50,742 nucleotides of DNA from a bacterium. Lineage in GTDB: Bacteria > JAHJDO01. The position numbers and the translations under genes were made by a program. Shown in pieces: positions 1 through 50,742 of this stretch. The DNA is taken from the NCBI GenBank assembly GCA_030611945.1, contig JAUWOV010000001.1, positions 1-50,742 on the forward strand, read 5' to 3'. The stretch's first letter is position 1, and the number at the start of each line of letters is the position of its first letter. The notes under the pieces are model-generated. The model made no database searches and had not been told where the DNA came from. It worked only from the letters and a program-made list of their open reading frames with translations.

Positions 1-148
1 TAGTGTAGGAACGCATACTATTTTTATTGGTAAAGTCGCAGAAGCCGAAGTGCTTAAAGGGGGAGAACCAATGACTTATGCCTATTATCATAAGATTAAA
101 GGAGGCAGGCCGCCCAAAACAGCACCAACATATATTAAAGAGAAATAG
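1..148 (+). CDS. Flavin reductase-like protein, C-terminal fragment
   Basis: The reading frame is open from base 2 and ends at TAG 146-148, so only the last 48 residues are in the window. They contain HTIFIGKVAEAEVL, then a PMTYAYYHKIKGG stretch and a PKTAPTYI tail. This is the typical C-terminus of FMN-binding flavin reductase/flavoredoxin-domain proteins, including the flavin reductase half of high-molecular-weight rubredoxins. A rubredoxin gene follows 16 bp downstream, which supports a role in moving electrons from NAD(P)H through flavin to rubredoxin, for example in oxygen or peroxide detoxification in an anaerobe. In some clostridia the two domains are fused; here they are separate genes. 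The N-terminus is not visible. Confidence 0.8.
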   Translation, partial: SVGTHTIFIGKVAEAEVLKGGEPMTYAYYHKIKGGRPPKTAPTYIKEK

Positions 149-164
149 ATAAAATCGGAGAAAT

Positions 165-305
165 ATGATGACAAAATATAAATGCACTGTTTGCGGGTAT
201 ATTTATGATCCGGCAGAAAACAATAATGTTACATTTGAAGATTTACCGGACGATTGGGTTTGTCCGGTTTGCGGAGTTGATAAGGATAAATTTGAGAAGT
301 TATGA
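165..305 (+). CDS. Rubredoxin
   Basis: This 46-residue protein starts [16 protein letters not shown] and has the two rubredoxin iron-binding knuckles, CxxCG near residues 7-11 and CPVCG near residues 36-40, plus the conserved aromatic and acidic residues between them (DLPDDWVCP). Rubredoxins carry one electron on an Fe(Cys)4 centre in the cytoplasm. The upstream gene ends in a flavin-reductase domain, the likely electron donor. ATG codons at 165 and 168 are both possible starts. The gene overlaps the next one (ATGA at 302-305), so the three genes are probably co-transcribed. Confidence 0.95.
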
Positions 306-952
306 AGGAATTGACTCCTGAAGTCCGAAATCTTATTTTAGATTATGGGGAGAAAAAGTCCAAAATAGGAAAACGATTAAAGGAGTTCAAGGAAGTCTGG
401 AAGCAGCCTGATAAGCAAATATTCAGCGAACTTTGTTTTTGTCTATGCACTCCGCAATCAAAGGCAATTTATTGCGGCAGTGCTATTTCTGCTCTTGAGA
501 AAAAAGAAATTCTTTTCAAGGGCAATACCCCTCAGATAAGAAGAGGTTTAAAAGCTGTTCGTTTTCCCAATAATAAGACTTGTTATATTATGGAAGCGCG
601 TAAACTTTTTACCGTGAATGGTATTATTAAAATAAAAAACAAAATTGATAAAAATAATATTTTTGAAACTCGTCAGTGGTTTGTCCGCAATGTAAAAGGA
701 TTAGGCTTTAAGGAAGCTAGCCATTTCCTAAGAAATATCGGTTTTGGCGGTGATTTTGCCATACTTGATGTGCATATACTGCGTAATCTCGTAAAATATA
801 AAGTCATAAAAGAACTTCCAAAGATTATAAGCAGGAAAGTATATATAGATATTGAAAGTAAGATACGAAGGTTTTCTAAAAAGATAGATATCCCAATGGA
901 TGAACTTGATATTTTGTTTTGGGCAAAACAAACAGGGTACATATTCAAATGA
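302..952 (+). CDS. ogg: N-glycosylase/DNA lyase, Ogg2-like (8-oxoguanine repair)
   Basis: The 216-residue protein has a helix-hairpin-helix GPD glycosylase core. [15 protein letters not shown] (residues 131-145) holds the hairpin and the probable Schiff-base lysine K137; ILDVHILRN places the catalytic aspartate at D156. Length, the [13 protein letters not shown] motif and the lack of an iron-sulfur cluster fit the archaeal/Thermotoga Ogg2 type. Such enzymes remove 8-oxoguanine and cut the abasic strand. The start overlaps the rubredoxin stop (ATGA). Association with a rubredoxin/flavin-reductase unit suggests an oxidative-damage theme, which is inference from position only. Confidence 0.9.
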
Positions 953-1413
953 AGAAAACCGAAAAAAGCTTTCCCCTGTTTTCCCTTTATGGTTTGAGGA
1001 TGGTGGTGTATAATTGTAGATAGAATGGCAAAACAATTATTTTTGAAGACACTATTCTCGAGCACTTTGAATTTGAAGAAGAGAAAGCAACAGTAAACGA
1101 GATAAAGTTTATAGAAGATTTACGGCAAGAGCACGTCGATGTGCTTAAAAAGCTCGACCAATTTAAAAAAATAAGTTCTGAGTGTAGTCCTGAGTCGGAT
1201 GGGAAACAGATAGATACAGTGATAAATTTTAGCAGGGAAATATTACAGATAATAATTGACCATATCCAAATAGGGAAAATTTTGTTAAAATAAGAATGTT
1301 GGTATGAGAAAAAATCTAAAATCGAAATAATTTTACGGGATATAAACGGGATATTGAGAGATTACATTGAGTTATCTTCAGTGACAGATAGTGACAAAGA
1401 TTTATTTCTGTAA
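949..1413 (+). pseudogene. Decayed reading frame after ogg (unknown family)
   Basis: An ATG at 949 overlaps the ogg stop (ATGA) and opens a frame that continues to TAA 1411-1413, interrupted by TAG at 1021-1023 and TAA at 1291-1293. The middle part (1024-1290) reads like real protein: charged, amphipathic and helical, for example EFEEEKATVNEIKFIEDL and HVDVLKKLDQFKK. The last part (1294-1410) has similar character (IEIILRDINGILRDYIEL). I do not recognise the family. TAG and TAA are ordinary stops for neighbouring genes, so recoding is unlikely. The best reading is a gene formerly coupled to ogg that has lost its function. Alternatively it is chance openness in an AT-rich spacer. No other gene is visible in the 623-base gap before 1576. 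Confidence 0.4.
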
Positions 1414-1485
1414 CTACCTGTGTTGCCAACTGTTGCAATGTAAGTTATTGGGGAAGAGGAACTTAAGAAAACCGGTCATTTAGTG

Positions 1486-1502
1486 TCCCTCCCTCTCCGC
1501 CA
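1486..1502 (+). other. Possible tRNA-Ser 3'-end remnant
   Basis: The 17-mer TCCCTCCCTCTCCGCCA matches the 3' T-stem, acceptor strand and CCA of a typical bacterial tRNA-Ser. The 90 bases upstream do not fold as the rest of a tRNA and lack the GGAGAGG start. Fragments of this type are often left where an integrative element uses a tRNA 3' end as attachment site. It sits between a decayed gene and the EF-G promoter. The match is short and may be chance. Confidence 0.35.
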
Positions 1503-1513
1503 GCTTGTTTAAT

Positions 1514-1552
1514 ATCAAGGCGCTTGATTATTTAACACCTATGAGATATATT
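1514..1552 (+). promoter_or_regulatory. Putative sigma-70 promoter of the EF-G-like gene, with palindrome
   Basis: TTGATT at 1524-1529 and TATATT at 1547-1552 are separated by 17 bp, a good housekeeping promoter. Transcription would start near 1559, just ahead of the strong TGGAGGA ribosome binding site at about 1565. A palindrome ATCAAG-GCG-CTTGAT (1514-1528) overlaps the -35 box and could be an operator. Confidence 0.5.
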
Positions 1553-1575
1553 GAGAATCACAAAATGGAGGATTT

Positions 1576-3639
1576 ATGAAAGAATATACTAGCGAGAAAA
1601 TAAGAAATATTATTCTAGTAGGACAGGCGAGATCCGGCAAGACTTCTCTTGCAGAAGCAATTCTACATAATTCAGGGGGTTCAAACAGACTGGGCAAGGT
1701 AGATGAAGGATCAAGTAATTTTGATTATACTCCTGAAGAAACACAAAGAATGACAACAATAACTTCAAAGGTTTGCGCATGTGAATATAATGATAGCAAA
1801 ATAAATGTTATTGATACTCCTGGATATGCCGACTTTAGAGGAGAGATGAACTCTGCGCTTAGAGTTGTAAATAATGTAATAATAGTATGTGACTCTACAA
1901 TAGAAGTTAGCTTGAAGAGTGAAAGAATCTGGAAAATGGTAAAGTCTGAAGCTTCAAGCAGACTGATTTTTGTGAATAAAATAGATAAAGATGGTTCAAG
2001 TTTTTTCAAAACTATTGAGTCTGCCGCAAAAATATTCAAAGAAAGAGTTATCCCTCTACAGATTCCGATAGGAGAAGGATCATCTTTTGGCGGGATTATT
2101 GACCTACTAAGTATGAAGGCAATACAGGGTTCAAAAACAGAGAATATCCCTGAAGCTCTTTTAGATCAAGCAAATCAATATAGGGGAAAACTAGTTGAAG
2201 CGCTTGCTGAAAGTGATGATGCCTTGACAGAAAAATATCTTGAAGGAGGGAAACTTTCTCAGGACGAACTCTCCAATGCATTAAGTAAAAGCATTCAATC
2301 AGGATTATTTATTCCGGCAATGTGCGGTTCTGCATTGAATAACGCTGGGATAAAATTGCTTACAGACTTAATAACATCTTCTATGCTGTCTCCTGTTGTA
2401 GATGGTACTGTATCAGGGAAAAAGCCGAGTACAGATGAAGTCGTAGAAAGAAAGGCGTCGGATTCGGATCCATTCAGCGCTTTGGTCTTCAAAACAGTAT
2501 CCGAGCCTCATCTCGGAGAGCTAAGCTTTTTCAGAATATATTCAGGCACGGTATCTTCTTCATCAGATGTTTATAATTCTGCCAGAAGGGAGAAAGAAAG
2601 GCTTGGACAAATTGTGCAAATGCAGGGAAAGAATAAAATAGATGTAGATAAATTACATGCAGGAGATATTGGAATAGTTGCTAAACTGAAAAACACGAAA
2701 ACAGGTGATACTTTGTGTGACTCCGGAAATCCTATAGTTTTCCCCCCTCCTAAATTTCCTTTATCAATTATATCATTTGCAATTAAGCCTGAAACAAGAA
2801 AAGACGAAGATAAAATTGGTACAGCTTTGACTAAATTAAAAGAAGAAGATCCAACATTAAGAGTGGAAGTTGATAAGGAATTCGGACAAACAATCATTTC
2901 CGGGCTTGGAGAGCTTCATTTGGAGGTTATTGCAAGTAAACTGGCAAAAAAATTTGGCGTGAGCGTTAGTATGGAAAAACCAAGAATTCCGTATAGAGAA
3001 ACAATAAGGAAATCTGCAAAGGGTCATACTAAATACAAAAAGCAGTCCGGAGGGCGCGGACAGTACGCTGAGGTGTATATTGAGGTTAAACCTCTGAAAA
3101 TCGGCAAGGGATTTGAGTTTATTAATAAGATAGTTGGAGGCGCTATCCCTGCTAAATTTATTTCTTCAGTTGAAAAGGGACTAAAACAGGCGATTCAAAA
3201 GGGAGCTTTGGCTGGTTATCCTGTCGTGGACTTGAGTGTATCGCTATATGACGGAACGTTTCATAACGTTGATTCCTCTGATATAGCTTTTCAAATAGCT
3301 GCATCTATGGCGTTTAAAGAGGCTATGATAGCGGCACATCCTGTACTTACAGAACCTATCATGGAGACGGAGGTAACGGTTCCATCTCAATATATGGGAG
3401 ATGTTAATGGAGACATGAACTCCAGACGCGGAAGAATTATTGGAATTGACACAGATGGCAGCGCTCAAACAATAAAAGCGAATGTACCTTTGGCGGAACT
3501 CTATAAATATGCAATGGATCTTAAATCTATGACACAGGGGGGCGGTACTTACAGCATGCATTTTTCGCATTATGAACAGGTTCCCGCGCAAATAAGCAGT
3601 AAGGTTGTTGAAGAAACAGAAAAAATGAAGAAAGGATAG
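1576..3639 (+). CDS. Elongation factor G-like GTPase (EF-G2 type)
   Basis: The 687-residue protein has the EF-G domain order: GTPase domain with P-loop GQARSGKTS (16-24), G3 DTPGYADF (80-87) and G4 NKID (134-137), then domains II to V ending in the TQGGGTYSM-type C-terminal region. Canonical EF-G has His in DTPGH; here it is Tyr84, as in the EF-G2/EF-G-like subfamily. The switch I sequence (EETQRMTTIT) also departs from the canonical RGITI. It is therefore probably a specialised paralogue acting on ribosomes, perhaps in recycling or stress, rather than the main translocase. The start has GGAGG 8 bases upstream. yebC follows after 7 bp. Confidence 0.88.
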   Translation: MKEYTSEKIRNIILVGQARSGKTSLAEAILHNSGGSNRLGKVDEGSSNFDYTPEETQRMTTITSKVCACEYNDSKINVIDTPGYADFRGEMNSALRVVNNVIIVCDSTIEVSLKSERIWKMVKSEASSRLIFVNKIDKDGSSFFKTIESAAKIFKERVIPLQIPIGEGSSFGGIIDLLSMKAIQGSKTENIPEALLDQANQYRGKLVEALAESDDALTEKYLEGGKLSQDELSNALSKSIQSGLFIPAMCGSALNNAGIKLLTDLITSSMLSPVVDGTVSGKKPSTDEVVERKASDSDPFSALVFKTVSEPHLGELSFFRIYSGTVSSSSDVYNSARREKERLGQIVQMQGKNKIDVDKLHAGDIGIVAKLKNTKTGDTLCDSGNPIVFPPPKFPLSIISFAIKPETRKDEDKIGTALTKLKEEDPTLRVEVDKEFGQTIISGLGELHLEVIASKLAKKFGVSVSMEKPRIPYRETIRKSAKGHTKYKKQSGGRGQYAEVYIEVKPLKIGKGFEFINKIVGGAIPAKFISSVEKGLKQAIQKGALAGYPVVDLSVSLYDGTFHNVDSSDIAFQIAASMAFKEAMIAAHPVLTEPIMETEVTVPSQYMGDVNGDMNSRRGRIIGIDTDGSAQTIKANVPLAELYKYAMDLKSMTQGGGTYSMHFSHYEQVPAQISSKVVEETEKMKKG

Positions 3640-3646
3640 AGAATAT

Positions 3647-4390
3647 ATGTCTGGTCATTCAAAATGGGCATCTATTAAACATAAGAAGGCGAAAGTTGAT
3701 GCGCAGCGCGGAAAGACATTTACAAAGCTTATCAAGGAGATAACTGTTGCTGCGCGCAGTGGAGGAGGCGATATCAACGCTAATGCCAGACTAAGAAGCG
3801 CTATTCAGGTAGCAAAGGACGCAAACATGCCTGCGTCAAATGTAGAACGCGCAATTAAAAAAGGAACAGGGGAATTACCCGGAGTAAACTACGAAGAGCT
3901 TACGTATGAAGGATATGGCCCTGCCGGAGTAGCTATTTATGCAGAACTTCTTACTGATAATAAGAATCGTACAGCTGCTGAAATAAAACATGTTTTCTCA
4001 AAAAGCGGCGGGCATCTTGCTGAAGCAGGAAGTGTAGCGTGGATGTTTGAGAAAAAGGGCTTATGTCATGTTAAGAAGGAAGTTATAAGTGAAGATAGAC
4101 TCATGGAGATTGTTTTAGACGCTGGTGCTGAAGATATGACCACAGAAAGTGATTTTTACGAGGTCATAACTAATCCTCAAACTTTTGAACAAGTGAAGAC
4201 AGCAATTCTGAAAGAAGGCATCACCCCTGAACTGGTAGAAATAAGCATGATACCTAAGAGCACGGTTCCCGTTACAGAGAAAAAGGCGGAACAGATGCTT
4301 CATCTTATGGAAGCCCTTGAGGATCATGATGACGTGCAGCATGTTTATGCAAATTTTGATATTTCTGATGAGGAAATGGAAAATATATAG
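3647..4390 (+). CDS. yebC: YebC/TACO1 family translation factor or regulator
   Basis: The 247-residue protein begins with the family signature MSGHSKWASIKHKKAKVDAQ and contains LTYEGYGPAGVA and the GSVAWMF block. YebC/TACO1 proteins were annotated as DNA-binding regulators, and some act on ribosomes to relieve stalling at difficult sequences such as polyproline. Its place between an EF-G-like factor and ruvC is compatible with either view; a yebC-ruvC pair is common in bacteria. The length is normal and no key residue is missing. It ends by sharing one base with the ruvC start. Confidence 0.95.
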   Translation: MSGHSKWASIKHKKAKVDAQRGKTFTKLIKEITVAARSGGGDINANARLRSAIQVAKDANMPASNVERAIKKGTGELPGVNYEELTYEGYGPAGVAIYAELLTDNKNRTAAEIKHVFSKSGGHLAEAGSVAWMFEKKGLCHVKKEVISEDRLMEIVLDAGAEDMTTESDFYEVITNPQTFEQVKTAILKEGITPELVEISMIPKSTVPVTEKKAEQMLHLMEALEDHDDVQHVYANFDISDEEMENI

Positions 4391-4911
4391 TGCGCATTCT
4401 TGGTATTGACCCGGGCGTTGCCAGAACCGGTTATGCAGTTATAGAATCTCAGCAGGGGAAAGATTCTCTTCTACCTTTGAGATTTGGATGTATAGAGACA
4501 TCAAAAGATGAGCCGTTTTTTAATCGTCTCAAGATAATTTACAGAAAAGTCTCTGATATAATAAAAAAGTATGATCCTGATGTTCTTGGCATTGAGGAAC
4601 TGTTTTTTTGCAAAAATGTAAAAACCGCTCTTCAGGTAGGACAAGCAAGGGGAGCGATTATAGTAGCCGGTGTTAACGCTGATCTTGAAATAGCATCCTA
4701 TACGCCTTTGGAGGTAAAGCTGGCTATAGTTGGATATGGAAAAGCATCCAAACAGCAGGTTCAGTTTATGGTAAGAAAACTTTTGCATCTCAAGGAAACA
4801 CCAAAGCCCGACGATGTGGCTGATGCTTTAGCTATTGCCCTGTGTTACATAAATCGATCAGTATCTAGAGGAAGAAGTGATAGGATACATAGAAGGAAAG
4901 TTATCGGTTAA
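4390..4911 (+). CDS. ruvC: Holliday junction resolvase RuvC
   Basis: The 173-residue endonuclease cuts Holliday junctions during recombinational repair. The four acidic catalytic positions are visible: D7 in LGIDPG, E69 in LGIEELFF, and D142 and D145 in PDDVADALAIAL. The start is GTG at 4390, overlapping the yebC TAG by one base, so translation is coupled. Alternative starts would remove the LGIDPG strand. ruvA and ruvB are not in this window. The tail is basic (SRGRSDRIHRRK). Confidence 0.96.
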   Translation: MRILGIDPGVARTGYAVIESQQGKDSLLPLRFGCIETSKDEPFFNRLKIIYRKVSDIIKKYDPDVLGIEELFFCKNVKTALQVGQARGAIIVAGVNADLEIASYTPLEVKLAIVGYGKASKQQVQFMVRKLLHLKETPKPDDVADALAIALCYINRSVSRGRSDRIHRRKVIG

Positions 4912-4984
4912 CTTTAAATAGCTGTAGGTCACCTTTCCACAAAAAATATTTTCCACTGATAGAGAATTACTTACTTGTGTGTTA

Positions 4985-5013
4985 TGACAATTTATAGTAT
5001 ATTTTTATTGTCA
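4985..5013. promoter_or_regulatory. Inverted repeat upstream of tolQ
   Basis: TGACAAT (4985-4991) and ATTGTCA (5007-5013) are perfect 7-bp arms around a 15-bp AT-rich centre that includes TATAGT, a possible -10 box at 4993-4998 with only a weak -35. The dyad lies just ahead of a strong AAGGAGGATGAGG ribosome binding site. It may be an operator for the tol operon. Confidence 0.35.
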
Positions 5014-5035
5014 TCTAGAAGGAGGATGAGGAGCG

Positions 5036-5710
5036 ATGAGTAGCAATTTGATTCTATCATTTCAACATTCAGGCTGGGTCGGAAGAATAATTGTTCTTTT
5101 ATTGTTTGCAATTTCTGTAGTATCATGGACTATAATAATCATAAGATTTAAGGCAATTAGGAAAGCAGAAAAAGCATCCAAGCAATTCTTAAAAATATTT
5201 CGTAACTCTTCCTCTGAAAATGTGTTTAATCTGTACATTAAAAGAAACGAAGAATACAAGTTTTCTCCTGTATTTCAAGTCTATAAACAGGGATGTGAGA
5301 AAGTTAATTCTATGGGGGAAGATATTACTGTCTCAGATTTAAAATACATAGAGAAGACACTGTTAAGTTCAGTTAGTGATTCATTCTTCAACCTGGAGAA
5401 ATTCTTAGGATTTCTTGCAACAACTGCAGGAGTCAGCCCTTTTATAGGACTTTTGGGCACTGTATGGGGCATACTTAATGTCTTCCTGCAGGTCAGTTTA
5501 CAGGGAACCGCAAGTATTGGAACTGTTGCTCCTGGAGTTGCTGAGGCGCTGATAACAACTGTAGCAGGGCTGGTAGTAGCAATCCCTGCTCTGGTTGCAT
5601 ACAATTTCTTCTCAAACCAGTTAAGAGTGTTATCAATAGAGACGGATAATTTCGTGGAGGAATTTCTTTCTCTTGCAGAAAGGAAATTAGTTAGGGCACA
5701 GAACCTGTGA
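5036..5710 (+). CDS. tolQ: TolQ/ExbB-type proton channel subunit
   Basis: The 224-residue inner-membrane protein has a first membrane segment at about residues 14-36, a cytoplasmic loop, then two more helices at about 125-150 and 160-192. These hold the family core FLATTAGVSPFIGLLGTVWG and the GVAEALITTVAGLVVAIPA segment. TolQ with TolR forms the proton-driven motor that energises TolA across the periplasm for outer-membrane constriction and stability. ExbB is the close alternative, but the tolQ-R-A-B order decides. GTGA overlap couples it to tolR. Confidence 0.93.
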   Translation: MSSNLILSFQHSGWVGRIIVLLLFAISVVSWTIIIIRFKAIRKAEKASKQFLKIFRNSSSENVFNLYIKRNEEYKFSPVFQVYKQGCEKVNSMGEDITVSDLKYIEKTLLSSVSDSFFNLEKFLGFLATTAGVSPFIGLLGTVWGILNVFLQVSLQGTASIGTVAPGVAEALITTVAGLVVAIPALVAYNFFSNQLRVLSIETDNFVEEFLSLAERKLVRAQNL

Positions 5711-6120
5711 AAAGCAGATTATATTCATACACTCCGATCAGCCAGATAAATATTACAAGTCTTGTTGATGTTACAATGGTTCTTTTAATTGTTTTTATTT
5801 TGATTACTCCGATTATGCTTCATGGAATCAATGTCCAGCTTCCACAATCATCATCTGAAAGAATGAATGTTTCAAAGGATGCTGTTACAATCAGTATATC
5901 AAGGTACGGCAGTCTGTATCTGGATAATGCCAAGGTAACATATGAATCCTTAAGAAAACGGCTAAAAATAATTGTTGGATCAACTCAAAATACATGTGTA
6001 ATAATTAAAGCTGATAAATCCGTTAAATATGGTGAAGTAGTTAAAGTTCTTGATATCGTCAAAAAATCAGGCATCTCAAGAGTTGGACTTCCAACCAGAG
6101 TTCGTAATATACGCCGCTGA
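5707..6120 (+). CDS. tolR: TolR/ExbD-type motor subunit
   Basis: The 137-residue protein has a short cytoplasmic N-terminus, one membrane helix (about residues 18-38) carrying the essential proton-relay aspartate D21 in SLVDVTMVLLIVFILITP, and a periplasmic domain with the VIIKADKSVKYGEVVKVLD pattern of TolR/ExbD. It pairs with TolQ. The start is GTG 5707, overlapping the tolQ stop; this retains residues ahead of the helix that are normal for the family. It is 2 bp from tolA. Confidence 0.93.
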   Translation: MKSRLYSYTPISQINITSLVDVTMVLLIVFILITPIMLHGINVQLPQSSSERMNVSKDAVTISISRYGSLYLDNAKVTYESLRKRLKIIVGSTQNTCVIIKADKSVKYGEVVKVLDIVKKSGISRVGLPTRVRNIRR

Positions 6121-6122
6121 AT

Positions 6123-6767
6123 ATGAAAAAAGCTCTGTTAATATCCCTAAGCGTTCACATAAGCATTATTTTATTAATAGTTCTTATTGCAATTGTAAAA
6201 CACAAAACATCAAAGCTTGAAGTTCCGCAATTCGTTCAATTAACTCCAGATATAGAACAGGTTGAAAAACCGACTAAGACTTTAAGGCAATCTTCTCGTC
6301 CCAAACCAGTTCGGAGGCTAAAAAAGACCTCAGACACACGCAAACTAAGGACAAAAATACTTACAAGAATTAAAGCTATGGACAAATCTGATTCGGCAAA
6401 ACGTATTTCCATTAAAAAAGAGAAGACAGTAAAATCTCTACAGCCTGTAAGCAAAGAAGATGTGCATATCAGCGCTGGAAGATTTCCTTATCTGTGGTAT
6501 TTAACCGTAATAAAAACTAAGTTGTCAAATGCATGGATACCGCCGAGTGAATATGTAATACAAAAAGAGGGGACATATGTTACAGTTAGCTTTACACTTA
6601 ATAAAAATGGCACTATAGACAATGTGAAAGCAAAGCATTCTTCTGGCATAAAATTACTTGATAATTCAGCACTAGATGCTGTAAAGTCAGTAGGAACTCT
6701 ACCTGCTCTTCCTTCAGAATGGAAAGAAGAATATTTAGATGTTAGCATTATTTTTAAAACACTATGA
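6123..6767 (+). CDS. tolA: TolA/TonB-like energy transducer
   Basis: The 214-residue protein has an N-terminal membrane anchor (about residues 4-25), a basic linker rich in Lys, Arg and Pro (about 50-105), and a C-terminal TonB/TolA domain from about 120. The domain contains KLSNAWIPPSEYV and a VSFTLNKNGTIDNVKAKHSSG strand pair, followed by LDNSALDAVKS. It is much shorter than Enterobacterial TolA because it lacks the long helical domain. TonB is an alternative name; the position between tolR and tolB supports TolA. The stop overlaps the tolB ATG. Confidence 0.85.
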   Translation: MKKALLISLSVHISIILLIVLIAIVKHKTSKLEVPQFVQLTPDIEQVEKPTKTLRQSSRPKPVRRLKKTSDTRKLRTKILTRIKAMDKSDSAKRISIKKEKTVKSLQPVSKEDVHISAGRFPYLWYLTVIKTKLSNAWIPPSEYVIQKEGTYVTVSFTLNKNGTIDNVKAKHSSGIKLLDNSALDAVKSVGTLPALPSEWKEEYLDVSIIFKTL

Positions 6768-8021
6768 AAAACATTAACTTCAATTTGTTAAAACTATGTG
6801 CCTATGTGCCTATGTGCCTATCTATTTTTTGTTCTTATCCCTGTTTTTCCTCAGAAGTTCAGCTGAGCATATCTAAAGAATCCGCAAAGAAACTAAATCT
6901 GCTCATTGAGACTTTCGCTGTTGAAGGAGCCAAGTCTGATACAGAATTAGAAAAAGCAATTTATACTGGTTTGTCAAAACATTTGAAGTACTCCGGGCAT
7001 TTTTCCGTACAAAAACTGGTTTCAAAAGACACAGAATTAGTAATTAAAGGCTCTTATAAAATAAAAAAAGAGAAACTTGTTCTTATAACAAAGATATATT
7101 CTCCATCAGCAAACCATGAAATATTTGCCAGAAAATATCAAGGACTAATCCATCAGTCCAGCTTATTAATAAAAACTATTGCCAGTGATATTATAGAAAA
7201 GGTTACCGGAGAAAAAAGCATTGTATTCTCAAGGGTTGCCTATACTTCTTCTGATAAGACGGGCGTAAAACAAATATATTTAATAGATTATGATGGGGAA
7301 AATAGAGAGAAAATCACTTCAGGAGATTATAATAACATTGAACCTTGCTGGTTCCCTGATCGCGCTAAGATTGCATACACCTCATATAAGAATGGTTATC
7401 CTGGAATATTTACCTGCAATCTGAAGAATCGCAAGAAAGAAGCTTTGATTTGTTATCCGGGAGTTAATGCAGCCTCTGCTATCTCAAATGACGGCAAGAA
7501 TATGGTCTTAATACTAAGCAAAGATGGAAATCCGGAATTATATAAAGTTTCCCTGCCTGATTTACTTCTTAAGCGACTAACAGCTTCTCGAGCAGTAGAA
7601 TCAAGTCCAACATGGTCCCCCAGATAACCAAAAAATAGCATTTGTCTCAGATCGCAAAGGAACTCCTCAAATATACATACATTATTTAACTGATAATAAG
7701 ACAATCAGGCTTACATTTGATGGAACGTATAACACAGATCCTTGCTGGTCTCCAGTCTCTAATAAGATTGCTTACGCGTCAGTGAAAAATGGGAATTTCC
7801 AAATCTATATAGCTAATTTGGACGTTTATGGAGTTTATCAGTTGACATATGAACCGCATCATCATGAGAATCCTTCTTGGGCTCCTGACGGGAGACATAT
7901 TGTTTACAGCGTTACAAAGAATTTCAGATCATATTTGGAAGTAATGGATGTCATAACAGGAGAGAAATATAGATTAACCTCTCCGGGACATAATGCGTTA
8001 GAACCTGCATGGTCAAGGTGA
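6764..8021 (+). CDS. tolB: TolB beta-propeller protein, interrupted by a frameshift
   Basis: The first frame (6764-7627) encodes a signal peptide and the TolB N-terminal domain plus several propeller blades, ending SPTWSPR. The rest of the propeller continues one frame over to TGA 8019-8021: WSPDNQKIAFVSD, IYIANLD, NPSWAPDGRHIVYS, LEPAWSR. Deleting one C from the C5 run at 7616-7620 joins them into a normal TolB of about 418 residues (E. coli TolB is 430). The break could be a sequencing or assembly indel, a real mutation, or phase variation. TolB works in the periplasm with Pal and TolA; no pal follows. The signal sequence contains a TATGTGCC tandem repeat. Confidence 0.85.
6795..6821 (+). 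repeat. Octanucleotide tandem repeat in the tolB signal peptide
   Basis: TATGTGCC occurs three times in a row (6795-6802, 6803-6810, 6811-6818), followed by TAT. It encodes AYVPMCL within the TolB signal peptide. Eight is not a multiple of three, so gain or loss of a unit would shift the tolB frame. Confidence 0.85.
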
Positions 8022-8024
8022 TGT

Positions 8025-9146
8025 TTACAAATAAAGTTCCTGTAGAAAATGAAGAGCCTTTCTAACGGTAATATTTCCTATTTGCCGTTCGCGTTTTAGG
8101 TGTTTCACCACCTGAACACCGGGAATATTGTATTTTGAAGAAAAATATGTCAATTGTTTGCTGATAGAAGAATCACTGACTTTGACTTCAATGAACTGTT
8201 CAGCAGTATTTTCTCTGATAATGCAAAAATCAACCTCCCGGCCGTCTTTGGTTCTGATATACCTTAGACTGTACGATTCGCCCAGATAGTCCTGTTTGGC
8301 GTATACAGCCTTAAGCAAACAGAGCCCTACCATGTTTTCAAACTGAACTCCTATATCTCCTTTTACCATTCCTGTATCAAAAAAATAAATCTTTGGTTCT
8401 TTGAGCAAAGATCTGCCAATATTTTTTGCAAAAGGAATGACTCGAAAAATAATATACAGCGCCTCAAAAATCTGAATATATTTTTTAACCGTATTAGGTG
8501 AAACACCGACATCCTGAGCAATAGAAGAATACGAAACCGGTGAGCCAACCCTTTGGCGCAGCAATTCTAAAACAAGCTGTATGGCCTTAAAATCGTGTAT
8601 TTTTTCAAAATCAAGTATATCAGTGCGAATAAGACCATCAACATACTGCATCCGCCATCGTTTGCTATCTGTGTCATGTTCAAAAAGAAATGGTTCAGGA
8701 AACGCGCCGCGCGTAATGAAACGGTCAAGATCCTGTGCATAGGAAGTCGACAAAAGTTCTCGTGGCGAAAATGGCAGCAACCGATGGATAAAAAATCTGC
8801 CGGAAAGTGAATCTCCTGATTGACGAAAAGTATCTAATCGGGCACTGCCTGTTACAATAATCTTAAGCCATTCTTTCTTGGTATCATAAACTCCTTTCAA
8901 ATAGTTTTTCCACTCAGGCATTTTATGAATTTCATCCAAAATCAGTAATTCAGTTGAATCAAGCCATGCCTCATCGTGGATTATTTTTCTATCTTCCAGA
9001 CGATCATAATTTAAATACGCGGTATTTTGAAATGATGCTGCAATCTCATTTGCCAGCCATGTCTTGCCAACTTGACGAGGGCCTACAATAAAAACCATTT
9101 TCTTTGTCAGATCATTTAAAATATTCTTTTTTTGCCAACGATCCAT
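8025..9146 (-). CDS. DUF4143-type AAA ATPase
   Basis: The protein has an AAA_14 ATPase domain followed by a DUF4143 nuclease-like C-terminus. Walker A is GPRQVGKTW (22-30), Walker B is LLILDEIHKMPEW, and a sensor-like ITGSARLD follows. A winged-helix part (SIAQDVGVSPNTVKKYIQIFEAL) precedes the C-terminal DGREVDFCIIRE and FIEVKVSD motifs typical of DUF4143. Function is unknown; these genes spread widely by transfer. I start at ATG 9146 (373 residues, MDRWQKKN); an in-frame ATG at 9194 would add 16 residues. The shorter start has TTGACT-16-CAAAAT ending 7 bases upstream. It converges on tolB with 3 bp between stops. Confidence 0.88.
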   Translation of the reverse strand: MDRWQKKNILNDLTKKMVFIVGPRQVGKTWLANEIAASFQNTAYLNYDRLEDRKIIHDEAWLDSTELLILDEIHKMPEWKNYLKGVYDTKKEWLKIIVTGSARLDTFRQSGDSLSGRFFIHRLLPFSPRELLSTSYAQDLDRFITRGAFPEPFLFEHDTDSKRWRMQYVDGLIRTDILDFEKIHDFKAIQLVLELLRQRVGSPVSYSSIAQDVGVSPNTVKKYIQIFEALYIIFRVIPFAKNIGRSLLKEPKIYFFDTGMVKGDIGVQFENMVGLCLLKAVYAKQDYLGESYSLRYIRTKDGREVDFCIIRENTAEQFIEVKVSDSSISKQLTYFSSKYNIPGVQVVKHLKRERQIGNITVRKALHFLQELYL

Positions 9147-9149
9147 AGC

Positions 9150-9195
9150 GACTATTTTGCATTGTTTTTCGATAAAGTCAAGACTATTTTGCATT
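9150..9195. repeat. 14-bp direct repeats at the ATPase start
   Basis: GACTATTTTGCATT occurs at 9150-9163 and 9182-9195, a 32-bp period of about three helical turns. The copies bracket the putative -35 box (TTGACT on the minus strand) of the adjacent ATPase gene, so they may be binding sites for its regulator. Confidence 0.5.
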
Positions 9196-9216
9196 ACCTA
9201 TGGCTACAGATCTATT

Positions 9217-9244
9217 TTGTTTTTGTTGTCCATAATGATATAAT
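9217..9244 (+). promoter_or_regulatory. Putative promoter of the carboxypeptidase gene
   Basis: TTGTTT (9217-9222), a 16-bp spacer and a perfect TATAAT (9239-9244) lie upstream of the gene starting at 9309. The leader would be about 58 nt. The -35 is imperfect. Confidence 0.4.
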
Positions 9245-9308
9245 CTAACCTAAATTTTATTAGAATCTGAATAAGGCACAAAGAAAAAGATAAAGATATA
9301 GTCAAATT

Positions 9309-10451
9309 ATGAAAAACACAATAACGAAATCTGTAATTTTAGTGTTCTTACTCCTGAGCTTCTGCAGCTTAAACCCGGTCTATTCTGCTCCAAGAAAATA
9401 TAAATCAGCAATACTTATGGAAGCAGAGACAGGAAAAATACTCTTTGGAAGAAGTATGCACAGAAAATTGCCTCCTGCTTCAATGGTTAAGATGATGCTT
9501 GCGCTCATTGTTATGGAAAAAGTCAAACGCTGTGAGGTTAGTCTAAATGATAAAGTAAAGGCATCAAGACATGCAAGCATGATAGGCGGCTCACAAGTAT
9601 ATTTGAGGGAGGGAGAAGTTTTTACATTAAGAGATATGATGAAAGCCATTATGATAAAATCTGCGTGTGACGGGGCTGTTGCAGTTAGTGAGCATATAAG
9701 CGGCAGCACCAGGAAATTCCTTATATTAATGAATAAGAGAGCGTCTGAACTTAAAATGAATGATACTATATTCAAAACTACAAGCGGGCTTCCAAAAGTC
9801 CAGAATGGTCATAGCGGAGATATGTCCTCTGCCTATGACATGGCGATTCTGGCAAGAGAATTGGTTAAATATCCAACGGTACTTGAATGGACTAATACAA
9901 AAACAGACACATTCAGAAATGGCAAGTTTATTTTAACTAATACGAACAAGCTTCTTAAAACATTTCCTGAGCTTGACGGGCTGAAAACAGGTTATTACCG
10001 AAGAGCAGGCTGGAGTTTCACCGCTACTGCAAAAAAAGACAATATGAGGCTCATTTCTGTAGTTATGGGCTGCCCTACGAAGAAACTACGGTTTGATAAA
10101 ACAAGAGAAATCCTGGATATGGGGTTTAAAAATTATACGAAAGTGTGTCTGGTGAAAAAAGGAGATGTTGTTTTTGAAAATGTTCCAATTATAATGGGAG
10201 ACAGAAGATACATTAATGGCATTAGCAATAAAGACATAACATTAGTCATAAGAAAAATAGACAAAAAGAAGATTGTTAAGCAGAAAATCTTATTTGATAG
10301 AATACAAGCGCCTGTTGAAAAAGGCCGTAGAATTGGATGTATGCTGATAAAAATGGACAAAATGACAATGGCTGAAGCAAGTATAATTGCAAACGAGAAA
10401 GTTAATCAAATCAGCAGATTTAGATGGTTTTTAAGAGAATATGTTTATTAA
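9309..10451 (+). CDS. dacA: D-alanyl-D-alanine carboxypeptidase (PBP5/DacA family), variant SxN motif
   Basis: The 380-residue protein has a signal peptide (cleavage after about residue 27, VYSA), an S11 peptidase domain and a C-terminal beta domain with an RWFLREYVY end that could bind membrane. Motifs: S58-x-x-K61 in PPASMVKM with the acyl-enzyme serine; K226-T-G in LDGLKTGYY. The SxN motif reads S118-A-C120, so the conserved Asn is Cys (codon TGT). The family trims the terminal D-Ala from peptidoglycan pentapeptides in the periplasm. The substitution could alter activity. No operon partner is evident. Confidence 0.9.
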   Translation: MKNTITKSVILVFLLLSFCSLNPVYSAPRKYKSAILMEAETGKILFGRSMHRKLPPASMVKMMLALIVMEKVKRCEVSLNDKVKASRHASMIGGSQVYLREGEVFTLRDMMKAIMIKSACDGAVAVSEHISGSTRKFLILMNKRASELKMNDTIFKTTSGLPKVQNGHSGDMSSAYDMAILARELVKYPTVLEWTNTKTDTFRNGKFILTNTNKLLKTFPELDGLKTGYYRRAGWSFTATAKKDNMRLISVVMGCPTKKLRFDKTREILDMGFKNYTKVCLVKKGDVVFENVPIIMGDRRYINGISNKDITLVIRKIDKKKIVKQKILFDRIQAPVEKGRRIGCMLIKMDKMTMAEASIIANEKVNQISRFRWFLREYVY

Positions 10452-10534
10452 TATCTTCTTGTATTTGTCTAAACCTTATAAAATTTTTCTGCATTGTCAT
10501 GAAAAAGTTTTTTTTGTTCTTCATATAACTAAAA

Positions 10535-11566
10535 TTATAGTTTTATAATTGCCTTAATTGAATCTCCTTTTCTTGCTTTTTTAAATGCTTCTTCCCATTT
10601 ATCAAGAGTATATAAGTCTTTAGTAAATGGATTTAGATTCATCTTTTTATTTGAAACCATAGATAAACATCTTTCCCAGCTTAAATAATCAGAACTATAA
10701 CTAAAGAATATATTTACAGCTTTTAATATTAAGTTCATCCACGGCGCGTTTATTTTATCAGAACATAATCCTAATGCGCAAAATCTTCCATTTTTCCGTA
10801 TAATATCAAATCCCTGCATTATTCCATTAGGTGAACCGGACAGTTCAATAACAACATCTACTCCAATATTATTTGTTGAATCCATAATAATCTTTACAGG
10901 ATCTTCCTTTCTAACATTTATTACTCTATCTGCGCAAAAACGTTTTGCGGCCTTAAACCTTATTTTTTCATCAGCATTAATCCCAGTCATAAATACTTTT
11001 GATGCACCATTTGCTTTTACCATTTGTAGCGCAAGAAGCGCAATAGGCCCGCATCCAATAATAGCAACAACATCATCCAGTTGAATTTTTGTTTTTTCAA
11101 AAATAGCATATGCAGCAATAGCCATTGGTTCTATTAAACATGCTTCCTTATAGCTAACATTATCAGGTATTTTATGAATAAGTAAGGCAGGCATTGTTAT
11201 ATATTCGGCAAATGCACCATTAACTCCATAACCGGGCGCTTTCTTTTTTGAGCATAAATGCCGATTCCCTGTCATGCAATATCTGCAAGCACTGCATGCT
11301 TTAGTATGCTGCTCGCTGACTACCCTATCTCCATATTCCCAATTTTTAACTTTGCTGCCTGCTTTATCAATCACACCTGAAAATTCATGCCCTATAATAA
11401 CCGGAGGATTGTATGGAAACTTATCATCCATAATTTTTATATCCGTACCGCACACACTGGTATACTTTATTTTAATTCTAACTTCAGATTCGTCAGGTTC
11501 CGGCACGGGGACATCTCTTATTTCTAAAAACCCTTTACCTTTTTTATACTTAACTAAAGCTTTCAT
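10535..11566 (-). CDS. Zinc-dependent alcohol/polyol dehydrogenase (MDR family)
   Basis: The 343-residue medium-chain dehydrogenase has catalytic zinc ligands C39 (TSVCGTD), H60 and E61 (GHEFSGV), a four-cysteine structural zinc site (C91, C94, C97, C105), and a Rossmann fold with IIGCGPIALLAL near residue 170. Sorbitol, galactitol, threonine and (R,R)-butanediol dehydrogenases all belong here; sequence alone does not give the substrate. It is the last gene of the 20-kb minus-strand operon, 19 bp after an unknown mutarotase-like gene, so it probably oxidises or reduces a sugar-derived alcohol or an acetoin/butanediol-type compound in the cytoplasm. Confidence 0.85.
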   Translation of the reverse strand: MKALVKYKKGKGFLEIRDVPVPEPDESEVRIKIKYTSVCGTDIKIMDDKFPYNPPVIIGHEFSGVIDKAGSKVKNWEYGDRVVSEQHTKACSACRYCMTGNRHLCSKKKAPGYGVNGAFAEYITMPALLIHKIPDNVSYKEACLIEPMAIAAYAIFEKTKIQLDDVVAIIGCGPIALLALQMVKANGASKVFMTGINADEKIRFKAAKRFCADRVINVRKEDPVKIIMDSTNNIGVDVVIELSGSPNGIMQGFDIIRKNGRFCALGLCSDKINAPWMNLILKAVNIFFSYSSDYLSWERCLSMVSNKKMNLNPFTKDLYTLDKWEEAFKKARKGDSIKAIIKL

Positions 11567-11585
11567 AATTATTGTGTATAAATGT

Positions 11586-12596
11586 TTATTTATAATCCTC
11601 TATAATTTTATTTTTAATTTCTATAATTTCATTCTTATTGCCCATAAATGCCCATACTTCACTAATATCACTAATTTCGTTCCCTTTTTTCATAGATACT
11701 GCCGGACTATGATACTCCATTTCGCCAAAACCGCCGAGTTTACCGTCGTCTACATAAACCTGTTGAACATATCCTTTGTTATTTAAATCATCTACAGATA
11801 CATCATAATATTCTGATTCATCATATACAGAAAATTTTCTAACAATTATAAATGCTGGGTCATTATTCAAATTTTCATACAGCATAATGCCAAGGGAATT
11901 GTTTGCTTTTATTGAAAATTTAAAACTGGTTGATGTCTTTACTTCAGTTATAAGAGTGTTATTCCTTATATGATATTTTGATTTATTTATAAAATCTTTT
12001 GGTTTTACATTATGTCTGATAGGTATAATGATTTTTCCATTGCCCTGCACTTGTAGTATATTCCATATTGCCGGATTAACATTGTTTTTCCCATTGCCGG
12101 AATATTTTAATGATGATTTCATAATATATCCGGCATAACTACATTCATTAAATGGTTTAAAAGGAGGTTGACTGCAAAGTTCAATATTTTTTCGTATTGT
12201 AATATTAATATATTCCTTTATTCTATGAAACAACAGATTCATCTCTGTTTCAAAAACAACTTTATTTTTTTCTATTTTTAGTATTTTATATGCTGCAGGA
12301 TCCATTGATTTTTGTACATTATAAGTATCATTTGCTTTTTTACTATTATCGATATTAGTATCAACCTCAGGTGATATCCATGTGCGATCTCCTCCAATAT
12401 TTACCCAGCCTGGTTTTGTAAAAAACTCCTTTGAAGAATCTATAGACAAAATTCGGTTATTTACCCATAAAAGATTATTGATTTTATCAGGAGCAAGCCC
12501 TATAACACGCCCTCCAAAAGGTAGTATTAGTAATTTCTCATCCAGTAATACCATGCTTTGATTTATTTTTTTTAGTTTGTTAATTAATTCTTTCAT
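11586..12596 (-). CDS. Unknown protein, possibly mutarotase-like beta-sandwich
   Basis: The 336-residue cytoplasmic protein has no signal peptide and no catalytic motif I can name. It carries ILPFGGRVIGL (about 24-34) and GWVNIGGDRTWISPE (63-77), which resemble the N-terminal part of galactose-mutarotase-like domains of the DUF6786 kind that bind sugars. Beta-strand-rich segments continue to the end. It sits between an SMP-30 lactonase and a polyol dehydrogenase, so a role in sugar or sugar-lactone handling, such as epimerisation, is a reasonable guess. The assignment is inference from a weak motif and context. Confidence 0.45.
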   Translation of the reverse strand: MKELINKLKKINQSMVLLDEKLLILPFGGRVIGLAPDKINNLLWVNNRILSIDSSKEFFTKPGWVNIGGDRTWISPEVDTNIDNSKKANDTYNVQKSMDPAAYKILKIEKNKVVFETEMNLLFHRIKEYINITIRKNIELCSQPPFKPFNECSYAGYIMKSSLKYSGNGKNNVNPAIWNILQVQGNGKIIIPIRHNVKPKDFINKSKYHIRNNTLITEVKTSTSFKFSIKANNSLGIMLYENLNNDPAFIIVRKFSVYDESEYYDVSVDDLNNKGYVQQVYVDDGKLGGFGEMEYHSPAVSMKKGNEISDISEVWAFMGNKNEIIEIKNKIIEDYK

Positions 12597-12619
12597 TATA
12601 GCGTCTCTATTTACCTGAA

Positions 12620-13501
12620 TTATTTGCTAATAAACTCAAAACAGGGAAGCCCGCATATATTAGTCTTAAGACGAAACAGCCCTCCTGCATGAGGTTGATT
12701 TTTAATTTCATTCTCTTTTAATAAAAACGAAGCAGTAGTAATATATAACTCATTCAGGTTATCCCCTCCAAATGTACACGATGTTACATTTTGAACGGGA
12801 AGCTTTATGTATTCTAATAATTTCCTATTTAAAGGATCCCATCGTGATACACCCCAGCCTCCGAAAAGCGCAATCCAAAGCATTCCTTTTTCATCAATTG
12901 TCATTCCATCAGGATATCCCATTAATTCGGGTATTTTTATAACAGTTCTTTTATTTGCTATATCACCGCTTTTATTATCATAATCAAAAGATACTATCTC
13001 TCTTGTGGGAGTATCAATATAGTACATTTTTTTCTTATCAAGACTCCAGACTAAACCATTTGATACACTAACTCCGCTAAGCATTTTATGAAGTTTTAGA
13101 TCTTTACCAATTCTATATAAATTTGCATTTCCTGCTTTATTATCCATTGATAGAGAACCAACCCAAAAACGTCCGGATGGGTCACATTTACCGTCATTTG
13201 CTCTGTTTTCAGGAATATCTTCCTCAAAAGCAATTAATTTCTTCAATTCCTTTTTTTCAGTATTATATTCAGCTATACTATTTTCTAAGGCAAGTATTAG
13301 TTTCCCTTTTGATGCAGGGACGACTGTTCCTATACGTTCGCCAATATCATACGTTTTATTCTCTCTAGTTCCGGGATTATATATATGAAGTTCCCCTTTT
13401 TCTATATCTACCCAGTATAGAAATCTTTTTTTATAATCCCAGAATACTCCTTCTCCAAGATCCGCTTTGATATCTAATACCAATTCAATTTCTCTTTTCA
13501 T
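12620..13501 (-). CDS. SMP-30/gluconolactonase family lactonase
   Basis: The 293-residue protein is a six-bladed propeller of the SMP-30/LRE family. The metal ligands align well: E17 in LGEGVFWD, N148 in VSNGLVWS and D198 in GYPDGMTID, with substrate-contact R100 and N102 in ENRANDGKCDPSGRFW. These enzymes open sugar lactones (glucono-, galactono-, arabinono-lactone and others) using a divalent metal. Four bases separate it from the SDR gene upstream, so a dehydrogenase making a lactone followed by this lactonase is a plausible pair. There is no signal peptide; it is cytoplasmic. Confidence 0.9.
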   Translation of the reverse strand: MKREIELVLDIKADLGEGVFWDYKKRFLYWVDIEKGELHIYNPGTRENKTYDIGERIGTVVPASKGKLILALENSIAEYNTEKKELKKLIAFEEDIPENRANDGKCDPSGRFWVGSLSMDNKAGNANLYRIGKDLKLHKMLSGVSVSNGLVWSLDKKKMYYIDTPTREIVSFDYDNKSGDIANKRTVIKIPELMGYPDGMTIDEKGMLWIALFGGWGVSRWDPLNRKLLEYIKLPVQNVTSCTFGGDNLNELYITTASFLLKENEIKNQPHAGGLFRLKTNICGLPCFEFISK

Positions 13502-13504
13502 ATT

Positions 13505-14320
13505 TTATTTTCTATCCCCGCCTTCAAGGTTGCTTGATTTATAAGGCTCGCGGCTTATTAACTGGCTTGTCATACCGCCGTCAGCAAGAATATTGGTGCC
13601 GGTAATATAGCTTGCATCATCGCTGCAAAGAAAAACCGCTGTTTTGGCAATTTCTTCAGGATGGCCTACTCTACCCATAGGTATATTAGATTTCCAGAAT
13701 TTCATGCATTCTTCAATATTGGGAGCGGCATTTTTAATATCATCCCATATTTGTGTGTCAATGAGTCCGGGAGAAAGAGCATTTACACGGATATTTCTGT
13801 CTGCATACTCCACTGCCATTGATTTTGTTAAACCAACAATTCCCCACTTACCTGCATCATAAGGTGCTGCTCCTGGAAGGCATGCCTTTGTATGCACTGT
13901 AGTTATATTTAAAATACATCCTTTTTTTGCGTTTATCATATGAGGAATACAGTAATAAGAGCATAGATATGTGCCTCGCAAATCAGTATTAATTACACGG
14001 TCCCAATCTTTCGGCTCTGTTTTTTCAAAAGGCTTTACAAAATTTACTCCTGCATTATTTACAAGAATATCAATGCGCCCATTTTTTTCTATTACTTGTT
14101 GAACCATTCTTTTTACATCATCTTCTTTTGATACATCACATTTTATAAAAACTGCTTTACCTCCCTCTGCGCAGATCCCATTAACAACAGACTCTCCGTT
14201 ATCTCTGCTCCTTGAGCTTGCATAAACCATAGCGCCTTTTTTTGCAAAAGTTTTTGCTATGCTTTTCCCAATCCCCCTTCCTGTACCAGTTATAACCGCA
14301 ATTTTATCTTTTAACATCAT
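13505..14320 (-). CDS. Short-chain dehydrogenase/reductase
   Basis: The 271-residue classical SDR has TGTGRGIG (11-18), NNAG near residue 88, and Y154-x-x-x-K158 in PYDAGKWG. The catalytic Ser position (13 before Tyr) is Thr141, a tolerated variation. The tail after ILADGGMTSQ matches sugar/polyol dehydrogenases such as gluconate 5-dehydrogenase or acetoin reductase types. I start at ATG 14320 (MMLKDKIAV), because the longer ATG at 14335 would put AGGAGG inside the coding region; AGGAGG is 6 bases before 14320. The first bases of this gene are duplicated at 23474-23509. Confidence 0.9.
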   Translation of the reverse strand: MMLKDKIAVITGTGRGIGKSIAKTFAKKGAMVYASSRSRDNGESVVNGICAEGGKAVFIKCDVSKEDDVKRMVQQVIEKNGRIDILVNNAGVNFVKPFEKTEPKDWDRVINTDLRGTYLCSYYCIPHMINAKKGCILNITTVHTKACLPGAAPYDAGKWGIVGLTKSMAVEYADRNIRVNALSPGLIDTQIWDDIKNAAPNIEECMKFWKSNIPMGRVGHPEEIAKTAVFLCSDDASYITGTNILADGGMTSQLISREPYKSSNLEGGDRK

Positions 14321-14332
14321 AAAGCACCTCCT
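14297..14332 (-). repeat. Direct repeat, inner copy (RBS and start of the SDR gene)
   Basis: This 36-bp segment, read on the minus strand, runs from AGGAGG through ATGATGTTAAAAG to TGCG. It matches 23474-23509 with four differences, all transitions. Together the two copies bracket a 9.1-kb, five-gene module. Confidence 0.85.
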
Positions 14333-14405
14333 CATTTATAATTTGGTATTGTCAAAATATTATTAAAAATTAGATTGCCTCCCCCCCCTACCTCATATGT
14401 TCAGA

Positions 14406-16376
14406 TTATTTACCTGTTGAAATCCAGATCGGGCTTGACCATGCCATATGACCATCTGCCTGGGTAACCCGCATGTAATAATAAGTGTTTTTATTGAGCC
14501 GTTTTTTATCCACATACTCCAGAGTCACGGATTTTTCCCCCGGTTCTTCCGTATGAATATTCTGATTATTCCTGATGATCTCTACTTTTTCAAGTTTCTC
14601 CGTGCCTGATACTGATACTGATATTTTTATCGGCAATGCCGGATTGTCCACAGAGAATTCTTCTCCCATAAGATGTCCATTTAATTCAATATCTATAAGT
14701 ATTCTGGCACCTGTTGTGGCGTAACACCGCCGTTTTCTCAAGGCGTTGAATATTCCTTCTCTGCTCAATTCTTCAGTGATAACCGCTGTAAGGCCGCTTC
14801 GCTTGTATTTAAGAACAGGCGGAGGGTCTTCATTTGTCTTTAAATAACTGTTATGTTCGCTTAAGCGGGTGTCAATAGTTTCGTTCATCTCACTGCCCGG
14901 TCTTGAAATATGTGTATCTGAGCCGGCAGTAAATCCTAATTTGTATCCTCGCGCTAATGCATCCTGGACATAATTGCCTTTCTCTGTTTTATAAAGAGGG
15001 TAGGGGCATCCATAGTATTCCGAGCATCCATGTTTGGAATATATCTCCACCAACATTTCCATCTCTTCGTCATGATGATTCCAGTCAGTGCCCGGCACAG
15101 CCCATCCTATCGGATAACCTGGATGATGCGGAATCGTGATAGCGTTTTCTTTTTCCGATAATGTCTTCCAGAGTTTTTCCGGGGTATCCGCCTCTTTTCT
15201 GTAATGATGGTAAAGAGGTCTCCCATCGGAAGAATAATACACATTCTTATGTCCGAAATTTTTGTCGGGTGTAGAGCCAATGCCAGGCAGTGTCCATTCA
15301 TTCCCTAACAGCGTGACGAATTTTCCACACTCGTTATACCTGAACGTAGTATACGAGATAATGCTCCAGGCAGTCTCATTATTTTGCCAAAAACTGTCTA
15401 TCGGCAATTTGAACTTACCCAGTCCTCCGCATACGGCGTTTCTATTTGAAGAGACAAGATAAGAGGCATGGTCAGCTATAGCGCAAAAGTCCAGATTTTC
15501 CACATCCCGACCATACTGATAATAATAGTCCGGACTCTCCAGGCCATCAGAAAGAAAGGTGTGTCCGTGTATTTCTCCCCAATAGACATTGTGTTCTTTA
15601 TCATCTTCCCTGCATTGGACGGGATTGCTGGCAGCGACAAGATTATTCCCGGTATCTTTGGCTGTTATAGTGTGCAGTCCCGGAGAATTAAAAACAGCAT
15701 CAAATCTGTGTTTACCCTTATCATTTGGTATAAAAGCGTAATCTTCAGGTAATCGAACGTTTTTATCACTGCTCACAAAACTTACCCTGCCGGTATATCC
15801 AGACGCGGGATTCCCGAATCTGTCAAAAGCCCTTAAAACAAAGCTGAACGGTAATCTTGCTTTCGGGGTGGAATCCGCCACAAGGCTTAGCTGGACAGCC
15901 TTATCCGAAATCACATCCAGTCGGGAAATATCTTCCAGTCTCTCGTATTCATCATTGCCATACTGGTCTATCCAAACATTAAAAAGGACATTATGTGTAA
16001 AAGGCTTCATTGTATGCCCGGGGCATCTGCTCGTCCGATCTCCAAAGATGACAGTGACGGCATCGCCTTCTTTCAGGCAGCCATCTTCAATTTTTAGCTC
16101 AACACCCTTAAACATTATAGTGTCAACACAATTCAAAGAAACCGCGGCAACGCCTGAAATCTTAGCGCTAAGATATTCCGCTTTATCCGGATGGTCTGTT
16201 TGAGGGGGATACATGCATTCTCTCCCGTAAGCCATTATTCTTATTTTACCACCAGCATGAACCTCCTCTGACAGTGTTATTTTGATCTGCCAAGTTATTT
16301 GCCTGCCAACAATAGCGGGTTCCTTGCCCAAAATGGAAACCTTGCTGAATTTTATTTTTTTGCTTTCTAATGACAT
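14406..16376 (-). CDS. DUF3604 protein with PHP-like metal site (copy A)
   Basis: The 656-residue protein has beta-rich N-terminal domains (to about 255) followed by a PHP-like core. Likely metal ligands: H270 and H272 in GEIHGHTFLSDG, D302 and H303 in IADHASY, the HHPGYPIGW histidines, and D and H in AGSDTHISRPG. The C-terminus is a beta-sandwich ending in the QADGHMAWSSPIWIS signature. DUF3604 has no established reaction; PHP folds are usually metal-dependent phosphoesterases. There is no signal peptide, so it should be cytoplasmic. It is a clear paralogue of the next gene upstream. Overall composition is less AT-rich than the SDR block. Confidence 0.85.
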   Translation of the reverse strand: MSLESKKIKFSKVSILGKEPAIVGRQITWQIKITLSEEVHAGGKIRIMAYGRECMYPPQTDHPDKAEYLSAKISGVAAVSLNCVDTIMFKGVELKIEDGCLKEGDAVTVIFGDRTSRCPGHTMKPFTHNVLFNVWIDQYGNDEYERLEDISRLDVISDKAVQLSLVADSTPKARLPFSFVLRAFDRFGNPASGYTGRVSFVSSDKNVRLPEDYAFIPNDKGKHRFDAVFNSPGLHTITAKDTGNNLVAASNPVQCREDDKEHNVYWGEIHGHTFLSDGLESPDYYYQYGRDVENLDFCAIADHASYLVSSNRNAVCGGLGKFKLPIDSFWQNNETAWSIISYTTFRYNECGKFVTLLGNEWTLPGIGSTPDKNFGHKNVYYSSDGRPLYHHYRKEADTPEKLWKTLSEKENAITIPHHPGYPIGWAVPGTDWNHHDEEMEMLVEIYSKHGCSEYYGCPYPLYKTEKGNYVQDALARGYKLGFTAGSDTHISRPGSEMNETIDTRLSEHNSYLKTNEDPPPVLKYKRSGLTAVITEELSREGIFNALRKRRCYATTGARILIDIELNGHLMGEEFSVDNPALPIKISVSVSGTEKLEKVEIIRNNQNIHTEEPGEKSVTLEYVDKKRLNKNTYYYMRVTQADGHMAWSSPIWISTGK

Positions 16377-16474
16377 TTTTATTTCTCCTGTTTCTATTTC
16401 ATCCTCTTTTTATAAAACACATTCAACACAATCTGTGACTGTCTTTGAATAATTTCTTTAAATTTTGCAAATCT

Positions 16475-18433
16475 TCACTGTACCCAGATAGGACTTGCCC
16501 AGGCCAGATGACCATCTTCCTGTGTTACCCTTATATAGTAAAAAAGAATTCGGCGTTGATTCACAGTATTTGACAGAGAAATATTCGCAATATTTTCACT
16601 ATCAATATATTCAACTTCCTCTATCTCACTTTTCCCTCTATAAGTGTGAATATCAATATTGTTTCTCACAATATCAATCTTTTTAATCTTTGCTGTTCCT
16701 GCCACTTTTACCTGAATCTTCCTCTTTTTATTATTTCCCCCTTCATTTGCTTTTGTTGTTTCACCCATCATGTGCCCGTTTAATTTAAACTCCAAAATTA
16801 TTCTCGCCCCTGTAGTTGCATAACAACGTCTGTTCATCATCGCGTCGAAAATTGCCTCTCTGGTCAGATTTTTAGCGAGAAACGCGGTGAGTCCGCTTCG
16901 GCGGCATCTAAGTATGTCCTGTGCGTCTGCGCCGGGACGTGACCAATGTGTATCCGAACCAGCTGTAAAGCCTAACTTGTATCCGCGGGCTAAAGCTTCC
17001 TGGACAAAACCGCCTGGCTTATATCCGCCAACCGGATTTGGGTTGCCACAATACTCACTCGCACCCCATAATGAGTATATTTCCACCAACCTTTCTATAT
17101 CCTCGTCATGATGTGTCCAATCAGCTCCAGAGACAATTCTCTTAAGATAGCATGGCGGTTCCGGATTTACAGGTAAAGAGGTATGATGCGAAATTGTTAC
17201 GGCTTGTTTGTTTTTTAATAAGTTCCAGAGCCTTTCAGGAGTATTGCTTTCCCGGTTAATATGAGAGTACATAGGCTCGTCATCAGATAGATAATAAACA
17301 TTTTTATGGCCAAAAGCCATGCCTTCCGGAGTATAACCATGCCCTGATGTCCATTCATATCCCAGTAAAGTTGTAAATTTCCCCGGTTTATTAAATCTGT
17401 CTGTTTCATATTTAATTATTGCCCAGGCATCTGTTGGATTTGACCAGAACGGTGTTACTTGAGGCTCATCAATATTCTGTGTTGTTTCTGTTTCAATTCT
17501 TCCCTCGATTAATCTGCCGCCGGACATGTGTGTATCATGATCAGTAATGGCACAAACATCCAATCTTGATACATCACGACCGTAGCGATAGTAAGAATCA
17601 GGTGTTTTTAAACCGTCGCTCATTAATGTCTGCCCGTGTATTTCTCCCCAGTAAATCTTGTAATGAAGTTCCTGTTTCGCAATCTCAATTATGTTGGATT
17701 TTCCTGATAGATTGGTTTTTTTATCAACAACTTCGATTTGTTCTAACCCCGGAGTATTCGCTTTTGCTTCAAATAGATGAAGTCCTTTATCTTTATTAGT
17801 AAAAGTGTATTTTTCTGGCAAAATCATGCCGACATTGCCGAAAAACTCCACAACCCCTCTGTAGGAAACAGATACATTACCGTACTCGTCTACAGCTTTG
17901 ATATGAAGGCAGAATGGTTTGTCAACCACACCCTGTGAAGGAACCAAGGCAATCAGTTTAACAGGTTTATCAGATATATATTCCAACTGTGGCGGATTTG
18001 CTAATTTAACATAGTTCCGTGAACCATCAATGTCTACCCGGAAAATTACTCTGTGTTTGTGAGAAACCTGTTTTACATAAAACTTTTCCGCATTTGCCCC
18101 AAACATGACAGTGATAGTATCTCCTTCCAAAAGAGCCGCCTCTGACACAACAACCGAAAGGCTGCAAACACACATAGGATTTCTAACTCTACCAACTGGA
18201 ATATTTACACAGGCTTTTTTTGATGATGTCTCTGCCTCGACATATCCTTCTTTGTCTGGATCAGTAGTCTGAATAGGGCCAAAAGCGCCTCTATGGAGAA
18301 CCGCAAGTTTTATCCCGCCTCCTGTTCCAATTCCTGATTTTCCAACCTTGTACACAAGACAAAATGCCGCCTTAGTCCCAACAACCAATTTTTCAGGAAG
18401 AAACACAGCACTCCCGAATTTATTCATATTCAT
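16475..18433 (-). CDS. DUF3604 protein with PHP-like metal site (copy B)
   Basis: The 652-residue protein parallels copy A throughout: N-terminal beta domains, YWGEIHGQTLMSDG, AITDHDTH, VTISHHTS, LARGYKLGFTAGSDTHWSRPG, RRCYATTGARI, and a C-terminus VTQEDGHLAWASPIW. The first metal motif is HGQ here but HGH in copy A; HGQ is common in DUF3604, so copy A is the variant. The two copies may act on different substrates. No signal peptide is visible. The start has AAGGAGAATC upstream on the minus strand. It lies 23 bp after the glycosidase-like gene B. Confidence 0.85.
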   Translation of the reverse strand: MNMNKFGSAVFLPEKLVVGTKAAFCLVYKVGKSGIGTGGGIKLAVLHRGAFGPIQTTDPDKEGYVEAETSSKKACVNIPVGRVRNPMCVCSLSVVVSEAALLEGDTITVMFGANAEKFYVKQVSHKHRVIFRVDIDGSRNYVKLANPPQLEYISDKPVKLIALVPSQGVVDKPFCLHIKAVDEYGNVSVSYRGVVEFFGNVGMILPEKYTFTNKDKGLHLFEAKANTPGLEQIEVVDKKTNLSGKSNIIEIAKQELHYKIYWGEIHGQTLMSDGLKTPDSYYRYGRDVSRLDVCAITDHDTHMSGGRLIEGRIETETTQNIDEPQVTPFWSNPTDAWAIIKYETDRFNKPGKFTTLLGYEWTSGHGYTPEGMAFGHKNVYYLSDDEPMYSHINRESNTPERLWNLLKNKQAVTISHHTSLPVNPEPPCYLKRIVSGADWTHHDEDIERLVEIYSLWGASEYCGNPNPVGGYKPGGFVQEALARGYKLGFTAGSDTHWSRPGADAQDILRCRRSGLTAFLAKNLTREAIFDAMMNRRCYATTGARIILEFKLNGHMMGETTKANEGGNNKKRKIQVKVAGTAKIKKIDIVRNNIDIHTYRGKSEIEEVEYIDSENIANISLSNTVNQRRILFYYIRVTQEDGHLAWASPIWVQ

Positions 18434-18456
18434 AGTAAGATTCTCCTTATGTTTTT

Positions 18457-20136
18457 CTATGATTTCTTTGCCAAATCAATGATTTTTCTAATACTCTTCA
18501 TACCTAAATCCACACTTCTATCAGCCAAAACAATTGTTGGAATAATCGTTTGATTAAACATTTTTTTGTTGTATTGAACTGTTTTTTTTACATCTTTTAT
18601 CTTTTTAACGGGTTTCTTCATGCTTATAATAGGCTTAATCGGCCAAACTCCTGTGGTTCCATCCGGAGACGGAGTTATCAAGTGAGCATAGGTTCTCAAA
18701 TAACGTTGATAAAGGTAGTCGGCCACAGGGTGGTATTTTTTGTCTCCGTTTACCGGTAAATTATGAACAAACGGCGTAAAGGGAATCATCAATTCTGATA
18801 TGCCTTCTCCGCCAATCAATATATTTGGATGTCTTTTCTTTAATTCACTAAATAAAAGACACGCTCCCTTATAGTAATTATGATGCGGGTCATTGAAAAA
18901 TCCGGATGAAGTATCCAGATGAAGAGCATCCACACCATACTCTTCTACAAGGATGTTCATCTTCTTTATAAAATATTCCCGCCATTGCCGGCTGTCGGGC
19001 GACACAATGGCAAGGACTATCTCATTGGTGCCATCTGAATCATAATCACATCGCCAGTATTGTAAGTCACCGGCGCTGTTGCGGGTAGAATGTTCCTTTA
19101 CTATTTTTTCAATAAGAGGCTTGTTTTTTCTCGTAATGCTAACCATTTGATGATTTACATGAGGCATTATTTTATAACCAAGTTTATGAGCAGCGGCAAT
19201 CATTTGTCTGAATCCCTTTTCCCCGCCCATTACATTGTCCGGGTCAGGCTCATAATCCGGGTAGGTAAGGTCGTATGGACCGCACCAGCCAGGGATATAA
19301 ACAAGTGTTCTCTCAGGCGGAAAAAGGCGTGAAAGTTCTTGTAACCTCTCGCTCATCTCCGAAAAAGTGTGATGCGTCTCGCCAAGATATCCCTGCCCGT
19401 GAAGATTCACTACTAAACCAATCTTCTTTGCCCAATCAGGAACGTCTCTCCGTTTAATGAAAGAAACAATGTTAAAGGTTTCCTCAAGCCAAGCAGCATG
19501 GCTGTCCACTGCCTCTTTCCAGTTTTTCACTTTCTTTACACAGCAGGGTTCGGTTGCAAGTGTCTTTTTTCTTTCCCAGGCATTAGCTTCAGTAGTAAAA
19601 ACCATCTTTAAAAAATTATCCTGCCGATAAAAGGTATATCGCAAAATACGGGGCGGATATTGTTTGGTGCTGACGGAATAGCTGTCTTTGCTACCTTCAA
19701 TTACAATAAACTGTGCATTCAATCCATTTGTAGGCGTATTACCACCACTATTAAAAGGATAAATGTAACTGATTAATTCGCCATTTGTTAAAGAACGCTC
19801 CGAGCCTCCAACCAATCCTGTATCAGGAGCTATTATCTTCCCCAGCGGCAAAGGAGAAACATAAACCTGAATACTTTTAATCAATTCAAAATGTCTTGCT
19901 TGCGCCTGCCAATCAAAATCAAATCCATTTTTTATTATTGTTATCTGACAACAACAGCCGGAACCAGCAGATCTGCCATCCGCGTAAACGAATTTTTCCG
20001 TTGCTGCGGTTATTCTGTTTTTTGACTTTTCTTTAACTTTAAAGTCAACTGCCTGATATACTGTCTTATCCGTAATGATTGCTATTTGAAACTCTAATTT
20101 ATCAAAAACTAAAACCTTAGTGAGATCCTGTATCAT
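18457..20136 (-). CDS. Glycosidase-like TIM-barrel protein, DUF6259-like (copy B)
   Basis: The 559-residue protein has a beta-rich N-terminal half and a probable (beta/alpha)8 barrel from about residue 235. YGVDALHLDTSSGFFND carries a candidate nucleophile Asp on strand 4, and ILIGGEGISELM a candidate acid/base Glu on the following strand; LGYKIMPHVNHQ lies earlier in the barrel. The pattern resembles DUF6259 and related retaining glycoside hydrolases. Substrate unknown. No signal peptide, so it would act on imported sugar. It has a paralogue immediately upstream. N-terminal CCC and C-rich stretches are unusual but not diagnostic. Confidence 0.6.
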   Translation of the reverse strand: MIQDLTKVLVFDKLEFQIAIITDKTVYQAVDFKVKEKSKNRITAATEKFVYADGRSAGSGCCCQITIIKNGFDFDWQAQARHFELIKSIQVYVSPLPLGKIIAPDTGLVGGSERSLTNGELISYIYPFNSGGNTPTNGLNAQFIVIEGSKDSYSVSTKQYPPRILRYTFYRQDNFLKMVFTTEANAWERKKTLATEPCCVKKVKNWKEAVDSHAAWLEETFNIVSFIKRRDVPDWAKKIGLVVNLHGQGYLGETHHTFSEMSERLQELSRLFPPERTLVYIPGWCGPYDLTYPDYEPDPDNVMGGEKGFRQMIAAAHKLGYKIMPHVNHQMVSITRKNKPLIEKIVKEHSTRNSAGDLQYWRCDYDSDGTNEIVLAIVSPDSRQWREYFIKKMNILVEEYGVDALHLDTSSGFFNDPHHNYYKGACLLFSELKKRHPNILIGGEGISELMIPFTPFVHNLPVNGDKKYHPVADYLYQRYLRTYAHLITPSPDGTTGVWPIKPIISMKKPVKKIKDVKKTVQYNKKMFNQTIIPTIVLADRSVDLGMKSIRKIIDLAKKS

Positions 20137-20206
20137 TTTAATCGCTCCTTTTTATAATTTTAAGTTGTCATCTCCGGCAAATGATGTAAAGAATGTTTGG
20201 TTTCAT

Positions 20207-21829
20207 CTATTTCTCCTCTCTTATGGCTTGGTTTTGTAATTCCTTTATTTCCTTCTCTGAATCACTGTCAATTCCATAATCTTTATAGTTAATTCTTAAC
20301 GTCTTAATTACATTATGCTTGTCTCCGTGAGACTGTCCCATCTTAAACGCATTCTTAATTCCGTACTTCACAATGAATGGATAGTTTGTCCAGATATATC
20401 TTGCCGGAACCGCAGCGGGAATTCCGAGGTGAGCAAAGAAATAAGCATAGTCATCATAAAGAAGTGTATTTATAGGCGAATCTTTTTCATAAAGAATTTC
20501 TTCCAAACCCACCCAGGGGGGACCCCAGAATTGGCAAAAAGGAGTAACTGAAGCAACACGCTCATTTATGGATTCACCTCCGATCAGAACGTCAGGCAGT
20601 CTTTTTCTGATTTCATTAAGGAGCGTTTTAATCCCATTTTCAAAGTTGCATTGCAGATCATTGATTATGTTACAGGATTGATCCAAAAATATAGCATCAA
20701 GATTAAATTCTTTAACCACTTTTTCAATCTTTTTGATTAGATACTCTCTCCATTTTTTAGCGCAGGGACGTATGTGGGAAAAAGGGAACCCGAAACCACC
20801 TGTAGGTGTTACTCCAATCCAACCTGCTTTTTGTCCTGAAGGACCTGTTGCCTGATATTTCTTGAACTTTGCGAAATCAGGATGATTACGATTAAATCCA
20901 AAAAGATTCATATCAGGCATAATCCTGAATCCATATCGGTGAATTGTCTCGATCATCTCTCTAAATTTACCAATGCCTCCCAACTCTTTCACAGGCCAAT
21001 ATTCGGGAATTATTGAGTTTAGCCTACCATACCATCCCCAGGGATTAATAACTGTTTCTTCGGGAACTCCAATTTTTTTCAACTCACCGACCATATCAAT
21101 CACATCCTGATAATCGTGGGCTATTTCACCTGTGGCACGCCACATGTCTATGACTAATACCAACCGAGTCTTACGAGCCCATTTGGGTACATCTGAATTA
21201 TCCTCTTTCTTTTTTAGATTAAAAACGCCTTCCATCCATTTTTTGTAATCATCTATTCCCTCATCCAAAGAATTAAAAACATCAAGAGACACATTAGGGG
21301 CATTATATTCTTTAGGAAACGGGGCCTTGGGCTGCATCTCCCATTTTAGAGTAAAACCGTGCTCTTCTCTTAAAATTTGTACCGAAGGAAAATAAAGCTT
21401 CTTTGTTTTTGTTCCTATTCTGATCCAACTGCCAGAAATATTAACCATAACAAACTGGGCGCTTAAACCCCATGGAAAGCCGCCATTCCACTCTTCGCCA
21501 ACCGGCATATCTTTATCAAGCAATATAGACTTTCCCGGGATATGGAACTGAGCATCTTCCGGCAAAGATATACTTATCCCCACTTTATTGATTTCTTTTT
21601 TAGAGCTTGCCTCAATTCCAAATTCTATTTCTTTTCCATTATACATATGCAAAAATCCTGAGGCGCTTTTGGTTTTAAGCGAAATGGTTACCTTCTCTTT
21701 GTTTTCCTCTGTTTTTGTTATTTCTGCTAATTCCCCATGCAGAAAAACCTTAACAGCTGTTACGGGTAATTTCCCTTGTCTCTTTGTTAGATCAACGTTA
21801 ATACAATTTTTCTTTGATTTTCCTATCAT
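20207..21829 (-). CDS. Glycosidase-like TIM-barrel protein, DUF6259-like (copy A)
   Basis: The 540-residue protein has the same architecture as its downstream neighbour. After a beta-rich N-terminus, the barrel carries YGFRIMPDMNLFG, FNLDAIFLDQSCNIIND with the candidate catalytic Asp, and PDVLIGGESINERV with a candidate Glu. The pair (18457-20136 and 20207-21829) looks like an old tandem duplication with divergence in substrate pockets (LDQSC against LDTSS). No signal peptide. The substrate cannot be given. It could be a glycosidase acting on an intracellular oligosaccharide that is later oxidised by the downstream enzymes. Confidence 0.6.
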   Translation of the reverse strand: MIGKSKKNCINVDLTKRQGKLPVTAVKVFLHGELAEITKTEENKEKVTISLKTKSASGFLHMYNGKEIEFGIEASSKKEINKVGISISLPEDAQFHIPGKSILLDKDMPVGEEWNGGFPWGLSAQFVMVNISGSWIRIGTKTKKLYFPSVQILREEHGFTLKWEMQPKAPFPKEYNAPNVSLDVFNSLDEGIDDYKKWMEGVFNLKKKEDNSDVPKWARKTRLVLVIDMWRATGEIAHDYQDVIDMVGELKKIGVPEETVINPWGWYGRLNSIIPEYWPVKELGGIGKFREMIETIHRYGFRIMPDMNLFGFNRNHPDFAKFKKYQATGPSGQKAGWIGVTPTGGFGFPFSHIRPCAKKWREYLIKKIEKVVKEFNLDAIFLDQSCNIINDLQCNFENGIKTLLNEIRKRLPDVLIGGESINERVASVTPFCQFWGPPWVGLEEILYEKDSPINTLLYDDYAYFFAHLGIPAAVPARYIWTNYPFIVKYGIKNAFKMGQSHGDKHNVIKTLRINYKDYGIDSDSEKEIKELQNQAIREEK

Positions 21830-21871
21830 GTCTTTTTCCCTTTCATTTGTAACAGATTAGAGTTTACTTTT

Positions 21872-23383
21872 TTAATATTCAGTGGTTTTACGTTCCTGTT
21901 TGCTTATTTCCTGAAAATCATCCGACCACTCCATTAAATACACAGCGGATTCAGCCGTACAGCCAAACCAGCATTCATAAGCGTCACCATGATGATTTGC
22001 CTGAGGAATGTCAAAACGATGGTCAACACCAAAGGTTGCCATTCTTCCATCCTCTTGCTGAAACCTGACCATGGTATTGGCTCCTGCAATGGCCTTGTGT
22101 AAATATTCTAACTTCCCAGTTGCTTTATACAGGTCCCTTAACAGCAGAACCCACTCGCCTGTATGAAAATCCATAGCCCAGTAACAGGCGTATTGCTCAA
22201 GGATGCTCGGATAATACGGCTGATAAGGAAGCGCAGGCTCCGGACCAAAAACAACAAACTGGTCTTCAATCCAACGATTAAGCCTTTGTGCTATTTTTAG
22301 ATAATCCGCGTTTTCTTCTTGATGTTTTATAAGATAGCGCGCGGTAGCAATAGCGTCACAAGGTTCAAGATTCTTAAATGGCTTCATATTAGGAATATCC
22401 TCGAACATTCCCTGCCATAGATGTGTTTTTACCGGGTTTTCAAGAATCCATTGAACAGCCTTTTCACGAGATTGCAGGTACTCGCTTCCGCCTGTTAAAT
22501 TATCAAGTTCCTCAAACAAAAGAACGGGAAATATTGCTGCTGAGGTATATTCTGCCACGACTTCTCCTGTTTCAGGATTTACTCGATAGGGCCAGCTTCC
22601 ATCGGGTCTCTGGTGTTTCTGTAAGACACCGGCAATATGCCGGGCATACTCCAGATACTTCTCTTGTTTTGTCGAATTAAACAGATGGATTATTGCCCTG
22701 CCAAGCAGTGCACTGCGAAAAAGGGTGATGGATTTACCCTCGCACCCGCCGCTGAATTCACCCTTTGAAATAGTGGAATAAGGCAGAAGAGGGAGAGCGT
22801 AGTTTTCAGGAAGCCTGTTTTCCAACAGCCAATCGCCCAGTTGAATGGCTCTTTTTAATAAATCGTCTCGTTGAATGGCATTATCTGTCCGCCGCGCGTA
22901 ACGCAAAAACGCGTTTATTATACCCGTATAGTTTAAACCAGGATATGATGCATGATAAGGCTTTCCGTTTATCTCAGCACAATGCCATATATAAGCAGGC
23001 AAGGAAGGATCGTAATTATCAGGATGTTCGTAGGAGGTCAAAAATTTTATTATCTTTTGGGTGCAGTTTCTATAATCTAAAGGATCTTGTTTTTTCCCGT
23101 CAAAGTCCGGGGATTTACTGAAACTGAATGTGCCGCCATAATCTATCATCTTGCTTTCGTCATCCAATGCTTTTATACACCACTGAATTGTTCCGCATTC
23201 TAAACTATTCCAAATTTCAGCAAAAGCAAATTCAGGCTTTGTGACTTTAAAAGAAATTGCCGGCTTCATGCCTGAGGCAACCATAATTTCATACTCTTTG
23301 ACCCATTTAATCGACCCCCAGCTAAATACCGGAGCATCAATAAACCTTATTGCATATTTATTCCAACTATTTAAAAAAATCAT
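21872..23383 (-). CDS. Alpha/alpha-toroid carbohydrate-active protein, unknown
   Basis: The 503-residue protein has an N-terminal beta-rich part and, from about residue 120, repeated helical hairpins typical of six-hairpin glycosidases and C5-epimerase-like proteins: LLKRAIQLGDWLLENRL, YLEYARHIAGVLQKHQRPDGSWP, YLKIAQRLNRWIEDQF, YLHKAIAGANTMVRFQQEDGRM. The QRPDGSWPYR motif is common in this superfamily. I cannot assign a specific GH or PL family. No signal peptide. It is the first gene of the 9.1-kb module, just downstream of the recombination scar at 23413-23509. Confidence 0.6.
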   Translation of the reverse strand: MIFLNSWNKYAIRFIDAPVFSWGSIKWVKEYEIMVASGMKPAISFKVTKPEFAFAEIWNSLECGTIQWCIKALDDESKMIDYGGTFSFSKSPDFDGKKQDPLDYRNCTQKIIKFLTSYEHPDNYDPSLPAYIWHCAEINGKPYHASYPGLNYTGIINAFLRYARRTDNAIQRDDLLKRAIQLGDWLLENRLPENYALPLLPYSTISKGEFSGGCEGKSITLFRSALLGRAIIHLFNSTKQEKYLEYARHIAGVLQKHQRPDGSWPYRVNPETGEVVAEYTSAAIFPVLLFEELDNLTGGSEYLQSREKAVQWILENPVKTHLWQGMFEDIPNMKPFKNLEPCDAIATARYLIKHQEENADYLKIAQRLNRWIEDQFVVFGPEPALPYQPYYPSILEQYACYWAMDFHTGEWVLLLRDLYKATGKLEYLHKAIAGANTMVRFQQEDGRMATFGVDHRFDIPQANHHGDAYECWFGCTAESAVYLMEWSDDFQEISKQERKTTEY

Positions 23384-23412
23384 AGTTAACCTCTCCTATT
23401 CTGGTTAGATTA

Positions 23413-23477
23413 TCAACTAACTGAAATCCATATAGGACTTGACCATGCCATATGACCATCTTCCTGAAGGACTCGCA
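23413..23477 (-). pseudogene. 3' end of a lost third DUF3604 gene
   Basis: Read on the minus strand, this stretch encodes LRVLQEDGHMAWSSPIWIS and a TGA stop (23415-23413). That is the C-terminal signature of the two DUF3604 genes at 14406 and 16475, yet no DUF3604 body lies upstream; the sequence joins directly to a copy of the SDR gene start. It is close to, but not identical with, either complete gene, so a third paralogue was present. Similarity to the copy A end continues past the stop. Confidence 0.85.
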
Positions 23478-23509
23478 GTTTCACCTTTTAACATCATAAA
23501 GCGCCTCCT
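23474..23509 (-). repeat. Direct repeat, outer copy (SDR start relic at the end of the E2 gene)
   Basis: The 36-bp segment matches 14297-14332 with four transitions. It contains AGGAGG inside the last codons of the E2 gene and ATGATGTTAAAAG overlapping the E2 stop (TGATG). After TGCG the sequence turns into the DUF3604 relic. The junction TGCG is shared by both partners, suggesting a microhomology event. Confidence 0.85.
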
Positions 23510-24645
23510 GTTTTCATTTCAGACAGTTCTTTTACACGTTTTAAAAAAGCAGCAGCTGGCGCACCATCAATTATTCTATGATCATAGGTTAAACAAAGTG
23601 TAGCTATTGGTCTAATACATACCTCGTCATTTATAGCAACCACCTGTTTCTTAATAGCCCCTATTGCTAATATTGCGCTTTGAGGAGGATTAATAATTGC
23701 AGTAAATTCATCCAGATCATACATGCCGAGATTTGAAATTGTAAAGGTTCCACTGCTAAAATCTGCTATTCCCAAACTGCCATTGCGAGCTTTTTTAATT
23801 AAATTTTTTGATTTATTACTAATCTCTTCCAAGCTTAATGTTTCAGCATTATGAACAACAGGGACAAATAAACCATTATCCACAGCAACAGCAAAACCAA
23901 TATTTGCATAATGTTTTAAAATTATCCTATCATTTTCCAAGGTAGAATTTAATATTGGATTTTCAAGTAAAGCTTTTGAACAAATTTTAATAAATATATC
24001 ATTATACGAAATATTTATATTGGATTTTTTTAAACTTTCACGAAGATTAATAATTGAATTCATGTTGATACTAATTTTGTGGTAAGCCTGAGCATAAGTA
24101 TTTTGGCTTTCAATCATTCGCTCAGCAATAGTTTTTCTTATGCCCTTAAAAGCAAGAAAGCTTTCTTTATTTAAAAGAGATGGTGTAATGTTTTTCTCAA
24201 TTATTAATCCATTAGGGCCAGTGCCTGTTATGTTTGAAAAATTTATTTTATTGTCTATTGCCAATTTTTTTGCTCGTGGTGTTATAAATATCCTTCCATT
24301 GCTATTTTGTGGCATTGAACTTTTTAAAGTATTTTCTATAACTGCGTTTTTAGTGTCAGGTTTGCTCTCTGAAATAGGTTCAGTATCATATTTGGAAATA
24401 TCATCCGTATCCGCTCCTATCAATCCAATTACTTTTGAGACTGCAACGGTTTCACCTTCATCATGTATCTTCTTTAATAATTTTCCATCCCCTTGCGCTT
24501 CAATTTCAAGCGCTGCTTTATCTGTCTCAATTTCAATAATTGCTTCTCCGTTTTTAACATCATCTCCAACATTCTTTAACCATTTAGTAATTGCGCCTTC
24601 AGTCATCTGAAGACCCTGTTTTGGCATTATTATTTCTGTTATCAT
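23494..24645 (-). CDS. E2 component, dihydrolipoamide acyltransferase (acetoin/2-oxoacid dehydrogenase type)
   Basis: The 383-residue protein has one N-terminal lipoyl domain with lipoylated K43 in EIETDKAALEIEA, a linker, a peripheral subunit-binding domain (about 120-155, ITPRAKKLAIDN and GTGPNGLI), and a catalytic domain with the active-site DHRIIDGAPAAAF near the C-terminus. E2 receives the acyl group from E1 and passes it to CoA. It is encoded with E1beta and E1alpha upstream at 9-bp gaps. No E3 (lipoamide dehydrogenase) is in the window, so E3 is shared or lies elsewhere. Its last codons contain a ribosome binding site for a gene that is now absent. Confidence 0.92.
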   Translation of the reverse strand: MITEIIMPKQGLQMTEGAITKWLKNVGDDVKNGEAIIEIETDKAALEIEAQGDGKLLKKIHDEGETVAVSKVIGLIGADTDDISKYDTEPISESKPDTKNAVIENTLKSSMPQNSNGRIFITPRAKKLAIDNKINFSNITGTGPNGLIIEKNITPSLLNKESFLAFKGIRKTIAERMIESQNTYAQAYHKISINMNSIINLRESLKKSNINISYNDIFIKICSKALLENPILNSTLENDRIILKHYANIGFAVAVDNGLFVPVVHNAETLSLEEISNKSKNLIKKARNGSLGIADFSSGTFTISNLGMYDLDEFTAIINPPQSAILAIGAIKKQVVAINDEVCIRPIATLCLTYDHRIIDGAPAAAFLKRVKELSEMKTGGAL

Positions 24646-24654
24646 TTTGTCTTT

Positions 24655-25638
24655 CTAAGATATATACAATGTCTTTTTAACTGCTTTTGAAATATCTTCC
24701 TGCTGTGGCACAACTGCATTTTCCAGACCGAGATTAAATGGCAAAGTACAATGTTTTGCTCCAAGCCTTAAAACGGGAGCATCCAGATATTCAAAGGCTT
24801 CTTCCATAATAGTAGCTGCAATCTCTGCTCCCCAGCCTGCTATCTTGTGAGCTTCATGAACAATAATTGCTCTGCCTGTTTTTTTTACGGATTTAATAAT
24901 TGTTGTTTTATCAAAAGGTATTAATGTTCTGGGATCAATTATCTCAATATCAATATTTTTTTTTGCTAGTTTTTCTGCTTCATTTAGCGCTTTTTGTACA
25001 TATAAATGACTGCAAATTACAGTTGCGTCTTTCCCTTCACGTATAATATTTGCTTTCCCAAAAGGTATGCTGTATTCCGGATCATCAGGAACTTCACCTT
25101 TTGTTGCATATAAAGCTTTATGTTCAAAAAACATTACCGGATTATCATCTCGTATAGCGGTTCTTAAAAGCCCCGCTGCCTCACTAGGGGAAGATGGCAT
25201 AACAACTTTTACTCCGGGTATATGCATAAACAATGATTCAACTGATTGAGAATGCTGACCGGCATTACCTCTGCCTATTCCCTGCTGACCACGAATCACC
25301 ATTGGAATTTTTACATTGCCGCCAAACATATATCTGATCTTTGCTGCCTGATTTAATATCTGATCCATTGCCAGATACGCAAAATCCATATACATCAGCT
25401 CAACTATTGGGCGAAGTCCGCATGAAGCAGCTCCAACCCCAGCTCCTACAAAACCGGCTTCCGATATAGGAGTATTTCTAACTCTTTCGCTCCCAAACTC
25501 TTTCAAAAGCCCTTTTGTACATGTAAAAATTCCTCCCGCCTCTGCAATATCTTCACCCATAATAAATACAGCATCGTCTTTTCTCATTTCTTCCGCAATA
25601 ACATCTTTAATTGCCTGAGAATATGTTTTTATACTCAT
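24655..25638 (-). CDS. E1 beta subunit (acetoin/2-oxoacid dehydrogenase)
   Basis: The 327-residue protein is a typical E1beta: MGEDIAEAGGIF, TPISEAGFVGAGVGAA, and YMDFAYLAMDQILNQAAKIRYM, then a transketolase C-terminal domain (VIDPRTLIPFD-type block, here IIDPRTLIPFDK). It contributes the glutamate activating thiamine diphosphate and binds E2. It resembles the acetoin dehydrogenase beta subunit (AcoB) as well as pyruvate dehydrogenase beta. Nine bases separate it from both neighbours, so it belongs to a tight E1alpha-E1beta-E2 unit. Confidence 0.92.
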   Translation of the reverse strand: MSIKTYSQAIKDVIAEEMRKDDAVFIMGEDIAEAGGIFTCTKGLLKEFGSERVRNTPISEAGFVGAGVGAASCGLRPIVELMYMDFAYLAMDQILNQAAKIRYMFGGNVKIPMVIRGQQGIGRGNAGQHSQSVESLFMHIPGVKVVMPSSPSEAAGLLRTAIRDDNPVMFFEHKALYATKGEVPDDPEYSIPFGKANIIREGKDATVICSHLYVQKALNEAEKLAKKNIDIEIIDPRTLIPFDKTTIIKSVKKTGRAIIVHEAHKIAGWGAEIAATIMEEAFEYLDAPVLRLGAKHCTLPFNLGLENAVVPQQEDISKAVKKTLYIS

Positions 25639-25647
25639 TATTTTCTC

Positions 25648-26619
25648 CTAAAAATTCACTATATCTGTAAATACATTCTCCATAACTGTGCTTGGATCAG
25701 GTTCAGGACTATTGATTGCAAACTCAACTGCATCATCCGCTTCTTTATCAATAACCTTTTCTATTTCATCAAGTTCATTTTTAGATAGTTCTTTTTCGTC
25801 CAGAAAGTATTTTTTTAATGTCTTAATAGGACATTTTTCTTTCCATGCTTCTACTTCATCTTTTGTTCTATATAATTGAGGATCTCCTATCCAATGACCA
25901 AACCAACGATATGTTTTGCACTCAATCAATGTTGGTCCTTCGCCTTTTTTAGCGCGGGCTATGGCTTCTTCCATTACCTTATTTATTTCAAAAACATCAT
26001 TCCCATTTACTGTATGACCAGGGATATCATATGATTTTGACCGCACACTAATATCTTTTACTGAAGTGCTTTGTTTTACCGGTACTGAAATGCCGAATTC
26101 ATTATTTTCACAGACAAAAATTATTGGTAATTTCCAGATAGCGGCAAGATTTATACCTTCATGAAATGTTCCCTGATTTGATGCTCCATCCCCAAAAAAA
26201 GATACTGTTACCTGATCAGTTTTTTTTATAGAAGCAGCTAATGCGCCGCCAACTGCTATTGGTATTCCTCCTCCTACAATTGCATTTGCGCCAAGATTCC
26301 CTTTGCTCATATCAACAATATGCATTGATCCGCCACGGCCTTTACAAAAACCAGTTTCTTTTCCCATAAGTTCAGCCATAGCTTTTTTAAGGTCTCCGCC
26401 CTTTGCAATACAATGTCCATGCCCTCTATGTGTGCTTGTTATGTAATCCGTATCTCTAAGCAGGGAACATACTGTTGCCGCAATTGCTTCCTCTCCTATA
26501 TACAGATGTACTGAACCTCTGAGCTTATCACTTTCAAACAAGCTTAATGCCCGCTCCTCGAATTTTCTTATTCGAAGCATCGTTTTGTATATCCATATTA
26601 AACGCTCTTTATCTATCAT
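25648..26619 (-). CDS. E1 alpha subunit (acetoin/2-oxoacid dehydrogenase)
   Basis: The 323-residue thiamine-diphosphate enzyme has GHGHCIAKG, the GRGGSMHI and GNLGANAIVGGGIPIAVG blocks, and the TPP/Mg motif from FFGDGASNQG to VCENN. The pattern is closest to acetoin dehydrogenase alpha (AcoA) in my judgement. It would decarboxylate a 2-oxoacid or cleave acetoin and load the acyl group onto E2. I start at ATG 26619 (MIDKERLIW) with GCAGGAGAT 6 bases upstream; a longer frame from 26685 overlaps the sucD-like gene and starts with a non-family extension. Confidence 0.92.
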   Translation of the reverse strand: MIDKERLIWIYKTMLRIRKFEERALSLFESDKLRGSVHLYIGEEAIAATVCSLLRDTDYITSTHRGHGHCIAKGGDLKKAMAELMGKETGFCKGRGGSMHIVDMSKGNLGANAIVGGGIPIAVGGALAASIKKTDQVTVSFFGDGASNQGTFHEGINLAAIWKLPIIFVCENNEFGISVPVKQSTSVKDISVRSKSYDIPGHTVNGNDVFEINKVMEEAIARAKKGEGPTLIECKTYRWFGHWIGDPQLYRTKDEVEAWKEKCPIKTLKKYFLDEKELSKNELDEIEKVIDKEADDAVEFAINSPEPDPSTVMENVFTDIVNF

Positions 26620-26635
26620 CTTATATCTCCTGCTT

Positions 26636-27505
26636 TTAAAGTAATCTTTTGCAAATATCAACAATATCCATAGCGCTTTCTGCAATATGTACTCCGGCTT
26701 CTCTTAATTTATCTTCTTTATTTTCTGCGCTGCCTGTACCATCCGATGCGACGATTGCTCCTGCATGTCCCATGCTTCTTTCTTTTGGTGCATTCTTTCC
26801 TGCTATTAAAGAAACGCATGGTTTTGTTATATGCTTTTTAATGTGATCAGCTGCTTTTTCTTCTTCTATTCCTCCAATCTCACCGATCAATACAATGACT
26901 TTTGTCTGATCATCTTTCTGATAAAATGGCAACAGTTCAGAAAACGTTGACCCTGGTATCATATCTCCGCCAATACCAATACATGTTGACTGCCCGATAT
27001 TGCTGTTAGTCATCATAAAAACAGTCTCATAACAATTGGTTGCGCTTCTTGACATGATTCCTACATTTCCTTTTGAAAAAATTCTATGCGCCATAAAACC
27101 CGCTTTTGCTTTTCCGGGGGATATAATGCCAAATGAATTCGGTCCTATAACTCTGGAAACGGAATATTTTAATAGATTTTTTATCTTCATCATATCGTGT
27201 ACAGGAACATGTTCTGCAACTGTTATTATTTGAGGAATGTCTGCATCAATCGCCTCAAGTATAGCTTGGTATGTAAATAATGGCGGAACAAATAAAACAG
27301 TTGTATCTGCTCCGGTATCTTCAAAGGCTTCTTTTACAGTATCGTATACAGGAACACCATGAACGGTTTCTCCGCCTCTTCCTGGCGTTACACCCGCTGC
27401 AATATTTGATCTATACTCCAGCATTTGTTTAGTATGAAAACTTCCCTCTCTTCCTGTAATTCCCTGTACAATTATTTTTGAATTTTCATCTATTAAAATA
27501 CTCAT
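26636..27505 (-). CDS. SucD-like alpha subunit of an ADP-forming acyl-CoA ligase
   Basis: The 289-residue protein has the CoA-binding Rossmann part (VQGITGREGSFHTKQM, GRGGETVHGVPVYDTV) and the ligase part with the phosphorylated histidine H247 in SMGHAGAIV. Succinyl-CoA synthetase normally reads GPNCPGIITPG; here it is GPNSFGIISPGKAKAGF (121-137), so the CoA/acyl pocket departs from the succinate enzyme. With SucC it would convert acyl-CoA plus ADP and phosphate to acid plus ATP. Operon partners (acylating aldehyde dehydrogenase, E1/E2) suggest an acetyl-CoA or other acyl-CoA substrate. It overlaps sucC by 4 bases. Confidence 0.9.
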   Translation of the reverse strand: MSILIDENSKIIVQGITGREGSFHTKQMLEYRSNIAAGVTPGRGGETVHGVPVYDTVKEAFEDTGADTTVLFVPPLFTYQAILEAIDADIPQIITVAEHVPVHDMMKIKNLLKYSVSRVIGPNSFGIISPGKAKAGFMAHRIFSKGNVGIMSRSATNCYETVFMMTNSNIGQSTCIGIGGDMIPGSTFSELLPFYQKDDQTKVIVLIGEIGGIEEEKAADHIKKHITKPCVSLIAGKNAPKERSMGHAGAIVASDGTGSAENKEDKLREAGVHIAESAMDIVDICKRLL

Positions 27506-28647
27506 ATAACTTCCATCTTTGCAACAACCGCTTTCACGCCTTCTCTAACGTTATCAACGCTTATGATACCTTTAACGGTATTAATAATTTCCATGCCCTT
27601 ATCTTTATTTGTACCTTCTATCCTTACAATTACGGTCTTTTTTGAAGATAGTGACTCAACCGCCTTCTTAATGCCGGAAGCAATTTCGTCGCAGCGAGTG
27701 ATCCCGCCAAAAATATTTACAAACAAAAGATCAATATCTTTATTTGATAGAATAATTCGTATGCCTTCAGCTACTCTATCAGCAGTAGCGCCTCCTCCTA
27801 TGTCCAAAACCGCGCCAACCTTAATCCCTTCTTTTGATATTAAATCAATACATGACATGATCATACCAGAGCCATTACTCATTACTGCAACTTTTCCATA
27901 TTCTTCAATTGGTATGTATAGAAACTTGAATTTTCTAGCCTCTTTTACAAGAGCTTCTTCATTAAGTTCTTCTCTGAAATTTAATATTTGTTCCTGACGG
28001 GGAAGAGCGCTGTCATCTATTGTTATCTTGCCGTCAAGCGCTATAAACTCATTTTTCCCGTTTATTGCCAGAGGATTAATTTCAACCAGCATGCAGTCTC
28101 TTTGTATAAAAAGCTCATAAAGATTTTTTACTACAGGAAATAATCTTTCCTCTAAATTTAGATCAAGATTGGATTTTTTTAAAATATATTTAATATTATA
28201 TCTTTGAATACCTAAAAGTGGATTGATTGGAATTTTGATAATTGAATCAGGATCATCTTTTGCAGCCTGCTCAATATCAATACCTCCATTTGCGCTAAAA
28301 ATAAGTACTGGCTTTTGATAATCCCGATCGAGCATTATACTTAAATAACATTCTTTTATGGGATTCGCCTTTTGTACAATTAGAAGCTTATTTACATCCA
28401 TTCCCTTTAATTTACTATGAAGCAATTCTTTACATATTTTCTTTGCTTCGTCTGGAGAATTTGCAAACTTTATTCCCCCTGCTTTACCACGACCTCCAAT
28501 TTGCACTTGAGCTTTAACAACTCTGGGATAGTCTATATTGTTTAATTTTTCATCAAGCTTATCAAGACTATCAATCACTATACCATCAGGTGTTGGCACA
28601 TTATGCGCTTTATATAACGCATGCGCCATATATTCCAATAATTTCAA
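27502..28647 (-). CDS. SucC-like beta subunit of an ADP-forming acyl-CoA ligase
   Basis: The 381-residue protein has an ATP-grasp domain (VVKAQVQIGGRGKAGGI, LVEINPLAI, ALDGKITIDD) and the C-terminal ligase domain (DIGGGATADRVAEGI, LFVNIFGGITRCDEIA, VIVRIEGTNKDKG). These are the standard SucC motifs. Order aldehyde dehydrogenase-SucC-SucD in one operon is unusual for a TCA-cycle enzyme and fits a catabolic role in making ATP from acyl-CoA. Three bases separate it from the aldehyde dehydrogenase. Confidence 0.92.
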   Translation of the reverse strand: MKLLEYMAHALYKAHNVPTPDGIVIDSLDKLDEKLNNIDYPRVVKAQVQIGGRGKAGGIKFANSPDEAKKICKELLHSKLKGMDVNKLLIVQKANPIKECYLSIMLDRDYQKPVLIFSANGGIDIEQAAKDDPDSIIKIPINPLLGIQRYNIKYILKKSNLDLNLEERLFPVVKNLYELFIQRDCMLVEINPLAINGKNEFIALDGKITIDDSALPRQEQILNFREELNEEALVKEARKFKFLYIPIEEYGKVAVMSNGSGMIMSCIDLISKEGIKVGAVLDIGGGATADRVAEGIRIILSNKDIDLLFVNIFGGITRCDEIASGIKKAVESLSSKKTVIVRIEGTNKDKGMEIINTVKGIISVDNVREGVKAVVAKMEVI

Positions 28648-28650
28648 TTA

Positions 28651-30015
28651 TTACCCCCATAATTCCTGATCTGTCGGCACTTTATTATCTTCCATGAGAT
28701 AAGCTATTCTTGTAATATTCATTAAGTGTTTAAACGTAAAATTTTCAGAAATACTGTTATTGCCCCATGTTCCGCATCCAAGTGTTGTTGTCGGAGCAAG
28801 ACCATTAAAAAAACTTCCGCCAACCATTTTTGAACTTATTTGATTCACAAGCAATCTGCTAACAGTTAAGTTTAGTCCTGCATATTCTATATTCTCTTTA
28901 TTATTTGAATGAATTACTGCAGAATGTCCTGCTCCTTCTACGTTTAAATTCCCTTGCGCTATTTCTATAGCCTCTTCAAACGTTTTATATTTATAAGCTG
29001 TTATAACCGGACACATTTTTTCTTTGCTAAGAATATCATTCTTGCCATATCCATCTCCTTCCACAAGTATTACCTGAGTATCACCAGGAATATCAATACC
29101 TGCAAGTTCACCTATTATTTCTACTGACTGCCCAACTGCTTTAGATGAAAAAGCGCCTTCTTCTGTCCACAAAGTTTTTCTTATTTTTTCTTTATCTTCA
29201 TTATTATTAATAAAAAATGTTTTTTGATTTTTAAATTCGTTTATTACAGCATCATAATCATCTTCATGTACTATTATTGATTGTTCACCGGAACAAATAA
29301 TGCCGTTATCAAAAATACGACCTTCAATAATTTTAGAAGTTGCTTCAGCAATGTTTACATTTCTGTCAATAATACACTGCACATTGCCAGCGCCAACTCC
29401 ATAAGAAGGTTTCCCGCTTGAATATGCTGCCTTTACCATACCCATTCCTCCTGTTGCAACAATAACATCTACCTTTCGCATTAATTCTAATGTTAGTTCT
29501 TTAGAAGGTTCTTCTATAACCTGTATTAAATTTTCCGGGATATTAAGTAATTTCAAAGCTTCATTCCATTCATCAACAAGAGCTTTTGCGCAGTTTTTTG
29601 CCCGCGGGTGAGGGGCTATTATAATTGAATTATATGCTTTTACTGCAAACATAGCATTGCATAAAGGGGTAACAATCGGGTTAGTACAAGGAGTAATTGC
29701 TCCTACAACTCCAACAGGTTTTGCTATTTCAATAATACCTGTTGTTTCGTCACGATTTATAATTCCTCTTGTTTTTTTCCCCTTAACGCTATGAAATAAT
29801 ATTTTTGATTTTCCTCGTTTTTTTAATACTTTATGTTCGTAAACACCCATTCGTGTTTCATCCACAGCCATCCTTGCCCATTTTTCTGCGCCGTCAAATA
29901 CAATTTTTGCAAGAGTAAGAAGAATTTGTTCTATTTGATCTTCTTTCAAAGACTGTAGCTCTGCCTGTGCTTTTTTTGATCTTCCTATCAATCTTTTAAT
30001 GTATGAATTTTCCAT
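28651..30015 (-). CDS. CoA-acylating aldehyde dehydrogenase
   Basis: The 454-residue protein belongs to the acylating branch (EutE/PduP/AdhE N-terminal domain type). GAITPCTNPIVTPLCN (105-120), IIIAPHPRAKNCAK, VDVIVATGGMGMVKAAYSSG and the catalytic C241 in DNGIICSGEQS are all characteristic of CoA-acylating enzymes rather than hydrolytic ones. It would turn an aldehyde plus CoA and NAD+ into acyl-CoA. Acetaldehyde, propionaldehyde, succinate semialdehyde and sulfoacetaldehyde are all known substrates in this clade. It is the first enzyme gene after the regulator, sharing one base with its stop (TAATG). Confidence 0.9.
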   Translation of the reverse strand: MENSYIKRLIGRSKKAQAELQSLKEDQIEQILLTLAKIVFDGAEKWARMAVDETRMGVYEHKVLKKRGKSKILFHSVKGKKTRGIINRDETTGIIEIAKPVGVVGAITPCTNPIVTPLCNAMFAVKAYNSIIIAPHPRAKNCAKALVDEWNEALKLLNIPENLIQVIEEPSKELTLELMRKVDVIVATGGMGMVKAAYSSGKPSYGVGAGNVQCIIDRNVNIAEATSKIIEGRIFDNGIICSGEQSIIVHEDDYDAVINEFKNQKTFFINNNEDKEKIRKTLWTEEGAFSSKAVGQSVEIIGELAGIDIPGDTQVILVEGDGYGKNDILSKEKMCPVITAYKYKTFEEAIEIAQGNLNVEGAGHSAVIHSNNKENIEYAGLNLTVSRLLVNQISSKMVGGSFFNGLAPTTTLGCGTWGNNSISENFTFKHLMNITRIAYLMEDNKVPTDQELWG

Positions 30016-30704
30016 TATTTCTCCCGATTATAAATTTTATATGCATTTTCAAGATGATTCTGCATTTCGTTTTTTGCGGTTTCTGAATCTTGCTGTAATA
30101 CAGCATTATATATCTTTTGATGCTGATTCCTTGCTATTTCCAAGCCGTCATTCTTTAAGGTTATTAATCTTAATTTTTTTTGCAGTGATAACAATGGTTT
30201 TGTAATTAATAAAAAAATTTCGTTTTTACATGCATAGACTAAAGAAGTATGAAATTCCAGATCAAGGCACGCAGCATCAGATATATTTTTACAAGTATTC
30301 AATGACTTAATAATACTGAGCATACGATCTATATCATTCTGTTCTCTGTTTTGCGCTGCAAGATAAGCAATTCCGGGTTCATAAATTAAACGAGCCTGCA
30401 TTATTGAATCATTGGAAGTGTTGTTTCTTTGAAGATGCATTTCAATTATATCCTGCGCCATTTCAACTTTTGGATTTGCAACGATTGTACCAGACCCCTG
30501 AACAACTTTTACCAGTCCAATAGCTTGCAATGATTTCATTACTTCACGAAGGATATTTCTGCTTATTTGAAGCTGCTCACAAAGTTCATTTTCAGTAGGT
30601 AATTTTTCTCCTAGTTTATATTTGTCTTTCATAATTATGTTTTTTATGTTTGTAAAGGCGAGATTGTGCAGGGAATTACTTTTAATTGGTTGTAAAAGCG
30701 TCAT
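30015..30704 (-). CDS. GntR-family (FCD) transcriptional regulator
   Basis: The 229-residue protein has a GntR winged helix (about 10-78: LGEKLPTENELCEQLQISR, NILREVMKSLQAIGLVKVVQGSGT) and a C-terminal FCD ligand domain with the metal-binding pattern DLEFHTSL, NQHQKIYNAV and NEMQNHLE. FCD regulators sense small acids or sugar acids and repress catabolic operons. It is the first gene of the minus-strand operon and has a good promoter and a palindrome at its transcription start, so it probably represses itself and all 14 genes behind it. Confidence 0.9.
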   Translation of the reverse strand: MTLLQPIKSNSLHNLAFTNIKNIIMKDKYKLGEKLPTENELCEQLQISRNILREVMKSLQAIGLVKVVQGSGTIVANPKVEMAQDIIEMHLQRNNTSNDSIMQARLIYEPGIAYLAAQNREQNDIDRMLSIIKSLNTCKNISDAACLDLEFHTSLVYACKNEIFLLITKPLLSLQKKLRLITLKNDGLEIARNQHQKIYNAVLQQDSETAKNEMQNHLENAYKIYNREK

Positions 30705-30714
30705 AACAATTCAT

Positions 30715-30764
30715 CCTATGATAGTATCATGGGATATTGTGAGCGTTTTTAAGAGATATGTCAA
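30715..30764 (-). promoter_or_regulatory. Operon promoter with GntR-type palindromic operator
   Basis: On the minus strand TTGACA (30764-30759), a 17-bp spacer and CACAAT (30741-30736) form the promoter; the start site falls near 30729. There the perfect palindrome ATGATA-G-TATCAT (30718-30730) is extended by CC/GG to 30715-30733 with one mismatch. Position at +1, its size and the adjacent GntR gene make this a likely autoregulatory operator. A second palindrome ATGAAATTTCAT (30789-30800) overlaps the upstream gene's stop. Confidence 0.65.
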
Positions 30765-30796
30765 GAACTTTTAGCCACAAAATTGGAAATGAAATT

Positions 30797-31852
30797 TCAT
30801 AGAGCTTCAGCGATGGCTTTACCAACTTCTTGTGTGCTTGCTTTACCGCCTATGTCCCTGGTGCATGGTCCGTTATCTAACACAGTTTCAATAGCGGAGA
30901 CTATCGCGTCAGCAGCATCTTTGTGCCCAAGATGCTCTAACATCATTGCGCCTGCCCAGATCTGTCCTATCGGGTTGGCGATATTCTGTCCATAGATGTC
31001 CGGAGCAGATCCGTGCACCGGCTCAAACATTGATGGAAATTCTCGCTCCGGATTGAGATTAGCCGATGGCGCGATGGCAATTGTGCCGGTACATGCCGGT
31101 CCAAGGTCTGAGAGAATGTCCCCGAACAGGTTGGAGCCTACCACAACGTCAAAGCGGTCCGGATTGAGAACGAATTGTGCGGTAAGTATGTCAATATGAT
31201 ATTGGTCAATCTTCACATCCGGATACTTCTCAGACATCGCTTGTACACGTTTGTCCCAGTAAGGCATTGAGACGAAAATGCCATTCGATTTTGTAGCAGA
31301 GGTAAGGTGTTTTTTCGGTCGTGTACGGGCTAACTCAAACGCATACCGCAAGATACGATCCACACCGCGACGCGTGAAGATGCTTTCCTGAACAACAAGT
31401 TCAAAGTCAGTGTCTTCAAAGCTCATACCGCCAAGAGAGGAATATTCGCCTTCAGTGTTTTCCCGCACGACAATAAAGTCAATGTCACCGGGTTTGCGTC
31501 TGCGCAAAGGTGATTGAATTCCATGCATAAGCCGCACCGGGCGAATATTGGCATACTGCTGGAAGCCGCGACGGATATTTATCAGCAGTCCCCACAAAGA
31601 AATGTGATCAGGAACACCGGGAAAGCCAACAGCACCTAGAAAAACAGCATCGTGCCGGCGGATAAGTTCAAGTCCATCCTTCGGCATCATTCGACCGTGT
31701 TTCTTGTAATACTCACAATTCCACGGCAGCTCATCCCAGTGGAACCGGATATCGAACTTAATACCCACCGTCTCCAGCACCCGGATACCTTCAGGCATCA
31801 CTTCCTTACCGATCCCATCACCAGCAATCACAGCAATGTTATATCTACTCAT
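30797..31852 (-). CDS. Tartrate dehydrogenase / D-malate dehydrogenase (decarboxylating)
   Basis: The 351-residue protein is in the isocitrate/isopropylmalate dehydrogenase superfamily. AGDGIGKEVMPEG, the FHWDELPWNCEYYKKHG segment, LWGLLINIRRGFQQYANIRP and VRENTEGEYSSLGG match the tartrate dehydrogenase/DmlA clade. The metal site is in GSNLFGDILSDLG and the NAD part in FEPVHGSAPDIYG. It would make pyruvate from D-malate or act on tartrate. It is upstream of the GntR operon on the same strand. GC-rich wobble bases differ from neighbours, suggesting recent acquisition. The RBS GGAGAAAG lies before the start. Confidence 0.85.
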   Translation of the reverse strand: MSRYNIAVIAGDGIGKEVMPEGIRVLETVGIKFDIRFHWDELPWNCEYYKKHGRMMPKDGLELIRRHDAVFLGAVGFPGVPDHISLWGLLINIRRGFQQYANIRPVRLMHGIQSPLRRRKPGDIDFIVVRENTEGEYSSLGGMSFEDTDFELVVQESIFTRRGVDRILRYAFELARTRPKKHLTSATKSNGIFVSMPYWDKRVQAMSEKYPDVKIDQYHIDILTAQFVLNPDRFDVVVGSNLFGDILSDLGPACTGTIAIAPSANLNPEREFPSMFEPVHGSAPDIYGQNIANPIGQIWAGAMMLEHLGHKDAADAIVSAIETVLDNGPCTRDIGGKASTQEVGKAIAEAL

Positions 31853-31973
31853 AATCTTTCTCCAATTAAATTAAGTACAATGACCAAACTTTAGCGACAC
31901 CATACCCCAAATTATTTAAGACTTCAACAGGAATATACAAAAACACGTATTCAGCGCTTGATTTATTTATTTC

Positions 31974-32022
31974 TGGACAATTTGTAAATTCAATTGACAA
32001 ACTGTCCAAAGCATGTTATTGT
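31974..32022 (+). promoter_or_regulatory. Promoter and dyad upstream of the second DUF4143 ATPase
   Basis: TTGACA (31994-31999), 17 bp and TATTGT (32017-32022) form a promoter ending 8 bases before ATG 32031. A dyad with 12-bp arms and one mismatch, TGGACAATTTGT (31974-31985) and ACAAACTGTCCA (31997-32008), overlaps the -35 box and looks like an operator. A TGGACAA half site also occurs on the minus strand upstream of the first ATPase. Confidence 0.6.
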
Positions 32023-32030
32023 TTTTTGTC

Positions 32031-33227
32031 ATGATATACAGAACGATTACTAAGAAACTAGTTTCAATGGCGCGATATTTTCCTGCAGTTGGTGTTATCG
32101 GTCCACGTCAGTCCGGCAAAACAACGCTTGTGAAAGCTTCCTTTCCAAATAAACCCTACGTTTCGTTAGAAGACCCAGCCAACCGTGAATATGCCATGAA
32201 CGATCCGCGCGGTTTTTTGGATGAATATCCCAATGGAGCAATAATAGACGAAATCCAAAGAGTTCCCGACCTATTCTCGTACTTACAGGGAATACTTGAC
32301 GAAAAGAATATTCCCGGATTATTTATTCTTACAGGATCGCAGCATTTTTTAATGATGGAAAATATTTCTCAAACACTTGCCGGTCGTATATCTTTATTGA
32401 AACTGCTCCCATTTTCTCTTGAAGAATTATACAAAGCAGGCTTCAAACACGATACTTACGAAGATTACATATATACAGGGTTTTATCCGCGAATCTATGA
32501 TAAGAATGTTCCTGCTCAGGTATGGCATACCAATTATATCCAAACATATGTAGAAAGAGATATACGTATGATAAAAAATGTTCACGACATTAACGCTTTT
32601 CAAACATTTTTAAAGATGTGCGCTTCCAGGATAGGTCAACTGCTTAATCTCTCATCGCTTGCTGATGACTGTGGAATAACTCACAACACGGCAAAAGCAT
32701 GGTTATCTGTACTGGAGACAAGTTTTGTTATTTTCCTTCTACGACCTCACTACAAAAATTTTAAAAAACGCCTTGTAAAAATGCCGAAACTATATTTTTA
32801 TGACACAGGCATTGCTTGCTTCCTGCTTGATATACAAAACAGGAAACAGCTGACTAATCATGCTTTAAGGGGGAATCTCTTTGAGTCATTTATTATATCC
32901 GAATTTGTTAAATATAGATACAATAAAGCGCAGGAACATAATTTTTATTTTTGGAGGGACAAGACAGGACATGAGATAGATTTGATAATTTCAAAGAATG
33001 ATCGGCTTATACCTGTTGAAATTAAATCGGGGAAAACACCAACAGAAGATTACTTCAGGAATATTCTGTACTGGAACAAGATATCCGGTGGGGAGGCAGG
33101 CAATTCTATTGTAATATATGGCGGTACTCAGAAACAGGAACGATCATCAGGCAAGATTATTCCATGGAAATATCTTACCAAAATCAGCGCAAAAACAGGT
33201 TCCTTTGCTCGCCTGAACGTATTGTAA
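32031..33227 (+). CDS. DUF4143-type AAA ATPase (second copy)
   Basis: The 398-residue protein has Walker A GPRQSGKTTL (24-33), Walker B AIIDEIQRVPD, LTGSQHFLMM and a C-terminal DUF4143 part with the nuclease-like TGHEIDLIISK and VEIKSGKTP motifs. It is a distant relative of the ATPase at 8025-9146, not a recent duplicate. I choose ATG 32031 (MIYRTITKK) over the in-frame ATG 32013, because the -10 box ends 8 bases before 32031 and there is no ribosome binding site for either; this implies a leaderless mRNA. Cellular role unknown. Confidence 0.88.
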   Translation: MIYRTITKKLVSMARYFPAVGVIGPRQSGKTTLVKASFPNKPYVSLEDPANREYAMNDPRGFLDEYPNGAIIDEIQRVPDLFSYLQGILDEKNIPGLFILTGSQHFLMMENISQTLAGRISLLKLLPFSLEELYKAGFKHDTYEDYIYTGFYPRIYDKNVPAQVWHTNYIQTYVERDIRMIKNVHDINAFQTFLKMCASRIGQLLNLSSLADDCGITHNTAKAWLSVLETSFVIFLLRPHYKNFKKRLVKMPKLYFYDTGIACFLLDIQNRKQLTNHALRGNLFESFIISEFVKYRYNKAQEHNFYFWRDKTGHEIDLIISKNDRLIPVEIKSGKTPTEDYFRNILYWNKISGGEAGNSIVIYGGTQKQERSSGKIIPWKYLTKISAKTGSFARLNVL

Positions 33228-33247
33228 ATAAATTAAACTCACCCTGA

Positions 33248-33267
33248 CCCTCTCTTGACAGAGAGGG
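33248..33267. repeat. Short hairpin in the M16 gene leader
   Basis: CCCTCTC, a 6-base loop TTGACA and GAGAGGG form a perfect 7-bp stem preceded by CACCCTGA. No T run follows, so it is not a good terminator. Similar CACCCTGACCCTCTC words recur as small dispersed repeats in many AT-rich candidate-phylum genomes, from general recollection. Confidence 0.5.
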
Positions 33268-33309
33268 AAAATGGAAATTCTTATACTATTAAATTACAGG
33301 AGGATTGAT

Positions 33310-35850
33310 GTGAAGAACACTTATTTGTTGGATATGGAGAGACATGTTCTGGAAAATGGAATGACAGTGATTACATGTAAAAAGGACAGTGCTCCAATAG
33401 TGTCCAGTTATATCTTAGTAAAAGCCGGCAGTATTACAGAAGCGGAGTTTATGGGGTCGGGAGTGTCTCATTATATTGAACATATGCTGTTCAAAGGCAC
33501 AAAAAAAAGAAAGGTAGGACAGATTTCGCGCGAGATAAGAAATATGGGCGGGGTTCTTAATGCCTATACAACCTATGACCGAACAGTTTACCATGTTACT
33601 GTTCCTTCTAAGTCCCTTGATAAAGCGCTGGAAATTCAAGCAGACGCCATTATGAACTCTTCATTTGATGTCTTGGAATGCAAAAAAGAAAGTCAGGTTA
33701 TTCTCAAGGAAATAAACATGTACATGGATGAACCCGAATCTTACTTGCAGCAGCAAGTATGGGAAACAATGTATAATACTCATCCCTACAGAGAGCCAAT
33801 AATAGGTCATAGAGAATTGTTTGAGAACTTATCAAGAGAGGATTTAATCGCATATTATAAAAGAATGTATGTTCCAAATAATATGATACTCGTCATTGCA
33901 GGAGATATTACTCATGAAAGCGCGCTAAAGGATGCAGGGAAAACATTTAGGGATTTTAAAAGAAGATCTATAAATCCAACAATTATTCCCGAAGAGCCAA
34001 AACAGCTTAATAAAAGAATTTTGCATACGGAAAAAGATGTAAATATACCTCGTATGTATATATGTTTTCATATCCCGGGGATTATTCATCCTGACGCTTA
34101 TGCTCTTGATGTGCTTTCAATAATACTTGGACATGGACGCAGTTCGTTTTTATACAAAGCTCTTATTGAGACAAAGCAATTAGTTTCTTCTGTAGAAAGC
34201 TTTTCATATACTCCAAAAGATACAGGAGTTTTTGGCATAAATTATATTCTGGCAGAGAAGAATATTGAAGAAACAATTAAAGAAACCAGAAAACAAATAG
34301 GGCTCATTAAAGAAGCCAGGGTCTCAAAAGGAGATCTTTTCAAAGCGAAGAGAATGGTTATTTTTGACCATTATTGTCATATGGAAACAGTAGATAGCGT
34401 AGCAGGAAGTCTCATAGTAAATGAGTTTTTAACGGGCGATATGCATTTCTCCGAAAAATATGTGGAAGAAATAAATAAAATTACTCTGGAGGACGTTCAA
34501 AGGGCTGCTAAAACTTATCTTGTAGAAGACAACATGTCTATAATCACATTAAAGCAAAAAGCGCCTGCAGCAATAAGCAGAGTAAAAAAGTCTGCAAAAA
34601 GGCAGAATATAGAAACTGAAAAAATAAATGGCATGACTGTTGTAGCAATAGAAAAACGCACCACTCCAATTATTTCTATTTGTGCATTATTTAAAGGTGG
34701 CATCAGGTATGAAAACAGAGGAAACAATGGTATCTGCAATCTGATGCAGCGTGTAATGCAAAAAGGAACAAAAAACAGGAATGCGTTTCAAATTGCAGAA
34801 GAATTTGAGGCAACGGGCGGAGATTTTAGCGGATTTTCTGGAGATAACAGCTTCGGATTTTCAATGGATATATTAAAAGAAAACCTTGCACATGGATTGG
34901 ATATCTTCGCTGATGTACTAATTAATCCAACCTTTCTGCCAGCCCAGATAAAAAAGGAAAGATCTATTGTTCTGGCTGGAATAAAAGCAAGAAGAGACGA
35001 GATAATTAATATTGGTATGGATATAATGCGCCAAACCATTTACAGGAAGCATCCATACAGGTTTCAGAACCTGGGCACTGAAAAGTCCTTGTTGAACATA
35101 AGCAAATCAGCTCTCACAAGTTTTCATAAAATCATGTGTATGCCAAAAAATGCCTGCATTACTGTTGCAGGAGATATAGAGTGCAATAAAATTTTTGATT
35201 CTCTCGGCAAATACTTTAGCAAATTCAATGGAGATCGCCTTATCCCGGAGATAAGTATAACTGAACCAATACAGCAGGAACACAGAAGAGCAGAGAAGAA
35301 AAAGCAAGGAGTGCAGGCCCTGCTTATGATAGGATTTCCGACTATTTCAGCCATGGATCCACACAGATACACATTTGATGTTCTAACTGCAATTCTGTCT
35401 GACCTTGGCTCGCGGCTGTTTATGAATATAAGAGAAAAGAGAGGCTTGGCATATTATGTTGGATCTTTTTCCCGGGAGGGGTTTGACCCCGGGATGTATG
35501 TGTTCTACGCCGGAACAATTCCACAAAAAATCACAGAGGCTAAACGGGCTCTGTTTGAAGAAATCCAATTACTTGGACATGCTTTTGTCAGCAATGCCGA
35601 GTTGGAACTTGCTAAGAATAATCTTATAGGTAAACATAGAATTGCGCATCAGTCAAACAAAGCGCTTTGCTTTTCTCTGGGTATGAGCGAATTGTATGGC
35701 TTGGGATACAAAAACTTTTATGAATATGAACGCAGGATAAAGGATGTAACTAAAGAGAATATAAGAGAAATTGCGCAAAAATATTTCAGAGAAAGCGCAT
35801 CTTCAACGGTTGTTGTTAAGCCGCACCCTAAAACCTACATAGAAGTCTAA
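33310..35850 (+). CDS. M16 family zinc peptidase, two-domain
   Basis: The 846-residue protein carries two M16 halves. The N-terminal half is catalytic: inverted zinc motif H54-Y-I-E57-H58 and the distal ligand E134 in LKEINMYMDEP. The second half (from about residue 435) lacks HxxEH and reads NGICNLMQRVMQKGT, as usual for the non-catalytic partner, and ends with a REKRGLAYYVGS-type substrate-binding block. No signal peptide is visible. I start at GTG 33310, with AGGAGG 6 bases upstream; the ATG at 33271 gives 13 extra residues and no ribosome binding site. Role: oligopeptide processing, substrate unknown. Confidence 0.88.
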   Translation: MKNTYLLDMERHVLENGMTVITCKKDSAPIVSSYILVKAGSITEAEFMGSGVSHYIEHMLFKGTKKRKVGQISREIRNMGGVLNAYTTYDRTVYHVTVPSKSLDKALEIQADAIMNSSFDVLECKKESQVILKEINMYMDEPESYLQQQVWETMYNTHPYREPIIGHRELFENLSREDLIAYYKRMYVPNNMILVIAGDITHESALKDAGKTFRDFKRRSINPTIIPEEPKQLNKRILHTEKDVNIPRMYICFHIPGIIHPDAYALDVLSIILGHGRSSFLYKALIETKQLVSSVESFSYTPKDTGVFGINYILAEKNIEETIKETRKQIGLIKEARVSKGDLFKAKRMVIFDHYCHMETVDSVAGSLIVNEFLTGDMHFSEKYVEEINKITLEDVQRAAKTYLVEDNMSIITLKQKAPAAISRVKKSAKRQNIETEKINGMTVVAIEKRTTPIISICALFKGGIRYENRGNNGICNLMQRVMQKGTKNRNAFQIAEEFEATGGDFSGFSGDNSFGFSMDILKENLAHGLDIFADVLINPTFLPAQIKKERSIVLAGIKARRDEIINIGMDIMRQTIYRKHPYRFQNLGTEKSLLNISKSALTSFHKIMCMPKNACITVAGDIECNKIFDSLGKYFSKFNGDRLIPEISITEPIQQEHRRAEKKKQGVQALLMIGFPTISAMDPHRYTFDVLTAILSDLGSRLFMNIREKRGLAYYVGSFSREGFDPGMYVFYAGTIPQKITEAKRALFEEIQLLGHAFVSNAELELAKNNLIGKHRIAHQSNKALCFSLGMSELYGLGYKNFYEYERRIKDVTKENIREIAQKYFRESASSTVVVKPHPKTYIEV

Positions 35851-35953
35851 AAAAAGAGTAGAAAGGAGTAGATTAGGTAAAAACTAATCCTAATTTCTCT
35901 TTAAATCCCTGTATTTGCTGGGCTAAATAGGAATTTGGGGCCAGCACAATTAT

Positions 35954-35982
35954 TTGATTTATTATAGTCCATGAGATATAAT
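35954..35982 (+). promoter_or_regulatory. Promoter of purN
   Basis: TTGATT (35954-35959), 17 bp and a perfect TATAAT (35977-35982) end 8 bases before the purN ATG at 35991. Transcription would begin at or next to the start codon, so the mRNA should be leaderless. Confidence 0.7.
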
Positions 35983-35990
35983 CAGGGGCT

Positions 35991-36611
35991 ATGATTAATA
36001 AAGCGAAATTAGGAGTTTTGGTCTCAGGCAGAGGATCTAATCTTCAGTCTATTATAGATAATATTGAAAAAGGGAAATTGAATGCGGAGATAGCTGTTGT
36101 TATAAGTGATGTAAAAGATGCGTACGTTCTGGAAAGAGCAAGAAAGCGTAATATAAAAGCTTGTTTTGTCAACACTAAAGATTTTAAAAACCGTGGCGGA
36201 TTTTTTGACGAAATAGGAAAGATTCTGAGACAAAACAGTGTTGAATATGTGATTCTTGCAGGATTTATGAGAATAATTTCTCTATCACTGATAAATGCAT
36301 ATAAAAATAGAATGTTAAATATTCATCCTGCCTTGCTTCCTTCTTTTCCAGGATTGTGGGTGCAGAAAAAAGCGCTGGAATATGGAGTGAAATACTCTGG
36401 CTGTACAGTGCATTTTGTTGATGAAGGATGTGATACAGGGCCTATAATTCTACAGGCAGTTGTTCCTGTGCTTGATAATGACACTGAGGAAACTCTGTCT
36501 CAGCGCATCCTCAAAGAAGAACATAGAATTTATCCTGAGGCTATTGATTTGGTTATAAATGGCAGGGTGAAGATTGTTGGAAGGAGAGTAATTAAAAAAG
36601 ATACAAAGTAA
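35991..36611 (+). CDS. purN: Phosphoribosylglycinamide formyltransferase
   Basis: The 206-residue enzyme transfers a formyl group from 10-formyl-THF to GAR in purine synthesis. LVSGRGSNLQSIID binds phosphate (residues 10-23), ILAGFMRIIS and NIHPALLPSFPG hold the catalytic Asn and His, and VDEGCDTGPII supplies the catalytic Asp. The normal GGxGA-type loop is replaced by FPGLWVQKKALEYG, a mild variation. It starts the housekeeping run purN-tyrA-aroA-cmk-plsC-rpsA. The ATG directly follows a -10 box with no usable ribosome binding site. Confidence 0.95.
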   Translation: MINKAKLGVLVSGRGSNLQSIIDNIEKGKLNAEIAVVISDVKDAYVLERARKRNIKACFVNTKDFKNRGGFFDEIGKILRQNSVEYVILAGFMRIISLSLINAYKNRMLNIHPALLPSFPGLWVQKKALEYGVKYSGCTVHFVDEGCDTGPIILQAVVPVLDNDTEETLSQRILKEEHRIYPEAIDLVINGRVKIVGRRVIKKDTK

Positions 36612-36645
36612 CAAAGGCACAGAGGCACAAAGTAGCAAAGGAATA
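36612..36645. repeat. Low-complexity GCACARAGG repeat in the purN-tyrA spacer
   Basis: The 39-base spacer is mostly near-repeats of AAAGGCACAGAGGCACAAAG. The reverse complement resembles the TGTGCC units in the tolB repeat, and GGCACAAAG also occurs before dacA near 9276. It appears to be a dispersed low-complexity word family. Confidence 0.45.
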
Positions 36646-36650
36646 AAAAG

Positions 36651-37517
36651 ATGAAAGAGAAGTTGTTTAAGAAAATCTGCATATTTGGTGTCGGGCTTAT
36701 TGGCGGTTCAATCGGCATGGCAATCAAAAAAAACGGGTTAGCTAACGAGGTTATTGGTGTTGGCAGAGATATTGAAAGGCTTAGAAAAGCTGTTTTAGCG
36801 GGAGCAGTTGATACAGTTACAACAGATTATACAGCAGAGGTTAAGGATGCGGATCTAATAATTCTGTCAATGCACATAAATTCCTCTCTTGAAGCTGCTA
36901 AAAAAATAGCGCCTTTTTTAAAAAAAGATGCAGTAGTTACTGACGTAGGAAGCACAAAAGAACTGTTTTGTAAGAAGATGCAGAAAGTATTACCTAATGG
37001 AATACATTTTGTTGGCGCGCATCCAATAGCAGGTTTAGAAAGACAGGGCGTTGATGTTGCAAATTCTGAATTGTTTAATGGAGCAGTGTGTGTGATTACA
37101 AAAACCTCAAAGACAAATAAAAATGCGCTCCTGAAAGTTAAAAAGCTATGGAATAAAGTAGGAGCAGATGTTGTGTTTTGCTCACCAAGTCAACATGATA
37201 AGCTTGTTGCTCTTACAAGTCATCTGCCTCATATAGCGGCTGTATCACTTGTTAATGTTTTGGGCAAAACAGACTCAATAGACAGAGATTTAAAACTTGT
37301 TGTTGGAAACGGGTTCAGGGATACAACCAGAATTGCTTCAAGTTCTCCAGAGATGTGGCAGGAGATATGTGCAACAAATAAAAAAAATATTTTAACTTCC
37401 CTCTCCAGATTCCGAAAATCACTGGACAGACTGTATAAACTAATAGCTGAATCTGACAGCAAAAAACTAACCAAAGAATTTGAAAAAGCTCAATCAATAA
37501 GAAAAAGAATTATTTAG
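36651..37517 (+). CDS. tyrA: Prephenate dehydrogenase
   Basis: The 288-residue protein has an N-terminal NAD domain (FGVGLIGGSIGMAIKK, residues 11-26), LSMHINSSLEA, DVGSTKE and the catalytic HPIAGLERQG segment, then an all-helical dimer domain (SQHDKLVALTSHLPH, GFRDTTRIASSSPEMW). It oxidises prephenate to 4-hydroxyphenylpyruvate for tyrosine. There is no ACT or chorismate mutase domain. The tyrA-aroA pairing is split here by three unrelated genes. Start at ATG 36651 behind AAAGGAATAAAAAG, a modest ribosome binding site. Confidence 0.93.
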   Translation: MKEKLFKKICIFGVGLIGGSIGMAIKKNGLANEVIGVGRDIERLRKAVLAGAVDTVTTDYTAEVKDADLIILSMHINSSLEAAKKIAPFLKKDAVVTDVGSTKELFCKKMQKVLPNGIHFVGAHPIAGLERQGVDVANSELFNGAVCVITKTSKTNKNALLKVKKLWNKVGADVVFCSPSQHDKLVALTSHLPHIAAVSLVNVLGKTDSIDRDLKLVVGNGFRDTTRIASSSPEMWQEICATNKKNILTSLSRFRKSLDRLYKLIAESDSKKLTKEFEKAQSIRKRII

Positions 37518-37547
37518 TAAGTAATATTTTGCAAAGGATTGTCTCAG

Positions 37548-37946
37548 ATGAAGAAAAAATCTGTAGTTTTAATCAGTTTGTTATTGACACCTTTTGAGTC
37601 CAAATTGTTTAGCTCAATAAGGAACAAGAAAAATATAAGCAAAAAGAAAGAGATTATAAAGGGAATGGTTTGGCTCGTAATCCTAGCTGTATTTATATCG
37701 TATAACTGTATTATTATCGCTCCACTCTTTTCTGATAGGGGCATTTTGATAATACTGTTGTTTTTTATATGGAGTAGTTGTTTTCTATTAGTTTTCTGTG
37801 GTGTGCTCTTTACTTACTATAGGAGTTTAGTATTTAAACTAAGTCAAAAATTAAAGGAGAAAGAAACGCACACTTCCGAAAAGGAGATAAATGTTCAGAA
37901 TATGATTGGCCAGATTGGAGATGAAAAGGAAGACGAAAAGATATGA
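37548..37946 (+). CDS. Small two-helix membrane protein, unknown
   Basis: The 132-residue protein has a basic N-terminus (KSVVLISLLLTPFESK and a KKNISKKKEIIKG stretch) and two hydrophobic helices at about residues 42-63 and 68-95, followed by a charged, Glu/Lys-rich cytoplasmic tail. No family recognised. ATG 37548 is preferred over TTG 37539 because AAAGGA lies at a better distance. The gene overlaps the next one by 4 bases (ATGA), and both overlap-couple to the BNR lipoprotein gene, so the three probably act together. Confidence 0.6.
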   Translation: MKKKSVVLISLLLTPFESKLFSSIRNKKNISKKKEIIKGMVWLVILAVFISYNCIIIAPLFSDRGILIILLFFIWSSCFLLVFCGVLFTYYRSLVFKLSQKLKEKETHTSEKEINVQNMIGQIGDEKEDEKI

Positions 37947-38329
37947 ATAATTTAGCAAAAGGAAATTTAAAAGGACTGTTGGCGATAGGCATGCTGGTTT
38001 TAGCAGGGTTTATTATTATCTTTACCTTTCAATTAAGAGGAGGTGGTTTAATTTTACCTTCTCTTATCTCAGTTTTTGGAGTTAAGTTCGGACTAATATT
38101 TACTGTCTTTCAGATTGGTTATTGTTATTATTTTTGTGAGAAGAAAGCCTTCTGGTGGATGACAGGCGGATTATTACTTGGGTTTGTTGGTGGTTATTTG
38201 AATGTAACAAAAATTCTTTTCCCCATCGGACCTCTTCCGCCTTATAGTCTTGGCAGAGCCGTTCTAATGATGGGAGGATGTGTGAGCGCAATAGTTATTG
38301 CAATTGGAGTTTTGAAAGGAAAGCTATGA
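37943..38329 (+). CDS. Small multi-span membrane protein, unknown
   Basis: The 128-residue protein is nearly all hydrophobic with about four membrane segments: LLAIGMLVLAGFIIIFTF, ILPSLISVFGVKFGLIFTVF, WWMTGGLLLGFVGGYL and VLMMGGCVSAIVIAIGVLKG. No family recognised and no catalytic residues. It starts inside the previous gene (ATGA, 37943-37946) and its stop overlaps the lipoprotein ATG (ATGA, 38326-38329). Tight coupling suggests a small membrane complex with its neighbours. Confidence 0.6.
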   Translation: MNNLAKGNLKGLLAIGMLVLAGFIIIFTFQLRGGGLILPSLISVFGVKFGLIFTVFQIGYCYYFCEKKAFWWMTGGLLLGFVGGYLNVTKILFPIGPLPPYSLGRAVLMMGGCVSAIVIAIGVLKGKL

Positions 38330-39666
38330 GAAAGATATTTGTTATGTTATCCATGGTGCTTATTTTAGCATCAGGATGTGGTAGATTTAATTCTTCTCCT
38401 CGTGTTTCTCGTTTTCAGGAGAGCAAGGTATCTTTTGCTTCACCATTATGCTTGACGAGCGGGAAACTTGGTTTTCTTAAACCACATCTTCTTCTGGACG
38501 ATGAAGGTGTTTTGTCCGCTGTATGGATAGATGAAGCAACGACCTTTATTGCAAAGTCTTTTAACGAAGGGGAAACATGGAATAAGCAAATTATATCTTC
38601 GGGTAAACAGAAAAGATATGAGTGGTGGCCGTTTTGTTTTAACAAGAACTTTCAGGGGGATTTATATTTAGTCCAGGCCTCAAACGGTATTTTTCTCTCT
38701 CATTCAAATGACAAAGGCAAAACATGGACAGGACCGGTTCAGGTAAATGACGATGCACGGAAATTCGCCTATTGTCGAAATCCGACCTTTGCCATAGATG
38801 ATAATGAAAACTTTTTTATTCTTTATACTAAAAGGAAAAAAATTGACGAGATAGACCCCTGGAAAAAAGAAGCAAAAGCGGGTCTTTATCTTTCTAAATC
38901 TTTGGATGGAGGAATCAGCTGGAGTGAAAGTGTTCTCCTGAAAGACATAATTTATACAGGTCCAACTGATTTTCCATCTTTATTAAGTTATAAAAATATT
39001 CTTTATCTCACTTATGGTGATTCTATTTATAAATCTATAGACAAGGGACAAAATTGGAAAAGGATATTGAGATTAAAAAGTAAATTTGGAAATATAAAAA
39101 TTATTATGAGGAATGATTCTCATGGTAATATCTATATTGCCAGGGCACGACGAAAGGTAACGAAAGATAAGACAGGAATGTTAGGAGGAGGCAAAAAAAC
39201 AGGTTTTGTGGATATTTGTTTTTCCAAATCTATTAATGCTGGTCGCAGTTGGACTCCTCCGGTTCATATGAATGACACCAAACTTCTTTTTGAATGGAAG
39301 ATGGCGCCTATTAACATAACCGGCACAGAAAAAATGAAATACCTTACCCAGGAAACAAGAGAGGCAACGCCTTTTGATATAGCGGTTAGCGAGAATGGTG
39401 AAATAATCGGCATAATCTGGAAGGATTGGCGGAGCGGAAAAGGAGAACTTTATTTTTCATATTCACTGGACAGCGGAGAAAGCTGGTCTAAGAATGTACG
39501 AGTAAATGATGATTCTTCTCTGCCGATGAAAGTTGGTTCTCTGATTATTAAGGATAATAGTTCAGTCTATGTTCTCTGGACAAATCTTGGTTCTCACAAA
39601 TCTATCCCCGGTGGTTTTGTTGGGGATGTGAATCTTTATTTTTCTTCCGGTAGATTGGGAAAGTGA
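38326..39666 (+). CDS. Lipoprotein with BNR/Asp-box repeats (sialidase-like propeller)
   Basis: The 446-residue protein begins MRKIFVMLSMVLILASGCG, a lipoprotein signal with the acceptor Cys at residue 18. The rest carries at least five Asp boxes: SFNEGETWN, SNDKGKTWTGP, SLDGGISWSES, SIDKGQNWKR, SINAGRSWTPP and SLDSGESWSK. This is the six-bladed propeller pattern of sialidases and related BNR proteins. I do not see the catalytic arginine triad or Tyr/Glu set clearly, so enzymatic activity is not established. I start at ATG 38326; a longer frame from 38278 lies inside the previous gene. It may bind or cleave glycans at the envelope. Confidence 0.8.
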   Translation: MRKIFVMLSMVLILASGCGRFNSSPRVSRFQESKVSFASPLCLTSGKLGFLKPHLLLDDEGVLSAVWIDEATTFIAKSFNEGETWNKQIISSGKQKRYEWWPFCFNKNFQGDLYLVQASNGIFLSHSNDKGKTWTGPVQVNDDARKFAYCRNPTFAIDDNENFFILYTKRKKIDEIDPWKKEAKAGLYLSKSLDGGISWSESVLLKDIIYTGPTDFPSLLSYKNILYLTYGDSIYKSIDKGQNWKRILRLKSKFGNIKIIMRNDSHGNIYIARARRKVTKDKTGMLGGGKKTGFVDICFSKSINAGRSWTPPVHMNDTKLLFEWKMAPINITGTEKMKYLTQETREATPFDIAVSENGEIIGIIWKDWRSGKGELYFSYSLDSGESWSKNVRVNDDSSLPMKVGSLIIKDNSSVYVLWTNLGSHKSIPGGFVGDVNLYFSSGRLGK

Positions 39667-39667
39667 A

Positions 39668-41005
39668 ATGCGCTCAATAATAGTAAAACCAGTAAATAAA
39701 TTATCCGGCACTATTTGTGTTCCCGGAGATAAATCAATTTCTCATCGTGCTGTCATTCTTGGCTCTCTTACAAAAGGGACAACAAGAGTAACAGGGTTTC
39801 TTGAGAGCGAAGACTGTATGAGAACAGTTAAAATCTTCAGGCAGTTGGGTGTTGATATAGTTGTAAGTGGAAATGAGGTAGTGATAACTTCGGGTGGTCT
39901 CCATGGACTAAAAGAACCAAAGGGAGACTTATACGCAGGCAACTCCGGAACGACAATGAGGCTTATGCTTGGAGTTCTGGCAGGTCAGAAGTTTACTTCA
40001 AGAATTACGGGTGATGATTCTCTTTGTAAAAGACCTATGCAAAGGATTACAGAGCCATTAAGAGGTATGGGGGCTAAAATTACAGGTACAGTTAAAAATG
40101 ATGGTGAATATGCTCCTATTGTTGTTTCTGGAGGAGATCTTTCAGGAATAGACCATAAATCAGTTTTAGTTGCAAGCGCGCAGGTAAAATCCGCAATTCT
40201 TTTAGCAGGTTTATATGCAAAAGGGGAAACTTCGGTTTTGGAATTTTCTAAATCACGAGATCATACTGAAAGAATGCTCAAATATTTTGGTTCAGATTTG
40301 AAAGTAGATGAAAACAAGGTATCAATAAATGGAGAGGGACATTTAATGTCTAAAGATATAGTTGTGCCTGGAGATATATCTTCTGCCGCCTTTTTTATGG
40401 TAGCTGCTTCATGTTTAGAAGGCTCAGAAGTTACAATAAAGAATGTAGGAGTGAATCCTACCCGGACAGGTATAATTGATGTAATGAAAGATATGAAAGC
40501 AAACATAGAATTGAAAAATGAAAAGACAATTTCAGAAGAACCTCGGGCAGATATTCTTGTTAAAAGCAGCAGACTTAAAGGAATTACTATTGAACCTAGT
40601 GAGATACCAAGAATAATTGATGAAATTCCAATAATTGCAGTTGCTGCCGCATTTGCGCAGGGAGAAACTATAATTAAGGGAGTCTCTGAATTGAAAGTTA
40701 AAGAAAGTAACAGGCTCATGGCAATTCGGGACCTATTTCACTACTTCGAAATGAGGCTCAATGATTGCAGTTCTAAAAGACTGGTTATTCCAGGAGATCA
40801 AGATACGAAACCCAAAACCTTTCCCGGAGCCGTATGTAACAGCCTTGGAGATCATCGAATAGCTATGACTGGAATTATTATGGGACTAATGGCAAAAGGG
40901 GAAACGATTGTATATGATACAGATTGTATTAATACGTCTTTTCCTAACTTTATAGAAATATTAAAGGAAGTGACTCCTGAAGGAACGATTAAAGTTGAGA
41001 AATAA
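39668..41005 (+). CDS. aroA: EPSP synthase (3-phosphoshikimate 1-carboxyvinyltransferase)
   Basis: The 445-residue enzyme joins shikimate 3-phosphate and PEP in the chorismate pathway. GDKSISHRAVIL (residues 19-30), AGNSGTTMRLM (89-99), LCKRPMQRI and VKESNRLMAIRD are standard motifs. Both inside-out alpha/beta domains are complete. The gene is one base after the BNR lipoprotein and overlaps cmk by 11 bases, a common arrangement for aroA-cmk-rpsA clusters. Confidence 0.96.
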   Translation: MRSIIVKPVNKLSGTICVPGDKSISHRAVILGSLTKGTTRVTGFLESEDCMRTVKIFRQLGVDIVVSGNEVVITSGGLHGLKEPKGDLYAGNSGTTMRLMLGVLAGQKFTSRITGDDSLCKRPMQRITEPLRGMGAKITGTVKNDGEYAPIVVSGGDLSGIDHKSVLVASAQVKSAILLAGLYAKGETSVLEFSKSRDHTERMLKYFGSDLKVDENKVSINGEGHLMSKDIVVPGDISSAAFFMVAASCLEGSEVTIKNVGVNPTRTGIIDVMKDMKANIELKNEKTISEEPRADILVKSSRLKGITIEPSEIPRIIDEIPIIAVAAAFAQGETIIKGVSELKVKESNRLMAIRDLFHYFEMRLNDCSSKRLVIPGDQDTKPKTFPGAVCNSLGDHRIAMTGIIMGLMAKGETIVYDTDCINTSFPNFIEILKEVTPEGTIKVEK

Positions 41006-41657
41006 GATAACTATAGCTATTGACGGCCCTGCCGGTTCAGGTAAAAGCAGTGTTTCAAAGATTATTGCAAAAAGATTAGGGCTTTTATATGTAGATACAG
41101 GCGCTATGTACAGAGCCTTGACACTTAAGGCTATGAGAAATGGTATTGACCTGGGAAAAGAGACAGATCTGGCAGGACTCGCGCATAATACTGAAATTGA
41201 GCTAACCCATAAGGAAGAGGGGACTGTTGTTTTACTTGACGGACAAGATGTAACAGAAAAAATAAGAGGAACTGATGTAACAAATAATGTCTTTTATCTT
41301 GCCAGGGCAGAAGGGGTAAGAGAGTGTATGAAGAGGCTGCAGAGGAAAATTGCAGAAAAGGGTGATGTCGTAATGGAAGGACGGGATATCACAACAGTTA
41401 TATTGCCTGATGCAGACTATAAGTTTTATCTGGATGCTTCTTTTGAGGAGCGTGTGAAGAGGCGCAGAAAAGAGTTAGAGCAAAATGGCAAACAATTTGT
41501 GGAATCAGAACTTTCAAAAGATATAAAAATACGAGACAAAAAAGATTTGACAAGAAAGATAGCGCCTTTAAGAAAAGCAGAGGATGCTATTGTTGTTGAC
41601 TCAACAGGAATGAGTTTGGAAGAGGAAGCAGAAGCAGTCATATCCTACGTAAAATGA
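40995..41657 (+). CDS. cmk: Cytidylate kinase
   Basis: The 220-residue protein has P-loop IAIDGPAGSGKSS (residues 7-19), DTGAMYRAL and GRDITTVILPDADYKFYLDAS, and a lid with KDIKIRDKKDLTRK. It phosphorylates CMP and dCMP. The start is TTG 40995 inside the aroA end; no later start keeps the P-loop strand. It overlaps plsC by 4 bases. Confidence 0.95.
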   Translation: MRNKITIAIDGPAGSGKSSVSKIIAKRLGLLYVDTGAMYRALTLKAMRNGIDLGKETDLAGLAHNTEIELTHKEEGTVVLLDGQDVTEKIRGTDVTNNVFYLARAEGVRECMKRLQRKIAEKGDVVMEGRDITTVILPDADYKFYLDASFEERVKRRRKELEQNGKQFVESELSKDIKIRDKKDLTRKIAPLRKAEDAIVVDSTGMSLEEEAEAVISYVK

Positions 41658-42262
41658 TATATACAATAGCTAAAGCAATTTCATATATTTTCTGTAAGAT
41701 CTATTTCAGATTAGAAGTAGAAGGCGCTGATAATGTTCCTGAAAAAGATGGGGTGTTAGTTGCTTCAAATCATAGCAGTTTTCTGGACCCTGTTATTGTA
41801 GGAGTTGGAATATCCAGACAAACTTATTACCTGACAAAACAGAACTTGTTTAAGATCCCTATATTTGGATTGCTAATCAAAGCCTTGCATACTATTCCAG
41901 TAAGGCGTGAGCAGGTGAGCGTCTCTACATTTAAGGAACTAATTAAATCCCTAAATGCAAAGAAAGCTATCATTTTATTTCCGGAAGGAACAAGAAGTAT
42001 AGATGGGAAACTAGGCCAAGGAAAGATGGGTATAGGTATGCTTGCTTTAAAAGCAGATGTTCCCATTGTACCTGCCTATATAGATGGAGCAGTAAAGGCT
42101 TTTCCTAAAAATGGAAAATGGATACATCCAAAGAAGATTAGAGTTATATTTGGCAAGCCAATTGTGCCTAATAGTAAAGACCCAAGTAAGAATAACTATC
42201 AAAAAATAAGCGCCCAAGTGATGGAGTCTATAAATCGTTTAAAAGAAAATATAGCTTGCTAA
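41654..42262 (+). CDS. plsC: 1-acyl-sn-glycerol-3-phosphate acyltransferase
   Basis: The 202-residue membrane-associated protein has acyltransferase block I NHSSFLD (residues 38-44, HX4D), block II IPVRRE, block III FPEGTRS and block IV VPIVPAYIDG. It adds the second acyl chain in phospholipid synthesis. cmk-plsC-rpsA is a frequent gene order. The ATG overlaps the cmk stop. A hydrophobic N-terminus (IAKAISYIFCKIYF) fits membrane binding. Confidence 0.94.
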   Translation: MIYTIAKAISYIFCKIYFRLEVEGADNVPEKDGVLVASNHSSFLDPVIVGVGISRQTYYLTKQNLFKIPIFGLLIKALHTIPVRREQVSVSTFKELIKSLNAKKAIILFPEGTRSIDGKLGQGKMGIGMLALKADVPIVPAYIDGAVKAFPKNGKWIHPKKIRVIFGKPIVPNSKDPSKNNYQKISAQVMESINRLKENIAC

Positions 42263-42335
42263 TAGGGAAACAGTCTGCTATTTTATGAAAATGATTTTTA
42301 GGAAATTTTGAAATAATAAGGAGGATTTTAGTTTA

Positions 42336-43958
42336 ATGCAGAAGACTAAGGAAGATTTAGAAGCACTGTATGAGCAGAGTTTTAAAAATATTAAAAAGGG
42401 AGATGTTGTAAAGGGCAAAATTATTGAAATAGGACGAAATGAGGTAGTAGTGGATATAGGGTATAAATCTGAAGGAGTAATCCCTCTTACGGAATTTAAG
42501 GATGCATCTAAGCTGAAGGTTGGAGATGAGACAGACGTTTTACTTGAAAAAATTGAAGATGAATCAGGCTCAGTAGTCTTGTCAAAAGAAAAAGCCGGTG
42601 AAATGAAGTTTTGGAGCGATATCGCGGCAGCGTTTTCAGAAGAAAAAAGCGTTACAGGCAAACTGGTAAGAAGGATAAAAGGCGGGTTTTCTGTAGATAT
42701 CGGAGTTGAGGGATTTTTGCCTACTTCACAGTCAGACATCAAGATAATTGCTGATTTCGAAAATATGCTTAGAAAAGATTTAGAGTTTAAAATTATAAAA
42801 TTGAATAAAATGCGTAGAAATGTTGTGGTTTCTCGTAACGCATTGTTTAAGAAGACACAAGTAGAGGATAAAGAAAAACTTTTTGGAGAGCTAAAGGAAG
42901 GACAGATTAGAAAAGGATTCATTAAAAATATAACGGATTTTGGAGCCTTTGTTGACCTTGGAGGGATTGATGGATTGCTTCATATAACGGATATATCATG
43001 GGGGCGTGTATCGCATCCCTCAGATGTGCTTTCTCTTGGACAGGAGATAGAAGTTATGATTTTGTCAATTGATAAAGAGAAGAATAGAGTATCTCTCGGC
43101 CTAAAGCAGAAAGCTACCAATCCATGGTTAGATATAGATAAAAAATATTCTGTTGGTTCAAAGGTTAAGGGAAAAGTAGTGAATATTACTGCTTATGGCG
43201 CTTTTGTTGAATTAGAAGAGGGAATAGAGGGCTTAATGCATATATCTCAGATGTCATGGACTAAAAAGATTATGCATCCCTCTGAGGTTGTAAATATGGG
43301 AGATGTAGTAGAAGCTATTGTTTTAAGTCTTGAAGAGGGAGAGGAAAAAATCTCCTTAGGGATAAAACAGTTAGAAGCAAATCCATGGGAAAAGGTAGAA
43401 GAAAAATATCCTGTTGGAGCAAAGATTAAAGGCACAGTTAGAAACATAACTGATTATGGCGTGTTTGTTGAAATAGAAGAAGGGATAGATGGGCTGGTAC
43501 ATATCTCAGATTTATCATGGTCTACGAGAGCAAATGATCCGTCGAAAATGTTTAAGAAAGATGATGAGATAGAAGTTGTTGTGTTATCTATAGACCCCGG
43601 TAACAGAAAAATCTCTCTGGGTGTAAAACAGCTTACATCTGATCCTTGGGAAGAGTTATCTGATAAATATAAAGATGGGATGGATGTAGAGTGTGGAGTA
43701 ATAAAGATAACTAAGTTTGGCGTTTTTGTTGAGCTTGAGCAAGGAGTAGAAGGTTTGATTCACGTTTCAGAACTGTCAGAAGGAGAAAATTTAGAGAAGA
43801 AGTATGAAATTGGCGCGAGAATCACTGCTAGAATAGTTAAAATTGATTTACAAGGAAGGAAGATAGGACTAAGTTTAAAGGCTAAATCCGAAGCACAAAG
43901 CACAAAATCCGAAACAATATCAAATAACAAAAATACAAATGCTCAAAACGATGTTTAG
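42336..43958 (+). CDS. rpsA: Ribosomal protein S1
   Basis: The 540-residue protein has six S1 domains at about residues 19-90, 105-170, 190-260, 275-350, 360-435 and 445-515; repeats 3 to 6 are most regular (for example ITDFGAFVDL, ITAYGAFVEL, ITDYGVFVEI, ITKFGVFVEL). It helps mRNA binding to the 30S subunit. AAGGAGG lies upstream of the ATG. The final 24 residues (KSEAQSTKSETISNNK and following), after the last S1 fold, are encoded by a dispersed repeat element that also occurs at 49622-49775, so this tail is a recent addition. Confidence 0.95.
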   Translation: MQKTKEDLEALYEQSFKNIKKGDVVKGKIIEIGRNEVVVDIGYKSEGVIPLTEFKDASKLKVGDETDVLLEKIEDESGSVVLSKEKAGEMKFWSDIAAAFSEEKSVTGKLVRRIKGGFSVDIGVEGFLPTSQSDIKIIADFENMLRKDLEFKIIKLNKMRRNVVVSRNALFKKTQVEDKEKLFGELKEGQIRKGFIKNITDFGAFVDLGGIDGLLHITDISWGRVSHPSDVLSLGQEIEVMILSIDKEKNRVSLGLKQKATNPWLDIDKKYSVGSKVKGKVVNITAYGAFVELEEGIEGLMHISQMSWTKKIMHPSEVVNMGDVVEAIVLSLEEGEEKISLGIKQLEANPWEKVEEKYPVGAKIKGTVRNITDYGVFVEIEEGIDGLVHISDLSWSTRANDPSKMFKKDDEIEVVVLSIDPGNRKISLGVKQLTSDPWEELSDKYKDGMDVECGVIKITKFGVFVELEQGVEGLIHVSELSEGENLEKKYEIGARITARIVKIDLQGRKIGLSLKAKSEAQSTKSETISNNKNTNAQNDV

Positions 43959-44020
43959 AATTTTGAAAATTAGGATTTTAGATTTGTTTTGGGTTTAGAT
44001 ATTAGGATTTCGGATTTGTT
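43888..44020. repeat. Dispersed AT-rich repeat, copy 1
   Basis: The segment contains AAATCCGAA-type words and an imperfect inverted repeat. A 42-bp core (43930-43971) matches the reverse complement of 49670-49711 with one mismatch, and similarity extends on both sides. It covers the end of rpsA and the spacer before pilD. Confidence 0.85.
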
Positions 44021-44022
44021 TA

Positions 44023-44937
44023 ATGATGATAGTTTTTTTCGTTCTAATATTTAGTTTATGCATAGGTAGTTTTTTAAATGTATGTATTTATCGAATCCCC
44101 AGGCAAAAGTCTATAGTATTTCCTCCGTCTCTATGTCCAAAATGCAGTAAGAGTATAAAGTGGTTCGATAATATCCCGTTAATAAGCTATGTTCTGCTTA
44201 GAGGCAGATGCAGGTTTTGCAAAGAAAAGATATCCGCGCAGTATTTTATTGTTGAACTTCTCACAGGAGTGCTATTACTGTTATTGTATTTTAAATTTGG
44301 CATTAGTACAAAGTTCTTTATATATTCGCTTCTTTTTGCAGTATTTATAGTTGTTTCTTTTATAGATATTGAGTGGATGCTTATTCCTGATTTCTTCTCT
44401 CTTTTTGGAATTGCGTTCGGACTTTTAATAAGTTTCCTCTATCCTCCATTAATGAATTCAGCATCAAATCTTGAAGCTTTCCTGAGATCCTTAGGAGGGG
44501 CTTTATTTGGTGGATTAAGTCTTACATGTGTTGCCTTTTTTGGCTGGTTTATTTTTAAAAAGGAGGCAATGGGAGGTGGGGATATCAAGTTGATAGCAAT
44601 GATAGGAGCATTTATTGGATGGCAATATACTTTAATGACTCTTTTTATATCATTTCTTGCAGGTGCGTTTTTTGGAGTAAGCTTTCTAATTATAGTAGCG
44701 ATAGAAAGAGTAGGTGCAACACTTAAGAGAATAAAAAGAAAGAGTAAGGAACTCACCAAGAGACAATTTTATTTCATAGTTCCAGCTAAGAGTCTGATTC
44801 ATCAGTTGAATCGTAGAAGAGGAACTGCAATACCATTTGGTCCATATATTGTTCTTGGAGCGATTTTATCTATATTATATGGAGATAAACTTCTTAACAT
44901 TTATCCCATTATTCTCCAGAAGATATGGGGTATGTAA
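44023..44937 (+). CDS. pilD: Prepilin peptidase (leader peptidase/N-methyltransferase)
   Basis: The 304-residue membrane protein has SFLNVCIYRIP, then a four-Cys zinc motif (CPKC and CRFC, residues 38-41 and 65-68), and several membrane helices. The two catalytic aspartates are in FIDIEWMLIPD (about 116-126) and GGGDIKLIAMIGAFIGW (about 185). It cleaves and methylates type IV pilin or pseudopilin precursors. A long loop around residues 230-270 (KRIKRKSKELTKRQFYF) is cytosolic. The ATG lies right after the repeat element and no ribosome binding site is visible. Confidence 0.92.
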   Translation: MMIVFFVLIFSLCIGSFLNVCIYRIPRQKSIVFPPSLCPKCSKSIKWFDNIPLISYVLLRGRCRFCKEKISAQYFIVELLTGVLLLLLYFKFGISTKFFIYSLLFAVFIVVSFIDIEWMLIPDFFSLFGIAFGLLISFLYPPLMNSASNLEAFLRSLGGALFGGLSLTCVAFFGWFIFKKEAMGGGDIKLIAMIGAFIGWQYTLMTLFISFLAGAFFGVSFLIIVAIERVGATLKRIKRKSKELTKRQFYFIVPAKSLIHQLNRRRGTAIPFGPYIVLGAILSILYGDKLLNIYPIILQKIWGM

Positions 44938-44968
44938 GTAAGATTTCCAATTAAATCAAAAATAATCC

Positions 44969-44997
44969 TTGATATTCCAGACATGCTGTAGTAAAAT
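44969..44997 (+). promoter_or_regulatory. Promoter of the toxin-antitoxin operon
   Basis: TTGATA (44969-44974), 17 bp and TAAAAT (44992-44997) precede the antitoxin start at 45037, which has TAGGAGGG ahead of it. AbrB-type antitoxins usually autorepress such promoters; I see no strong palindrome here. Confidence 0.55.
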
Positions 44998-45036
44998 CAG
45001 AATGTAAGAGAGTTTGAATATAGGAGGGTTGGAATT

Positions 45037-45294
45037 ATGATGAATCTTGTTAAGATAAAGGATAAGTATCAGGTTACTATTCCTGAAGATATAAGAAAAA
45101 AAACACATTGCGAAGTAGGGGAATTGTTGAATATAAGTTTGCATGGAGATGAAATAGTATTGAAACCAATGACTGTTGAGGAGAAGTATTCAGAGAACGA
45201 AATTAACGCACTTGAGAAGATTTTTAAGAGTCCGCATAATCGCGGCAGAATAATGAATGCTAGTGAATTTAAGAGACATCAGGAGAAACTATAA
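45037..45294 (+). CDS. AbrB/SpoVT-type antitoxin
   Basis: The 85-residue protein has an N-terminal swapped-hairpin DNA-binding domain (LVKIKDKYQVTIPEDIRKK, then EVGELLNISLHGDEIVLKP), as in AbrB and MazE-like antitoxins, and a charged C-terminal tail (residues 48-85) that would wrap the toxin. It ends directly against the toxin TTG start. It should neutralise the RelE-like toxin and repress the operon. Start ATG 45037 (or 45040) behind a strong ribosome binding site. Confidence 0.88.
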   Translation: MMNLVKIKDKYQVTIPEDIRKKTHCEVGELLNISLHGDEIVLKPMTVEEKYSENEINALEKIFKSPHNRGRIMNASEFKRHQEKL

Positions 45295-45573
45295 TTGAGA
45301 TTTGAGTCTCTTGCTTCATACGAGCGTAGTCTTAAAAAATTAGATGCTGAAATAAAGAATAAAGTAAAGACAGCAGTTAATAAGTGTGTGGATTTCTTTG
45401 AAGGTGGGCATAGACCGAAAGGACTGGGACTAAGAAGACTTTCAAAACATATTTGGGAAATACGGGTTGATTTGAAAATAAGAGTTGTTTTTCGGCTTGA
45501 GAGAGACTTGGTTCAGTTGGGTCTTGTCGGAAGTCATGATGATATTAAAAGATTTTTAAAGCATTTTGATTGA
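45295..45573 (+). CDS. RelE/ParE-superfamily toxin
   Basis: The 92-residue basic protein has the RelE/ParE fold pattern: helical N-terminus (YERSLKKLDAEIKNKVKTAVNK), then GLGLRRLSKHIWEIRVDLKIRVVFRL and LGLVGSHDDIKRFLKHF. The HIWEIRVDLKIRVVF strand pair is diagnostic. RelE members cut mRNA on the ribosome; ParE members hit gyrase; the sequence does not decide between them. The start is TTG directly after the antitoxin stop. It forms a type II toxin-antitoxin unit. Confidence 0.88.
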   Translation: MRFESLASYERSLKKLDAEIKNKVKTAVNKCVDFFEGGHRPKGLGLRRLSKHIWEIRVDLKIRVVFRLERDLVQLGLVGSHDDIKRFLKHFD

Positions 45574-45636
45574 CTTTTGGTAATGGGATGATAAACTTAG
45601 ACTAACGTTGTTTTAAAAACCGTAAGGAGGTGTAGC

Positions 45637-45780
45637 ATGGCAGAAGGTTATTGTGTGAAGTGCAAGGCTAAGAAAGAAATGAAAGATGCCAAGGAAGTTA
45701 CAATGAAGAATGGCAGAAAAGCAATGAAAGGCGTTTGTCCAAGCTGCGGTACTGGTATGTATCGGATAATGGGCAAGTAA
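45637..45780 (+). CDS. DUF5679-like zinc-ribbon protein
   Basis: The 47-residue protein has CVKC at residues 6-9 and CPSC near residue 35-38, a probable zinc ribbon, with a basic middle (KAKKEMKDAKEVTMKNGRK). It matches DUF5679, small proteins common in diverse bacteria and archaea without known function. It has an excellent ribosome binding site (TAAGGAGGT) and is followed by a strong terminator, suggesting high expression. It could bind nucleic acid or ribosomes, which is inference. Confidence 0.85.
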   Translation: MAEGYCVKCKAKKEMKDAKEVTMKNGRKAMKGVCPSCGTGMYRIMGK

Positions 45781-45804
45781 TAATTACCTGTCTTTTGTTT
45801 TGTG

Positions 45805-45852
45805 TGCCGCAGATAAAATTTTATCGAGTTTTATCTGCGGCATCTTTATTTT
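45805..45852 (+). terminator. Rho-independent terminator after the zinc-ribbon gene
   Basis: A perfect 14-bp stem, TGCCGCAGATAAAA (45805-45818) and TTTTATCTGCGGCA (45829-45842), has a 10-base loop and is followed by TCTTTATTTT. It ends the transcript of the zinc-ribbon gene and isolates the bio genes. Confidence 0.9.
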
Positions 45853-45860
45853 GGAGAAGA

Positions 45861-45866
45861 TATAAT
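45861..45866 (+). promoter_or_regulatory. -10 box of the bio operon
   Basis: A perfect TATAAT lies 9 bases before the bioH ATG at 45876. No good -35 is seen at 16-18 bp because the terminator stem occupies that space. No ribosome binding site lies at a usable distance (GGAG is about 19 bases away). Confidence 0.45.
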
Positions 45867-45875
45867 TAAATACAG

Positions 45876-46607
45876 ATGACTAATTTACGCTATCCTCTTT
45901 TATTTATTCCCGGTTGGGGAACTACTAAAACTATTTGGAATTATCAACTTAAATATTTCAGGCAGAGTTATAGAACTCTTGCTATATCTCTTGAAGCAGG
46001 CTGTATGAAAGCGCATACAGAACACTTGCTTGAAATTATAAAAAAATCAAAATTAAGCAGCATCAATCTGGTTGGATGGTCAATGGGCGGCATGATTGCT
46101 ATTAATTTTGCATTTCAATACCCTGAATACGTGAAGAAACTTGTTCTTGTTAGCGCTCCTGCAAAATTTGTTGCTTCAAAGGATTATGATGCGGGTATAT
46201 CTCACGCTGTAATGCAAAGCTTTATCAACAAGTTCAGGAAATCACCTGTGAGAATGTTAAGCAATTTTGTAAGTCTTGTTTTGAAGAATGCGGATTTTAA
46301 AAAAGAAGATTTGAATTTAATAAAGCAATCGTCAAGAATGTCTGATAAAAATACAACTCTTCAGAATCTGTTGTTGCTCAGAGATTGTGATCTGAGAGAT
46401 AAATTAAACTCTATAAAAGTTCCCACTCTCATAATTCACGGGAAAATGGATATGGTATGTCCTTATGCTTGCGCAGATTATTTGCACAGTAAAATAAAAA
46501 ATTCTGTTCTTCATACGTTTGAGCGCGCAGGACATGTTCCATTTATAACGAAACATGAGGAATTTAATAATTTATTAGATGGATTTCTGAGAGATTATGA
46601 ATTTTAA
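45876..46607 (+). CDS. bioH: BioH-type pimeloyl-ACP methyl ester esterase
   Basis: The 243-residue alpha/beta hydrolase has the oxyanion-side FIPGWGTTKTIW, nucleophile S69 in GWSMGGMIA, the acid in IIHGKMDMVCP and the catalytic His in AGHVPF. Alone it could be any small esterase, but it overlaps bioC by 11 bases and bioC overlaps bioD, so BioH is well supported. It would release pimeloyl-ACP from its methyl ester. It likely begins the operon with a leaderless start. Confidence 0.85.
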   Translation: MTNLRYPLLFIPGWGTTKTIWNYQLKYFRQSYRTLAISLEAGCMKAHTEHLLEIIKKSKLSSINLVGWSMGGMIAINFAFQYPEYVKKLVLVSAPAKFVASKDYDAGISHAVMQSFINKFRKSPVRMLSNFVSLVLKNADFKKEDLNLIKQSSRMSDKNTTLQNLLLLRDCDLRDKLNSIKVPTLIIHGKMDMVCPYACADYLHSKIKNSVLHTFERAGHVPFITKHEEFNNLLDGFLRDYEF

Positions 46608-47388
46608 ACATAGAACCAAGTCCTCATTTTCAAAAAGCGCTCTGACATATGATAATATTGCCGGACTGCAGTTTAAGATCGCAGATATACTGGTCTCAAT
46701 GCTGGATAAGTCTAAATGCGCCTTGAAGATACTGGACGTAGGAACAGGAACCGGTTATCTTATTGATAAGCTTGAGCGTATATTCCCAAACGCAAAAATA
46801 TATGCTGCTGATATCGCCTTTGGAATGGTCAAAATATCCTCGGCAAAAAAATGTATTAACAGAACTAATTTCATACAGGCAGACGCTGAATTTTTACCGT
46901 ATAAGAATGATATGTTTGACATACTAATTTCAAATTCTGCATATCAGTGGATGGAAAACTATTCCAGAGGGATAAATGAATTGTATAGAGTTATAAAACC
47001 GGAAGGAAAATTCATTTTTTCAATGTTTGGAGGAGAGACGCTATGCGAACTTGGTAGTTCCTTTATAGAGGCGCATAATACTTTGGGCACACAGCCTAAC
47101 TCTCATTGTATTGATTTTATTGATGAGAAGAAACTTATCAGTCTTCTTAGTAAATTTAAAGGAGTTGATGTGCGGAAAATCACAGAAAGAATATATTATG
47201 ATAATGTTGAGAGTTTATTGACCTATCTTAAGTCTTTAGGGTCCCACAATCACCTATACGGCTCAGGGGATGGATTGGGCAATAGAAGACTAATGAACAA
47301 AATGAAAGAAGTGTATGCAAAAAAATATTTCGAGAACAATAAGATTTTTGCAACCTATGATATATTGATTGCACAAGGGCAAAAATGA
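46597..47388 (+). CDS. bioC: Malonyl-ACP O-methyltransferase BioC
   Basis: The 263-residue SAM-dependent methyltransferase has motif I ILDVGTGTGYLIDKLE (about 47-62), AADIAFGMVK, and post-motif FDILISNSAYQWMEN, with the BioC N-terminus KSSFSKSALTYDNIAGLQ. It masks the free carboxyl of malonyl-ACP so that fatty-acid enzymes can build pimeloyl chains. The gene overlaps bioH and bioD (4 bases). Order bioH-bioC-bioD is seen in other bacteria. Confidence 0.92.
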   Translation: MNFKHRTKSSFSKSALTYDNIAGLQFKIADILVSMLDKSKCALKILDVGTGTGYLIDKLERIFPNAKIYAADIAFGMVKISSAKKCINRTNFIQADAEFLPYKNDMFDILISNSAYQWMENYSRGINELYRVIKPEGKFIFSMFGGETLCELGSSFIEAHNTLGTQPNSHCIDFIDEKKLISLLSKFKGVDVRKITERIYYDNVESLLTYLKSLGSHNHLYGSGDGLGNRRLMNKMKEVYAKKYFENNKIFATYDILIAQGQK

Positions 47389-48083
47389 GAAAAGGCGTTT
47401 TTATTATAGGGACTGATACTGGGGTTGGCAAAACCATTATAGCTGGAGGATTGGCTCGTCTGTTTCACAACATGGGGATAAATGTAGGTGTTATGAAACC
47501 TGTTGAGACAGGAGGAAAATATAAAAAAGGCAAACTTGTTGGCAAGGATACTGAATATCTGATCAGAATGAGTAAAATTCAAGACACTTACAGCCATATC
47601 AATCCTTATATATTACAGCATCCTTTAGCCCCGTATGTTGCTGCAAAGCTTGAAGGAAAGAAAATATACAAGAAAAAAATACTTACCTCTTTTAGAAACT
47701 TTACGGATAAATACGATTTCTTAATCGTTGAAGGATGCGGTGGATTTCTTGTGCCGATAACATCCAATTATATGATTTCTGATCTTGCTGGAGATATGAA
47801 ACTTCCTATTATAGTTGTTGCAAGAGCAGAGCTGGGAACTATTAACCATACTCTTTTGACTCTGGATCATGCGCAAAGATCAGGACTTAAAGTACTAGGC
47901 ATTATTATAAACAAAACCAGTAGAGAAATTCACATGGCTGAGGAAACTAATCCACAGATTATAAAAACCTTCGGGAAGGTGCCCATACTTGGTGTAATCC
48001 CATATATTCCAGGACGTAAAAACATGGATTATGTCGTCAACAAATATGTAGACATTAAAAAGATTTTATACAATAATATATAG
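47385..48083 (+). CDS. bioD: Dethiobiotin synthetase
   Basis: The 232-residue protein has P-loop GTDTGVGKT (residues 9-17), the substrate-binding MKPVETGG, VEGCGGFLVPI and IINKTSR motifs of BioD. It makes dethiobiotin from DAPA with CO2 and ATP. bioB, bioF and bioA are not in the window, so the middle and last steps are encoded elsewhere or the cell imports precursors. It overlaps bioC by 4 bases. Confidence 0.95.
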   Translation: MRKGVFIIGTDTGVGKTIIAGGLARLFHNMGINVGVMKPVETGGKYKKGKLVGKDTEYLIRMSKIQDTYSHINPYILQHPLAPYVAAKLEGKKIYKKKILTSFRNFTDKYDFLIVEGCGGFLVPITSNYMISDLAGDMKLPIIVVARAELGTINHTLLTLDHAQRSGLKVLGIIINKTSREIHMAEETNPQIIKTFGKVPILGVIPYIPGRKNMDYVVNKYVDIKKILYNNI

Positions 48084-48112
48084 GGGTTGGAAACCCTTAT
48101 GAGGAGAGAATA

Positions 48113-48871
48113 ATGAGAATCATTGCAATTGCAAAAAATACCTTCAAAGAAGCATTGAGAGGAAAGATGTTTAACATTATGCTGATTTTTGCTCTGGGCG
48201 CTATTGGAAGCACAAAGATGTTTACATTTTTTACTCCGCGCGAAGAGATGAAGATGATCAAAGACATGGGGTTTCTTTTTATAACAATTTTTGGACTGCT
48301 AATAGCGATTATTCTTGGAGCAAGATTAATTTATGAAGAACTGGAGAAAAAGACAATATATACTGTGCTTTCTAAGCCGGTTCGCAGATATGAGCTTATT
48401 TTAGGAAAACTAGTTGGCGCAATGTTTACCCTGTTTATTAATCTCTGCTTTATGACTGGTGTGTTTTTAAGTGTGCTTTATCTAAAGGAGCGCGCTCTGA
48501 ATTTTGAAATATTCAAAGCCATGTTTCTAATTTTTATTAGTTTATCGCTGCTTAGTTCTGCTGCTATTATGTTTTCAACATTTTCTACTATGTGGATAAG
48601 CATAACTTTGACATTATTTCTCTATATTGTAGGAAATATATTTGAGTATCTTAAACATCTGGCGCAAAAAGGCGGCATAGTATTGAAATTCGTTCTTGAA
48701 GGAGCATATTACCTTTTCCCTAATTTTACTAATTTCAACATAAATCGCGATGTTGTTCATGGCACGGCAGTATCAGGCATACATATACTTAAGGTTACGC
48801 TTTATGGGTTAAACTATATAATAATATTTACACTTCTTGCCATATTATTTTTTAGAAAGCGGGAAGTATGA
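48113..48871 (+). CDS. ABC-2 type membrane permease
   Basis: The 252-residue protein has about six membrane helices. The N-terminus IAIAKNTFKEALRGKMFNI and the coupling segment YEELEKKTIYTVLSKPVRRYELILGKLVGA are typical of ABC-2 permeases. No ATPase gene is adjacent; biotin genes lie upstream instead. It overlaps the TPR-like gene by 4 bases, so the two probably form one function. It may use an ATPase encoded elsewhere. Substrate unknown. Confidence 0.8.
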   Translation: MRIIAIAKNTFKEALRGKMFNIMLIFALGAIGSTKMFTFFTPREEMKMIKDMGFLFITIFGLLIAIILGARLIYEELEKKTIYTVLSKPVRRYELILGKLVGAMFTLFINLCFMTGVFLSVLYLKERALNFEIFKAMFLIFISLSLLSSAAIMFSTFSTMWISITLTLFLYIVGNIFEYLKHLAQKGGIVLKFVLEGAYYLFPNFTNFNINRDVVHGTAVSGIHILKVTLYGLNYIIIFTLLAILFFRKREV

Positions 48872-49614
48872 GATTTAGACCTCAAAAAATACATTTCATA
48901 TTTCTTATTGTTATTCTGATATTGCTGATTATAGTCGTGCCTTTACAGCGCAGTATAGACAGGGATTTGGATAAATTACATCCGGAGAGAAAATTGGTTA
49001 CTGCTCCGGCAGGGGAATTCCTGGGGCAATTTCTCTTTGGTTTCAAGGATATTGTTGTAGATTTAATGTGGCTTAGAATAGATTACTACTGGGATCACCA
49101 GCAGCAGGAGAAGATGTTCCCGCTTTACAGAATGATCACCAAGCTTGATCCGCGCTTTCTTGACGCATGGATTTTATGGGCATGGAATATCGGATATAAC
49201 CTTAGCGCAGCTGTAAAGGATCCTGAAATAAAAGAAAAATGTTATTGGGCAGACGTTAATATACTAAAAGAAGGCATAGAGTTTAATCAAGACAAGTATG
49301 ACCTGTTCTTTGAGTGCGGATGGGTTTATTACCATAAGTTGAAATTGTTTACAGAAGCCGCTAAATACTTTGCATTGGCTGGACAAGCTGGACAGGCTAA
49401 GGATCGTCCAATGTATATTCCTCACATTCTTGCGCACAGCTATGCCAAGCAGCATAACTGGCAGAAGTCTTTAGAAATATGGGAATCTGTTAAGAGAAAA
49501 AACAATGAGTCTGCGTCGCAATCTGAAGTTGCACGAAGGCACATAAAGAAAATGAAAAAACATATCGAAATGGAACAAAGGGGCGAAACAGTTAAGGATG
49601 AGATGTACCCATGA
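48868..49614 (+). CDS. Membrane-anchored TPR-like protein, unknown
   Basis: The 248-residue protein has one N-terminal membrane helix (IHFIFLIVILILLIIVVPL) and an outside domain rich in helical pairs: VVDLMWLRIDYYWDHQQ, MFPLYRMITKLDPRFLDAWILWAWNIGY, YDLFFECGWVYYHKLKLF and AHSYAKQHNWQKSLEIWE. These look like tetratricopeptide repeats. No enzyme motif. It is translationally coupled to the ABC-2 permease. Similar permease-TPR pairs occur in Omnitrophica-type genomes, which I recall but cannot check. Function unknown. Confidence 0.7.
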   Translation: MRFRPQKIHFIFLIVILILLIIVVPLQRSIDRDLDKLHPERKLVTAPAGEFLGQFLFGFKDIVVDLMWLRIDYYWDHQQQEKMFPLYRMITKLDPRFLDAWILWAWNIGYNLSAAVKDPEIKEKCYWADVNILKEGIEFNQDKYDLFFECGWVYYHKLKLFTEAAKYFALAGQAGQAKDRPMYIPHILAHSYAKQHNWQKSLEIWESVKRKNNESASQSEVARRHIKKMKKHIEMEQRGETVKDEMYP

Positions 49615-49621
49615 AAACAAG

Positions 49622-49775
49622 AAAAATCCTAAATCCGAATATCGAAACTCGAAACAAATGCTAAGTTCAAATTTTCAAAATTCTAAACATTGTTTTGAGC
49701 ATTTGTATTTTGGTCATTTGATATTGTTTCGTATTTCGGATTTCGTGCTTCGAATTTTGGATTATAGGAAATATG
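49622..49775. repeat. Dispersed AT-rich repeat, copy 2 (inverted)
   Basis: The element contains AAATCCGAA and TTCGGATTT words that pair as a long imperfect hairpin. Its core (49670-49711) is the inverted counterpart of 43930-43971 with one mismatch. The open frame across it is not a gene. It ends at the ribosome binding site of the next gene. Confidence 0.85.
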
Positions 49776-50090
49776 AAGAAATTAGATAAAGTAGATATTT
49801 CCATTATTATAGTTGTGGTTTTTTTATTGGGTGTAATGGCAGTGCCCAGTTATATTAAGGATCAGGTAGCTTATAGAAAGGAAACGTGTTTGACCAATAT
49901 GAGGAAAATCGCATGGGCAAAGCAAAAATGGGCAGCCAGCAACAAGAGAGAGAATGGAGCTGATTGCACTATGGATGATTTAGTTCCTGAATATCTTCCT
50001 GAAGAATTACAGTGTCCATCCGGTACTAAACCGTATATCATTAATCCTATAGGCAAGAATCCTGTTTGCCCGAATCATACTTTGCCTTGA
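49773..50090 (+). CDS. Pseudopilin-like secreted/membrane protein
   Basis: The 105-residue protein has one N-terminal hydrophobic helix (about 9-25) and a small domain with C39, C65, C81 and C99. The pattern CLTNMRKIAWAKQKWAASN, then DLVPEYLPEELQCPSGTKPYIINPIGKNPVCP, is that of short type II pseudopilins. The usual F-x-x-x-E prepilin cleavage motif is not seen: the N-terminus is MKKLDKVDISIIIVV with no Glu5. It may therefore be processed differently or be a relative of pseudopilins. A prepilin peptidase is encoded 5 kb upstream. Start ATG 49773 behind TAGGAAAT. Confidence 0.7.
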   Translation: MKKLDKVDISIIIVVVFLLGVMAVPSYIKDQVAYRKETCLTNMRKIAWAKQKWAASNKRENGADCTMDDLVPEYLPEELQCPSGTKPYIINPIGKNPVCPNHTLP

Positions 50091-50126
50091 CCTAGTCTGT
50101 CTTGTATGATATTTTTAGACTATTAG

Positions 50127-50742
<616 letters not shown>

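Follow-up and report, generated by a model that had tools for sequence, protein, structure and literature searches.

Gene order is usually the sole basis for inferring that genes were inserted into an operon. Mosaic operons, in the description of Omelchenko et al. 2003 as cited in PMC3599248, hold genes of another origin inside an operon and in its direction of transcription, and genes of other origin also lie co-directionally within an operon in piecewise operon growth (reviewed in PMC10138114). The locus described here is like both, but differs in still showing the joint, where a start is duplicated and a gene end is cut. It also resembles target-site duplication by illegitimate recombination or template switching, having short terminal direct repeats, a 4-bp microhomology at the join, and no recombinase found; it differs in that the insert begins inside a gene and shows no element ends of its own and in that the duplication is 36 bp long and diverged. 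A further likeness concerns the enzymes. The operon encodes an acylating aldehyde dehydrogenase together with a SucCD-like ligase, as in the pairs of acylating aldehyde dehydrogenase and ADP-forming ligase SauS/SauCD or SqwD/SqwKL (PMC12890257); the dehydrogenase matches the SauS model at E 4e-123, which is under the curated cut-off. Here, however, the pair is joined to E1/E2, and membership of those systems is not claimed.

The window, by which we mean the whole stretch of 50,742 nucleotides analyzed (contig JAUWOV010000001.1 of assembly GCA_030611945.1), contains a run of 16 genes, all 16 co-directional (Table 1). Seven of them (GntR to E2) form the core, five the module, and four (SDR, SGL, DUF6786, and ADH) the tail, and we infer that all 16 are likely transcribed together as one transcript. 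The module genes are those that the original prediction had described between two direct repeats, encoding an all-alpha GH47-like protein (M1), two DUF6259 proteins, and two DUF3604 proteins. The products are probable glycoside-acting enzymes and two metallohydrolase-like DUF3604 proteins; the predicted structures of M1 and DUF6259, with mean pLDDT of 47 and 44, were too poor for fold searches. Plausibly, the module gives the sugar-oxidation operon access to more substrates. Upstream of GntR lies a tartrate dehydrogenase gene (TTC model above cut-off), which was probably acquired separately because its GC3 is 0.48, against 0.20 to 0.26 in the operon after it. Two divergently oriented AAA_14-DUF4143 ATPase genes lie on either side of the operon region. 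Nothing marks them as the ends of a mobile unit, since they share only 29% identity with one another and the genome has several further, similarly distant copies.

Table 1. Features of the operon, its module, and the two joins (positions in the window)
Feature	Positions	Strand	Description
Older operon, upstream part	23494..30704	-	GntR, acylating aldehyde dehydrogenase, SucC-like, SucD-like, E1a, E1b, E2
E2	23494-24645	-	
Outer repeat copy	23474..23509	-	Last bases TGCG common to the DUF3604 vestige
26-codon remnant ORF	23417..23497	-	MMLKGETASPSGRWSYGMVKSYMDFS; start overlaps the E2 stop
DUF3604 vestige	23391..23477	-	Last codons plus about 32 nt of DUF3604a-like 3' flank
Module gene 1 (M1)	21872..23383	-	503 aa, mostly helical; weak similarity to GH47/GH76/AGE-type toroid
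Module gene 2	20207..21829	-	DUF6259; weak similarity to GH66
Module gene 3	18457..20136	-	DUF6259; 26% identical to gene 2
Module gene 4 (DUF3604b)	16475..18433	-	
Module gene 5 (DUF3604a)	14406..16376	-	CehA/McbA-type metallohydrolase domain; about 40-44% identical to DUF3604b
DUF3604a/SDR spacer	14336..14405	-	70 nt; right end of the insert
Run of eight G	14381-14388	-	In the spacer
Inner repeat copy	14297..14332	-	SDR Shine-Dalgarno, start, and first codons; in use
SDR	13505-14335	-	
Older operon, downstream part	10535..14335	-	SDR, SMP-30/gluconolactonase (SGL), DUF6786, zinc alcohol dehydrogenase (ADH)
Tartrate dehydrogenase	30797-31852	-	Upstream of GntR
AAA_14-DUF4143 ATPase	8025-9194	-	Flanks the operon region
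AAA_14-DUF4143 ATPase	32013-33227	+	Flanks the operon region

Alignment confirmed the two repeats at the positions predicted for them, with 32 of 36 bases identical (about 89%) and four differences, all transitions (C/T, G/A, G/A, and C/T); the longest exact run shared is 18 bp. Each copy contains AGGAGG, ATGATGTTAAAAG, and the next SDR codons, and the outer copy lies inside the end of E2, as had also been proposed, overlapping its last 16 bases so that the E2 stop and the copied SDR start overlap as TGATG. Between positions 12000 and 26000, the real sequence has three pairs of 36-mers that match at 32 or more of 36 positions, this repeat and two pairs from DUF3604 tails, and dinucleotide-preserving shuffles (n = 3) have none. 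In the whole genome (1.66 Mb, 119 contigs), the 36-bp element has two copies only, both at this locus (second E 1.7e-6). A common dispersed element, which the prediction itself had named as the finding that would speak against it, is rejected as the source of the repeat since the genome holds no third copy.

The description of the module as flanked by direct repeats is correct for the repeats and incomplete for the outer flank, which is a composite scar of an SDR start and a DUF3604 end. Immediately 3' of the outer repeat copy, a DUF3604 vestige encodes QEDGHMAWSSPIWIS, and its best-matching core (23423-23467) agrees with DUF3604a at 41 of 45 nucleotides. The last codons match DUF3604b at 35 of 39 bases. 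Because QEDGHMAWSSPIWIS is conserved across the DUF3604 family, the coding match alone does not name the source of the vestige. The next 32 bases, past the vestige stop, match the DUF3604a flank at 18 positions and the DUF3604b flank at 8, and the DUF3604a-like flank exceeds chance (shuffle p about 0.001). A two-source fit places the break between SDR and DUF3604 within TGCG, which is common to both sources and falls at SDR codons 7-8 and in the DUF3604 tail; the left end of the insert lies inside that tail. The parts of the outer join follow each other as E2 end, SDR start, DUF3604 end, and M1, and those of the inner join as DUF3604a end and SDR start, so both parts of the scar have intact counterparts at the inner join, in reversed order. 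On this succession of parts, a third DUF3604 gene must have stood before M1 at the insert's place of origin. The SDR start behind E2 now opens the 26-codon remnant frame. In the spacer behind DUF3604a, eight consecutive G residues may be prone to slippage or to assembly error. We rejected an M1 leader remnant in this spacer, as the resemblance to the M1 leader is weak (global p about 0.03, local not significant). Counts of promoter and terminator motifs at the joins were near chance.

We measured composition at the fourfold-degenerate sites of the seven core, four tail, and five module genes. Core and tail agree (A.414/.413, C.112/.112, G.120/.116, T.354/.359; p 0.53), whereas the module differs from these flanks (A.273, C.188, G.196, T.343; chi-square p 1e-16), and all five module genes exceed all 11 flanking genes in fourfold-site GC (Mann-Whitney p 2.3e-4). 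Relative to 219 genes on other contigs of the same genome, the core falls at percentiles 0 to 24, the tail at 5 to 11, and the module at 44 to 99. Core and tail form a single block that is unusually AT-rich by the standard of this genome; the module is ordinary and looks resident. In codon usage, each of the four tail genes is better described by the core model than by the module model. DUF3604b favors neither, which counts against the insertion reading, and the composition difference could in part be a gene-class effect. A resident DUF3604 cluster on another contig (C61) has a composition similar to that of the module. That locus (L061, G000 C61, 193-15013) encodes GH42, sugar-isomerase-like and ceramidase-like proteins, three sulfatases, and a 923-aa DUF3604 protein. 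Since core and tail are identical in composition and the module is different, the module would be younger than the E2-SDR junction. As in mosaic operons, it has a history differing from that of its neighbors inside a co-directional operon, and the composition breaks at both joins.

The end of E2 is consistent with an old junction. E2 stops 22 aa after the active-site motif, which is the median tail length of 49 homologues. This typical length makes it probable that the stop is native, and with it the predicted TGATG coupling to the start of SDR. A proline present in the tail of 46 of the 49 homologues is absent here, which is also compatible with replacement of the tail by SDR leader sequence.

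The claim that the module was added to an older E2-SDR operon thus agrees with the equal fourfold sites of core and tail and the differing module, but no relative with orthologous E2 and SDR joined directly was found among the genus members and the core-operon loci. In the genus members, orthologues of E2, SDR, and the SucD-like gene were not found, and the whole operon is missing. Scanning genome contigs with E1b located the core in a Mageeibacillus-like genome, at 71%, and a search of that genome's order yielded three more core operons, four in all. These nearest core operons (E1b 70-72%) are distant; they keep the order GntR-Aldh-SucC-SucD-E1a-E1b-E2 where the sequence covers it and have neither SDR nor module after E2. 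Their E2-like protein (L153-L156) has lipoyl and E3-binding domains without the catalytic domain, and these short E2 genes adjoin intact E1 genes, unlike the complete E2 of the window. Since these operons stop at a short E2 and have no SDR, the pairing of E2 with SDR could be confined to the present lineage. Among 80 E1b loci, SDR directly follows E2 in one (L080), and the same order occurs in another genome (G019), both with distant sequences. M1 has matches in 5 of 384 other genomes, at 27-36% identity; near the M1 homologue in four of these five, we found no DUF3604 or DUF6259 like those of the module. A genome scan with DUF3604a found no relatives, and M1 and DUF6786 were not found in plasmids (no match for M1 in 72,556). 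At the cut-offs used, DUF6786 had no hit in 391 genomes from the class of genome G385 and SDR none in 31 genomes from its order, sets without a positive control in which an absence is weak evidence.

We consider the locus best explained by one old illegitimate insertion of the module into an E2-SDR operon with a 36-bp target duplication, and we put the probability of this at roughly 0.6; that it was a single event in this direction is what we infer from the parts. The ancestor would have been an AT-rich catabolic operon (GntR-aldehyde dehydrogenase-SucCD-like-E1a-E1b-E2-SDR-gluconolactonase-DUF6786-ADH) with the E2 stop overlapping the SDR start, and its joint would be expected to read ...GGAGG(C/T)GCTTTATGATGTTAAAAG... 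without the module. The insert would have been 9.1 kb taken from a carbohydrate-processing gene cluster, with one cut falling just within the tail of a third DUF3604 gene, located in front of M1. Illegitimate recombination or template switching at the SDR start would have made the left join through TGCG, common to SDR codons 7-8 and the DUF3604 tail, and synthesis would then have returned to the operon 36 bp upstream, in the end of E2, duplicating the SDR ribosome-binding site and start. Because both were duplicated, a working start would have remained for SDR; the end of E2 and the ribosome-binding site of M1 would have been preserved, and the 26-codon remnant would be what became of the old SDR start behind E2. 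The distant E2-SDR adjacency elsewhere, the nearest core operons without the module, and the resident DUF3604 cluster of similar composition support insertion. Against it, the ancestral joint of orthologous E2 and SDR occurs in no genome found, the TGCG microhomology is just 4 bp, and a transposase, of which none was found, would not usually duplicate 36 bp of its target.

The same order of parts at both joins is predicted by relocation through tandem duplication and loss, which we rate as unlikely. In this scheme the module would have begun further downstream within the operon (E2-SDR-...-DUF3604x-M1-...-DUF3604a). DUF3604a would have come to precede a second SDR by tandem duplication, everything from the first SDR to DUF3604x would have been deleted at TGCG, and the second copy of the module would have disappeared. 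This accounts for the outer order SDR start, DUF3604 end, M1, for the inner order DUF3604a, SDR, and for a microhomology deletion join, but it needs three events, the module composition is unlike that of all other operon genes, and no DUF3604 or M1 trace follows ADH. We find it improbable that two operons were joined, with module-SDR-SGL-DUF6786-ADH put behind an E2-terminated core, a stray SDR-start/DUF3604-end fragment caught, and the E2 tail overwritten. The lack of SDR after E2 in the four core-operon relatives and the E2 tail without the conserved proline would suit this, and a random join gives the TGATG overlap in one of three frames; however, the tail genes share their composition with the core and not with the module, and the length of the E2 tail is exactly the homologue median. 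If a circle carrying one module and an SDR start joined to a DUF3604 end had integrated at the SDR start by homologous recombination (Campbell type), exactly the observed order would result. We regard this as very doubtful, since the circle must already carry that start, 36 bp offers very little homology, neither an integrase nor a replication gene was identified among the module genes, and M1 lacks a plasmid match. Chance, or selection for similar translation starts, can draw on AGGAGG and ATG as common motifs but has hardly any standing, as the match extends past the start into codons 2-8, pairs at 32/36 are absent from the shuffles, and the composite scar, with its DUF3604 vestige directly beside the repeat, contradicts it.

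The inserted module was also predicted to be open to loss again, and for this the analysis finds no support. The 36-bp repeats, at 89% identity and 9.1 kb apart, make a poor excision substrate; with 18 bp as the longest identity and no recombinase gene identified in the module, loss at any notable rate appears unlikely. Greater distance between repeats sharply lowers RecA-independent recombination in E. coli and B. subtilis, and in Deinococcus mismatches reduce it via MutS (PMC4627823). We saw no sign of continuing movement of the module: no transposase, integrase, or recombinase was identified among its five genes, and the genome has no further copies of the 36-bp element beyond the two at this locus. 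The window contains no tRNA gene, and tRNA-associated insertion was rejected for this reason.

It would be a long shot to generalize from this locus to a recombinase-free way of operon building, in which carbohydrate-processing arrays pass pieces into unrelated operons via microhomology at translation-start regions, duplicating the next gene's start each time so that the neighbors stay expressed. Five probable carbohydrate-processing genes seem to have been inserted as a block into the middle of an older sugar-oxidation operon, and a short scar composed of the ends of two broken genes marks the site. The locus is a well-preserved example of a known way of bacterial operon growth, in which the joint can be read base by base and duplicated start, cut gene end, microhomology, and composition break agree. 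The exact junctions are given here for a search in related strains, and the locus illustrates the entry of five genes into an operon without loss of the next gene's own start.
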